From contig OZ020260.1 in NCBI GenBank assembly GCA_963971285.1, forward strand, positions 13,426,798 through 13,490,797: a stretch of DNA of 64,000 nucleotides. Direction: 5' to 3'. The stretch is from Astropecten irregularis (Eukaryota; Echinodermata; Asteroidea; Paxillosida; Astropectinidae). The notes under the pieces were generated by a model. It made no database searches. It was not told where the DNA came from and worked only from the letters and a program-made list of their open reading frames with translations. A program made the position numbers and the translations under genes. How positions within the stretch are numbered: the stretch's first letter is position 1; the number at the start of each line of letters is the position of its first letter. This document shows positions 1-64,000 of this stretch, in pieces.

Positions 1-54
1 GCAAGACAAGACTTTGCGGAGACAGCGAATGAAACGACAGGGAAATAGACTTAC

Positions 55-3000
55 CTAATGCGATGCCTCCGTGGGGCGGACAGCCGGACGAGAGAGCCTC
101 CAGTAGATGCCTCATGCATGATGGATCCTCCTGCAGTTCGGTTGAAATCAAACATTATCAGAGTTACGAGAAATCAATACATCAACCCAAGCCTGTATGG
201 TGTTCCGGAGGTCGCAGGTTCGAATCCCGCTTCTGTAAATTGTCTTTCTTCACTTTTTAAAAGACTCATTCACTAAATATCCGGGAGATATTCTAAAATA
301 TCCGTATGATATTTGAGAGAGTATACCGACTCATTCACTAAATGTCCAAGAGATATTCTAAAATATCTGTATGATATTTAATAGACGGTGTACAGACTCA
401 TTCAATAAATATCTGAGAAATATTCTAAAATATCCATATGATATTTGACAGACGGTGTAAAGACTTATTCACTAAATATCCGAGAGATATTCTAAAATAT
501 CTGTATGATATTTGAGAGACGGTGTACAGACTCATTCAATAAATATCTGAGAGATATTCTAAAATATCCGAATAATATTTGAGAGACAGTGTAAAGACTC
601 ATTCACTAAATATCCGAGAGATATTCTAAAATATCCGAATGATATTTGAGAGACAGTGTACAGACTCATTCAATAAATATCTGATTCCCAAATATCACAC
701 AGATATTCTAAAATATCTGTGTGATATTTGGGAAATAAAAAACTGTTTTCATACCTTGAGAATCTTCTCTAAAACGTACTCTTGTAATTTAGCATCGTGT
801 ATTCTGATAGATCCACCGCCCACCTCAGCACCGTTCAGAACAAGATCATAGTGCTGTCCCGTCACCTGATCGAAAACAAAAACAGACGGAAGAAAAACAC
901 TTAGCAGCGATTTATTCCATTTACTCTATCCATGCTCTAAGCAGCTCTTAAAATGACAACTACATGAAATTGATTCTCTCCAAATCAATGGGAGACTTTT
1001 GAGAACTGGTCTTCAAGTCAACAGCGCACGCGCACGCACAACAACGCGCGCATGCTCACAATTGCGTGCGCGTGCGTTGTTGACTTGAAGACTGGTTCTC
1101 AAAAGTCTCCCATTGCTTTATTGCGCTGCAATACGGGCAATTCCAAATAGTGGGCCTCCATGAGTTTGCAATGTGTTGGCCAATCATAATGCACGGAATG
1201 GGTCGACCCATTCTAGACACTGTGATTGGCCAACTCGTTGCAAACTTTTGGAAGCGAACCATTTGGAATTGCTCGTATTTTGAGATGTGTTTTAAGCGTG
1301 GTAGAAGTTGCGTATTGATAAAAAGCAGGGGATTTGTTTCTATTACACTTTACACTTTTAATTTATAAAAAAAATTTATTAAACATCTTGAGTGAGTGTA
1401 TGATTTCCAGCCTGTAGCGGAAAATGTAAGGAAAAAATCAAATTCCAATTCAACGTTAAATTATGAACTTTGATTAATTCTGATTTCAACATGCTTATTA
1501 GTCTCATGGGACCAATTAGTTCTGATCAACATGAGTGATTGGTCACCTACCTTTTCTGGGGCGGTGTATAACAAGTCAGCGTGCTCAGACACAGGTGCGG
1601 TAAATGGATGATGCGAGGATTCTAACACTCCCTCTCCTTCATCGCTGGGTACGAAGAGGGGAAAGTCTTCAACCCATAGGAAGTCATAAGCATCAGGGTC
1701 CCTCAGCTGAACTCCTAAAATGCAGGGTCAAGATAGAATGGAAGAAGTTCAAGTTTATCCCTGTTTGAAGGTGAGGAGCATTGAAAGAAAGAAGAATTTG
1801 TACGTTTGATCTTCTTCTGAAACTTCAAGATGATTAAGTTATCAGATTTACAAGCATCAACTAACCATAAGGGAAACTGACTGAATATTAAGTCAATATA
1901 AGTAATAAACTGCTCATCAGCCAAAATGTCCTGAAATATATCAAATGCTTGGAGTTAGGAGGGCATGACGTGTTTTGATCCTAGCAGGATCTTTCTCAAA
2001 GACTGAATGACAAGGGAACAAGAACATGCATCTTGCTGGGATCGAAATGCGTCAAATTCGTCAGGCCCTTTTAACTCCAAGCATTTGAATATTAAGTCAT
2101 TGAAAAGTGAACAAAGAAAAATTGACTGGAGCGGGATTTGAGCCGGCGACCTCCTGAATACGGTACAGGAGCTCTACCAATTGAGCTATCCAGCCCTACG
2201 TAGGTGGTATCCCTGGTTTCTGACTGCCAAACGAACAAAGATAATTAGGGACACCACCAACATACGGCTGGATAGCTCAGTTGGTAAGAGCACCGGTATG
2301 GTATTCAGGAGGTTGCTGGTTCGAATCCCGCTCTAGTAAATTTTTCTTTGCTCAGATTTAGAACCAGTTCATTAACACAGGTATCACAGTCAAAGTCTTG
2401 GGAGTCCTGGGAAATCTTTCCAAGGTCGTTAAGGCAAATTATCTATCGGTATTTGTATTGGTCTTCTAACTTTCTACGTACCTTTGGTTTCTAGTATATC
2501 GGCACACACTAGACGCACACGTCCTAAGACTTGACACTGTGTGAATAATAAAGTGATCATATAACACCAATTAAATATTTCAAGATCATAAGAAATTGTT
2601 CAAGTAAAGTAGTGATCATCAATAAATTCCGACGTTGATCACCAGAAAGTAACAATACAAGTGAATACATAATTATGACATTATAAGCTTAAAAGTAGCA
2701 TCATACTTTGTTAACATGCCGAAACAGATATAGTCTTCACAGATTTACCTTTAATGTAACTTACACGGTATAAAGATGGTCATGGTAGAAACATACCTTT
2801 AACATTTTTCTGCAGGAAATGCTGTATTCATCCAGAAAGGAGTAAAATAAATGGCCAAAAAACAATTTTGATCTTTTAAAGATCAATAATATCGGTGAAA
2901 AATACTGTGGGAATTTTTCACTGTTTTCTCAAAAAGTGGGCACCGTTTGGGACTGAAATTTTCACAGATTACTGTTACTGTATCTGTCTTGATATTTCTG

Positions 3001-6000
3001 CCCATGAATCTGCATTTCTTTGACAGAAATTAAAGTATGATATTACCTTTAAACAGCACCCTTAATGATGTCACTATGAGTATGAGACTATGAGTACAAG
3101 TCCTACAACACAGCTCACAACTTACCACATCAGCGAGACTCCCAGAAGCCATCAGCAGAACGTCCCCCTCTGAGGCGCCCAAGGCACGAGCCGCATCAAG
3201 CCGAGCCATCTCCGGCAGATGCTTGGAAACAGGTGACTTCCAGGAGAGTCCGTCTCTACACTGGACGATCAGGACGCCGTCTGGGAAGAGCTTCTGGGCT
3301 TCCCGTTGGAGGTGATCAAAGTCACGGCGAGAAAAATGTTCCTGTTATCAAAATCGACCAGGAGAAAGAATAATAAAGCGCTGGACTTAAAATACATTGG
3401 ATGGAAAATGTGTCTAATACCAGCATTCATTTTGATTAATTAATCAATGTTTATTAATGACTCAATGTTAATTGATCATTTTCCAAAAGATGGCCAGAGC
3501 ATACTGGCCGAAACGTCGAGTCAACCGGCTCTTTTCAGAGCCACCCCATACTTTCAAACCTTTTACCGGTACTTTACTCAATGTTAATTAATTTATCAAT
3601 ATTAATTAATTCATCAATATTAATTAATTTCTCAATGCTTGGAAGTAGGAGGGCCTGAAGTTTGGATGCTAGCCGGATCTTTCTCAAAGGCTAATTCAAA
3701 GGCTACTCAATGTTAATTAATCACTCAGTGTTAAATAATTACTCAATGTTATCTAATTAGTCAATGTGAATTAATTAATCAAATATAACTTGATTAATTA
3801 TCAGATATATCACAATATTCCTCTTATTTTTTATCCCTAATGTAATTATCTTCTATAAGCTTCCGAAATGAATGAAGAAAAAGATGGAATGAAATAACAA
3901 GAAATGAATGTGCATATTCTTATGGGGTCGTCGGCCATGCAATTTGGCATCTGATAGCTAAGTCCTACTGGTGCACAGAGGAATATTGTATCAGCTTGTG
4001 TGGACACCCAGGACAAGTGCAGATTCAGATAAGCAGGTTACTTTACATCGACTTCTCAGAACTAGCTCATGAAAACAACTTTTATCAGACTCTGCAAGAG
4101 ACAGTATTTCCCAGAATTTCCTAAACGAGGACATTGCCATTACCATAGCACCTTTGCAGTTGATTGCACGAATCGTAAAGTCCTCCTCGTGGGACTGAAA
4201 TATTGAGGGTCCGGAGCCCTTCAGGATCTCAGTCACATCAGTTATCTAGCAAGAAAGAAACAGAGACAACACTAGCATTAGGATTCACTCAGACGATGAT
4301 TAGGTTGTGGAGCGTTCTGGCAGAGTTCACATCTAGAATGAACAGACTGTTTATTACCAGTCTAACTTTGCAAATCATTTTGCTAGAATCTAAGCCTACA
4401 TCTGACCATTTTTTTTAAATTACTGCTTGAAGGGAAATTATTGCACTGTGCCATTTTATTTCCTTCATGTCCAAGTGTAAGAGGTAGTCTCATGGTTGGA
4501 AGCTACATTTTTAAGGTCACCATTCATTCAAATCATCTGGTTATAAAATATAAAATATCCCAAAACTAAATTCTAAAAATTTCATCAAAATCGGTGTTTA
4601 CATTTTGCGGGAAGCAATAACGGTGGATTCTGCTCACACAAGTGAAAGATGTATAAGTTTCGGTCGTTCAAACCTAAATCAAATGGCAGGGTACAGTTTT
4701 CAAGATTTTCAAAAGGAATTTCAAACGCTAGTTGGCAAAGGACTGAATAGCGCAGTTGATAAGAGTGCTGGTTTTGGTGTTCCAAAGGTCACAGGTTCGA
4801 ATCCCATCCATTTCACTTGGGTACAGTACACTGCTTCCTTTGAATGACTGACATTGTTAAATCACTTTGTTTTATAAAATCATCAAATATCCACAAGGGA
4901 AACTGACTGAGTTTTAAGTCATGGTAAGGTGAACAAAGACAAATTGACTGGAGTGGGATTCGAACCCATGATCTCCTCCAACCTCCACTCCAGTCATTTT
5001 TTTTATGATAAACAATTTACAATCTCGTACAAAAGATTATGCCTACCTTCATATCGAATCTTGTGTCCGGTTTATCAGAGCCAAACTACCAGATATGAAT
5101 AAATAAACATAAACAGAAGAAGGGATAATCAGAAATATATAACAAAATGAGATTGTTTTTTCATGGCCCTGCTTAGCACAAAAAACGCTAAGCATGACAT
5201 TTCTGCCTTAATAAAAACAGGATTAACAAACAAATTTCAATGTGTTGCGTATCACTTGCAATTGGTCTTTGGCTATTGTTCACTGACCATGAATATCAAA
5301 TCGAATTTTTCAATGGGTGGTTTGTTTTATTGGGCAAGCCATTTTTGTGCTAAGCAATTTTTTTGTGCTAAGCAGCTCTATGAAATTGGCCCCAAGATAG
5401 CCACACAGTAGTTTAATGTGTTAAAAAGATAACTGACAACTAAACAAATAAATAAATAAAAATAATACATAAATGTGCCAGATGTTTGTTTCAATTTTGG
5501 GGAAAGGAAATATAAAATTGCCAGTCAGAGAACATGATACTTCCTGAAATCAAAATATTGGAGGACAACTTGGTTTTTATACCTTCTACCTAATATCACT
5601 CTCGAGATTAATTTGACATTCGTCATTTTAAATTTATTACAGAGTCGATTTTATGAGAGCAAATGATATTTTCAAGGATTTTCCAACTAAATTTAAGAAT
5701 TGATATCACCCACTGGAGGAATTAATGTAAGGCACCTGAAAATTCCAAGGCACTGCGGAGAGTAAAATGAGACCTTTGATAGTTACAAACTATCAAAACA
5801 AGGTCATGAATGCCAGATGTATTCCAGAAAATGTTTGAATGGTTCAAATGACGAATTTCCTGTTAAAAGTTTACCCTGGGGATGACGTAACACTATCACA
5901 TAAATGTTATGTCTACTTATATGGCATCATGTGTTAATCTTAAAAAGTTTCAATGACAAAATTCTTGCTAGGTTTTTCCCATAGGAAATTTACAGATGGA

Positions 6001-9000
6001 AATTTAAGATGGGTCTAAAAACCACAATGTATATTTTCAACATGGATGACAGAGCTGGGGCTGGAGCATGAGCCTGAGCCTGAGTTTCGTAAGTCCCCTA
6101 TATATCTGAGGACCAGAACAAACCAGTTCATTCAGAAGATGTTGATTGATTGGTCGACTAGAGACCAATCAAATGGGTTGATTTACGTATTTGTACTTAA
6201 TAGAAAGTGAAAGTTATGTCGAAGTGTGTGGTCGGTTTATCCCAAGTGCACTTGTTTGTTTATACACCTGTGGACTACAGACACAATGCCTGTGCAAAAC
6301 TTTGAAATTCGCTGGCTGTAGAAATCCACAAATTATATTCGTACAGACACTGAGGAATATAGTGATGATAAAGATTTCTGGAATAATAGGGTGAGCTATC
6401 GTTTGACGATACAATCCCCATAAACAACTAGGTTCCAGTCCCAATTAAAGGTACAGTACAGGATTGGTAACATACCAAAACAGAAATGTTCACAGATTTA
6501 CCTTTTAACTTTCAGGGTATGAAGATGGTACTGGTAGAAAAAAATGAGTTGGTTTTTCGCTATTTTCTCATGACTCAGATGTCCGACTGATCTTGGATTT
6601 TCACAGCTTTATCATTTCACGTACATGTTTGGTCAGACAAAGTTTGAGTGCTGTTCTGTGACTTTTACCAATCGTGTATTATACCTTTTAAAGAAAAGAC
6701 CCTTCCAGCCAATAGGAGTCGGTGTAGTCCATTACTCGGTCAAACACGCAGTATGTAAAACACATGGCATTGCTAAGGTGGGCGGGGCTTAAGAGCAAAG
6801 CCGGAATGGTCCATACTGTGCACAGAGTTCTTACCTCAGCCATCGCCTGTGAGTAACTCATCCTTGGGAAGGGTGTCGTGGGCTTCATCTTATGATCCCT
6901 GGGCCAGGAATACTCCAGGAGTTGCTCGATCAGGGCATAGATGCCCTCCTTGGAGATGAAAGACATCTCAATATCTACCTGGGGTATGAACGGACCGACG
7001 GACGGAGAAAAGTCCAACAGAATAGACAGTCAGTGACGGATCACAGCCCCATGACAGCATGTATAGATTTCAAAGGACGAGATTAACCAATGATAAAAAT
7101 ATCTGAAAACAACTGACAGGGGGCATACAAAAATCTGAACTCTGAAAATCTCCTATACTTTTGTACACAGCCTGTGAGGAAAATAAAATCTGAAATCCAA
7201 AACAAAATAATCTGAAATCAGATACAAATCTGAGAAATCTCATCCCTGGTTTTCATGGAGCTTGCGTGGGTCAGCCCAAAGCCCAAGATATTATTCAGAA
7301 ATAGCACTAAAAGCAATAGTTACATGACGACTGATCACAAGATTAGGAAGCAAATTACAGACTTCAAAACCATAAAAATGAATTTAAAGAGAAAATTTCA
7401 CGAATCAAATAAAACCAGACATCTAACCTGTGTAAACTCTGGCTGCCTGTCAGCTCTGCTGCCCTCATCTCTATAGCAACGGGCAATCTGGAAATATCTG
7501 TCGATGCCACCTACCATCAGCAACTGTTTGAACTGTGAAGGAGGGGATAAAAGTGCAAACAAGTCAAGAACAACGGGAACAGTTCAAATAATCTGAAATG
7601 ATTTCAAATAGTTTCAAATGAAATCATAAAATAACCACAAGGGAAACTGACTGAATCTAAAGTCATTGAAAAGTGAGCAAAGAAAAATTGACTGGAGTGG
7701 GATTCGAACCAGTGACCTCCGGAATATCGTACCAGCGCTCTTACCAACTGAGCTACCCAGCCCTATATTGGTGGTATCCCTAATAATTGATTATCTTTGT
7801 TTCTTTGGCAGTCAGAAGCCATAAAACTACATACATACCGCTATATTTGTTCAAACATACAAACATTTAGGTGATAGACAAAATCTATAAATAAATTTCC
7901 ACCCACCTGTTGGGGACTTTGCGGCAGAGAGTAGAACTTCCCTCGCTGATGGGTAGGTACCAAGAATTCCTTAGCCCCACCGGGTGTTTTCCTGAACAAG
8001 GAAGGTGTTTCAACATCCACAAAGCCTACAAATTGAGGACAAAAATATAGCCATGCACCATTGGTTGTAAATTGCGGCTGAATGGTATATAAGAATTTAA
8101 GCAATCAACAGAATATGAGAAATTCCAGGGAGTAGCTAAATGGTATCATTCTTTGACACGCTGGGTCAGGTCAGGGGCCAGCGAGCCCAATATAAAGTCA
8201 CCGTGCACGTCCTTCCAAATCCCGAACTACTAGAGATGGCTTTGGGTGGATTTTGGTGGGCTTTGAAGGGATTTATTGGTTTGGGAGTGGGTTTAGATGG
8301 GTTTTTGTGGGTGCTAATGAAGGTTTGGTGGGTTTTGGTGGGTGCTGATGAGGGTTTGGTGGGTTTTTGTGGGTGCTGATGAAGGTTTGGTGGGTTTTGG
8401 TGGGTGCTGATGAGGGTTTGGTGGGTTTTTGTGGGTGCTGATGAAGGTTTGGTGGGTTTTGGTGGGTGCTGATAGGGGTTTGGTGGGTTTTGATGGGCTT
8501 GGGTGGGTTGTGATGGTTTTGGTGGTTTGTGGTGGGTTTTGATTGATCTGGGTGAGCTTTGGTAGGTTAGGGTTGGTTTTGATAGGTTTGGGTGGATTTT
8601 GGTTGGATTTTGTTGGGTTTTGTTGGGTTTTGATGGGTATTAATGGATTTTAGTGGGTTTTGATGGTTAAGTTCAAACTCTATTTCTTACCGTGCTGATT
8701 ACAGAGGAATTCCCTCATTCTCATGATGAGTTCCGATCTTAACCTGAGATTATACTGCATTCTGCTGCTCCTGAGATCCAAATACCTGTACTCCATTCTC
8801 AACGACTCCTTGGCCTACGACAAAAAAAAACATGACAAAGTTCTAGATATTATATATGCAGCTTGATCAAAGCATGGAGGAATGAAGGTCCTTTGAAACT
8901 TGTGCCGAGTTATTATAATGTACCAAGACTACGGAATCATTTCGAAATACTGGGGAAACAGGGCACACTCTCAGCTGTTTACTAGGGCCATTGAAAGGTG

Positions 9001-12000
9001 TACAACATAAAACTGACTGGAGCAGAATTCGAACCTATGACCAACAGAATACCATACTGGTGCTCTACAGAGATCTAGATAGCTGTTAAGCACAAAAATT
9101 TCTTTCTTTCTTAGCAAAGATTACCAGCAAAATCTTGATGTGATTTTCATGCTGAGCAAAAATTACTTTTAGTAGGCACAAGCCCCCGGCCCCCTCCCCC
9201 AACCTCAACCCCCCCCCAAAAAAAAAAAAATTCAAGCCAATTTTTTTGCAAGAAAGGCTTTGGAGGCTAAGCAAATATTTGACCGCTTTCTGCAGCTCTG
9301 TGTTATTGGCCTCTAGTAAGTACGTATTTCCAGAGGGCGCTATATAAACAAGTTTTATGGTAACCAACAATATCAAACAAATGTAGGCCTACACATTGTG
9401 AGCCATCTGATAAAAATGTCTTTAGATTTCTAAAATTCAAATTTTTCTATCACAAATATTTAGCGATTGATATCGATATCTCTGAACCAAGCCCAAATTG
9501 TTATCATTTACTTATACTGTTCACATACGCATACAATAATTGATGCGAATGGTAAACACTGACTGATAGAACTGTGCCAATTTCATAGAGCTGCTCAAAA
9601 GCACCAAAATTGCTTAAAGCATGAAAAGTCTTCCTTGATCAAACAGGATTACCAACCAAATTTTCATGTGATGTTTACTGCTTTTGACTTGTATTCGGCC
9701 ACTGTTTGCTGCGCATAACATTCACAAGGAGTTTTGGCTGGCATACTGATTTTATCTACCAAGGCTTTTGATGCTTAGGCAAATTTTGGTGCTTAAGCAG
9801 CTCTATGAAATTGGCCCCTTGATTCATCAAATCCAATTAATGAATCAGGAGACTAGAAATGCTCATGACCCCAGAGGGTAAAAGACTACTTTCTACAAAT
9901 TAATCTCCTTCAGTGAAACAACACATCACGAAATATAAACACTGACAGCAAAGCAATATCAGCATTTAGCTCTGGTGAGTATCAAATATCTAACCTAAAT
10001 CAGCTGCTCGGTCGGAATACAACATTTTGAATGCAACTCTAATTTTTCTTTTTTTAACAATAATTCTTAAAGAACAATCATCTTTCGCCCAGGTAACATT
10101 TTGAAGTTTCTATTCATTACAGCTTAATTTGTCCAAAAAACAAAACAAATTTGCATCTGTGACAAATAATTAGGTCAAGAATTTTCTTTCTGTGACAAAT
10201 AATGGCCAGAAAATAGGCAGCCTTTCTGTAGGGCTTGAAAATCACAGTCAATCACAGTCAGCATTTGCTGAGCTGACGCCCAATGTACACCATAAAAATT
10301 GCCCTCTCAGTTTCATTAAACAAACACCAATTAGTTGTTCAATGAACACATTATGCACAATCTATTTCAGCATAAACCCCTATGGGCACAGGATTACACT
10401 CACTAGGCGATGGTTAACATTCTATATCCCATAACATTGGTGTTTATCATAAATTTCAAGGACGTGAATGCAATCTAAATTGATTTTTGAACCGTTCATA
10501 CATTTATGTTATTTTTTTGCTATCATTCGAATACATCAATCTGAATTCAAAATTATAAGAAGCATCATGTTCATTGTAAATTGTTTTATCCAGAATTTGA
10601 AAAAGGAGATCAATCCAAAATTTACTTTCACTGCAAATACATGTAACAGTAAAAAGCATATTTAATTTACAAAAACATGAAATGCACATGAGAACGCGAG
10701 TCCCAAACACCCCCCCCCCCCCTCCATCCACCCCCAAAAAGAAATGATTTTTGAACGTCACTCTTGAAACAGAACTGTGCAAATAGAGTCTGAACGTCTG
10801 AAAAAAAAATGTCAAGATCTCTGAGAAAAAAAAAATTGGCAAGTACTGCCGAGAGAAAAATGCGATGGTTAGATAAATATCACTACTCGTGACAGTGGCT
10901 AAATTGGAATATGATGTTTGCCTCGCCTTACCTGCTGGAAATCGTGAATGTGAATGGGTAATTTCTCCTTGCTAGCATTCAGCACCTTGACGGCACTGGC
11001 CACAATTTCTATTTCACCAGTCGACATGTTCTGTTGAATACAAATGAGATTAAATATCAAATATAGTTTTCGTTTTCAATATGCGGGTAGTTTCTCGAGC
11101 AAGGAATTCAACAGTCTCTATTGGTCTTGTGTTGCTCCAGATGTTTCTGTATGAATTTTGATGTTTGAAGCAATTGCTGATTTGTACAGTTGAAAAACAC
11201 AAACAGAGTCCTCTTAGACATTGTTATCATGTTCATGAATAACAATTGATCAGCAATTAAATATCAACCAAGAACTGCCAATACAAAAAATTTACAACAA
11301 ACAGAAGATCCCTCTACCTATGAATGTTAAAGGTAGTATCATACTTTGGTTTTTATCAAGGAAATACAGATTCATGGGCACAAATTTCAAGACAGATACA
11401 GTAACAGTCATCTGTGAAAATTTCAGCCTCATACGGTGCCCACTTTTTGAGAAAATAGTGAAAAACAGCAACAATATTCAAGTCTTTTCTCTTTTATTTG
11501 TTATCTTTTAAAAGTACAGAAAGATTTTCGGTCTTTGTTTTACTAATTTCTGGATAAATGCACCATTTCAGACGGAAATTTTTTAACGGTATATTTCTAC
11601 CACTACTATCTTCATACCCTGTATAACAGTATTAGTTATATGTAAATCTGTGAACATTTCTGTTTTGGTTTCTTACCAAAGTATGATAGTACCAAAGTAT
11701 GATAGGTCTTTTGTTAGATTGTTGTGTGATTAATTATGTGTAGCCTAATACTTTCTTTGACGATGGCTGGTCACGTCTCTAGTTGTTGTTTGATGTTGAT
11801 TCTTTGGCAGTGTTTATTCTTTAACCTTTCTTGTTTTAATTAACTATTGTAACTGAACAATATTACCGATTAAAGTGTATTTTTTATATTAATCTTTGTA
11901 TTTGCTGGGACCCATGGAAGATCAGTTTTTGTACTGAATGGGAAACCCAGAGTAAATAAAATTAATAAGATAATACAAAAATAAATAAAGTGGAAATATC

Positions 12001-15000
12001 TGTCACTATAATTAAAGCAATATAACTATAAAATGTTGATATTGTTTTTCTTTTAAATAATTTAATCCCATTTCAGAAGCACATGGATGCTTTTAAAAGG
12101 CATCACTGACATATATATTCACTGACTTCCCAACCCAATTTTTATACATAATTTTTCCTGGCAGGGTAAATTCCTCCCGTTCTGATTCACGACAAATGCC
12201 AGGTCAAGCATCAAATGGCAATATCATCAACAACAACACGGTTTACTACTCAGGATGCACACATTATCAGTGCACGGCCTACATGTAACCACCTAGTCTA
12301 GATTATCATACATATCCCTAGGCAATACAAGTATGGTGTGGATAGCGCTGCATATTAGGTACAGATTGAAAGCCAGCGATGCATGACGCTATAAGAAATT
12401 AATAGGATGGGTCGTTTCTGAGGCCTACTCACTGCCAGACTGTCACATTACAAGGAAGGCATCGGGGAATTTTTAATTTTTTTAACTGAAGTGATGTACA
12501 CTTGTACGTACATGCAGATTTATTTCTTTATTTTTTTTTGGCTTCACTAAACTTAAAGGTACTATCATACTTTGGTAGCATACCGAAACAGAAATCTCCA
12601 CAGATTTTAATACCTGTAACTAATACAGGGTATTGTAACTAATACAGGGTATAAAGATGGTGATGGTAGAAACATACCGTTAAAATTGTTCTTCTTGAAA
12701 TGCTGTTTTTATCCAGAATGGAGTAATACCAATAACCACAAACAATATTAATCTTTTAAAGATAAAAAGTAACGGTGAAAAGATTTTTAAAATACCGTGA
12801 GCGTTTTTCACTGTTTTCTCAAAAAGTGAGCACCGTATGGGACTGGAAATTTTACAGATGACTGTTGCTGTATCGTCCTTGATATTTTTGCCCATGAATC
12901 TGCATTTCTTTTACCAAAAATGATACCAAAGTATGATATTACCTGTTTACTTAAAAGTCTAAATTATAAGGACTAAAGAGAGTTAGGACACACACACCAT
13001 ACAATGAAGATGGTGTGTCATAAGTGTCTCACACTCACAGTTCATCAACCTCAAAATTGCTCTGAAACATTGAGCAATTTTACAAAAACTTGTGAACAAA
13101 GAAAATTTGACTGGAGCGGGATTTGAACCAGTGACCTCCGGAATACCATATAGGTGCTCTACCAACTGAGTTATCCAGCCTTACGTTGGTGGTGTCCCTA
13201 ATAGTCAATTATCATTGTTCGTTTGACAAAACTTGTAAAAAATGTAGTGAATTTTACATCTATTGTTTCATTCAAATTTACCAATCAAATTATCATTTTA
13301 GAGAGATAGATAAGTACTAAAGAAGTTTTTATCATCACAACAATGTTATTCAAATAACAAAACATGGGCATTATGTGAAATTCAAAGACATTTTCCAAAT
13401 TGCTTCATATCAATAAATCTTTTAATCAAATCAGGATTGTGTTAGGTGAATGTGAAAGTCGGTGGCAAGATTGAATAAACTGAATGTTGCACTGCATAAT
13501 TCAATGGACCCATCCCATGAAATATGCAAAGAAAAGCATGCGGCATGTGCGTTTAGAATACCAGTAGGCAAGTACAGTGTACTCACAGTATATACCAACC
13601 AGTGTCGATAATGCCCTTTTAGCATCTAATTTGCACAGTTTCAGGTTCCAGGGCTGGATTTCACCTAACACTAAGATTAAGATTAAAGGTACAGTACAGG
13701 ATTGGTGACATACCCAAACAATAATCTTCACAGATTTAAGTATACCTTTCAGGGTATGAAGATGGTGCTGGTATAAACCTACCATTAAAATATTTCCGCC
13801 TGAAATGCTTTATTTATCCAGAAATTTGTAAAAGGAAAATCGAAAACAGTTTTGAATTATCTTGGGGCAAGATCAAAACTGTTCTTAATGTTTTATAAAA
13901 AAAAAAAAGTCGGGTTTTCATTATCTTCTCGTGACTCAGATGTCCGATTGAGCTCAAATTTTCACAGGTTTATTATTCCATGTACATGCTGCATCAGACA
14001 AAGTGTGAATGCTGTTCTAGTATTCTGTGACCATTACCAATCATGTATTATACCGTTAATGGTATACAACAGGGATGAGATTGACCAATGATAAAAATGT
14101 CTGAAAACAGCTGACAGGGAGCATAAAAAGTCTGAAATCTGAAAATCTCCTATACTTTTGTATTACATTGCAAATACATGTAATTTTTGTTTTTTACCTA
14201 CAACAAAATGATTGCCCACATTCTGTGTACAAATTAGTGGCAACATTTTCCTTCAAATAAAAAACCAGATTTGACTTACAGGATTGGCTAGGCCCTCTGG
14301 CCTGAGCTGCACCTTTCCCGTTACCATGACAACAGATTCCAGGGGAATGCCGTCCAAACTGCTGGATTTCACTTCTGACTTCTGTAATCAATAATGAAAA
14401 TAATTAACGATTTATATGTGAATTGTCAGCACCTTTAAATAATGAATACAAACTTTTTTATATTATTTCAGTGGAAATTTAATAAACTTGTTAATTTGGC
14501 TCATTGTCTACATGAAATATTAAACCAAAAGTCAATTACTGGTAATGGTTATTCAGTTACTGTAAAACAGCATTCTTCCTGCAAATGCTATTTTGTCATT
14601 CATTTTCTCATTGGCCAATTTGCATTATGTCATACCGGCGCGGCAAGAACATACGTCCAGCAAAATACCATTTAGACTTAGAGAAAGAAGGTGGGGCATG
14701 ACATATTGAGAATTGGCCAATTAGAAGAATGCCAGTGCTTGCAAAATATACACTTTCTTGAATGAACGCTTACATTGTCTTCTTGTGGAAGTACGACCTG
14801 CGTTACCCCAAATGCATCCCTCAAGGTCGCCATGAAGTCAAAGCGTTTGTGTTGGATCCATCCGCAAAGAACCACAGATTTACCAGCCTGTGATGCCGAC
14901 AGCTCCCCACAAGAATGGGTCCTCCAGGAAAAACTGTTTGAATCTGACAGAAAACATAGTGTTTGTACATCAGTTAATTTAACAACAACAAAACAAGCAA

Positions 15001-16102
15001 AAACAAATCCCCATGTTTTCTGTTGACAAAAAAAAGTTTCCCTTGTGGTTATTTCACGAATATATTAATTAAAAAGCCGTATCCTCTTTGAGTGATCCCC
15101 CATGTGCCGTTCCCAGGTTGCAGCATTGTTGCGTGTATCATTGCAACGATCCCTGGGGTGTGGCGGTGTGTGCGTGGTTTCATGGCTTCTGGCTGCCAAA
15201 CGAACAAAGATGGTTGACTATTGGGGTCACCACCAACGTAGGGCTGGATGGCTCAGTTGGTAGAGCGCCTGTACGGTATTCAGGAGGTCGCCGGTTCGAA
15301 TCCCGCTCCAGTCAATTTTTCTTTGTTCACCTTTCAATGACTTAAAACAACTCAGTCAGTTTCCCTTGTGGTTATTTCACAAAAAAACAAACAAACAAAA
15401 AACGTGTTTTTTTCTACTTGTTTGCAAATACTGTAAGCAGTTTGTTGAGGCAAAATGGGACTTCCACTGGTACTGCATAACTGCAATTGAGAATGATAAA
15501 TAAGCTTTTTATCATGTTTATTGAATATATTGTGGACTTTAATAAAAAAATTCCAACTTTTGATAAACTTGACTAAATATATTTTCCAGGCCTATTTACT
15601 AGCTATCTGGCAAAAATATTGGACAACAGTGACAATGTGTGAAAAACTCCAAATCTTCTCATCCTTAATAATTGAAAACAAAAGACTCAATGGCCATGGG
15701 GAAAATGCCATGACATTTGTTCAGTAAAAACTTTAAAACAATAACTTAATAGGCCTAAGTCACTTACTAAGTGAATAACTTTTTTACAATTTTCACTTTT
15801 TTAGATAAAAAAGTGCAAAGGTTTTCGGCAGTGAAGTTAAAGGTAAACATGAGTGTAGCCACTGGCACTGCATGAAACCAAGTCAAACCTTTGAAATTCA
15901 CAGTGTCACTACCAAGTGTCAGTGACACAGTAATGACAGTCACTTTGACAAGTGACACTAAAATAATAAAAAGATAAAGTTATTCACCTTTCGCTTTCAT
16001 ATCCGGTGTTTCCGCACCAGAAAACCTACTCGATAAATGAAGAGTTCGGCTGAATTGTTGACAGAGTATCCGCTGCCGACACGCATTGCACAATTTCAAC
16101 AT
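55..16102 (-). CDS. DARS2: mitochondrial aspartyl-tRNA synthetase, 15 exons seen, 3' end outside window
   Basis: Class II synthetase that charges mitochondrial tRNA-Asp. Exons on the minus strand: 16026-16102, 14774-14921, 14280-14381, 10932-11030, 8691-8814, 7907-8025, 7428-7532, 6835-6978, 5047-5085, 4144-4245, 3126-3341, 2482-2536, 1551-1714, 755-865, 55-130. Phases join cleanly and give about 560 residues. The human protein is 645, so roughly the last 60-85 residues lie left of base 55. Seen in order: an anticodon-binding OB region ([10 protein letters not shown]), the bacterial-type [11 protein letters not shown] and YSLPQSPQQ segment that recognises aspartate, motif 2 ([19 protein letters not shown]), a GAD-type insertion (exons 9-11), GGGSIRIHD, and the start of motif 3 (PPHGGIALG) cut by the last visible intron. 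The ATG at 16102 opens a short basic, Ser-rich leader fitting a mitochondrial presequence. The exon-1 donor is the weak point (see findings). Confidence 0.95.
180..275 (+). mobile_element. tRNA-derived SINE fragment
   Basis: Has the B box AGGTTCGAATCCCGCTTCTG and the downstream tail TCTTTCTTCAC of the common SINE. The A box is lost. It begins about 50 bases upstream of DARS2 exon 15. Confidence 0.7.
248..720. repeat. minisatellite, unit about 66 bp, seven copies
   Basis: Units run GACTCATTCACTAAATATC, then GAGATATTCTAAAATATC and ATGATATTTGAGAGAC, repeated from about 263 to 720 in the last visible DARS2 intron. The GATATTCTAAAATATC core is nearly self-complementary. The last copy is rearranged. 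Confidence 0.9.
986..1115. mobile_element. palindromic MITE, family E, copy 1
   Basis: Almost the whole 130 bp folds back: CAATGGGAGACTTTTGAGAA at the left is mirrored by the reverse complement ending CTCCCATTG, with a CG-rich centre (GCACGCGCACGC). A second copy lies at 34284-34414. It sits in a DARS2 intron. Confidence 0.85.
1133..1276. mobile_element. palindromic MITE, family F, copy 1
   Basis: Ends ACGGGCAATTCC and GGAATTGCTCGT are inverted. The arms contain GTTGGCCAATCA and TGATTGGCCAAC facing each other around a GGTCGACC centre. It begins about 17 bp after the end of the family E copy. A second copy is at 49700-49855. Confidence 0.8.
1945..2092. repeat. inverted repeat element with GATCCT/AGGATC hairpins
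   Basis: Left arm CAAATGCTTGGAGTTAGGAG and right arm AACTCCAAGCATTTG are inverted. Between them lies GATCCTAGCAGGATCTTTCTC and, on the other side, a TGGGATCGAAATGCGTC. The same core recurs near 3640-3690, 23470-23720, 42230-42345, 52485-52545 and 55195-55400. Confidence 0.65.
2105..2345. mobile_element. two tRNA-derived SINE copies head to head
   Basis: A minus-strand copy (tRNA-like part about 2125-2202) and a plus-strand copy (about 2268-2340) face each other around a short head segment. Each has an A box (TAGCTCAGTTGG) and a B box (GGTTCGAATCC or a close variant). They form a large inverted repeat in a DARS2 intron. Confidence 0.85.
2688..3053. mobile_element. MITE family A (TATCATACTTTGG), copy 1
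   Basis: Left end AGTAGCATCATACTTTG and right end AAAGTATGATATTACCTTT are inverted. The inside carries the family's constant blocks (AAAGATGGTCATGGTAGAAAC, TCTCAAAAAGTGGGCACCG, CCCATGAATCTGCATTTC). Confidence 0.85.
3430..3790. repeat. TCAATGTTAATTAAT simple array with inserted repeat pieces
   Basis: Many imperfect copies of a 12-16 bp AT-rich unit surround two inserts: a stem GGCCAG...CTGGCC followed by GAAACGTCGAG (about 3492-3522), and a CTTGGAAGTAGGAGGGCCTG piece (about 3638). It lies in a DARS2 intron. Confidence 0.7.
4740..4815 (+). mobile_element. tRNA-derived SINE fragment
   Basis: GCAGTTGATAAGAGTGCTGG and CACAGGTTCGAATCCCATCC show degenerate A and B boxes. The 3' tail is lost. Confidence 0.65.
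4895..4990 (-). mobile_element. tRNA-derived SINE fragment
   Basis: Minus-strand tail (CCACAAGGGAAACTGACTGA) and B box (GGGATTCGAACCCATG) of the common SINE. It stops before the A box. Confidence 0.7.
5161..5393. mobile_element. MITE family B (GGGGCCAATTTCATAGAGC), copy 1
   Basis: The right end CTATGAAATTGGCCCC and inner GCTTAGCAC/GTGCTAAGC arms are typical. The left end is slightly eroded (ATGGCCCTGCTTAGCAC). Further copies: 9573-9819, 29071-29305, 39383-39625, 46995-47258, 54141-54388. Confidence 0.85.
6003..6090. mobile_element. MITE family H fragment
   Basis: ATTTTCAACATGGATGACAGAG followed by a GAGCCTGAG-rich run matches the end of family H, seen whole at 26286-26503. Confidence 0.5.
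6446..6694. mobile_element. MITE family A' (AGGTACAGTACAGGATTGG), copy 1
   Basis: Left end AAAGGTACAGTACAGGATTG, right end AATCGTGTATTATACCTTTT, inside similar to family A (GATGGTACTGGTAGAAA). Relatives are at 13684-14062 and 40618-40856, with a stub near 26950-27013. Confidence 0.75.
7080..7170. repeat. dispersed 95-bp repeat, copy 1
   Basis: The segment with CCAATGATAAAAATATCTG and TGAAAATCTCCTATACTTTT recurs nearly unchanged at 14068-14160 in another DARS2 intron. Confidence 0.7.
7632..7860 (-). mobile_element. near-complete tRNA-derived SINE
   Basis: Read on the minus strand: head with GCTTCTGACTGCCAAAGAAA, then the A box (TAGCTCAGTTGG), B box (GGTTCGAATCC) and the tail ending CCCTTGTGGTTATTT. 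It lies between DARS2 exons 6 and 7. Confidence 0.85.
8228..8665. repeat. G-rich tandem repeat
   Basis: About 430 bp of GGTTTGGTGGGTTTT and TGTGGGTGCTGATGA units. The plus strand is G-rich, so DARS2 transcripts carry the C-rich complement. A ~58-bp higher-order unit (TTTGGTGGGTTTTGGTGGG plus TGCTGATGAGG) is clearest at 8320-8480. Confidence 0.9.
9015..9075 (-). mobile_element. SINE fragment
   Basis: ACTGGAGCAGAATTCGAACC resembles the minus-strand B-box area of the common SINE. The A box is not preserved. Confidence 0.5.
9075..9312. mobile_element. diverged MITE family B copy with homopolymer runs
   Basis: TAGCTGTTAAGCACAAAAATT at the left and GCAGCTCTGTGTTATTGGCC at the right match family B ends. 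A C-rich then A-rich run (9183-9230) interrupts the middle. Confidence 0.5.
9573..9819. mobile_element. MITE family B, long subfamily
   Basis: Ends GCCAATTTCATAGAGCTGCT and TATGAAATTGGCCCC. The inner part GTGATGTTTACTGCTTTTGAC is shared with 39383-39625 and 46995-47258. Confidence 0.85.
11328..11710. mobile_element. MITE family A, copy 2
   Basis: Left TTAAAGGTAGTATCATACTT; right end has a doubled ACCAAAGTATGATAG. The inside is in the reverse orientation to the 2688 copy (CGGTGCCCACTTTTTGAG). Confidence 0.85.
12554..12947. mobile_element. MITE family A, copy 3
   Basis: Ends TTAAAGGTACTATCATACTT and AAGTATGATATTACCT are inverted. An 18-bp internal duplication (TGTAACTAATACAGGGTA) is seen near 12612-12650. 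Confidence 0.85.
13085..13225 (-). mobile_element. tRNA-derived SINE
   Basis: Minus-strand A box (TAACTCAGTTGG), B box (GGTTCAAATCC) and part of the head (CACCAACGTAAGGCTGG). The tail ends at the GAACAAAG block. Confidence 0.8.
13640..14062. mobile_element. MITE family A' copy 2, next to half of a family D element
   Basis: GGGCTGGATTTCACCTAACACTAAGATTAAG is one half of family D (compare 37570). It is followed directly by AAAGGTACAGTACAGGATTG, the left end of A', whose right end is near 14062. The junction suggests insertion into, or loss of, the D element. Confidence 0.6.
14068..14160. repeat. dispersed 95-bp repeat, copy 2
   Basis: Nearly identical to 7080-7170, including CTGAAAATCTCCTATACTTT. 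Confidence 0.7.
15100..15381 (+). mobile_element. full-length tRNA-containing SINE
   Basis: About 140 bp of head (CGTTCCCAGGTTGCAGCATT, CATGGCTTCTGGCTGCCAAA), then a tRNA-like part with GATGGCTCAGTTGGTAGAGC and GGTTCGAATCC, then a tail with TTTTTCTTTGTTCACC and CAGTTTCCCTTGTGG. The 22-bp tail end GTTTCCCTTGTGGTTATTTC also occurs directly repeated at 15038, upstream of the head. Confidence 0.88.
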
Positions 16103-17187
16103 TTTCAAACTGTAATTGTTTTACGCGCGCAAATAAATGACAATTTTGACAATTCTTGGCCCTGACAGCAACTTCGGGTCGTCTGCTTCAACTTGACATC
16201 TAAAAAAAGTAACACATGGTACGTCTTGCACCAAGCTTCCTTTAACGCTTTGACTATGTTCGTTTATGCAGCAATATTGGGTACCAGACTAATTTAAAAC
16301 GTTTCCTGTTTGAGGTCAAAGTTTACGACCTCCAAAGGGCAAAGGTCAAAGGTTGGGATGACCGTATCACACTTCCTGTTCCTGGATATTCATACTTTTT
16401 ACAGAAATAATTTGATAAAACACAATAAAATACCTTTAATATCATCTTGAATGGACAAATTATTGAATATTTGATAAATATGAGAGGAAAAATTGTCTAA
16501 TTTGTCTTTTGCTGTGAATAAAATGGCACTATTATATGACGTCATGCGGACGTCACCATTTGCAGAAGGGAAGTTGTCAGGCTGCCGATCGTCTGTGCAG
16601 ACTGTGTGGTTGTTTACGTGACAATTTTTGCATGAATCGCTGCTCAAAAACCTCATTTCCTCGCCGTTTCTTCTGATGGACGCTCGCACACGGCTTCGAA
16701 TATATATTTCGAGGCTACTGTGATGATATCTCGACGCTGGGATGTACCAGGTTGAAGAAGATGACAATTTATTATATCGGGTAGGCCTACAAATTGCCAT
16801 TGGACTTTTGGTACAGTACACAGGCAGTGTACGTTTAATACTCGTTACATTTGTACACACGCGAATACAACACTGACAAGTGTGACAGACAGTGTCAAGT
16901 CATGTTTAAATACACGCACTGCAGTGAGATAGTGTCAGCCGACATTGCTCTGTGCTGTAGTCTGTAGTTGCAGCACTTTGTCTTGGGAAATCAAAGTTTA
17001 AAAACGTCTCATTCACAAGAAAAGTGTTGTTTTTTAAGTTAAGTCAGTGACAGTCAGTGTCAATTCGGAATTCCCTTCTAAACATTGACTGATTTAGCAC
17101 AACTTCACGTTACGAGACGAAAGGCGGTTCGACGATAAACGTTGGTGTACTTTGAAGCTGGACAGTTTCTGAAGGATCATCTTCAAG
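16103..17187. promoter_or_regulatory. shared head-to-head region of DARS2 and RABL6
   Basis: The 1.1 kb between the two start codons is richer in CpG than its surroundings. It holds a perfect cAMP-response palindrome TGACGTCA at 16537-16544, followed six bases later by GACGTCAC. I found no TATA box close to either start. Bidirectional promoter function is inferred from layout. A 153-codon open frame on the minus strand lies inside (separate entry). Confidence 0.5.
16399..16860 (-). other. unassigned 153-codon open reading frame in the DARS2/RABL6 promoter
   Basis: Starts MCTNVTSIKRTLPV and ends in a hydrophobic ILLCFIKLFL. I recognise no domain. It is Ser/Asn/Arg-rich and lies between two divergent housekeeping genes. 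It may be chance in a less AT-rich stretch, an upstream exon of a DARS2 transcript, or a small lineage-specific gene. Nothing in the sequence decides. Confidence 0.15.
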
Positions 17188-20100
17188 ATGTTAAGCGCAC
17201 TGAAGAAGTTTGTAACCAACGAGCAGAATGTTGGTAAAGGCACCATGCCAACTGGCATGCAGGCCATGGGACAAAACCTACAGCGGAGATTCGCCAAGGG
17301 TGTCCAGTACAACAGTAAGTATGATTGATCCAAAAGAAGTGATGAGTGCAGTTTTTCAACCTGTGCAATCTTTAACTGTTTGTCCGAAGCGACTTGTTTT
17401 TAAAGAAAAAACCTGTGAGGCTGTGTACAACGTTTTTAACCTAGGCCTAACTGAAGTGAAGGTAGCTACGTGCCGCCGTAAAAAGGCAAACAATTTAATG
17501 TTAAATTCAAAATTGCGCACGGCCCAGTTTGAAACTTGCGCAGGCGTCAAAATTGCGCTCAACAGCACCATTTGCTGAATTAGCCTAAAGATGAAAAACA
17601 ACAAAGGATTGAAACGTCAGACCCTCCCATTTTGTTGCGTAACTTAAGCAACATTTTCCTGCCTTGGTTGCACAAGTTAAGGCCGTTTCACGAAACTTAC
17701 GCAACATTTGTACGATTTTGTGAAATCAGCTGCAGTTAATTACTTATTTATAAAAAGATACCCACTTTTTTGTAAAGAATTGTCTACATTTTCCACTTCA
17801 TAATCATGATTTTGACCATCATCCTTTTTCCTGCAGTGAAAATCATCATTAAAGGTGACCGCAACACGGGAAAATCCACGCTGTTTCACAGACTACAAGG
17901 GGAGCGCTTTAAAGAGGAATACATTCCAACACCGGAGATACAAGTCACTAGTATACAATGGAATTACAAAGGTAACAGTGGATTAACTGAACTCATACAT
18001 GTTGGCCTTGGTACCAAGTACCTACCCTGCTAAAATGCAACAGAATACAGGGGTGACCAACAGCAAAGCTTGCTACAGTGCTTCAGAATGCATTCGATCA
18101 TGAGATCTGTATTATTCTTTGAAATGCAGGAAGCTGCATGAAATGCATTCTGATATGCTCAGCATGGCAAGTGCTAACAAAATATGCAATCAAAATGCCC
18201 AAATGATCTAGAAATATGAACTTTTTTTCATCTTTCCAGCGACTGATGACGTCGTCAAGGTTGAGGTCTGGGACGTGGTGGACAAAGGGAAGTCCAAGAA
18301 GAAAGCGGACGGTCTGAAGCTGGAGACGTCCCCAGAGGTTGATGAGGTGGACGAGCCCTGTCTAGATGCCAGGTTTCTGGATGTCTACAAGGGTGCCAAT
18401 GGGGTGGTGTTCATGGTAGACATCACAAAACAATGGTGAGTACATTATAGGTCGTAGGACAACTGGATTTTTTCAATAAGACCTGGCTTCCCTTCGATAC
18501 CTGGCTAGAATGTTTTCAATATTAGTTCAAGGCAATGACTGGGGGTAGCAAGGCAGTGACCAGGGGCACCAAGGCAATGACCAGGAGCACCAAGGCAACG
18601 AACAGGGGACCAAGGCAATTTCCAGGGGCACCAAGGCGGTGACCAGGGTCCCCAAAAAGCTATAACTAAGGTGACCAAGGCACCAAAGCCAGATGCGACT
18701 GTACAGTCATGTGGCTAGATTCCCTGCGAGTGATCCTGACAGGTTGATTCTCGCTGCGAGAGAACCTACTGGTAGGACTCGTCCAGTGGGGCATCCATAT
18801 GACACGTGGTTGCGTCAGGTGGATTGTTATTTTGCTGAGATAGGGATCGGTCACGTGGCTGCTTGGGGGATGGCCATCAACAGACAGAAGGAGTACCACT
18901 CAAAGGTAGATGCAGCAACGTGCTGCCACTCCCACTGACTGACCAAGGCCAAGTCCACACGTAACAGTGCATGAATCAACTTCACTTGGCACTCTTGCCT
19001 CTTTCTTCCCTTGCAGGACGTGGGGCTATGTCGAACGTGAGCTTCCCAGTGTTCCAGACCACATTCCAGTCTTGGTGTTGTCCAGTTTCAGGGACATGTC
19101 TGACCATCGGACAGTAGCCGAAGACACCATGAGATACTTCATCGATAATTTTGAAAGGTAAACTGTAAGGAAGGAACAAAACTCTGTTCCTTTATTTCGT
19201 GTTCTTTTACAGTGGCAAAATTGCAGAACCTGTGGTCTATTTCACCAAACTCATCGTAATACTATAAATCGTAAGACTTATGATGCATTGCTGCCCTACG
19301 TAGGTTACGATGGGTTATCCTTCGTAACTCGAGTTACAATTGATAGTAGGGCTTCGTGAAATCGACCCCTGGTCAGACAAGACGCTGTACCTTGTTTCTC
19401 ACCTGTGTGTATCATTCCATGTAACAAGATCTTTGGTCATAAAGCATCTGGTAAGGCATACATCTGACTGCAACCTGAGGAAAGATAACTCAAGAGTGTA
19501 GGTTAAATGGTAGAGCGACTGATCCAGTATTCCATATGTCTCGGGTTCACATTTTGATTGCATCAAATAGTTCTAATCCGAGTCAAACATCAAATTGAAA
19601 TGCGTACCTATTGTTTTGTTTTTTCTCCCTCGGTATGGATAGACCTCCTGATTCTGCCAAAGTACTGCTAGCTGAGGCCTCAATGAAAAACGGCTTTGGG
19701 CTGAAATATCTGCACACATTCTTCAACGTACCATTCCTACAACTTCAGGTATGGAGAACTATTACTCAGAATGTTTGTTTATACTAAGCGAATATCAGCC
19801 GGGAACCGGTTGAATTCTATATACTTTACTATGCATTTTGGCTGGTAACTTGTGTTTGCTAAGCACATTTTGTTAGCCTAGCAAATTTGTTAACAATGTT
19901 AGTACTTCGCATTAGTGGGTGCTTCTTACCACACATTACAACAGTCTCCACAGGGGGACTGGATCATAATCCACTCATTACCACATAAAACCACACTGGT
20001 GTATTGTGGTATTCAGGATACCTCACTTACCATAGGAAAAACCATGTGTGGTAAACTGTGGCATGGAGGTGGGCTTGGGTTAAAGTGGCTCCTCAATGTC

Positions 20101-23100
20101 TTGACTTTATGGTATAATTGACTTGAATGTTTTTTTTAATGAGTGAAATTGTATCAAACACGCATGACAGATTTTGGGACTTTGTCCTTCCGCAGAGAGA
20201 AACGTTACTACGGCAATTAGAGACCAATAATCAAGAGACAAATGCAACGCTCGAGGAGCTAGACATGAGGAAGGAATCCATAGACCAGAACTACAACCTG
20301 TGAGTACGGTTTCTTGTCTTAAAATCTTACCACGGCGGGAGTTTGGTCAGGAGAGTGCTTCACTCTCTTCTCACATTCCACCTGGGCCCAATTTCATGGA
20401 ATCCGTTACCGTTAGCAAAAATTCTTCGCTTGTGTTAGCAGACTTTTTTTTACCTACAGTTAGTGTATTTCATGGGACAGTTGTCATACAATAAGCAAGG
20501 AATTTCTGGGTATTTGCCATTAACCAGAGCTCCATTGGAGATGTCAAGGGCACTGTAGGCTAGGCAGTCTATCCTTGGAAGCCCAATTTGGCAATTTCAA
20601 AACACCCTCTTAAAATTGTAATTTTGTTTTGTGTCATTGAAAAGTGAACAAAGACAGATTGACTGGGGAGGGATTTGAACCAGCGACCTCCGGAACACGG
20701 TACCGGCGCTCTTACAAATTCAGTGTCTAAAGCTATTGTTTGATGACTTCTCTTTAACATCCTTAAAGGTACCTAGCCAGCCTGGAGGAACGACGCAAGC
20801 AGAAGAAAACCAAGACACCGACGCCCAACACGCTGACGCCAACAGTACCCAATGGACAAACACCTCAAACATCACCATGTAAGTCCCCCTCCCCCACATC
20901 ACCTCCTCCCGACTGTCCAAGAAGCTCCGTCCTACCCCCAAAGGTTGCACACAGTTGTCATAGATAGAAGGCCAAACAATAACTCCGCTGCAGTTCTTTG
21001 GTTTAGTGCACTAGCAGACTCAGCTGACTAACAGAGGATTGTATTACCAAAAGTGTAAGTTTGGGCTCTCTCGGCCATTTGAAACTTGAGTAAGGAGCAA
21101 TTTCTCATTGTTTTTTGTTGTTGTAGCCCCGGGCAGCAAGCCTGACTCAAACCGTGCCACCCCAGTCAAGCTCAGCCCGGCCACCACCCCCAAACAGACC
21201 ACACCGAGCACAACTCCCACCACGGCCCGAAGGGACCACCAACCGGCCAGAGAGGCCCAACCCCAAGCAACTCAGCAGCAGCAGCAGCAGCCGGCAGCCA
21301 AGGGTGAAGGGGCTGCCCCAGGCCAGGCCTCATCACTGTCACAACGTTTCTCCAAGTGGTTCGGCGGAAGCGAGTCCAGAGTGCAGCAAGGAGTCAAGGA
21401 AGAGGATGAGAAGCATGCGGGTAAGGCTACGGCTTGCTTAGAGTGCCTGTCTGCAATAAAACATACGCAGTGCATAGAAACGCTGTTAGCAACAGCCACA
21501 GCCTTAATCAATACAGGCATGACTTTGGATTCATCCTGGATCAGAAGCAATTTTTTTTTTTAGGAGGAAGGAACAGTCTTTCACATCCTCTCGTCTTATT
21601 TTGTGACCGATTGTTACTCTCTCCTTGTACAGTGATCGAGACTGTCGCCGAGGTTAAGACCGGACCAATCACCAGCGTGGATGAGTTTGTACCTGGAGAG
21701 GGTCTAGGGGGCTTCCTGGATGACGTAGACGGTCCCAGCAGCAAGAAGGGTAAAGCCAAGAAAAAGCCAGCCAAGCCAGTAACGCCAGCTCCTCCTCCTG
21801 AGGACAGCGAAAGGTGAGACCAAACAAAATCCAGAACCTCAAGAGTCTTACAGTGACAAATTCAGATCTTTGGCTGGCATTATCTGTGAGTTGAACAGAT
21901 GCTTGTATCAACTCAGATTCATGCAATACTTCTTGGGTTGTTTCTTTTTATCTGCAATGTTTCTGAAACAGCGAAGAGGATAACTTCAACCCGATGGTTG
22001 CCGGCTTCCAGGAGGACATAGACTCCGACGATGAGGCCTCGCCGTTCAAACCGTTCAAACCCACCAAACCCAGCAGCCCGGCGCCGGTCACCACCAGTTT
22101 CGACGTGGAACTATCCAGTGAAGAGGACGGGGAACCAGTCCTCACCAAGGACATAGATTTCTCAGACGAAGAGCAAAGTCCTTCGTCGCTAACAAAAAAA
22201 CAGGAACAGTCAACACGTTCGACGGGCAGTCAGGATAGAGTAGTTTATAGCGTATTTCCAAATTCCATTGCGGGGACAAATAGTGCAGATAGTTTTCAAT
22301 CGAAGAGCAACAAGATGCAATCGAGGGAAAACGATGCGGAATCGCCGCGGTCACCCGGGGAGGTAGCGGAGAGTGATAGCGAAGATGAACAACTTCCAGA
22401 GGTAAGCTGAAATTGTTTCCAAGAATTGTTCCGAGGTATATTAGACTTGGGTGAGAGATATGGAGGCCAACCGTTAATAGAAAGTTTATGGTACTGAAAA
22501 GGGCTATGTGGATGTGTACTCATAGCATGTGAGATATGGAGGCCAACTGTGTGTTAAGTATCTGGCTATCATGTGAAAGAATTTCCCTTTCCTCAACAGC
22601 ACATCAGTAGAACGTCAAGTCAGACCACCGACCAAGATGCCTCCACATCCCCCGCCTCGCCCATGATCCAGCTCCAGCAAGAGGACTTCAACTTCCTGGA
22701 GAGCGTAGGGTCTTCCAAGAAACACCAGGGACTAACAAGTAGGTCATGTTTCGACATCATCCACATAATCTGTAGTCATCGTGTAGCCATTGCTGAACAG
22801 TGTCATGCTGCTTTCGTTGGATTCTGACCCACAGCATGCAGACGTACACTCACGAAGAGCCCATTTGTTTATTTCTCGCAACGCAGAGAGGCCGTCCCTG
22901 CCGGCGGATGACTTTGACGACCTCATGGCCGTCACAAAAGATGAGGAGGACATCAGCGACACTGACACCATGACGAGTACCAGCACGACGGGATCAGCCA
23001 TCAAGAAGAAGAAGCACAAAAACAAGGACAAGGATAGAGACCGGGTGAGTTGACTTAACACCAGACAAGTTTCTCTTGAATGAAGCCACTTCCGTCAGAC

Positions 23101-24114
23101 TGTCGAGTCGTCTTAGGTTTCATCATACTCAACACTTTGGTGATGTCATATCACTAATATTTAGAAATATGCAAATAATTTATTACCCTTCACGGACGTA
23201 GATAAGCATTTCAATAAATGCTTTCTGACAGCACATGAAAAAAATCATGCGCTGCCTCAGGTGGGATTCAAACCCACGACCTCCTGCCTACTAGTGCAGA
23301 TGCCATACCCGCTAGGCCACCGAGCTAGCTGGGGTCAGCGGAGTGAATCAAATCTGTGTCTCGGTGGGCGTCATAATAAATCTGATATGCAGAAATATCA
23401 TGGAATTTCTTTGATGTTTAAGTCATTAGCTCCTGCAAACTACTCATCAAGCAAAATAATGACCTGAAATTTATAATATTTAGAGTTAGGAGGCCTGACA
23501 TTTTTTATCCTAGCAGGCAGGATCTTTGTCGAAGGCTTAATGCCAAGAGGACAAGAACATGCAAGTGAAGATTCACATACAGTAAATGGATGAGAGGAGC
23601 AAAACAATGGGAGACAGAGTGTGTAAGGAAACAGAGAAAGCATGCATTTGAGGACGATACTGGTAGGATCGAAATGTCGGGTCCTCCTTACTCTAAGCAG
23701 AATTTTTTGGACAAATACGTACTGGTATGGATTCACTCTGATCTGTTCACTGTGGGAAGTGTCCATCCAGCTACTTGATGCTTCTTGAAGCAGGGAAAGC
23801 TTCCAGTTTGCGATGACATCCAGGGTTGGAATCCTGAAGATTAATCCTTCCTCCATCCCCTCCCTAAACAGGACGAAGACAAGAGCTCACGGAAGCACAA
23901 GCACAAGAAGCACAAGGAGAAGACCAAGGACCACGAGAGGCACGGCGACAGACAGAGTGAGAGACACGGTGACCGAGACAAAGGCGACAAGGAGGAGAAG
24001 AGGAAGAAGAAGAAGTCCAAGCCGGACGTGGGGAAGATGTCATCGTCGGAAGGCAAGCAGGACTACGACGCCTTGGAAGCCTTCCTGGAAGGACCTGGGT
24101 ACGAAGTGTTGTGA
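17188..24114 (+). CDS. RABL6: RAB-like protein 6 (Parf), complete, 13 exons
   Basis: Atypical Ras-superfamily GTPase-like protein, linked in mammals to cell proliferation. Exons: 17188-17314, 17837-17971, 18240-18435, 19017-19157, 19643-19748, 20196-20299, 20769-20878, 21127-21420, 21633-21813, 21972-22401, 22600-22738, 22887-23044, 23872-24114. They total 2364 nt, or 787 residues (human 729). The N-terminus MLSALKKFVTNEQ and the P-loop GDRNTGKS (about residues 49-56) are clear. IQVTSIQWNYK and VKVEVWDVVDKG follow, the latter replacing the usual DxxG switch. FLQLQRETLLRQLE closes the G domain. The second half is low-complexity: a Pro/Thr/Gln stretch with a short poly-Q, FVPGEGLGGFLDDVD, the conserved NPMVAGFQEDID, acidic Ser-rich runs, a long Lys-rich nuclear-localisation-like tail and a final DYDALEAFLEGPG. 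Intron 3 contains a minisatellite and a LINE fragment. The gene is divergent from DARS2. Confidence 0.97.
18535..18665 (+). repeat. 21-bp minisatellite, consensus GGCACCAAGGCAATGACCAGG
   Basis: About six imperfect copies in RABL6 intron 3. The same unit on the opposite strand makes up the array at 48610-49010. Confidence 0.85.
18690..18940 (+). mobile_element. LINE fragment, C-terminal end of reverse-transcriptase ORF
   Basis: An open frame reads RLYSHVARFPASDPDRLIL, AAREPTGRTRPVG, TWLRQVDCYF and KVDAATCCHSH. These match the GHVARM...RP.G.P..TWLRQV...VDAAT tail found after the RT domain in many non-LTR retrotransposons. No RT domain is present upstream, so it is a 5'-truncated relic in RABL6 intron 3. 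Confidence 0.75.
19232..19371. mobile_element. MITE family C (GGGGTCGATTTCAC), copy 1
   Basis: A fold-back element: GGTCTATTTCACCAAACTCATCG at the left and GGCTTCGTGAAATCGACCCC at the right. Other copies: 25391-25532, 32068-32202, 51197-51337. Confidence 0.8.
19489..19562 (+). mobile_element. degenerate tRNA-like sequence
   Basis: TAGGTTAAATGGTAGAGCG and TCTCGGGTTCACATT look like worn A and B boxes, not a working tRNA. Confidence 0.35.
19915..20105. repeat. CCACAC-rich repeat, family I, copy 1
   Basis: TACCACACATTACAACAGTC, GTGGTATTCAGGATACC and ACCATGTGTGGTAAAC recur inverted at 24178-24450, just past the RABL6 stop. Confidence 0.7.
20632..20718 (-). mobile_element. tRNA-derived SINE fragment
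   Basis: Minus-strand tail (TGAAAAGTGAACAAAG) and B box (GGATTTGAACCAGCGACC). It is cut before the A box, 50 bp upstream of RABL6 exon 7. Confidence 0.75.
23240..23335 (-). mobile_element. tRNA-like SINE, second family, copy 1
   Basis: Minus strand: GTGGCCTAGCGGGTATGGC (A box) and GGTCGTGGGTTTGAATCCCACC (B box). It differs from the common SINE; related copies lie at 53120-53200 and 53268-53340. It sits in the last RABL6 intron. Confidence 0.7.
23470..23730. repeat. repeat with GATCxT hairpin and GAAATGTC motif
   Basis: TTAGGAGGCCTGACATTTT, CAGGATCTTTGTCGAAGGC and GGTAGGATCGAAATGTCGG bracket about 200 bp whose middle matches, in reverse, the block at 55195-55400. It may be the end region of a Penelope-like or similar retroelement; the class is not proven. 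Confidence 0.55.
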
Positions 24115-24177
24115 AAAAAAATAGTCTCCAGTTATTACACATGCTGCAAATACTGCTTTATATTTCAAATAATCAAC

Positions 24178-24450
24178 CAAGACTTCAACCCTAACCCTCC
24201 TGCATACCACAATCTACCACACAAAGTGTATCCCGTGATAAGAGTGGGTAACTGAATACCACAAAACACCACTCAACTCTAACCCACCACCATACCATAG
24301 TTTACCACACATGGTTTTTCCTGTGGTAAGTGTGGTATCCTGAATACCACAATACACAACAGTGTGGTTTGTGTGGTAGTGCATGGTTTATGATCAAGTC
24401 CCCTTGTGGAGACTGAGGTAGTGTATGGTAAGCAGCTCTTGTATTGGTAG
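24178..24450. repeat. CCACAC-rich repeat, family I, copy 2 (inverted)
   Basis: Reverse complement of 19915-20105, with extra internal CATACCACAATCTACCACAC copies. It probably lies in the RABL6 3' UTR or just after it. Confidence 0.7.
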
Positions 24451-24776
24451 GCACTGCAGAGGGTTAGGGTTAAAGTCCTCCTCAAAGCCAATGGAAAATC
24501 AATGGTGCCATTATTCCCACACCAAATATGATTGACCGCAGTACTTGCCAAATAAAAAAAAAAACAAGACTTATACTTCTCATAATTCTTGCAAAATGCA
24601 GCATGATACAGATATAACTACATCATTGGATGTTTGCATCAAATGTGCGTGAACTGCCAAGTGCATTTCAGTGTGTGTGATCCGTTCGCTGTACGTTTAT
24701 GCCATCATATTTTGCTTTCGCGTTAACATTCAAAGGATGTGCAGATCGGTCGTAAGACTCTTTAAAGCCACTGTCC

Positions 24777-25190
24777 TTAACCCCTTCAGCCCGGGATTAT
24801 TTTTAGCCCTGCTTGTTCCGACCTCATTATCAGCCACCGGTCACAATAGAGGTCAGCTGGCCCGGCTTTGTGTGCAGGGCTTGGCATAAACAATGCAGGC
24901 ACGCATTGGTTGAATAGCACCGCACAAAAGATCGCATTCATGGCGGACTCTAATCCGTTCACGCCCAGATGTTCGGAACTCAGAGATTGCCGTTCTCTCG
25001 AAAATGCAAATTATGGAGGTGAATGTACCACAATGAGCTGATCTTTGTGGACAATAAAGGTTCCCAGAACCTCTTGTTCCAGACAGTACCCCTATTCAAT
25101 GCATTTCAATGGAAATAACAAAGCAATCATGAATATTCTCAGGCCATGACGTGGGGCTGCTATGGATGCTCCCCAGGCTGAAGGGGTTAA
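24777..25190. mobile_element. piggyBac-like MITE with TTAA target duplication
   Basis: TTAA then CCCCTTCAGCCCGGG at the left; CCCAGGCTGAAGGGG then TTAA at the right. TTAA duplication and C-run-starting inverted ends are the hallmark of the piggyBac superfamily. About 406 bp, with no transposase frame. Confidence 0.8.
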
Positions 25191-25390
25191 GAACGTATTC
25201 TGGCCACATAAACTCGAGAATGATCTTGTTCTTAACCTGTTATAATCGCTACAGTGCCAATTATATACCAATCTTTTTGGAACACTTTTCCCCCAGGAAT
25301 CTGGTAATAAAAGCTGTAAATGTAATGGAAATTATTGTGGAAACTACCCATCTTTGTAAAAGTCCGACACTCTATTATACATGTAGGATC

Positions 25391-25532
25391 AGGGGTCGAT
25401 TTCACGAAGCCCTACGAGTGATCATAACTTGAGTTACGAAGGATAACCTGTCTTATCCTACGTAGGGCTGCGATGCATCATAACTCCTACGATTGATAGT
25501 AAGTTACGATGAGTTTGGTGAAATTGACCCCT
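25391..25532. mobile_element. MITE family C, copy 2
   Basis: Ends AGGGGTCGATTTCACGAAGC and TTTGGTGAAATTGACCCCT; self-complementary over most of its length. Confidence 0.85.
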
Positions 25533-26227
25533 GATTCCATTTCGTTCTGCATTTGATACTCAAAACAATGTCCAAGTATTTTTAGTTTTTAATTTTTAAA
25601 AGCTGAGTCGTTTTGTTACTTAAATAAATAAATGTTATTTTGTTGTAGGAAAAATGAAAGTACTGTTAAAAGTTAACTATTTAATGGCCGAATATTAGAG
25701 AAGATCCTTTTGGGTTTTTTTGGCTCCCTAAAAAAATATGAAAAATTGTGTGCTATATTTTATAACTCACACATTGATAGGCTGAATATAAATTATCATA
25801 AGACATTTGCCTTCAAATTGTACCGAGCATTACTTTGTGCTTAAAGATTTTGGTCCCAATATAGGGGGAGGATCTTTTAGTTTTTAGCGGTTTTCATGAA
25901 AGTTGAAAACGAAGGGCTTATAAACTTAATAAGACAAATACTACACCAAAAGTGTGAATTTTTCAAAGTTGCGAACGCACTGTAACAAGTGAATTTTTAA
26001 TAATTTTTTTAAGTTTATTTTTTTTTTAATAATAACTGTTTTAATTTAATTTATTGTTTGTCTCTTGAAGAAACTGCAGGAATATATCCTAAAATTACAC
26101 CAGAAGTTGTTTTTTTATTCTTATTTGATCGTATTGAATTTCATTGGACTAAGTGTATATTTTGATCAAGATTTCATATTGGATGTATCACGTTAAAACT
26201 TAAAGTACACAGTTCATAGGATAATAT

Positions 26228-26585
26228 GCTAGTGATCGATTTTACAAAACACCAAGATTAATCTTAAATGCGAGTCAATCGGCCTTTTCGAAACGGAGGC
26301 TCAGGGTGCGGCACCATTTCATGAAGCCATTCTAAAATAACGGGTATCAAAATAGAAGCTTTTGGCTGCGGTTCGGAAGTAGATTCTCTGGTTTGAAAAG
26401 GAAAACAGAACTTCAGCTTCAATAAAAAACCAAGACCTATATTTTCAGCATGGATGACAGAGTCAGAGCCTCTGCTTCGAAAAGGCCCATATTGCTAGAC
26501 AAAGTGTGATGTCACAATACAAATCACTATGGTGATACTGACAACTCGTCTTAAGATTAATCTTAGTGTTTGATGAAATCCATCA
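26228..26585. mobile_element. MITE family D interrupted by a family H MITE
   Basis: Family D halves (GATTTTACAAAACACCAAGATTAATC left; TTAAGATTAATCTTAGTGTTTGATGAAATC right) are split by a complete family H element at about 26286-26503, with inverted ends GGCCTTTTCGAAAC and CTTCGAAAAGGCC. Confidence 0.75.
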
Positions 26586-27570
26586 CTGAACACTTTGTTT
26601 TTTATGATTTCTAAACAAGCAACATTTCATTTTCTTAAAACTTTAAAACTGCCTTCCTCTAAATATACAGTTGTAGGTGATTGTAATAATGTATAAGGCC
26701 TTCTGAATTTATGATTTTTTCTATAATTATGTGCATAGCATAGCATTCAGGGACTAACAACGGGTTACCCTTCAATGTGCAAAATGTGCACTCAATAATG
26801 CATGGCATTTGCAATGGACTTGTGTTTTTTCAACAAGGGGCAGTTTTTAACGTGTGGTCGGTCTGAATTTGCCATACAAAAGCTTTCAAAATACATGTAC
26901 CTTAAACATTTGACTGGTTCCCCACTTTTAGCCTGTTACCATTGAACACAGACATCTGTAAATCTGTGAACATTTTTGTTTTGGTTTGTTACCAATCCTG
27001 TACTGTACCTTTAATGGTGACCAGTGTGTCCGAGCCTTGTGGGATGGCTCCAGATAAACTACTACATCAGTTCCATGGTAGACTACATAGGTTTCCAGTC
27101 GGCTTTGGCTGTGTCCTTGATCATTCAGCTATGGCTGTTTCCCATATACCTGTGTGTGATTTCAAGCCATAGCCTGTTATTAAAAATGCCCACACACTAA
27201 ATTACACTCAATGAGTAATATCAACTCTAGTATTTGTAAAAAAATTTCTGGTCAATTCTTCCAACTATAGTCACTTTTCTGTCACTTTTTAGCAATTTAT
27301 AAATTGTTGTCAATTTTTTTTACGATTTTTTTTTTTTTTTGTCTTCTCACAAATTGTCCATCAGATTAATGTACATCTTCCCTAAATTGTGTAAATCTTT
27401 TGTTGAACATATAATATAAATTATCAATGCAAAAGCAGATTGTCCGCAGTCATTTGTTTCCTTGAAACTGTTTGATTATGAAAAATATAAATGGGATCAT
27501 TTTGAGTACCGTACACCTAGAAAGAATCTACATTATATGAAATAAAGTTGGCATAATACAATAACAAATG

Positions 27571-27905
27571 AAAGGTAATATCATACTTTGGTTTTTGTCA
27601 AAAAACAAGGAAGATACAGTAACAGCCATCTGTGAAAATGTCAGTCCCATATGGTGCCCACTTTGTGAGAAAACAGTGAAAAATGGTCACAGTATTTTTA
27701 AATCTTTTCACCATTATTTTTTATCTTTAAAAGATCAAAATTGTTTTTGGTCATTGGTTTGACTCTTTTCTGGATAAATACAGTATTTCAGACAGAACAA
27801 TGTTAACGACATGTTTCTACCATCACCATCTTTATACCCTGTAAGTTGGTAAATCTGTGAAGATTTCTGTTTCGGTGTGCTACCAAAGTATGATAGTACC
27901 TTTCA
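27571..27905. mobile_element. MITE family A, copy 4
   Basis: Ends AAAGGTAATATCATACTTTG and CCAAAGTATGATAGTACCTTT; usual inner blocks. Confidence 0.9.
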
Positions 27906-28078
27906 AGTGTAGTTGAAAATAATCAATGTTCATTTACCATTGGCATTAGTTAGGCCAGGACTTGTGGAAGTTGTGTGACCCAGGCTAAGTCTGGTGCCTT
28001 GCAGCTGGGGCCTTAGTTGTGTGTGAAACTGCTCACAAGGCACCTGGCTATTCTGAAACTTCATGGCAAGATAAAAAG

Positions 28079-28206
28079 TTGTATTCTCTGGCTGCGGCTG
28101 GAAATTACGCATGCACCTATGGCAGCCACTAGCCAGTGACTGCAGCGGCTTCTATAGACTTGTGTGTTATTTACGGATGCAGCCAGAGAATTGGGACACA
28201 GCCTTA
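28079..28206. mobile_element. MITE family G (GTGTCCCAA), copy 1
   Basis: CTCTGGCTGCGGCTGG and GCAGCCAGAGAATTGGGACAC face each other around GGCAGCCACTAGCCAGTGAC. Relatives: 50233-50364 and 54477-54600. Confidence 0.65.
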
Positions 28207-29070
28207 TACATCATAAGTGACATAATGCTCCCAGAAACGGAGCAAACTTTTAACATAAAATTAATAGATGTACACGATTAATGTAAAAAACTAAAATGAA
28301 AATGTTTACTATCTGTAAAAAATAAAATCATTGCATTTCATTTTTTTTTCGCAAATTGATGAAAACAAGAATATGTCATCGCCAAACTCTGACACACTGC
28401 CTTTGCATCAAAACCTTACTTGCAAGTGGTTACCTTTATAGCAACAAGTTCAACTGTTCACTGGTTATGCATTTTCAACTCTTCACATCGCATGTTCAAT
28501 TGTAGCTGTAGTTTTTGTAGCCCAAAAGCTGTACTGAAATGTTGGAAAAAGACAAGATTTTCCCACATCAGTGTAACAAAATTCCCTCAACAAGCATTTT
28601 TTTCATTATTTGACCCAAAATGAGTCAAAAATGTTTAACAAGCAGAAACAGTTAAAAACCTTCCTTTTGTGTGTAAAAAACCCCCCAGAAAACCACTTTG
28701 TGCATTTTGAAGCCTTTGCCATATAATATTCTTGGTATTTTCAAGTCAAATTTTGCCCATCAGGGTCTGAAAATATAAAAAATCACGATCCAGATGTAGA
28801 TTTTTATAAGCTTGTAAAACAATCTGAAGCTGAAAAAATTAATACAACTAATTCCCTGCCAACCTCCATGAAAAAAAAAAAGTATCCAAAAATCTGCACG
28901 TCTCGTAAAAATTACAGCACTATTGACTAACTCCTTAATAATATAATCCTTTTGGACTTTTGAAATTATCATTGCCACAAAAAAAATTCAAGTTGTAAAA
29001 ACTAAAATCGCTAAGCATATTAAATTGATACGACATGGGATAGGTGTTGAAAATATGCGTACTAAAAAGC

Positions 29071-29305
29071 AGGGGCCAGTTTCATAGAGCTGCTTAGCAC
29101 AAAAATTCGCTAAGCATGACATTTCTGTCTTACAGGGTTAACAACCAAATTTCCATGTGTTGTGTATCACTTGTGATTGTTCTTTGGCTGTTGTTCGCTG
29201 ACCATGAATATCAAATGGAATTTTCAATGGTGTTTTGTTTTATTGGGCAAGCTATTTTTGTGCTAAGCAATTTTTTGTGCTAAGCAGCTCTGTGAAATTG
29301 TCCCC
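29071..29305. mobile_element. MITE family B, short subfamily
   Basis: AGGGGCCAGTTTCATAGAGC left, GTGAAATTGTCCCC right, close to copies 5161 and 54141. Confidence 0.85.
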
Positions 29306-29611
29306 GGATATGTGTAAATTTGTTTTAATAGCTGTCCAGGTCAGTTGCATTTTTTTTTAAGTACTAACGTTTTGATGAGAGGTAAAGAGATGGTACGCTA
29401 TTGTTTTCAAAATGATCTTTTTCAATCAGTGGATGAAATAATTATTAATCAGTTTTTAAAAGCAAGGTGATAAAAAAATGTCAATATGTAAATAATTGTA
29501 AACCTTAATATAATGATACATTGTGTACGATAGCCGTTCATTGGATGAAAAAGAAGTGAAATAAAGAGTTACACCCCCGAGACAGTACAATGAATGCGTC
29601 TTGTTTAAAAT

Positions 29612-30005
29612 TATTGAAAGGTGAACAAAGAAACATTGACTAGGGTGGGATTCGAACCTGCAACCCCCGGAATGCTGTACCGGTTGCTCTACAAACGGAG
29701 CTGTCCAGCGTTATGCATAGCTGCCAACCATTCCTGTTGTGGAGGGATCATTTCTCTTTTTTGGCAAAATATTTTCACTTTTTACAATTTAAGCTCTTGA
29801 CAACAGATTCAAATTTTTGGCTTGGAAATGCACATGTATTACTATGTAGTGTGCTCTGTGATTCCTCTTTTTTAAGCAGAAGTATTCCTAATTTCCTTTA
29901 AGATAGGTTGGTAGCTATGCCTATGTTGGTGGTGTCCCAAATTATCAATCATCTTTATCAATTTGAAAGTTAGAAGCCATGAAACCACTCGCATACCACT
30001 ATATC
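29612..30005 (-). mobile_element. tRNA-derived SINE split by a small MITE
   Basis: SINE tail and tRNA-like part at 29612-29706, head at about 29920-30005. Between them, about 29711-29917, lies an element with inverted ends AGCTGCCAACC and GGTTGGTAGCT. Confidence 0.75.
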
Positions 30006-30609
30006 CCAAGGATCATTTAAGATACGCGCAACAATATCAATGCTGCAAACCTGTTGAAAATCAATCGTACATACCATGTTAATACAGTTCTTGTGGGGAC
30101 AGTAGAACCCATATAAACCACTGTCACACGCACATTTTGTGGGGCCAAATCTCTATAGAACAGGCCCTTAGCAAAAATGTGCATTCATCAAATCAGTTGT
30201 ATAAAATATATTACTGGAATGCAACTTTCATCAATAAGCTCAACTAAAATGTCATTACACTCAAATATGTTTTTCATTAGAATCAAAATACACTTTTTAA
30301 TTTGTACAAACCTTAATTAGTTTAAATAATAAATTTCCATTATTAAAGAGTATGAAAAAATTGATGACATAATTTCATAGTAATAATATTCTCATTACAC
30401 TGTATTTATAATATAATAACACTGTGCGCTTCTGTCATATTTGTAAAGTAATCTACTTAATATAGAATCAGGTTTGAAATTGTTTGTGCAGTTCTCGCTT
30501 AAAATCGACGAGGTTTAGAGGCTTGTGCTAGTACAACTGAAGTAAAATGCTTGATACACATTCCCTGCAAATGACATCATCAGACGGCCATCTTGGAAAT
30601 CACACAATG

Positions 30610-30862
30610 GGGCCTTTACAAAAATGAGGCTTGAGGCTAGGTTTGGGATATTTTTGGTATCACCATTTTGTGTCTTAAATGAAATGAAGGGCATGAGATA
30701 CATGGTGAAGCTGTACTGGAGCCTTTCTTCGGCTTCGTCATGTGGCCCAATCCCTCCAATTGTTTTTGTTGTTGTTGTTGTTGTTGTTTTTTGGAAGGGA
30801 GGGCCTCAATTGGCAGTGGAGAAGTAATTCCCAAGCCTAGCCTCAAGCCTGGTTTTGTAAAT
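30610..30862. mobile_element. MITE with about 35-bp inverted ends
   Basis: Left ACAAAAATGAGGCTTGAGGC, TAGGTTTGGG; right CCCAAGCCTAGCCTCAAGCC, TGGTTTTGT. The centre includes a (TTG)n run at 30767-30791. Confidence 0.75.
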
Positions 30863-31409
30863 GCCCTATGTATGCACGGACTATAGAGAACCATAAATAA
30901 AATTGATAAATGCAAAAAGGGCTGATTTTTCCAGCAACACAGCAAGGCAATGCGGCACTTTCACAACACAGCAAATGACCACAACCTCAAACTTGAGTTC
31001 AAGTCTAGCGCAGGAGCTGTTTTCGCTGGATGTAGGTATGCAAATGAAGGTTCATGAATATTCATTTCCACCCTGAAAAGGACTTAGAAGTCAAACAAAG
31101 GTAAGAATGTGCACTTCATCCGATTGCCTCTTGTTGTAAAATTCATCACTATGTGGTTATGAATTATCCCTAAAGTACATCATAATACTTGTGCACATGA
31201 ATACACAGTGCAACCTACTATAATTATCATGAAAAGAAACGACTGAACAAAAATTGTTTCAAAACTTGAAAATGATTTGATTACCTGATTACCCTTAACT
31301 TGTAAGAAAATTAATATTAATAAAAAAGGGTACTGATTCGCAGTAAAAAAGATTGGATTTCAAATAATTTTAATAGGGAGACAAACTTTAAAGCTGATTA
31401 GGACCAGCC

Positions 31410-31625
31410 ACTGTAAAACCAGGCCAGGCCTGGGCTTTGCCAGGGCTCTTGGGCTTCTATAACCCCCAGCCTTGAACTATCAACTTCAAGCCCCAGCTGT
31501 GTCCTGGATCATAGTTGAAAAGCCTGGCCAGGCCTGGGCTTTGCCTGGGCTCTTGGGCTTCTATAAACCCCAGCCTTGAACTATCAACTTCAAGCCCCTG
31601 CTGTGTCCTGGATCATAGTTGGCAC
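31410..31625. repeat. tandem duplication, unit about 109 bp
   Basis: CCAGGCCTGGGCTTTGCC to CTGTGTCCTGGATCATAGTTG occurs twice in direct order with few differences. The lone relatives further right (CAGGCTTGATT, AGGCCCAGTCTTGGCC) may be a decayed third unit. Confidence 0.8.
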
Positions 31626-32067
31626 TAACCTGATTGACAGATTGAGTCCACACTGATCATGGACAGTATCCAGAAGCCAGGCTTGATTGATTTTAAGCAG
31701 CTCTATTGTAGTGAAGTTCAGGGCTGACAGGAGGATTTTAGGCCTGATGAAGGCCCAGTCTTGGCCTGGTTTTTCAGTGGCCAGGCCCGACCAGCATTAA
31801 AGTTTCTTCCCTTACTCTTAATAACTGGCCGGTGTTAACCTTTTTCTAACTAAAAGTGAAAAAAAGTAATTACTTCAGCAGTCCCTCACATATAAAATTA
31901 AATACAATTTACCATCCAAATATAATTATCAGTACAGCAATTTACAACCTTCTCTGTACATAATTCCTAGCTTAAAAAAGTGTGCCCAAACTAATGTCCA
32001 AGACCTCACTCAGGCCGGTGTCTGGAAGCCTGAAATATCAAAAATACTCTACAAAAAAAACCAGACC

Positions 32068-32202
32068 AGGGGTCGATTTCGCGATGCCCTATGATCGATT
32101 GTAACTAAAGTTATCAAGCATAACCCATCGTATCCTACGTACAATGCATCATACGTCCTAAGATTGATAGTAATTTACGATGAGTTTTGTGAAATCGACC
32201 CA
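32068..32202. mobile_element. MITE family C, copy 3
   Basis: Ends AGGGGTCGATTTCGCGATGC and TTTTGTGAAATCGACCC, about 290 bp past the GCLM stop on its transcribed side. Confidence 0.8.
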
Positions 32203-32491
32203 TGGATCATATTTTCTTTTAACAATTGAAACATTTGGCAGTACATGACATCTATAAGACTCTCGGTCTCCCAAAGATATCAGTCATTTTGTGGCTTGTG
32301 GTGCATTATATTCCAAAACTGGCTTTCTAAGAAAAAACTAGGCGAGCTTTTCTTGACATGAGTGACTGGTTACTAGCTAAAATTCCATAGATCCCAAAAT
32401 GCTCATATTTTTTCACTGGTCCTCTCCTCCACGTCCGTCCAAGCTAACCTGATGAATGATGACCCCTCTACCTTATCGATCGCAGTCTGCT

Positions 32492-35400
32492 CTAGCTGAG
32501 TGGTAAGACCCTCTGGGCTCGGACTATGTAGCCCTTGGTGGTGATGATACCCCTGTTCTTGATGAGGGCAGTGTAGCGGAGGACCCATGAGGGGTGCCAG
32601 CTTGCCGAGTCGGCGTATTCTGGGTAGTAGCTGCATAGAGCCTCTTGGAAGACGTCTGGAGGAAGGATATCTGAAAATACGACATTAATGAGGGTTAAAA
32701 GTTATTTCGTGACAGACTCAGAAATGAAAAAACTCTTTCCAAAATCTGGCTTTGGTTCATTTTCATAAAAATTAACCTAGCTTTCACTGAATTGGCTAGC
32801 AAGCAGAGTTTATAACAAGTGTTGCAGCGCTCATACTCAGTTGACCTCATAGCACGGAGGGAATGACCTCACTGCACCGAGGCAATGACCTCACAGCACC
32901 GAGGCAGTGACCTCATAGCACTGAGGCAATGACCTCACAGCACAAAGGCGATGACCTCATATCATTGAGGCAATGACCTCATAGCATTAAGACAATGACC
33001 TCACAGCACTGAGGCAATGACCATACAACTGAGGCAATGATACGCGTGCCTCTCAAGTCACCAAACATTTTCAGAGGATTCCGTTTGGCAGATTATTATC
33101 GCCACTCCCTGACATCTCAGCCTGACAGAGACAGCCAACTTGAAAACTCTCTTAAGGTCAGCCAAAGTAAAAAACGACTAGAAAACAGGAAGGATGCGGG
33201 GAAGCTGGGAGTGTGGGAGGTTGGAAGTGGTGTCAAGGAGGTTGTAGTCTCACCACTGGGGTCCGAGTGCGAGATAAGTTGTATCGTGTTCTCATTAGCA
33301 AACTCCTTGAGAGCTGGTGGGATAACGCAGCAGGAGGCCTGATTCATCTGATTGGTCGTGGGCTTGACCTGATGGAAAGAGGTTAGACCAAATGAAACAT
33401 TGTGAACTTTGCATTTTTCAGCTAAAATATAACTAACGTAAAGGGCTGATGATACAATGGTGCTAGGTTTACTATAGAATTAACAGTAGATTTAATATAC
33501 ATTGCACAAAGTTTACGGCACACTTTATTGCATTTCTACTTTAATACAGGGGCACTGTGGAACTCAGCAGGCTTCTAATACTACACAAGGGACTGATGGG
33601 AGCTCATAAATTTCTATTACAACTCAAAGCAGGTTTACTGTGCAATAGGCCTTATTCATTGGCACATCCATCTTGTCACCTTCTTTGTATACCCGTTGGA
33701 AAAGATGACACCAATTCTAAAACGAAAATGGGTACCAGACTACTTTGAATCCAAGCCTCAGCTTGATTGCACTGCTTTGAATGTAGGATGGATGCACCGT
33801 GACTAAGGCCTGTGGAGTTAGGATCACTATACAACATGTTGCAGGTTTACCATTTGCTGTGCAATAGAGCTAGAATTACTATACAACTCGGTCAATATTT
33901 GTCTATTGAACAATTGAACCAACCTGAGCCCAAGAGTGCAACTTTTTCAGCATGTTAAGGTCCAGATCACAAACTCCCAATGTTCTTATTGTATCTTGCT
34001 TGACCAGGCTCTCTAGCTCCAACCAGACCGGCTTGTAATGCTCAATGGTCAGTTCCTCATCAAATGGTCTGGTCGGCATGGAGAGAAGAACACCGTCCAC
34101 CTTGCTGACCTCGAGCTCTTTCAGGGCTGTGAATCAGGAAAACAAAGCGCCATCTTCGTGAGTGGGTCATCAGTGAAAAAGATTAACAATGGTCTGTTGG
34201 TGTGAGGTCAGTGTTAATATAAGAGAGCACACAATTCACAAGTGGAACATAAGGTGGGGCTGATATTGTCATTTGCACGATGGCAATGGGAGACTTTGGA
34301 GAATCAGTCTTCAAGTCAACAGCGCACGCGCACGCAATTGTTGTTTTGCGCCTGCGCTGTTGTGGGTCCGCGTGCGCTGTTGACTTGAAGACCGATTCTC
34401 CAAGTCTCACATTACAATTTGGTTTACCTCCGTTAATGATAGTACCCTATACATGCAGGGGTCAAAATTAACAGTGGTCTGCTCGGCTCGGGCCACCAAA
34501 AACAATCATCGGGCCACTGATTTGAGGATAACAGTGGTCCGCTGGCCAAGGGCAAACAAAAACAGTCACCAGGCCATTGATTTGAGGAAAACAGTGGTCC
34601 ACTGGCCCGAGGGCCACCAAAACAATCATTGGGCCACTGATTTGAGGAACAATGCCAGTGCAGTGCGCTGTCCATTGGCCATGCAGGCCACCAAGAGACT
34701 GAAGTTTATTTCGACCCTGACATGGTGGTGCCACTTACACATCGCGACAGCTTGCGACGCCATCCCGAGTTCGGCATTGCTCAGCATCAGCTTGAGGGTG
34801 ATCTTGACCCCATCGGGGCTGTCGCAGCCGCTGGACTCTATCCTGGGCCCCAGTACGGAGAACATCACTTCTTCATTCATGTTCTTGGTGATCACATCTT
34901 GGGTCGGGGAAATGGAGGGTGAGTTGGGGAGTGCATTGCTGAAGGCCAACTTGATCTGGTGCAACAAACGAAAATGAGAGATAGGGTTGAAGAATCAAAG
35001 AGCTTCTGACAAAAATTGCTGTATGTTTTGAGGAGACCATAGTTTTTAGAAAATGGATAAAACAGTAAAAGCATCTAGCTATCCCTTATTTTCTGTCAAG
35101 TTTCTACAAAATTGACAACCCTTTAGAACAAATTTACTTTGGTCATCAAAATAACTAATAATGGAAACTGACCGGATTCATTTTAAGTTATTGAAAGATG
35201 CAAACAAAGAACAATTGAATGGTGTAGAATTCGAACCTGTGACCTCCGGGGCAATACCGTACCAGCACAAAATACCAATTGAGTTATCCAGCTATAGGTA
35301 TATCACAAATAGCAACCACTATGAATTATGGGATTAAACAGGGGTCGATAGGGCGCCACCACATGTTCACTTTTGGACAGTCCAAGTGAAATTCTCTTTG

Positions 35401-35638
35401 AGCACTTTGTTCCTGAACTTGCAGTTTGACCCAGATGTATCCCACAATGCTTTGCGAAAGCGCCCCCTCTTGGTGAAAATGCTACTTGCGATACATGTAT
35501 ATCTATATCAGCCAACCGTACCTCATCTGTTGACGTCTTTGGAATTGATTTCTTCAGATTGTGGTAGTTGAGAATATTTCCCGGGCTGATGTACATCACC
35601 GATGCTCTTGGAAATCTGGCAGGGCCTTCACTTCCCAT
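32492..35638 (-). CDS. GCLM: glutamate-cysteine ligase modifier subunit, complete, 5 coding exons
   Basis: Regulatory subunit of glutamate-cysteine ligase, the first and limiting enzyme of cytosolic glutathione synthesis. It is an aldo-keto-reductase-fold protein that lowers the catalytic subunit's sensitivity to feedback. Exons: 35522-35638, 34739-34955, 33924-34126, 33254-33368, 32492-32670. They total 831 nt, or 276 residues (human 274). Family landmarks: YISPGNILNYHNLKK near the N-terminus, KVDGVLLSMP, YKPVWLELESLVKQDTIRTLGVCDLD, NQMNQASCCVIPPALKEFA, IQLISHSDP, and a C-terminus with WVLRYTALIKNRGIITTKGY. Phases 0, 1, 0 and 1 connect without conflict. The last intron carries a 22-bp minisatellite and intron 2 carries a palindromic MITE and a 60-bp tandem repeat. 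A strong splice donor at 36503 might belong to a noncoding first exon. Confidence 0.96.
32838..33045. repeat. 22-bp minisatellite, unit GAGGCAATGACCTCAYAGCACY
   Basis: About nine copies in the last GCLM intron. The core RAGGCAATGACC is shared with the 21-bp arrays in RABL6 and the multi-domain SOUL gene. Confidence 0.88.
34284..34414. mobile_element. palindromic MITE, family E, copy 2
   Basis: Arms CAATGGGAGACTTTGGAGAA and TTCTCCAAGTCTCACATT around GCGCACGCGCACGC. It lies in a GCLM intron. Confidence 0.85.
34470..34655. repeat. 60-bp tandem repeat, about three copies
   Basis: ACAGTGGTCYGCTSGSC...GGGCCACCAAAAACAATCA starts at 34471, 34531 and 34591. It lies in GCLM intron 2, beside exon 2. 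Confidence 0.85.
35165..35305 (-). mobile_element. tRNA-derived SINE, degenerate
   Basis: GGAAACTGACCGGATTC tail, AGAATTCGAACCTGTGACC B box and CAATTGAGTTATCCAGC A box on the minus strand. It lies in GCLM intron 1. Confidence 0.75.
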
Positions 35639-36503
35639 CTTGAATCCACAAAATACTTCCCTCGATAGTCGATGACCAGAAATATGAACTCAAGTAAACA
35701 ACCAAAAAAATGACGAGAGGTAAACATGTAAGGAAATCAATCGAGACATAAATTTTTAAAAATCAAAAGGAGAGTAGGCCTAATGGTTTTAACGGCATTC
35801 CTGGAGATTAGTGCCCTCTGCTGAGTGCTGGTTAGCTGGTACCCAGACAACAGATGAAGAGTCATATTTTGAGTAAGTTTACTGTAGGAGCTGGGTACCA
35901 GCTAGTCCCTGGTGGGATGTTCGGCGTTAGACTAGAGCTCCTTTTTAACAATTTTTGACTTCATCGGTCGCACTACACCAATGAATGAGGTCAAAAATCA
36001 TTAAAAACGGCCCAGTTATTGGGACTAGGTATCAGCTATACCAGAGTGGACTAATCTTCAGGAATGCCTGGTTCAGCACCTCGTACCCACAGCCTACAGG
36101 GAAAGAAATATATTTAAAAAAAAAATATTCCCGAAAAGGATGCAATATACACATCAATGAGATCAACATGAAATCATTTCCACAACAAACATATTTTGTT
36201 TTCCAGGCCTATTCACCCCACCAGCACTTTCCTAATCATGTCTGTATGGTCACTACATTCTAAACCTATGTGGAAACCACGGGAAAACATAGCTCAATTT
36301 GACATTTTCACATTTTTGCAAGTGCAAGAACATGGAACATCGAACAAGTGGCACATTACACTGCACAGCAAGCAGGCAGTTACGTGTTAACTTTCAAGTT
36401 CTAGCGAAATCACCTTTGAACAACGTGTAGGCCTAATTACAATACTAAATTATATCTAAAAGCTGGTAACTTACACAAAGATATCCACATACATGTACTT
36501 ACC

Positions 36504-36754
36504 TTTTGAGGTACAGTGAAAATGACAGACTGCGACGAAACGCTTGGTATTTCTGGACCCGAATTTGGCGTGTTTACTTTATACTTGACATGCAGTTTCA
36601 ACACACTCAACGTGAGTCTGCAGTTTTCACAAACGTAAACTTGTTGAAGTCCTTTTGCATTTGTGATCCTTCGGCATTTAATTCCCCCACCCATAAGCTT
36701 CCCAAAATCCCCATGATACAATGAGAATAATGCAACGTTTGGTAACAAACGCAA
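36504..36754 (-). other. candidate exon of unknown gene, or 5' exon of GCLM
   Basis: An open frame from an ATG at 36754 (MRLLPNVALF) runs into a strong donor, AAAAG|GTAAGTAC, whose exon end is at 36503. The peptide contains ITNAKGLQQVYVCENC and SVSSQSVIFTVPQK, which I do not recognise. It lies about 870 bases upstream of the GCLM ATG on the same strand, so a GCLM leader exon is the simplest alternative. Confidence 0.25.
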
Positions 36755-37569
36755 TAATGATCATAAAATAATGCTTTAATGTATTAGTATCAAATATCAA
36801 AATATGTTACCTTTTCAACAAAAATCGGTGTCTGTATAACAGACTGGTAGGGAGTTTATGCCTTAACGTATGGCAGGCACAAAGGGGCGTGGTTGTGAAA
36901 TATGATTAATTGATTGAAAAGTATGATTTAATATCTTTATCTTTTTATAAACATCTTTTTAAAAAGATTACATAACCTTCCAAACTTTGTTCCCCTTGAG
37001 GAAACTATTTGCCTTTTCAATCATTTCACACAAGAATAAAAATAGCAACGTAACATCTTTTTGTTCCTGGGAAGTTTTTTCAAAGTGACATAAACTTCGC
37101 CTTGCATTATTTTCATGGCATGGTGCACGCCCACTACATAACACAGGTAGCACGGTCGCGTCTATATTTCGAGAGGGGTGTTATTTTTTTCCAATCATTG
37201 CAAAACTTTTTCATTCTAGTGTAATGTAATGTAATGTGAAGATTCGGTTTTATCCGCTACGTTGATTGTTATGAAAAGGCCGCCTTGCGGGTGACTGCAC
37301 AACAAAAATTCCCCCTTGAAATTTATGGAGCAATCCAAAAATCAAAATGCCAATCATATCACGGTTGGCATAAAACATACAAAGCAAAAGATATTATTTC
37401 AAGGATTACAATATACCCATAGAAAATACCAGAAGAAAAAAAAAAAATTCTGTTTCTCGTAGTAACAGTTGGTTTGCGAGGGTTTTTTGTTTTTATTAAA
37501 CCAAATGATACAAAATATGTCAAGAAACTAACTTTCAAATAGAAGATGTATTTTTTTTTCCAATCAGAA

Positions 37570-37713
37570 ACCCGGGCTGAATTTCACAAAATACCGAGAT
37601 TAATCTTAAGATGAGTTGTTAATATCACCAAAGTGATTTGTTATTGTGATATCACAATAAGGATTGATTTGCATTTAAGATTAATCAAAGCAAATTGTTA
37701 AATCAACCCCTGG
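37570..37713. mobile_element. MITE family D (CTGAATTTCAC...GATTAATCTTAAG)
   Basis: GAATTTCACAAAATACCGAG, ATTAATCTTAAGATGAG at the left and AGATTAATC...TTGTTAAATCAACCCCTGG at the right form a hairpin around GATATCACAATAAGG. Confidence 0.65.
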
Positions 37714-38522
37714 CTCCTTATTTTAGTTATAAACACTCATAAAAAGAGTCATAATTACTGTTACTAAGGGCAACACTTAAAGATGAAATGAAAGAAAGAA
37801 TAGAGTACACTTCTTGTATATTCGATGTCTAGATACATAAAATGCATTATAATAATAAATAAAAACAAAAATATATAAATGTAGCTGGCAAAGAATCGGG
37901 GAGTATTATGCTGCTAAACTAAGGACAGCTTTTTATTATAAATTTATAACGGTAACATAGGCAATGTTGTTTTATGGAAGCGACTCTTCCAATCTTCCAG
38001 ATTTCAACAACACACAGCGGGCAATGGTAATAAACAAAAAATGGCAAATTTCAAAAATCTGCAGGATATTCAGAAAATGTGAAGTGTATGATATCACCAA
38101 ATTTCAGATTGAATCAATTTACTGTAACAATTATTTTTTTCAGACTTCAAAGTGCCGTGAGCTTGCGACAAGGAAATCTCGCAAAAAGAAAGCTTTAGCA
38201 AAATGCAAAATGTTTAGAGACAAAAATGAAACGAATATGAAAATTATTTTCAATAACAAGTATTAATTTTCAGGTCATCTTTTATAAACAAACTGATATG
38301 CTGCATGAATGAAATCATTCCTAATACAAAGCAATCTTATTCTATCTAGTAGCACATTTTAGTTAACTTCTACTTGAAATTCGAGCTGCCACCAAATTAA
38401 CTTTGCCTTCCAAATACCGAAAGTAAATTACTCTGCGTAAGTGCGGATTATCAACAGAGATATTTAGTCATGTGATATAAATTGGTAGTTCTGATTGGCC
38501 AGGCCCACAATCCTTTGTTCAA

Positions 38523-40499
38523 TCACTTTTTACCCCAATCTGTGGCAAAGAACCAGATTTCGTTGTGTCGACCCTTGAGGATAAAAGGACTGTCGTATCC
38601 AGCGTTGTAGTAGGTTGATGTGTCGTACGGCTGGCTTGAATTTAGAGCAGCTGCAAGTGCTGCGGCCTCTTTCACAATGAGCTCATCCTTGGAGTAGCCG
38701 GGATAAACCCTGGAGAGAAACAGCAAAATTAGATAAAACGGCATACAACGACGGTGAACGGCACACGACAAGAACAAGTTTAAAGGTAATATCATACTTT
38801 GGATTTTGTCAAAGAAATGCAGATTCATGTGCAAAAGTATCAAGAAAGATACAGTAACAGTCATCTGTGAAACTCCCAGTCCCATGTGGTACCCACTTTT
38901 TGAGAAAATAGTGAAAAATGAACACGGAAAAAAGGAGGGCTTAAGAGTTGGTTTTTGAAAATTTAACAAAAGCATCAACCAAAACTCTACCAAAAAAATA
39001 CACGAGCTGTTCATCAGATATGATATCAGATATGATCAGCCTATGCTTCTCACCTCACGAAAACCTTGTGTGGACCGAGGGATGACAGAAAAAGCTCGGA
39101 ATTGGTTGGCTTGGGCGTGTTCTTTTGGAACTCGAAGGGAACAAAGAACGAAAAGGTGAAGTTTGTCGCGCAAACTGGTCCTTTACCGGGAAGGAAGCTG
39201 TTTATCACCGGAACGGTCATTGGAATCTTGACCTCTGCATTTGGAGGAAAATAAATAATCAATAAAATGACGCAATGACGATTCCACAAAGATTTTAATG
39301 GAAATTTACCATCCACTTCAGTTAACTTCAACACACCCATCATTAGATTTAGGTGCACTGTTGACCATTCCAAGCCATAGACGGGGGCCAATTTCAGAGC
39401 AGCTAAGCACCAATATTTGCTTAAGCACCCAAAACCTTGGTATATAAAATCAGTATGCCAGCCAAAACTCCTTGTGAATGTTATGCTCAGTAAACAATGG
39501 CCGAATACAAGTCAAAAGCAGTAAACATCACATGAAAATTTGGTTGGTATATCCTGTCTGATCAAGGAAGACTTTTCATGTTTAAGCAAATTTTGCGCTT
39601 TAAGCAGCTCCATGAAATTGGCCCCAGAAGACCAGAGAGCAGGCCCCAAGGAGGCAGTCATGGGTCTTTTTGGCTCAACCCACCCTGGGAGGTTGGGACA
39701 AATACTGCAATGTTTCATTCTGGAAAAATTTGAGGACAATTCTTCAGGCAAAATTCTAAGTGAGGTTATGCTGACAAATGGGACAATGGAAAATGGAAAT
39801 GAACCGAAAATTGTGAAGTTAATGGGCGATTTCACTCACTTTGATCATTTTCTCCCTGGATGTACTCAAATAACTTCATGAAAGCCAGTTCCGATGCCTC
39901 TTGAAAATTGACTCCGAGAATGGATGTGCTGACCCAGGCCGAGGGCTCATAGAGTCGGATTGAATAGTCCTAAAAAATCAACACAATGAATACAACATAA
40001 ATATCAGACTAATAATCTACGAATCTACGAATCGGACATAAACATTATGAGGTAGCCAGTATTTTTTTTCAATGCAGCTACGAAATTTTGAATTGTGAGT
40101 AATTTTGAATTGTAAAAAACTTTACAATTTAAAAGATTAATTAAGAAAAATGTACAATTAAAAAAAAATGTAAAATGTTTGAAACTTGTAAATGCTGGAA
40201 AAAGGTTACAATTTTGAAAAATTTAAAATTCTAACAAATTTAAAATCATTGAAAATTAAAAAAACAAAAAATGAAAATCTTTGTAAAAAATGTAAAAAAG
40301 AAAAAAAAAAAGATTTTTGAAATTTTGAAAAATTGAAATTGAAATTCACCTTGGATGTGTATGTTTCTTTGAATTTGGGGCATTCCAGCTCTTTGCAGAA
40401 GGTTGCCGCTTTGGCAACTCTACCTTTGATGGAGAAACAGCAGCATACACTGAGCATCGCTGCGGCAAACAGCAAGATGGAGATTCTTGCGGCTGCCAT
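38523..40499 (-). CDS. HEBP2-like: secreted single-domain SOUL heme-binding protein
   Basis: SOUL-family protein; relatives bind heme or other tetrapyrroles. Coding exons: 40350-40499, 39840-39969, 39054-39234, 38523-38709, phases 0, 1 and 2, giving 215 residues (human HEBP2 is 205). The first about 22 residues form a signal peptide with a hydrophobic core (ISILLFAAAML then Cys-rich), so the protein should be secreted or lumenal. Then CKELECPKF, YSIRLYEPSAWVST, FMKLFEYIQGEN, IPMTVPVINSFLPG, FTFSFFVP, and the C-terminal YYNAGYDSPF...RHNEIWF typical of the family. An acceptor just upstream of the ATG (ending about 40518) and a donor at 41095 indicate a spliced 5' UTR. The neighbour at 41438 is a paralogue on the other strand with the same intron phases. 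Confidence 0.94.
38780..38935. mobile_element. truncated MITE family A
   Basis: Left half only: TAAAGGTAATATCATACTTT to CCCACTTTTTGAGAAAATAG. It lies in the last intron of the secreted SOUL gene. Confidence 0.8.
39383..39625. mobile_element. MITE family B, long subfamily
   Basis: GGGGGCCAATTTCAGAGCAG left, CATGAAATTGGCCCC right. It lies in a SOUL gene intron. Confidence 0.85.
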
Positions 40500-40617
40500 T
40501 TTGTTATCCAATGAACTGCAGGAAAAGAATAATATCTTCATATTATTTTCATACAAATAAATAGGTTCACCGACAATATTGGTTTTTAATGTTACATCAG
40601 CGTTTGCCTCATAAGTC

Positions 40618-40858
40618 ATTTAAGGTATAACACAAAATTGGTAAAGGTCAGATAACAGCATAATCACAGCACAATTGAACTGGTTTCGGTCGTTGTTTCA
40701 CTAATTTCTTGACAAATACACTATTTCAGGCGGAGAAATTTTAAAAGTAGGCTTTGTTTCTACCAGCCCCATCTTACCCTGAAAGTGAAAGTTCTACCGG
40801 TATGTAAATCTGTGAACATTTATGTTTGGGTATGTTAACAATCCAATACTGTACCTTA
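40618..40858. mobile_element. diverged MITE family A'
   Basis: TTTAAGGTATAACACAAAATTGG left and AACAATCCAATACTGTACCTTAAA right. It lies in the 5' UTR intron of the secreted SOUL gene. Confidence 0.65.
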
Positions 40859-41094
40859 AAAACTTAAAAACCTTTACTTTAACTAATAAAAGATCGATCA
40901 TGTCAACATCGTAAAGAAGGAAGTAATATGAGCTCCGAGTAATAAACTGCCAAGCTAGTCTAGTCTTCAATTCTTCGTTTACCATGGTTTACCTAAGCCA
41001 TAGCCTCGCTACACTAACAATTATTCAACCTCCATAATAATACGTTCCTTAATTGCATGTACTTTGCACCATAATAATATCGCTTAAGACTTAC

Positions 41095-41140
41095 CTGTAA
41101 CACAAATCTCAACGATGAAGATGAGGTCTGGAGACTTTCA
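41095..41140 (-). other. probable 5' noncoding exon of the secreted SOUL gene
   Basis: A consensus donor (ACAG|GTAAGTC, exon end at 41095) lies about 0.6 kb upstream of the minus-strand SOUL start codon, and an acceptor TTTTCCTGCAG ends at 40519. The pair fits a 5' UTR intron. The transcription start is not visible, so the outer limit given is arbitrary. Confidence 0.5.
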
Positions 41141-41437
41141 CTGCGATGTATCTGCCTTATCTTGCGGTGTGCAAATAAAAACTGTACACAAACAGCGAGG
41201 ATTACGTCCTCACACGGAGCTATACGGTAAACTGTTATAGTGTAATCTGGAGCAAGTACGTATACAGTTATATCACTTCATCACGTGTTCAAACACACAG
41301 GCCATGTGTGTCAATGAACCCTGTTATATAACTCGTAGGGGGCGGGGCCAACTGATTGTAGTACTACAGTGCTGTGCACCTGCTAAAGTATCTGTGCTGT
41401 ATAATAGTGTCTGCTGATATTTATAGTCTATTCACAG
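41140..41437. promoter_or_regulatory. divergent promoter region between two SOUL genes
   Basis: This is the stretch between the probable 5' exon of the minus SOUL gene and the ATG of the plus SOUL gene. A TATATAA-like run (GTTATATAACTC) lies near 41324-41335, about 100 bases before the plus ATG. That, and the head-to-head layout, are the only evidence for promoter function. Confidence 0.4.
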
Positions 41438-44400
41438 ATGATCGGACTTCAGAAACTGGCTAGCTTCTCGTCAACATCATCACGTTTACTGAATCGGTAA
41501 GGTTCTTGTCATCGATTTTTCTTCATTTCTTATCAGTCCAATTACGAGTTTTGCAATGGTGCTAGGAAGCTGTAATGTGGCACGATTGTTCATGATCGTA
41601 GTGTTGTGCAACATGGCATGGCTGCATTTGTTTACTTATTAATCATTCGCAATGTGTACTTTCCTTCCTCCATGATTTATGAACAGCACTTGTGCTCTGT
41701 TTATGTTCACCATAGCTAGCTGTGTACACTCACCTCACCATGGTACACCAATTATATCGTGGTATTTATTTTATACTAGGGAGAATAGGTGAAAAAGACG
41801 CAGCATCCATTTATGTTGATTGGTGATGTGGGAATTGTGTACACGGAGGAATAATTCCTCATAAGTGCCCGGTTCCTGGCTATACACTTAAATGTTGCAG
41901 TTGTTCAGCCTAAAATACATCCTTCAGCCTTCGATAAAGATCCTGGGAAAGAATTCCACTGACGGCCATCTCACTATGTGCACAAACCTAGAGGGACCAA
42001 CAGAGGGCGTTTTGATAAAAATGGCTAATGCTGCATTGGAAGTGTATAATTGTAGGTCAAAAAAACCTGAAAATCTCACTTTGTAGATAAGCTACACCAG
42101 TTTTCACTCCTGAGATTGAAGTTCATCATGACTTGCATCAAATAAGTTAACTCTTGGAGGAAATAACCCTGTTTCCGTCATGGCCGTCAGTGGAATTCTT
42201 TCCGTTCCGAGCTATACACTTTAATGTTGCACTTGTTCAACCTAAAATACATCCTTCAGCCTTCGATAAAGATCCTGCTACTGCTATAGGATCGAAACAT
42301 GTTAGGCCCTCCTACCTCCAAGCATTATAAATTTCAGGTCATTATTTTGGCTGATGAGTAGTTTGCAGCAGTTAATTACTTGTACAAAGTTCTATAGTTA
42401 TACTTTGGAACCACTTGTACACAATTACCAGTGATGTGGTGTTGAAAAGTTTGTATGTATCTTCATTTAAATGACCCAAGCTTTACCAAGAACATTTTTT
42501 TCCTGTTTGGCCGGTGAACTAGCCTGCCCCATACCTTGTCTAGCCACGGAGGAAGGATGGTCTAGATGATGTTCAAAGATCCTAAAGTAAAGTGTGGTAG
42601 AACTACTATATAGTTTAAAGTGGCATCACATGGTGGTATATCCTTGCAGAAGGATATAATTCAGGCTCGACAACAATCTTTATTGGCAATTATTAATAAG
42701 CTAACTTCTAAGCTAACTAACTAAGTTGTTGTGATTGTAGAAAGCCCGAACTCAAGATGTTTGCAGCAATTAAGAGCCTTGTGGGTGATCTGGAGACCCC
42801 ACACTACACAGTGGAAAACCAGTCTAAAGACCCCAAAAAGGTGGGTATCATAATTTGGGACAGATTTTAACACTTTTATCATTACCGTTCATGTACCGTT
42901 CCCAGGTTGAAGCATTGCTGCGCGTATCATTGAAACCATCCCTGGGGTATGGCGGTGTGTGCGTGGTTTCATGGCTTCTGACTGCCAAACGAACAAAGAT
43001 AATTGACTATTTGGGTCACCACCAACGTAGGGCTGGATGGCTCAGTTGGTAGGGCGCCTGTACGGTATTTAGGAGGTCGCTGGTTCAAATCCTGCTCCAG
43101 TCAAATTTTCTTTGTTCACTTTTCAATGACTTTTATTATTATTTAAAAAACTGTGGCATTTGGTAAGAACCTATGTCATATGAAAGACTTGTTGTATAAT
43201 AAAAATTAAAAGGTACTATCATACTTTTTTGATGGTAGAAACGTACTGTTAATATTTTTTCTGCCTGAAATGCTGTATTAATCCAGAAAAGAGTAAAACC
43301 AATGACCAAAAACAATTTGATCTTTTAAAGATCAAAAATAAAATGGTGAAATGATTTTAAAAAAACTCTGGGTGTTTTTCATTGTTTTCTCAAAAAGTGG
43401 GCACCGTATGGGACTGAAAATTGCATTGTTGACTGTTACCGTATCTTCCTTGATATTTTTGCGCATGAATATGCATTTCTTTGACTAAAACCAAAGTATG
43501 ATACTACCTTTATGTTTGATTACAAAAGTTGTCAATTTTGTATAATTTTGTATATGATGTATGTATTCTCACTATTCTGCTGAGATTTTTATTAAAGCAA
43601 TTTATATGCCGATCCATCATTGGCCTTTCTTATTCCTGCTCCTACTACCAATACCCACAGCCTCCACCACCGTATGAAGTGCGGAACTATGTAGAGTCCA
43701 CCTGGGTGACCACATCGGAAATGACCATTGAAGAGCCCTCAGACAAGAACAAGAAGAGCACCAGTGTAATGTTCTTCAAACTCTTTGACTACATCTCAGG
43801 CAAGAACGTTAAAGGTGAGTGCATTATTGCTGTACGGGCCTAGACCAGGTCTCAAGAGGGTACGTATCAACACTCTTCGCAATGACTGATGCTACCTTGA
43901 GATGCCACTGGCATGCGAGTCGAAGAACAGTCTGCAGTTTGAAGATGGACTTCCATGACCACCACCCTCTTTAAACCCTCCAGTTCCCCTCTTTCCAATG
44001 GCTGGCATTTGAGGGGACCTTTTTAGTCTAACGCTTTCATCAGCGGTTGTAGAAGACGAGTAGAAGACTCACACACGCTCAGAGTTGGACTAGGCTCCCA
44101 TGCTCAGAGGCAGTTAGAGGCTCAGAGCTCATACAAGTACCCATCTTCAACTATCATTCTGCCCCTAAAATTTTCACTTTCCAGCATGAATTATTTGATT
44201 CTCCCTGTTTTGTAGAACTTCATGTAACTCCATTTTATTTGTAAAGGTTTTAAAGCTAGAATTTTATTGGGTTTTTTTTGTGTTCTGGCAGATTTGCTCT
44301 GAATTTAAAGCAAAAATAAGCTCAGCAATAATTTGAGATTACTTGCAAAGATTTGTGCTTAACATTAATTGTACACTATAGGTACAAAGCTATATAAGGA

Positions 44401-45340
44401 GACTCTGATGAAACTTCATCATGTTGCGAGTGTACCACTCTGGAAGTTTAAAAGTCACCCATTTTAGGCCTTCATCATTCAGTGTTTAGTAAAAACCTTA
44501 AAACCTACCTCGATTTTCTTCTGCAGAACAAAAAATTGAAATGACCGTTCCGGTGCTGAAGAAGATAACCCCTGGAGCCGGGCCCTTCTGTAAAACGGAA
44601 AAGGACATGTCATTCTACGTCACCAAAGAATTTCAAGGGTCACCCCCTGAACCATCAGCGGAAGATGTCTACGTGACACAACTTCCAGCTCATCGGGTTG
44701 TTGTCAAGTGAGTTGAAGACATTAATTGCTGAAAGGAAAAAAAGAGAATGGAATTTGGAGTGTGATAGGAAGAGATACTCTCTGAGTATTTTAATTAAGG
44801 CTAGTTCTATTGTCTTGGTATCTCAACGTTTTTCCTGTGTAGCGAAGACCTAGACCTAGCTCTAGATAACAGATGCAGCCTCAGTTTGTTACCATTTTCT
44901 CAAAATGGCACAATGAGCTCAACCTATCCAATTTGAAACATTAGGTCAGAGTGCAAGTACTGTTCTGTGACTATTTTGGTAGGTGATGTAAATTATGTAA
45001 ACTTGTAATCTTTTGTACCACTATATCAGTCTGAATGATTGTTAAAACCTTTCTCTTTGGTTTTGGTGGGGTGGATAGGACTTTTGGCGGTTACTCATCG
45101 GATGCAAAAGACATTGAAGAAGCATCTGCACTGGCTGACCTCGTGAAGGACAAGTACGAATTGGAGCAGAACTTCTTCTACACAGCCAGCTACAACAGTC
45201 CTTGGCGTGTAGTCGGGCGCCGCAACGAGGTCTGGTTCGTCATCAAGGGCGAGAAGGAGAACGGAACGACGAGTAGTTCACCCACAGAGACTGTCGCACC
45301 TACAGGGGGATCATCTGTTGATGAGGCTTCAACCGAATAG
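41438..45340 (+). CDS. HEBP2-like: single-domain SOUL heme-binding protein, intracellular or mitochondrial form
   Basis: SOUL-family heme/tetrapyrrole-binding protein. Exons: 41438-41496, 42741-42840, 43661-43814, 44527-44707, 45079-45340, phases 2, 0, 1 and 2, giving 251 residues. There is no signal peptide. The N-terminus MIGLQKLASFSSTSSRLLNR is basic and Ser-rich, which could be a mitochondrial presequence. A second Met (MFAAIKSL, exon 2) could give a shorter cytosolic form. The core is PPPPYEVRNYVESTWVTT, VMFFKLFDYISGKN, IEMTVPVLKKITPGAGP, MSFYVTKEFQG, FGGYS, FFYTASYNSPWRVVGRRNEVWF, followed by a 25-residue Ser/Thr/Glu-rich tail. The last three introns match those of the divergent gene at 38523-40499 in place and phase. 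Confidence 0.94.
41872..42277. mobile_element. 258-bp TIR element flanked by 74-bp direct repeats
   Basis: Element 41946-42203 has perfect 24-bp inverted ends (GGAAAGAATTCCACTGACGG then CCAT). The 74 bases on its left (41872-41945) recur, slightly changed, on its right (42204-42277). It lies in intron 1 of the plus SOUL gene. Confidence 0.85.
42890..43135 (+). mobile_element. near-complete tRNA-containing SINE
   Basis: Head (CCGTTCCCAGGTTGAAGCAT, TGGTTTCATGGCTTCTGACT), A box GGCTCAGTTGGTAGGG, B box GGTTCAAATCC, and a tail to CACTTTTCAATGACTT. Closest to the 15100 copy. Confidence 0.88.
43208..43513. mobile_element. MITE family A with an internal deletion
   Basis: AAAGGTACTATCATACTTTT at the left runs straight into GATGGTAGAAACGTAC; the right end AAAGTATGATACTACCTTTA is intact. 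Confidence 0.85.
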
Positions 45341-45818
45341 AGACGCTTAGGATTCGGTGCCCCTACAGATTTCATGGATTCATTCGTTCATTTGGATTAC
45401 TCTCATTCAAAAGTAAAAATACTTTGTGGGCTTTGAGAGTTGTTCTCTGAAGTAGAACTTGCTGAAATGCAGACCTATCCCTCATTTTTCTGACAGCATC
45501 CTCATGTGTGCAGCATTTTGGGTTAGCTTTTGGAGTAAACTTCATTAGTGCCATTTTTTAATTACTTGCAGGGAAGAGGTTTTGGGGAAAAAGGCTTTTG
45601 GTAATCATTGAAGTTTTGTATTCAATCTTGGCTATGGCAGTTCTGGTTTGTGTTTTTGTTGTTTATCAGAAATAATCCGCCGATGACCATGAAGGGAAAA
45701 CTAGTAAACTACTGAAGACAATAGTTAATTGAGACCAGTTTTATTTATAAAACAACATTATTTAAGTTTAAAACAGTAAAGAAAATGTTTCTGATTCCTG
45801 CTTGTATTTAACATGTAG

Positions 45819-45824
45819 AATAAA
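45819..45824 (+). terminator. possible poly-A signal of the plus SOUL gene
   Basis: First AATAAA after the stop at 45340. Others follow near 46106 and 46332, so the real 3' end is undecided. Confidence 0.35.
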
Positions 45825-46584
45825 AATGTGATGAATTAAAAATTGCAACATAATGATGTTAACATATTGTAACATACAGAATAAGATTTGATTAATTATA
45901 ATTGATAAATTGTGTTATATAATTATGTTTAAAAAGTCTGATATTTATGTGCTTCAGTGGTTAACCATGAAAGAAACAAACAGGGTATAATATAATTTTA
46001 TTTTGGGTTGTAAAGACCTATGTCACATTATGTGCACAATTAGTTGAAATCAAATTCCAAGCTGCCTAATGTGCTTTTTATTTGTCTTGGGCTTCATAAA
46101 AAAAGAAAATAAATTTGAAGAACTTAAAATGTAGTTTTTATACATGTAGGCCCCTATTGCATATTTGTACTTGTATCAAACAACTCGATCATAAAACTTA
46201 AGAAAATTTATGTCTGTGTTCAAGTTGTGTTTTGCAGATTTGTGTGTTATAAAAACACTCCGAGATGTACAAATTTCGAGACGATTTCCAATAATTTATT
46301 TAAAAGGAAGTAATGTTCTATGCAAGAATTGTAATAAATGATAATATCCTTTAAAACTGAATTGGAGTTTTGGTGTGTCATCTTTGTGTTCGATCGTGCA
46401 AAGCCAAATTTAAGTAGCATTGTTTCTCACGTTGCCCCGACTATTCACAGAGGTCAGTTCTCTCTAAAAGAGACATTTCAGACTCACCACATTGCCTGAA
46501 GTATTGCATTCGCATTTCACCCGAAGAATGAAGCAGGCTGGCCTCCATTTTTGAAGGAAAAGGGAAATTGTGACTTCAATTTCG

Positions 46585-46665
46585 AAGCGTTCTGTCGTCT
46601 GCTGGAACAACCTGCCTACTGATATTTGCACATCCACTGAGAGAATGGTTGCTGTGTAACTTAAG
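46585..46665 (+). mobile_element. possible retroelement ORF scrap
   Basis: A frame reads RSVVCWNNLPTDICTST, like the WNxLP motif near the end of many non-LTR retrotransposon ORFs. Too short to class. Confidence 0.35.
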
Positions 46666-46994
46666 CATTGAAAAGCAGTAGTGTACGTCAGGGTGCCATA
46701 CCATTGCCGATGCCGCTTTACTTGTGTATCCGTGCGCGAGATAAGAATGTAGTGCTGCTAGACGTCAATTTTGGGTCATTTTGGGGTCAAGTCATGTTGG
46801 CAAGTAAATGAAGAACAAACCCGAAGGCACGTTGTAGCTTTACAACTATTTCAAACTCGGTCGCAGTAGAAATAAAATGACATTTAATTGTAGTAATGAA
46901 CATTAACGCGGATGAATTGCACAGTTTGTGCGGTGAATTTGAGTTGTGATTTGCCGCACACAGCTAGGTATGTGCTGTGAACTCGCTAACAGTC

Positions 46995-47258
46995 GGGCGC
47001 CAATTTCATACTGAGAGCTGCTTAGGCACCAAAACGTAGTTGCTTAAGCACCAAAACCTTGGTAAATAAAATCAGTATGCCAACCAAAACTCATTGTGAA
47101 AGTTATGCTCAGCAAACAATGGCCGAATATATACAAGTCAAAGCAGTAAATGTCACAAGGAAATTTGGTTGGCAAACCTGTTTGATCACTGGCAAGGAAG
47201 ACTTTTCATGCTTAAGCAATTTGTTTTTTGCTTAAGCAGCTCTATGTAATTGGCCTCA
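46995..47258. mobile_element. MITE family B, long subfamily
   Basis: GGGCGCCAATTTCATACTG left, CTATGTAATTGGCC right. Confidence 0.85.
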
Positions 47259-48420
47259 GATATTGTTTCAAAACTATTCGGAATTGTAGCATAGGCCGAT
47301 GTGATGTTTCATTTAAGGCCACTTTAGTAATTACAGTACTAAAGGCTACAATGCGCTTGCTCAGTTATATTACCAAAAAGTTTCTAGGGCTACCAATGCA
47401 GAGAACATACCAGCAGCTTTACAATTTGACTGACCTATATAGCCAAAAATTGGCTATGCATAAAAGAGAATGAATTGAAACGGTCGTTATCATTTTTAAC
47501 ACCAGACCCGTAATTATAAAAGACAACTACCCAAAATATGCTGTTTAAAAATGCTTTCGTATTTATTAAACAGTTGTCAGAAGTAAGGAAATATATAAAT
47601 GGAAAAAGAGTACAAAACATGGCGTCATCTGTGTAAAATTATAAAATCATGAAAAAACTGCTGATACAGCTGCTGCTATTTAAGGTAAAGTATAAAAGCA
47701 CACACATGGGAACATGCCATCTTACAAAAATGCAAACCTAATTTCACAATCTTTAATTTTGCAGGCGATTTTGCTCAACAAAAAGCTCAGAGATTGGTGT
47801 GGACAAATGAGGACAGAACAGATGGGTTTACAGCAGTGCCATTATTATAAGCCAAAAAGAGCATTCACATAAATATTTACGTCTCAAAATTCATTCTTCA
47901 GCCCTTGCTCATTGTTATAATGTTAAATCCCAAACTTCCAAAGAAGTTTTGCTGCATCTCTTATGAGAGTGATCCTTTACAAGATGAAAACCAATATAAC
48001 TTGCCGGGTAGGCCTACATTTATGATTATCGCAGCGTTAGGCCTGATTGATTCAAGTTTCTTTTTGAATCTGACTTCATTTTACTTCATAGTACAATTCC
48101 TACAAAGCATTGTGCAATCCTTCAAAAGTCGAATGAAATCAGCTGAAATATTACTTTTTAACCATTAAGTATGTTCCCAACATTCCTCGATTTTGTACTT
48201 TGCTTTTCATGTATAAAATGGCAAAGATTTGCGGCGGGTGATTTTAAGCAATTAATCATTATATTTAACTGCAATGTGAAATATACTTGGTATAAACTGA
48301 AAAACTCTTTATAGTTATGCTTTCAAGTTATAACACATAATGTATTTTATATTTTTCAAAGCCAATCGTTAACTTCTAATACTGAAAGTTCAGCATGCAT
48401 TGGATTTTTAAGTCTAAACA

Positions 48421-51400
48421 TTAGACATTGTAAGACAAAGTTTCTGTCAGTGCGCCGACCTCAATCTGACGCTCGCCTCTCTCGTTGGGAAGAGTGTACA
48501 TGGCCACAAATACCTCACCCTGTATGTAACAAAAAGAGAACAATATATCAAATGGAGGTATATTACAACCTTTTATTAGTCCACCCACTATCTACATAAT
48601 ATTCGAAGGTAATTGCCTATGTGCCCTTAGTCATTGCCTTGGTGCACCTAGTCATTGCCTTGGTGCACCTGGTCATTGGATTGGTGCACCTAGTCATTGC
48701 CTTGATGCCCCTGGGCATTGCCTTGGTGCCCCTAGCCATAGTCATGGTGCCCCTAGTCATTGCCTTGGTGCCACTGGTCATTGCCTTGGTGCCCCTGGTC
48801 ATTGCCTTGGTGCCCAGGCCTGGTCATTGTCTTGGTGCCCCAAGTCATTGCCTTGGTGCCCCTGGGCATTGGTGCCCCTGATCATTGTCTTGGTGCCCCT
48901 AGTCATTGCCTTGGTGCCCCTGGGCATTGGTGCCCCTAGTAATTGCCTTGGTGCCACTGGTCATGTGTCATGGCGCACCTGGTTATTGCCTCGGTATAGT
49001 CGTTGCCTTGATACACAAGGCTTGGACTTCAAAATGGAGGCATCTGCATGGGTACCTCTAGTCAATACACTGGTAATATGTCTACTGTCACAACTTGCAA
49101 TTCAGGAAAGCAAAAAGAATCCATCTAAAGAATACATTGGAAACACTGGAGTAACACCTCGAGGGTGGTGTAGGCCTACGTAATGACAAGGTGAATAGGC
49201 TACTCACGGAGTGGAAGAGGTCTGCTTCTACAAGGCCTTGCATCAGAATGGACATACTGGTCTCCACGTTGACTGATGTAGGTTCACCTTCCAAGCTGGC
49301 CACGTACGCCACGCGCCACAGGTTGGTCTCCAGGGTCAGCTGAAATTGAACAAACGACAAGAAAGGCTAATGAAGGTGTGATGTTTGCTCATGGTATAAG
49401 TTCAAAATACTTCCTGTTTCTGAACGAACAAACTTGTATACAGCTAAACATATCATCCTGGAAACTTAACCTCAAAATGAGACCCAATGCCACTGCTTTT
49501 ATGAGCGACTAATATAGAGATTTCGCCATACTATCAGATTTTCTGACCATTATCATCACATTGTAAGCTCAGGCCGTGACTGAAACGGGCTTCCAGAGCT
49601 ACGGCTAGGTCTATTGCCTTGGTGTCCCCGCGTATTTCTAATGGAGTGAAGACCTAGACCTAGCTCTAGTCAACAAAATCGGATGCAGCCTCAATACCGG
49701 CTGTTCCAATAGTGCGCCTCCAAGAGTTTGCAATGCTTTGACCAATCACAATGCACGGAATCTGTCGACCATTTCCAAAAGCGAAATGGTCGACAGAGCA
49801 TTAATTGTGATTGGCCAATACGTTGCAAACGTTGGGGCGCACTATTCAGAATCACCCTATCTATCCAATAATGAAGATTTAAAGCAACAAAAACTGTAGT
49901 CTTATCGTATACATCCTAGGATAAGAGTAAGATAATACATACACCGTTGGTTGGTTTGATAAAAGGCACAGTTTCCAGCCCCGGTAGGTACATGCAGGTT
50001 TGGATCGTCTTACTGCATCCTGTACTGAAGAAGTCCGCTAGGCTTAGCTGCATGCAGGATTGGGGAAAAAAACAAATTGCACAAGTTATTCATTCTGTGC
50101 AATCTGAATCGTTAGAAACTGTAAAGAGGCCTGCATGGCCTTTTCGAAACATCAGCTTGAGCCACGGTGGTGGTACAGAATTATTATTAGACACCTGCCC
50201 ACTGTTTGAGAATCACTAGCAAAATATCTAATAGGCCGTGTCCCAAATCTTTGGCCGCAGCTGCAAAAAAAAAACACAAGTCTGTGGAAACGGTTGCAGT
50301 CACTGGCTCGTGGCTACCACTGTTTAATTTGCAGCCGCAGCCAGATATTTGGGACACGACCTTACTACTTTGGGTAATCAGGAACTGACACGGGAGCGCC
50401 TGGGTCCGTGACGAAGTTCCAAGCCACAACCGGTATACGGCTCGGCCATTTCGTACGGGCTTCCATTGTAGTACATGTAATTGGTATCAAAATTATTGGC
50501 TTTTGGCTACGATTTAACTGGGAAGGTAGATAATCTATTCTGTTCAAGAAAATGGAGCTTCAGCTTCAAAGAAAATAAAAAATAAGAATTAAAACCTATG
50601 TTTTGATGCCTTAGGTTCCATGGTAACGATTGCATGTTAATTTATTGAACATGGACTTACGAAGGACGTGACTGGTCTGGACTTGGGCTGGTATTTGTCT
50701 TGGTACAAGTCCCGGTAGTATTCCTGCAGGGGATCGATAGCCTCAGTGAAAGCACTCTCAACGTCGCAACTCAAAGTCTCCTTGCAAACCCACACACCTG
50801 TAAAGCAATCAATTAAATTAACATCAACTTGCAGCCTTAAAACATTTTCACAATATTGAGAGACTGGCCTATTCAGATCCTCCTTTTGGCTCAGGCTTAG
50901 GCTCTGGCTCCGGCTTTGGTACATATATTGAAACTACAAATAGGAAAACAAAGGCCATATACTCTAGCTGTATCGATCAAAAAGGTGAGTCCACATCCGT
51001 ATTTTCAGGAGGGGGGGGGGGGGGGGGTGGGATTCTCATATCTGCCATATAATATGCCCTAATGGTGAAAAGCCTGGCCCATTGTTTTTTTTAGATAGGC
51101 CTACTACTCTTGCAGTTTTCATTCCAAAACTGAGTAAGTTTCAACAAATGGGTTTTCACTTTCACACGGTGCAGCTTATTTCAGTAATGCGATGATGGGT
51201 CGATTTCACCAAAACTCATCGTATCAACCGGTAGGGCTTATGATGCATTACAGCTCTACATGGCATAGGCGCCATACGATGGGTTATCAACGTAACTCGA
51301 GTTACGATCGATCGTAGGGCTTCGTAAAATCGACCCGATGTCTTATAGTTTAAGATTCCTGTAAAAAGCAACATGGTTAACTATCGAGTTTATACTTACT

Positions 51401-54400
51401 TTGGCCGTACATTCTCTCACTGAAACTCCCATAAGAGTGCACGGTCTCATAGGTAGCACAGACGGTATTGCCGCCACACCCATTGACTTGTACGTAATAC
51501 TGGACATTCGCATCTTGGCTGTCAAATTAAAACAGAATCATTTTACATGGCAATTGTCACCGAGGAGAAGATAGTACAATTTTACATGGCAATTGTCACC
51601 GAGGAGAAGATAGTACATAAGTGAGATAACGTATAGCAGATTAATACTAGAAATATAAAATACCTTGGTATGATAGAGTACACAAGAGATACATTCTAGC
51701 ATTATTGTGTATCATGAAATATCTCATAATAGGGCTGGATAGATTTTGGTAAGAGCGCCGGTATACGGTATTCCGGAGGTCTATGGGTCGAATCCAGCTC
51801 GAGTCAATTTTTCTTTGTTCACTTTTAAATGACTTAAAATTCAGTCAGTTTCCCTTTTGGTTATTTGATGAGGAAATATCTTGGTTACATAATATACCTA
51901 AAATACTTTAAGACTTATTGGGCAGGAATAGAATGATATGAAATAACTTGCAAGGATAAACCTTTGATTGATATTATAGGCATGAATAACCTTGGTAAAA
52001 AAGTCATGAAATACCAATTTAATATTGACATGAAATACCTCCAAACAGATTGGTATAATAGTCATGAAATACCTTGCTATTATAATAGAGACTATAATAT
52101 ACCTTCCATTGATATCTTGGTTTTATAATGAAAAGTCGTGCAATACCTAGGAGTGACGCAGTCTGTCTGGGCAATCCAGATCTCACGGCGATGTGGGCGT
52201 GGCCTCCAGGGGGAGTCATACGCTGTTGATACAGAATAAAAATGGGCGGGTGCGTGGGTTAAAACAATTCCGACGAGTTAGTTGCAGTTCTAACAGTCCA
52301 TTTTGTATTATACATGTATATCTCGCTTGAAAAGAGTCCGTATGAGTTGATATACAACAGTAATAACGTATACAGATTCGTATTCCTGAAAAGGTTGGAC
52401 TCGAATTTCAGTAATTTCGATGAAAAGGAGACCTTGCACTGCAATTATGGTTGAGAGAAAATATTCGGACGGAACAATATTTCATTCGCTTGGAGTATAG
52501 GTGGGACTGACGTTTCGATCCTAGCAGGATCTTTCTCAAACGCTAAATACTTCAACTTTTGTTTAAGGCCGAGATGAATGTTCGATGCTTAGTCAAACAA
52601 TACCGACTTTCTTGAAAGTTGTGAAAAAAAGTTTGACAAATAACATTTCGTGACGTTTTCAAAAATGAACTTGTGCTTTATCCAACCTACATGCGATCCC
52701 GTATTCCTTATTGTTGTAACATAACCCAAGCGTGTCCAGAACGGACCGGAGACGGGTCACTTGTGCCTCAACCACGGCCTCGGTTACCGACTCCTCGAAG
52801 GTCAAGAAGAATCCGTTACTCTCCCCAATCCACTTCAGCTCAACGTTCTCCTGAGATGGAGGGTGAAAAAACCGAACGAAAGGTCAACAATGTGACCAAA
52901 GACGACACAAAGAGCCTGGAATCAGCCTTCTGATAATTAAATTCGAAAGGCCTCTCGTTGAATGCAAAAAAAATGAACCCCTAGTGTATTCATTTGCTTG
53001 TAAAATCATGTAATCGAAAATCAACTAGGCCTATATGCAAAAGACAATTGTAAAGTGAGTTAGTTCCTGATGAAAATGATACTGCCTGAGTGTGAGGACC
53101 TAAACATTGCTATTAATTATTTTCGCATCATGGTGGTATAACATCTGCACTAATAAGCAGGAAGTCGTGGGTTCGAATCCCACCTGAGCAAGTGCATGAT
53201 TTCTTTCATGTGCACTAAAAAGCACTGAGTGTGCAGTCATTTCAGTGCCGTTATATTTAGGGTTAGGGTGGTATGACATCTGCACTATAGTAAGCACGAG
53301 GTCGTGGGTTCGAATCCCACCTGAGCTAGCGCATGATCATGTCCTCAAAAGCAGTGCCGATATACATCAGTGCATGAAGGAGAAGCCAAACTTTGCATAT
53401 GATTTATAATGCGTGAAGACCTAATTAAATTTCCCAACCCCAGCATCACAAAATAATACCAACGATGACCAAAGACTTGATAACAAGGTATATCGTACGT
53501 CGGTTGGACTGGGTGCATCAAGGTGTCGCTCGGACGGCATGTAGAACATCAAGACGTAGGTGAAGTTACATCCAGCGGGTGGGTTGGCAGTGGACTTGTG
53601 GAAGAGAAGCACGGGTGGTACGCGCTGGATTGTCATGTTCTGAACGTTGGCACCTAATGGTAGGAAATAAGTGAATCATCACAGTCATCAATAGGGGCCA
53701 ATTTCATAGAGCATCAACATTTGCTTAAAGGTAATATCATACTTTGGTTTTTGTCAAAGAAATGCAGATTCATGGGCAAAAATATCAAGGAAGATACAGT
53801 AACAGTCATCTGTGAAAATGTCAGTCCCATACGGTGCCCACTTTTTGAGAAAACCGCGAAAAGCTATAACTAACACCACCCGACTCTTTCTCCTACCTCT
53901 GAAGTAGTTGTGTAGCGGCATGTATGCCTCGTCATAGGCATCGTCCATGACACAGGTCTCGGTTCTGCGGACGGCGTACAAACCACCGGCAACATGGCGC
54001 CTTTCCACGTCACTCGTCAGGGTTTCCAGTACACGGTAACTCGGGCATTCTTTGCCTGCATGCATAAAATCGACAAAGATTCGGTTACACAATCCATGCT
54101 AAGTGGTCTGTAGGCCTAAACTCGGCGACTGCTGTCAACTGGGCCCAGTTTTATGAAGTTGCTTAGCACAAATAATCGCCAAGAATGACATTTCTGCCTT
54201 AATAAAAATAGGATTAATTCAACCCAATTTCCATGTGTTGTGTATCACTTGCAATTGTTCTTTGGCTGTTGTTCGCTGACCATGAAAATCAAGTCGAATT
54301 TTCAATGCTGGTTTGTTACTTTTATTGGGCAAGCCATTTTTGTGCTTAGCAATTTTTTTGTGCTAAGCAATTCTATGAAATTAGCCCCATGTTGAAGTCC

Positions 54401-57400
54401 TCACAAGGATAATGCATGACGTAACCGGTCAAGGTCACAGAACGTTAACTCGAACTTTGTCTGACAAAATACGGCAGTGTCCCAATATTCACCTGCAAAT
54501 TATGCATGTACCTATATGGCAGTGACTATGGCAGTGACTGCAGCCATTTCCATAGACATGTGTGTTACTGCCGGTCGCAGCCACTAATTGGGACACGACC
54601 TATGTCCTTAAAATGCTGCTCTTGCATGGTTTTAAGTTCGACTTATATTTCTCTCATAAATTGTAGATATTTCAGACAAACAATAACAGCATTTCAAACA
54701 GAAATATCCTGGTTTCAAAGTCGGTTTCAATCTTTGGACATGTTTTACCGTAAATAATTATGTAAACATTTTGTTCTTTATTTTTTCTTAGATCTATTTT
54801 AGTATATTGTGAAGATGAGTATAGAGTTGAATCAAGAAAGAATAAAATAGTCTGTACCTCTGTGTTGACAGGGCGGGAACCCTGACTTCGTTTCGCAGAC
54901 TGCGTGCTTGGCAAGGGGATCCATCTTCACGATGACGTCATTACGACGGTCGCTGTACTGAGTAGGGCTGAAATAAGAGACATTTGGATTGGTTCAGATA
55001 CATACAACAGTCGTGTGCATAGTTTCATGCGAAAATGCCATTTGGTATCAGATGGCGTCGTTGGCGGTTGATCTTTGAAATACTGACATCGAAGGTGAAT
55101 AAAGAAAACCTGTGCTCTACCAACTGAGCTATATCCAATGTTCAATGTTGGCGAAGTCGCAAATTGTCAATTATCTTTGTTCAAAGCAACTACTCCAAAC
55201 TGCTCATCAACCAAAATATTGCCTTGAAATATGCTTATTCTTTCCCTGTTTCCCTGGCCACTCTGTCCCCCTTTGTTCCGATCCTCTCATCCATTTGTGT
55301 GTATCTTTACTTGCACATTCTTGTCGTCCTGCCATTCAGCCTTCGACAAAGATCCTGCTAGGATCGAAACGTCAGGCCTTCCTACCTCCAAGTATCTTTG
55401 TTCGTTTGAAATATTGAGGTTGGCATGATCATTGAATTCGAATCCCAACATGATTATCAAGCCTATAGCAGTTGTGACAAGGCGCTTAAAAGCTCCACTG
55501 TCATCTTTCAGACGAACAGAGCCATACTCACAGGTAATACATATTGGTGGCCCAATGCTCAGAACTCATGAACTGTTCCCCAGCCTCGACCAAGAGATTC
55601 TCCAAGGAGTTCAGGTTCTGCTTGTCCAGGAAGTCGTAGGTATAACCGGTGAAGTTCAGAGCGAACCGGACGCCTGCTGGCTCATTCGTTATGTACACCT
55701 GTTAAAGGAAAATCCAATATCATCAACTGATTTTTCGCCTAAAATTTCAAATCGTACCAAAAGGTTGATGAAGAGTTGCATACTTAACAGCTTTCTCCAA
55801 AAAACTACATGTATAACAATTAACACTCACTCTAGATTAGAATAATAAGTATTTTTGGTTACTGGCAAAAAAGATTCAATTACTTACATCAGAGTCGAGT
55901 GGTTGTGGGATGTTATTGTACAGAGTCTCAGGAAGGTAATAGGAGAACGTGTACGGCGTGGAGTAGACAGGATCATAGACCGATTTGGGCCATGGTTGAG
56001 AGATGCGAATTGGCGTCGTCTTTGGTATTATAATGCCTGCAGAAAATATAGAACAAGTCTGCTGCCACCAAGTGTCTCGAATGTGCCACGTGGTATGGCC
56101 AGGGGATTTTACGAAATGACTAAGGCTCCGGCTCTGTCATCCATATGCTGAAAATATAGATTGTGGTGTTTCATTGAAGCTGAAGCTCTGTTTTCCTTTT
56201 CAAACCAGAGAATCTACTTCCGAAGTACAGCCAAAAGCCTCTATATAGTTTGATACTCGTTATTTTAGAATGGATTCATGAAATGGTGTCAGAGCCAGAC
56301 TGAGCCTGAGCCTTAACTCCTAAGTTACGGCCATATTATTTTTCCTTTCTCATTGAAAAGTCTGCATTTAGGCCTATATAATGAATTTGCATAAATTCCT
56401 TTTATTGATTGGTGGATGACGTTGATTACATGACTTAAAACATTCAAATCGTACCAGGGAGCCGCACGCGCATCGAAGGCTTATTCATAGAACCAGTGAA
56501 TTGCACTGAGCCAATGAGATGAAGGGGAACTAGTCAGACGTCGAATCTTGTAATGAATTATTCATGTTTGTGCAAAGGTGTATATTCGCCGATACTAGAC
56601 GGATGGGTGGAACCGTTCCGTTTCACCTGGTTACGTCTCGTGAAATGGTACGTTGACTACGTTCCGCCTCTTGAAATTGCACTAAAATATTCATAATTTT
56701 GTATGATTTTGTATTGTTCAATCTCGTGTACCATGTTAAATCAAATAAAATGCCCAAAACATGTGGTTTTTCAGTTTAAAAACGGTTCACCATCCGTCGC
56801 ACGTACCCTGATCGTTGAGTCTATTGAAGTACTTGTCCAGCTTTTGGTAAGCAACCAGACCTGCGACGTCCGACGTCACAGAGCTGACCTTAGTGGACAC
56901 CCACACGGCCTTGCTGTACAGCCTGGCGTCGTAGCCGCTGCTGGACTTGCAGAGTTGCTTGTAGTCGGGTCCGGAGGTCGTGACCACCGGGGCATCGGCG
57001 TGCTGGGCCGGGTCCCATCTGCTGATACTCGACGCAGCCGGTTCCACCGATCCCTTACCGCTGCAGACGGGCAGCTCGATGTTGGGGTTGAACATCAGCA
57101 TGACCTCGTTGCGACGAGCGGTGACGTGCTGGGGCCTGGATTGACGTGGGAACACAAGACGATATTTCAGGCGAGAGGAATAGAGAGAGAAAGGGGAATA
57201 AATCAGACTCCCCGTCAACTCAGAGTCGAGTCATTTGACCCGAGTCCGCCGAGTCATGAAAACTACTAACTCGAGTCAGACTGGAATCTGAGCTCCAGTC
57301 ACGGTGTCATAAAACTTTGGAGGAGATGGACGGTTTTCAGCGGGTCACTCTGTTAGAAAACCTCTAACAATCTTAAAACCCTCTGTCCTTTCTTACGGGT

Positions 57401-58564
57401 ATACCGTACATAACAACAAAATACGGAGGAAGAAGTTGGAAGATAAGGCCTATTGCTCTGCCCGATTGTAGGCTGTTTTGATCGTTAAAAACGGACGAAA
57501 TTCTGAAAAGTGGAGTTAACAAGGAAATGAAATAAATGAATTATCATTTTGCTGCCTAATTGGTCCAAAATTATATCAATGATTAGTATTTTAATAGATA
57601 CTGTTTATTTTTCGCCCAAACGCCACTTGGATGATCTCTGAACTAAAGATCTACATGGCCTACTTACGGGTCGTAGACATTGACGAAATAGTATCCCCGC
57701 GAGAAACGCTCCTTGTGGGTATTGAGAAGGTCCTCTAACTGGCCCAGTTTCTGGAAGTTCATGAAGTCGAAGGTGTAACTGTCGAAGACGATGGCAAAGT
57801 ACTTGCTTGGTGGCTCGTCTGAGAAATACAGCTGCGGTACAGAGAGAGGGAAATACCCATTGATATCTGATAATCACACGCTAGGATTGCCAAATATCAT
57901 AACCTGCTATATTTCACCGACTCAAAAATCGAAAGAGTTAGATCTAAGCCTAAAGTACCAAACTTTGATGCAAAACCCGGACTCTGTGACCATGTGATGG
58001 TCTTCAAACAGCCCCGGGACATTAGGCCTATATCATTTGCTGTTCAAAGGCGTGTCACTGACAATGTATATACGAAAAAATATAGTAATTGTCCACTGTA
58101 GTCTCGTGGTGATGACTAGAGCAGACTAGTCTAAACGTTGAGACCTTACGAGAAGTGCGAACGATTCTTACATGGTGTTTCCACAAATCGATCCACATTA
58201 TTGTCACCATGCAAAGCCTCAAATCTTTCTTGTCCACTGTTTTACTGGTCATTGCGAGCCAAGTTTGAATGCTTTACAAATTGCCAAGTGTGAAATATTA
58301 AAAACGTCTGGAAACAAGTGACCAAAGTTATGGGAAGACTTGAATAACTAAATAGGCCTACAAGTTGGCAGCACACAGCTAGGTGTGACCGATCGAGATA
58401 CTTGGTACTTACGTCTGTGTCGTCGGGTGAGGGTAGATCGCCGTATAACTCTGGAGGCAGGTACATGGAGTAGATAAGCGTCTTCACTTGGTATCCAGGA
58501 CCCCACTGACCGGTGGGCACGGGGCTCATCAGACGGAGTGGCTTGGTCATACTGATTGTGAGAT
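48421..58564 (-). CDS. multi-domain SOUL protein, at least four tandem SOUL-like domains, 5' end not found
   Basis: Exons on the minus strand: 58413-58564, 57668-57831, 56807-57135, 55888-56036, 55532-55698, 54858-54967, 53897-54055, 53499-53653, 52691-52850, 52147-52222, 51400-51518, 50661-50797, 49943-50047, 49208-49339, 48421-48519 (stop TAA). They total 2213 nt, about 737 residues, with phases that all join. Domain A lacks its start and runs from TISMTKPLRLMSP to ARRNEVMLMF. Domain B has YDARLYSKAVWVST, YTFSYYLPETLYNN, FTGYTYDF and DRRNDVIVKMD. Domain C has CPSYRVLETLT, MTIQRVPPVLLF, FTYVLMFYMPSER and SYDSPWRPRPHRREIWI. Domain D is the most diverged: VCATYETVHSYGSF, VWVCKETL, IQTCMYLPG and a short end. 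The first visible exon starts in phase 1, so coding exons exist upstream, beyond the satellite block or outside the window. Function is inferred from the family only. Confidence 0.88.
48610..49010 (-). repeat. 21-bp minisatellite, same unit as in RABL6 intron 3
   Basis: About 18 copies of CCTAGTCATTGCCTTGGTGC on the plus strand, the reverse complement of the RABL6 unit. It lies in the last intron of the multi-domain SOUL gene; relative to the host transcript the unit has the same orientation as in RABL6. Confidence 0.92.
49700..49855. mobile_element. palindromic MITE, family F, copy 2
   Basis: CAATAGTGCGCCTCCAAGAG and GGGGCGCACTATT are inverted, with AAATGGTCGACAGA in the middle. Confidence 0.8.
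50233..50364. mobile_element. MITE family G, copy 2
   Basis: GGCCGTGTCCCAAATCTTTG and AGATATTTGGGACACGACC inverted; GGCCGCAGCTGC faces GCAGCCGCAGCC. Confidence 0.85.
50470..50640. mobile_element. MITE family H, partial
   Basis: ATTGGCTTTTGGCTACGAT, TCTGTTCAAGAAAATGGAGC and AGCTTCAGCTTCAA follow the order of the whole copy at 26286. Confidence 0.55.
51006..51030. repeat. poly-G run
   Basis: About 20 consecutive G with one T near the end, in an intron of the multi-domain SOUL gene. Confidence 0.9.
51197..51337. mobile_element. MITE family C, copy 4
   Basis: GGGTCGATTTCACCAAAACT and GGCTTCGTAAAATCGACCC inverted. Confidence 0.85.
51541..51618. repeat. 39-bp exact tandem duplication
   Basis: TTTTACATGGCAATTGTCAC to GATAGTACAA occurs twice in a row with no difference until the end, 22 bp upstream of the exon at 51400-51518. 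Confidence 0.9.
51728..51870 (+). mobile_element. tRNA-derived SINE, 5' truncated
   Basis: TAGGGCTGGATAGATTTTGG, GGGTCGAATCCAGC and the tail CAGTTTCCCTTTTGG. The A box is damaged. Confidence 0.8.
53120..53345 (+). mobile_element. two copies of the second tRNA-like SINE family
   Basis: GGTGGTATAACATCTGCACT with GTCGTGGGTTCGAATCCC at 53120-53200 is repeated at 53268-53340. Both are followed by GCATGAT. Same family as 23240-23335. Confidence 0.75.
53694..53872. mobile_element. MITE family A fragment inside a family B fragment
   Basis: GGGGCCAATTTCATAGAGCA (start of B) breaks at about 53727 into AAAGGTAATATCATACTTTG (start of A), which itself ends at the AAAACCGCG point near 53855. Confidence 0.75.
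54141..54388. mobile_element. MITE family B, short subfamily
   Basis: GGGCCCAGTTTTATGAAGTT left, CTATGAAATTAGCCCC right. Confidence 0.85.
54477..54600. mobile_element. MITE family G, copy 3
   Basis: GTGTCCCAATATTCACCTGC and CAGCCACTAATTGGGACAC inverted. Confidence 0.8.
55090..55185 (-). mobile_element. SINE fragment
   Basis: CTCTACCAACTGAGCTAT (minus-strand A box) and GTCAATTATCTTTGTTC (head). The B box is missing. Confidence 0.6.
55195..55405. repeat. repeat ending in GATCCTGCTAGGATCGAAACGTC
   Basis: The most complete copy of the repeat seen at 23470, 42230 and 52485. It runs from CTCCAAACTGCTCATCAACC to the hairpin GATCCTGCTAGGATC with GAAACGTC. It probably derives from a retroelement end; class uncertain. 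Confidence 0.6.
56128..56335. mobile_element. MITE family H, inverted partial copy
   Basis: GGCTCCGGCTCTGTCATCCA, GCTGAAGCTCTGTTTTCCTT and GAATCTACTTCCGAAG are the reverse complement of parts of 26286-26503. Confidence 0.7.
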
Positions 58565-58624
58565 CTAAAGAAAAACAATTAAAAAACATGAAAACAATGA
58601 TTAAGAACAACAAGACCATGCAAT

Positions 58625-58696
58625 AACAACAATAACTGCATCAGTAGCACTGCAGCGGCAGTAGCACTGGCAGCAGCAGCAACGACAGCAGCGGCA

Positions 58697-58728
<32 letters not shown>

Positions 58729-58945
58729 AGCAGCAGCAACATCAGCAACATCAACCGCAACAACAGCAACAGCAGCAGCAACAGCAGCAACATCAACCAC
58801 AACAACAGCAGCAGCAAAAACAACAACAGCAACAGCAGTAACAACTTCAACAGCAACAACAGCAACCGCATCAGCAGCAGCATTAAAAACAGCATCAGTT
58901 ACCGCAGCAGCCAACAGAAACTGCGACAGCAACAGCAGCAAGAAC
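58625..58945. repeat. CAG/CAA trinucleotide repeat, about 310 bp
   Basis: Imperfect (CAGCAGCAA)n with blocks of (CAA)n on the plus strand, about 60 bp upstream of the first visible exon of the multi-domain SOUL gene, so in its intron or 5' flank. Long Ala/Val or Leu frames across it are by-products. Confidence 0.95.
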
Positions 58946-59099
58946 AACTAGAGATTGTGTCTGTTGAAAACAGAACACAAGGCTTTTCCGTTTTATGATA
59001 TTAAAATAAATTGTCAAAACCTTTAACCCATAAAGACATTTGAATAAGATATTTAATTAAGCCTACTTTTAATATTCTTCGTCATGTTTGTGTCACAAA

Positions 59100-59760
59100 G
59101 AAAGACCTTGCCTAACATTGACTTTTGACCTTTTGACCGGAAGAGGTCACAGAGATCAAGCAATGTAACACAAATGAAAGACCTTGCCTAACATTGACTT
59201 TTGGTGAAAGAATCATGATCATAGCTCTTACCACTTTTAATTGAGGAGCTACTTCCTGTTTGACCGGAAGTAGAGGTCACAGAGGTCAAGCAATGTGTCA
59301 CAAATGGAAGACCTTGCCTAACATTGTCTATTGGTGAAAGAATAATGATGATAGCTCTTACAACTTTTAAATGAGGAGCTACTTCCTGTTTGACCGGAAG
59401 TAGAGGTCACAGAGGTCAAGCAATGTAACACAAATGAAAGACCTTGCCTAACATTGTCTATTGGTGAAAGAATCATGAGGAGAGCTCTTACCACTTTTAA
59501 ATGAGAAGCTACTTCCTGTTTGACCGGAAGTAGAGGTCACAGAGGTCAAGCAATGTGTCACAATTGAAAGACCTTGCCTAACATTGTCTATTGGTGAAAG
59601 AATAATGATCATAGCTCTTACCACTTTTAAATGAGGAGCTACTTCCTGTTTGACAGGAAGTAGAGGTCACAGAGGTCAAGTTATGTGTCACAAAGGAAGA
59701 CCCTGCCTAACAATCACTTTTGGTGAAAGAATCAACTTAATATCTCAAACCGTTGATTTT
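59100..59760. repeat. 130-bp tandem repeat block 1
   Basis: ACTTCCTGTTTGACCGGAAG recurs at 59251, 59381 and 59511, with a variant at 59641, exactly 130 bp apart. Confidence 0.95.
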
Positions 59761-60169
59761 TTGTTGATTTTTAAAGATTTTGATTTTTAAATTCAAATTG
59801 CTTGTCACGTGACACCTGATGATGTCACAATCACGAAAAGTTTCGGCAAACAACTACCCTATAGGGACTTCCTTCTGACCAAGTTTGGTAAAAATCGGAA
59901 GTTTTAAAGTGACCAAAGTGCCGCCGACAAAAAGTCTATGGTAACTCAAACGACAAGAAGAAGAAGAAGAAGAAGAAAAACTAGAGATTGTGTCTGTTGA
60001 TAACAGAACACATGGCTTTTCCGCATATAATACATAAAATATTTCTCAAATGATCACTTATTTTAAAAGTATCCATATTTCAATGTAGAAAACTGAAGTT
60101 AAACACATTTAGTTGCAGGGTTTATTGAACACATTACTTGTCAATTAGTGTTGTCACAAAGAATAACCT

Positions 60170-60905
60170 AGCTTGCTTAACATTCACTTTTGGTGAAAGT
60201 AAGACCGTAAGTAGAGGTCATAAGTCAAGCAATGTGTCAAAATTTAAAGACCTTGCCTAACATTGTCCATTGGTGAAAGAATCATGATCATAGCTCTTAC
60301 CACTTTTAAATGAGGAGCTACTTCCTGTTTGACCGGAAGTAGAGGTCACAGAGGTCAAGCAATGTGTCACAATTGAAAGACCTCGCCTATCATTGACTAT
60401 TGGTGAAAGAATCATGATCATAGCTCTTACCACTTTTAAACGAGGAGCTACTTCCTGTTTGACCGGAAGTAGAGGTCACAGAGGTCAAGCAATGTGTCGC
60501 AAATGAAAGACCCTGCCTAACATTGTCTATTGGTGAAAGAATCATGATCATAGCTCTTACCACTTTTAAATGAAAAGCCACTTCCTGTTTGACCGGAAGT
60601 AGAGGTCACAGAGGTCAAGCAATGTAACGCAAATGAAAGACCTTGCCTAACATTGTCTATTGGTGAAAGAATCATGAGGGGAGCTCTTACCACTTTTAAA
60701 TGAGAAGCTACTTCCTGTTTGACCGGAAGTAGAGGTCACAGAGGTCAAGCAATGTGTCACAATTGAAAGACCTTGCCTATCATTGTCTATTGGTGAAAGA
60801 ATCATGATCATAGCTCTTAACACTTTTAAATGAGGTGCTACTTCCTGTTTGACCGGAAGTAGAGGTCACAGAGGTCAAGTGATGTGTCACGAAGGAAGAC
60901 CCTAA
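60170..60905. repeat. 130-bp tandem repeat block 2
   Basis: The same monomer at 60320, 60450, 60580, 60710 and 60840, again spaced by 130 bp. Confidence 0.95.
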
Positions 60906-61440
60906 CTAACAATCACTTTTAGTGAAAGAATCAACTTAATATCTCGAACCGTTGATTTGTTGTTGATTTTTAAAGATTTTGATTTTTAAATTCAAATTGC
61001 TTGTCACGTGACACCTGATGACGTCACAATCACAAAAAGTTTCGGCAAACAACTACCCTATAGGGACTTCCTTCTGACCAAGTTTGGTAAAAATTGGAAG
61101 TTTTAAAGTGACCAAAGTGCCGCCGACAAAAAGTCTATGGTAACTCAAACGACAAGAAGAAGAAGAAGAAGAAAAAACTAGAGATTGTGTCTGTTGAAAA
61201 CAGAACACATGGCTTTTCCGCATGATACATAAAACATTTGTCAAATTAATGCACATCCATTATTTTGTTTGATTAAGACATATGGTTTAAAGGTATACAT
61301 ATTTCAATGTAGAAAATTTAAGTTTGACCCATTTGTTGCAGGGTTTATGGAACACATTGACATTTAGAATTGTGTCACAAAGAATAACCATGCCTAACAT
61401 TGTCTTTTGGTGAAAGAATCATGATCACTTTTGTTGAAAA

Positions 61441-61885
61441 CATTACGTCAACTCACAAACATTGCGTCAACTCGCAAACATTACGTCAACTCGCAAACAT
61501 TACGTCAACTTGCAAACATTGCGTCAACTCGCGAACATTACGTCAACTCGCAAACATCACGTCAACTCGCAAACATTACGTCAACTTGCAAACATTGCGT
61601 CAACTCGCAAACATTACGTCAACTCGCAAACATTACATCAACTCGCAAACATTACGTCAACTTGCAAACATTACGTCAACTCGCAAACATTACATCAACT
61701 CGCAAACATTGCATCAACTCGCACACATTGCGTCAACTCTTAAACATTACGTAAACTGGCAAACTTTACGTCAACTCGCAAACATTACGTCAACTGGCAA
61801 ACATTACATCAACTAGCAAACATTACGTCAACTGGCAAACATTACGTCAACTCGCAAACATTACGTCAACTCGCAAACATTTTGT
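61441..61885. repeat. 19-bp tandem repeat, unit CATTACGTCAACTCGCAAA
   Basis: About 23 copies, little diverged. No frame of the unit contains a stop on the plus strand, so all three frames stay open. Confidence 0.95.
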
Positions 61886-62234
61886 GAAAAATTCTGAAAA
61901 GTCAACACTCAACAGACATACGAACATGTAAGTTTTACATACTGTAAACAAACATACTGTTTTACACATGTTTTGGGAAATTGAGTCAATCGATCGAGCA
62001 TCACATCGTATGTTTTACTATGATCATTATTTTCATGTCAATCGGGTAGCGTGGGAAAGATTGAAAAATTTATAAAAGATTAAGTGATGAAGTTGTCATG
62101 ACTTCATTATTAATCGCCAACTTCTATTTCCAAAACCTACCAATTTTCGAGGCGATCGGCCGTTCCTTCTATGTGTTATTAAAATTGTTTGAAAATGATA
62201 TAAAAAAATGAGGAAAAATATAGTTTTGAGTCAA

Positions 62235-62455
62235 CGGTCAATCGGACATCACGTCCCGGCCCAAAGCCCAGTGCGCAAGCCACGCCATCGGGCCGCCGGC
62301 GGCTCAGCAGCGGCGCCCATCCACCGACCGTAGTCTGCTGGTGCATGGTGGTTGCCACTATGAAACGGCCGTGTAAATACCACCGCGTGTACGAACAATG
62401 GTCGTCCAGCCGAGGTCGGGCCGATGGGGGACCGACGCTGACTGTATTTTGCCAA
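62235..62455. repeat. GC-rich island inside the array
   Basis: About 220 bp rich in CGGCCC and GGGCCG motifs (GAGGTCGGGCCGATGGGG) in otherwise AT-rich DNA. It resembles GGGCCGA-rich transposon cores seen in other animals, but no ends are visible. Confidence 0.5.
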
Positions 62456-63259
62456 TAAATAGGCCTACTGAATAGAATATTTATACAAAATTATATCAAG
62501 AACATGAAATCACTCTGATGACACGTAAGTCTGGGGAAATGGCGTGATATAATTCAATTTGTTCATGTGTAAAACTGATCATTATTGCCACGTACAAAAA
62601 AACAAATTATGGATCATTGCACTTTTCCATACAACTCTTACCAAGTATTACGTTTTACATGTATAGCTAATATTAATGCGAATCATAAAATGACGTACAA
62701 TACGGCAACCTACATCGATAGCATTTCGATATTTGGTGCTGGTATTTAACGATATATAAAAAGTCTTATATGAAAATGTCTATGGAAATTAGATTATAAA
62801 CGAAGTTTTGATCGAGTCACGCAATCCGCGGACATTATTATGAATGCCATACACACAGTGCAGTGAAATACGTACGAACAGTGCAGTGTACATGTATGGG
62901 GAGAGTTGAGTCATTCGAGCATCATATGTTTTGTACACGACCATATTGTCACGTAATCTGTGTACAAAGTTAACGGGCTGTGAGAAATATTAAAAAATTC
63001 ATATAAAATCAAGATATGACGTCATGATGACGAAAAGTTTCGGGGAACAACTACCCTATACGGACTTCATTCAGACCAAGTTTGGTTAAGATCGGCTGTT
63101 TCAAAGTGACCAAAGTGCCGCGGACAAAAATCTGTGTACAAAGTCTATGGGCCGCAGAACAAACTCCAAAAAAATACTAGAGTTTATGGCTGTTGAAAAC
63201 AGCACATATGGCTTTTCCGCATATGATATAGAATATTTCTCTAATTAAATACACATCGC

Positions 63260-64000
63260 TGATGTTGTTTGATTCAGCAAATAAATGATATCGTCTTCGG
63301 GAAATGATTTCTCGTTTTAATCAAAAGAGGGCGTTATTCAAAACCGTGCGCTCGGAAAATACGGGTGCAGCCAAGTAAATACATGTAGTGGCCAAATGGG
63401 TCCGCCGAGCTCATGAATAAAAGTTAAGCACTCAATATATTTGAAATAAGAGAGTTGTAAGAGCTATGAAAATGAAGGATTTAAGTAATACGGCACTGGA
63501 CCTCCTGCCCGGTCTCTGGGCTTCCATTTGTGACCATTTTTGATGCAATTGGGTGAGAAAGTGGGTCTATTTCAGCCGCTTTGCAGAGGGATGTTTTTTT
63601 TTAATGGCTTCTTTGACTGGAGTGATCCGTACCTTGTTTTAGGGGTGGTCAGCTGAGAATGAGTTTAACTCAAAAATTCAACGGTCTCCCTACCATAAAA
63701 TGAAAAGAAAATGAAAGGTTACATGTTCATCATCACTTTTCTGTGCAACTTGAACAGCTGTGAGAGTTCTGTATATTTTTTAACGATTTTTGAAGTTTGG
63801 GGATTTATCACTGTTGTCCACGGGAGTTTATTTACTTGGGTGCAACCTTACGTACTGAAAACGGTATAAGTAGATTGCTGCGCGTGCGTGGTTGTCTGGT
63901 CAAAACACGGCTCAAAATCAGCATTTACGCTGCTTTGCTGGCAACTATGGTAAGGAAGTAAATAAAAAAACGGCATATATAATCCAGGCAATCAAACATC
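63260..64000. other. right edge, no feature recognised
   Basis: No frame with family similarity, no clear repeat except the partial array unit to its left. Upstream exons of the multi-domain SOUL gene would be expected here or further right but none was recognised. Confidence 0.5.

Follow-up and report, generated by a model that had tools for sequence, protein, structure and literature searches.

Our analysis of a 64,000-nucleotide stretch of sea star DNA (hereafter, the window) supports the presence of one gene carrying four tandem SOUL domains (D1 to D4), which we refer to as the tetra-SOUL gene. Taken jointly, the domains, their order, and the exon structure of this gene are very likely to be correct as described below, and the complete gene would yield a secreted, cysteine-rich protein of 888 residues that probably has several binding sites for tetrapyrroles or comparable ligands. 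All 15 exons listed in the original prediction are present on the minus strand of the window, from 58564 to 48421. As had been proposed, they are phase-consistent, with AG at each of the 15 acceptors, GT at each of the 14 internal donors, and agreement of phases throughout. When joined, they form a single frame of 736 codons followed by TAA, and the earlier figure of some 737 residues corresponds to the count with the stop included. The completed model contains 19 coding exons, with neither a stop nor a frame break inside.

Splice borders and reading frame support the exons within the window, to which the individual profile matches given here can be added. The middle of D1 lies in exon 5 (58413-58564; E 3.2e-3), which has GT-AG borders and is entered in phase 1 and left in phase 0, and D1 continues in exon 6 (57668-57831; E 1.3e-3). 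Exon 7 (57135-56807; E 2.1e-5, and 5.6e-4 in the six-frame Pfam search) encodes the last strand of D1, a linker, and the first half of D2, and at least these two domains are therefore not the products of separate genes. The remainder of D2 is distributed over exon 8 (55888-56036; E 8e-3), exon 9 (55532-55698; a marginal E of 0.51), and exon 10, which also carries a linker (54858-54967; E 2.3, below the control). D3 begins in exon 11 (53897-54055; E 1.6e-4), which holds its first half, and extends through exon 12 (53499-53653; E 8e-5) and exon 13 (52691-52850; a marginal E of 0.41) to its end in exon 14 (52147-52222; E 9.2e-4). D4 starts in exon 15 (51400-51518; E 7.6) and proceeds through exon 16 (50661-50797; E 9.7), both of which fall below the control, followed by exon 17 (49943-50047), exon 18 (49208-49339), and exon 19 (48421-48519), for which there is no match among the best 45. 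Exon 19, identified by its acceptor, frame, and TAA stop, completes the domain. A candidate extra exon at about 50506-50378 was left out of the model: it would break the frame, and without it exon 16 leads straight into exon 17 in phase 0.

The 5′ end, missing from the original prediction, was located on the same contig, 1.5-4.5 kb past the window. In window numbering continued past 64000, exons 1-4 occupy 68483-68481, 67125-66961, 66258-66191, and 65753-65536 on the minus strand, and they are separated from exon 5 by intron 4 (6,971 bp), which occupies 58565-64000 of the window and continues to 65535. These exons supply the first half of D1, a short segment, a signal peptide recognised by eye, and an inferred ATG exon, which lies below a TATA box. 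The chain thus begins with the putative signal peptide MYRVVLILLLCGLLAQA, followed by about 70 residues and then the four domains, and the signal peptide implies that the protein is secreted. The suggestion of at least four domains, and perhaps more, can now be narrowed: the upstream exons do complete D1, but the number of domains is exactly four, as six-frame reading and a profile search of the 10 kb upstream of the window found no fifth.

The Pfam SOUL profile (PF04832; curated cut-off 27 bits) matches the 736-residue protein of the window in four stretches (E 8.5e-75) and the complete chain in exactly four domains (E 1.2e-85). A per-domain profile comparison had been set beforehand as a test capable of refuting the prediction, and all four separated domains exceed the cut-off, with 53.5 bits for the D1 fragment (89.0 once the upstream exons are added), 83.6 for D2, 95.3 for D3, and 38.4 for the strongly diverged D4. 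As a control, a profile built without D1-D4 was run against 2,527 six-frame open reading frames from the window and the next 10 kb, and against reversed sequences. The completed gene has 16 exons that carry SOUL sequence, and ten of them outscore the best reversed match, in the correct order; two of the ten are marginal (E 0.41 and 0.51, against 0.6 for the best reversed match). Exon 10 and all five D4 exons do not individually rise above this control, and the assignment of D4 consequently rests on the Pfam score of the assembled domain.

The mitochondrial genetic code and gene order of the genome resemble those of a sea star. A profile search of the genome revealed two single-domain SOUL genes located 3-10 kb from the tetra-SOUL gene and two more elsewhere. 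The first neighbour, SOULa (38523-40499, minus strand; Pfam 164.7 bits), comprises coding exons at 40499-40350, 39969-39840, 39234-39054, and 38709-38523, and encodes a signal peptide in addition to its domain. The second, SOULb (42757-45340, plus strand; Pfam 151.5 bits; no signal peptide seen), comprises coding exons at 42757-42840, 43661-43814, 44527-44707, and 45079-45340. A phase-0 intron common to D1-D4 is absent from both neighbours, which points to the origin of the four domains by duplication inside the tetra-SOUL gene, and the SOUL exon set would then have been duplicated within a local cluster of SOUL genes. SOULa has a phase-1 intron in the same alignment column as that of D1 and D2, whereas its phase-2 intron occupies a different column. 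In a family tree built on an alignment of 11 rows by 194 columns, D1-D4 lie on one side of a weakly supported branch (41/81; 44% of 200 bootstrap trees), none of the eight inner branches is well supported, and D3 and D4 form long branches. The two top-scoring SOUL matches of the genome, both on contig C72, were excluded as likely bacterial contaminants: each is a single-exon protein, and an integrase-like frame, identified by eye, lies next to them.

His42 of mouse SOUL is a reported heme ligand. When the corresponding column is located through the human HEBP2 histidine, which we take to be equivalent on the basis of the human numbering, a histidine is present only in D3, and the position is occupied by serine in D1, leucine in D2, and methionine in D4. 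HEBP1 carries alanine in this column, and a histidine there is therefore not family-defining. From D1 to D4 the MTxPV motif erodes, and so does RRNE; the ligand-site motifs differ from those of HEBP1 and HEBP2.

We tentatively favour, with less than even confidence in the whole, a secreted tetra-SOUL product in which D1-D3 are tetrapyrrole-type binders. Such a chain would most likely be active in the extracellular space, with disulphides as a possible source of stability. In the better preserved D1, D2, and D3, each SOUL pocket would receive a hydrophobic molecule of flat shape, for instance heme, protoporphyrin, or a bile pigment, and D4 would probably have lost the ancestral pocket chemistry and serve in packing or some other contact. 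One chain might in this way buffer or scavenge several ligands, in nutritional immunity or pigment transport; the ligand and the role, considered jointly, are more tentative still. That the chain binds several hemes, as first suggested, is possible. A more specific version is rather unlikely: an extracellular carrier of sea stars, each chain of which takes up two to four heme or porphyrin molecules and transports or sequesters them in coelomic fluid, in the gut, or at the body surface. Counting against the favoured reading are the retention of the His42-column histidine in D3 only, the fading of the motifs toward D4, a non-significant D1-D4 similarity (E 8.6), the lack of any well-supported inner branch in the tree, the failure of all five D4 exons to pass the control, and the fact that heme binding by human SOUL has been disputed.

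Several of these observations would also fit the same secreted protein using SOUL purely as a stable fold, in a structural, adhesive, mucus, or matrix role with no tetrapyrrole ligand, an account we consider doubtful. The loss of the histidine from three of four domains and the decaying pocket motifs agree with it, as does the occurrence of single-domain SOUL/HBP2-like proteins in invertebrate matrices: one with a signal peptide is described from the Perna viridis shell proteome (PMC6641155), and up-regulation of HBP2 is reported for the pedal disc of Exaiptasia (PMC6626399). Nevertheless, the SOUL scores of D1-D3 are 83.6-95.3 bits and the chain is not of low complexity; moreover, a word search for heme, haem, and SOUL found none of these in the main text of a paper on the sea star adhesive footprint (PMC9382459). 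For the earlier proposal of a structural or storage protein, the signal peptide is the sole direct support here.

Retaining a binding function, the secreted protein could instead accommodate another small ligand, such as a carotenoid, steroid, xenobiotic, or odorant, by using the SOUL pocket differently. SOUL is placed in the bacterial effector-binding superfamily, whose domains bind varied hydrophobic ligands, and the departure of the ligand-site motifs from HEBP1/2 is in keeping with this. One HBP2 is annotated as a 'Probable bacterial effector-binding domain' in one report (PMC6626399). Animal relatives known from the PDB nonetheless carry the name of heme-binding proteins, and we judge a different ligand unlikely. 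Least probable is the absence of a single four-domain product, with the transcript ending or splitting at D2/D3 or D3/D4, or with D4 a decayed remnant. The divergence of D4, none of whose exons passes alone, could be read in this way, as could an acceptor-like site before 50933 that would replace exon 16 with a proline-rich tail ending at a stop at 50871-50869. Against such a split stand the uninterrupted frame across 19 exons, the sharing of exon 7 by D1 and D2, a single signal-peptide exon with a single promoter-like start (both seen by eye), the GC content of exons (54%) relative to introns (39%), and the modest length of the introns at D2/D3 (802 bp) and D3/D4 (628 bp).

SOUL domains are widespread. 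Their functions in mammals are described as not well understood in a study (PMC5660111) that also provides sea urchin soul1, an echinoderm SOUL-domain gene likened here by description only. Four domains preserved unequally in one secreted chain would lend themselves naturally to testing which residues of the pocket are relevant to binding, and such a chain would connect the SOUL family with the handling of heme outside the cell or with gut immunity in echinoderms. Among the matches listed from the open part of PMC, no multi-SOUL animal protein is named and no description of a secreted tetra-SOUL architecture was found, and orthologues may be annotated elsewhere. The best PDB match of the chain is HEBP2/SOUL (3r8j, 4ayz, 4b0y, 5gqq), which aligns to D2 (E 4.8e-15; 28.7% identity); HEBP1/p22HBP (7oon, 2hva, 2gov, 4a1m) matches D3 (E 5.1e-9). 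Proteins of the HEBP1/HEBP2 type have a single domain of about 200 residues and are intracellular without a signal peptide, HEBP1 being described as cytosolic in one source (PMC6321638). The tetra-SOUL chain, in contrast, has 888 residues, four domains, and a signal peptide, and its D1, D2, and D4 lack the equivalent of the HEBP2 histidine. SOULa and the C30 SOUL gene, like the tetra-SOUL gene, combine a signal peptide recognised by eye with SOUL sequence, in the form of one domain each.

Cut at their splice borders, the 15 minus-strand exons (58564-48421) in which the original prediction had recognized repeated SOUL motifs all have AG acceptors (15/15), GT at each of the 14 internal donors, and matching phases; joined, they read through 736 residues in one frame to a TAA stop. 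These are exons 5-19 of a gene with 19 coding exons and four SOUL domains, D1-D4, whose exons and introns have GC contents of 54% and 39%, respectively. Pfam reports SOUL alone on the 736-residue protein, in four stretches (E 8.5e-75), and the domains also survive a per-domain profile check, each scoring above the SOUL cut-off of 27 bits when cut apart (the D1 fragment, 53.5 bits; D2, 83.6; D3, 95.3; D4, 38.4).

Since the exons had been assembled by eye, seven SOUL sequences other than D1-D4 (four sea star single genes, one bacterial sequence, and the known single-domain proteins HEBP1 and HEBP2) were combined into a profile as a control. This profile was searched against every stop-to-stop frame of 20 aa or more (2,527 in all) from the window and the next 10 kb of contig, with the best match of a reversed-sequence control (E 0.6) as threshold. 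Ten of the 16 SOUL-bearing exons (exons 4-19) beat this control, eight at E ≤0.008 and two marginally (E 0.41 and 0.51), and they follow the profile order, domain by domain. The remaining eight matches above the control are exons of two neighboring genes, SOULa and SOULb, both of which are profile members. Exon 10, which encodes the end of D2, and all five D4 exons fell individually below the control in this search of the window and adjoining 10 kb. Because the D4 exons fail singly, support for this domain comes from the Pfam score of the assembled unit.

The suspicion that the 5′ end was missing proved correct, exons being found past the window, and the suggestion of additional domains did not hold for the next 10 kb. 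When the 736-residue protein was used to query the genome of this species, a single weak match (E 0.007) was obtained, 1.5 kb past the window. In coordinates continued beyond the window end, all on the minus strand, exon 4 (65753-65536) carries the first half of D1 in phase with exon 5, and is preceded by exon 3 (66258-66191) and exon 2 (67125-66961), the latter carrying a signal peptide, MYRVVLILLLCGLLAQA, recognized by eye. The likely start is an exon with its ATG at 68483-68481, which has a GTAAGA donor immediately after the ATG and a TATAAAAAA box approximately 113 bp above it; this exon is the least certain piece of the model. The full coding sequence of 2,667 bp specifies 888 residues plus a stop, and the complete D1 scores 89.0 bits. 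The whole chain is scored as four SOUL stretches (E 1.2e-85), and therefore contains four SOUL domains and no more. The 6,971-bp intron between exons 4 and 5 is full of repeats, including a CAG/CAA-type array (58671-58882), a 130-bp minisatellite of 13.6 copies (59142-60933) and a 19-bp array of 23.4 copies (61438-61881).

Exon 7 contains the last strand of D1 together with the start of D2. The gene may nevertheless be split between D2 and D3 or between D3 and D4, where the introns measure 802 and 628 bp. The continuous frame and the phases argue against a split at either position and favor a single gene, and no second start with a signal peptide was noticed in the frames read, unsystematically, by eye. 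Past exon 15, an acceptor-like site opens a frame (50933-50869, minus strand) in phase with that exon, PKPEPEPKPEPKGGSE followed by a stop, which is possibly an alternative last exon or a chance occurrence. The gene is tidy in structure and unusual in architecture; no multi-SOUL animal protein was found in the open-access literature within the scope of one library.

Approximately 30 kb of contig hold this gene and two single-domain SOUL genes in opposite orientations: SOULa (40499-38523, minus strand), with a signal peptide seen by eye and HEBP2 as its closest PDB relative, and SOULb (42757-45340, plus strand), in which no signal peptide was seen. Adjoining the four-domain gene, they make this a local SOUL cluster. 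Two further single-domain SOUL genes reside on contigs C30 (with a signal peptide by eye) and C27 (closest to HEBP1). The genome's two strongest SOUL matches, near-identical single-exon proteins adjoining an integrase-like frame on contig C72, look like bacterial contamination. Contig C131 carries a COX1 without TGA codons, and both C72 and C131 are probably bacterial contigs within the assembly.

The four domains, their order and their exon structure can be read directly from the genomic sequence; the ligand is an inference. The signal peptide, five sequons and 18 cysteines outside the signal peptide imply that the protein would be secreted. Mouse SOUL binds heme via His42 and forms a hexamer upon binding (PMC6321638), with a similar statement in PMC7006542. 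In our alignment, the His42 column holds His in D3 and human HEBP2, Ser in D1, Leu in D2, Met in D4 and Ala in HEBP1, and His is absent from the four other sea star SOULs; therefore, loss of this residue is compatible with binding and its presence is no proof of it. From D1 to D4, the MTxPV block reads MTKPL, KTTPI, RVPPV and KSRPV, and the RRNE block reads RRNE, RRND, HRRE and RQIE, by which D1 is nearest to the family and D4 most distant.

Our best guess is that the chain would act extracellularly, with D1-D3 binding tetrapyrroles or similar ligands and D4 serving another task, perhaps a structural one. Porphyrins are present in sea star skin, according to old literature; among the papers listed by a search of one open-access library, no title or abstract opening made this statement. 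A structural role for the protein is not a weak alternative: a mussel shell proteome includes an HBP2-like protein with a signal peptide and SOUL domain (PMC6641155), and an HBP2 is up-regulated in the pedal disc of a sea anemone (PMC6626399). PMC5457136 and PMC5660111 describe a sea urchin soul1 transcript that falls upon a block of IL17 receptor signaling in larvae responding to Vibrio, for which the review's authors suggest iron limitation; this response is a possible echinoderm setting for the role of the four-domain protein.

Elsewhere in the window, minus-strand exons of a bacterial/mitochondrial-type aspartate–tRNA ligase span approximately 15064-3030 (Pfam tRNA-synt_2 and GAD; NCBIfam at 14678-15064, E 7.5e-9; 6688-7029, E 9.4e-9; 3030-3344, E 2.7e-4). 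A histone 3′ UTR stem-loop match lies at 3522-3568 on the plus strand (36.9 bits; gathering threshold 34). Seven tRNA-family matches (43031-43103, and at 2123, 2266, 7689, 13108, 15242 and 23253), one within a SOULb intron, are probably in part tRNA-derived repeats, although this is a guess.

Translation of the 16,335-bp mitochondrial contig with table 9 yields an echinoderm-type COX1, whereas table 5 gives Lys and Met where Asn and Ile are expected. Relative to COX1, the frames recognized as ND1 and ND2 are on the other strand, an inversion characteristic of asteroid mitochondrial gene order. On these grounds, the genome is best assigned to a sea star. The large contig C25 also carries a stretch of COX1 (9951047-9952018, plus strand) that contains seven TGA codons and is probably mitochondrial DNA copied into the nucleus.
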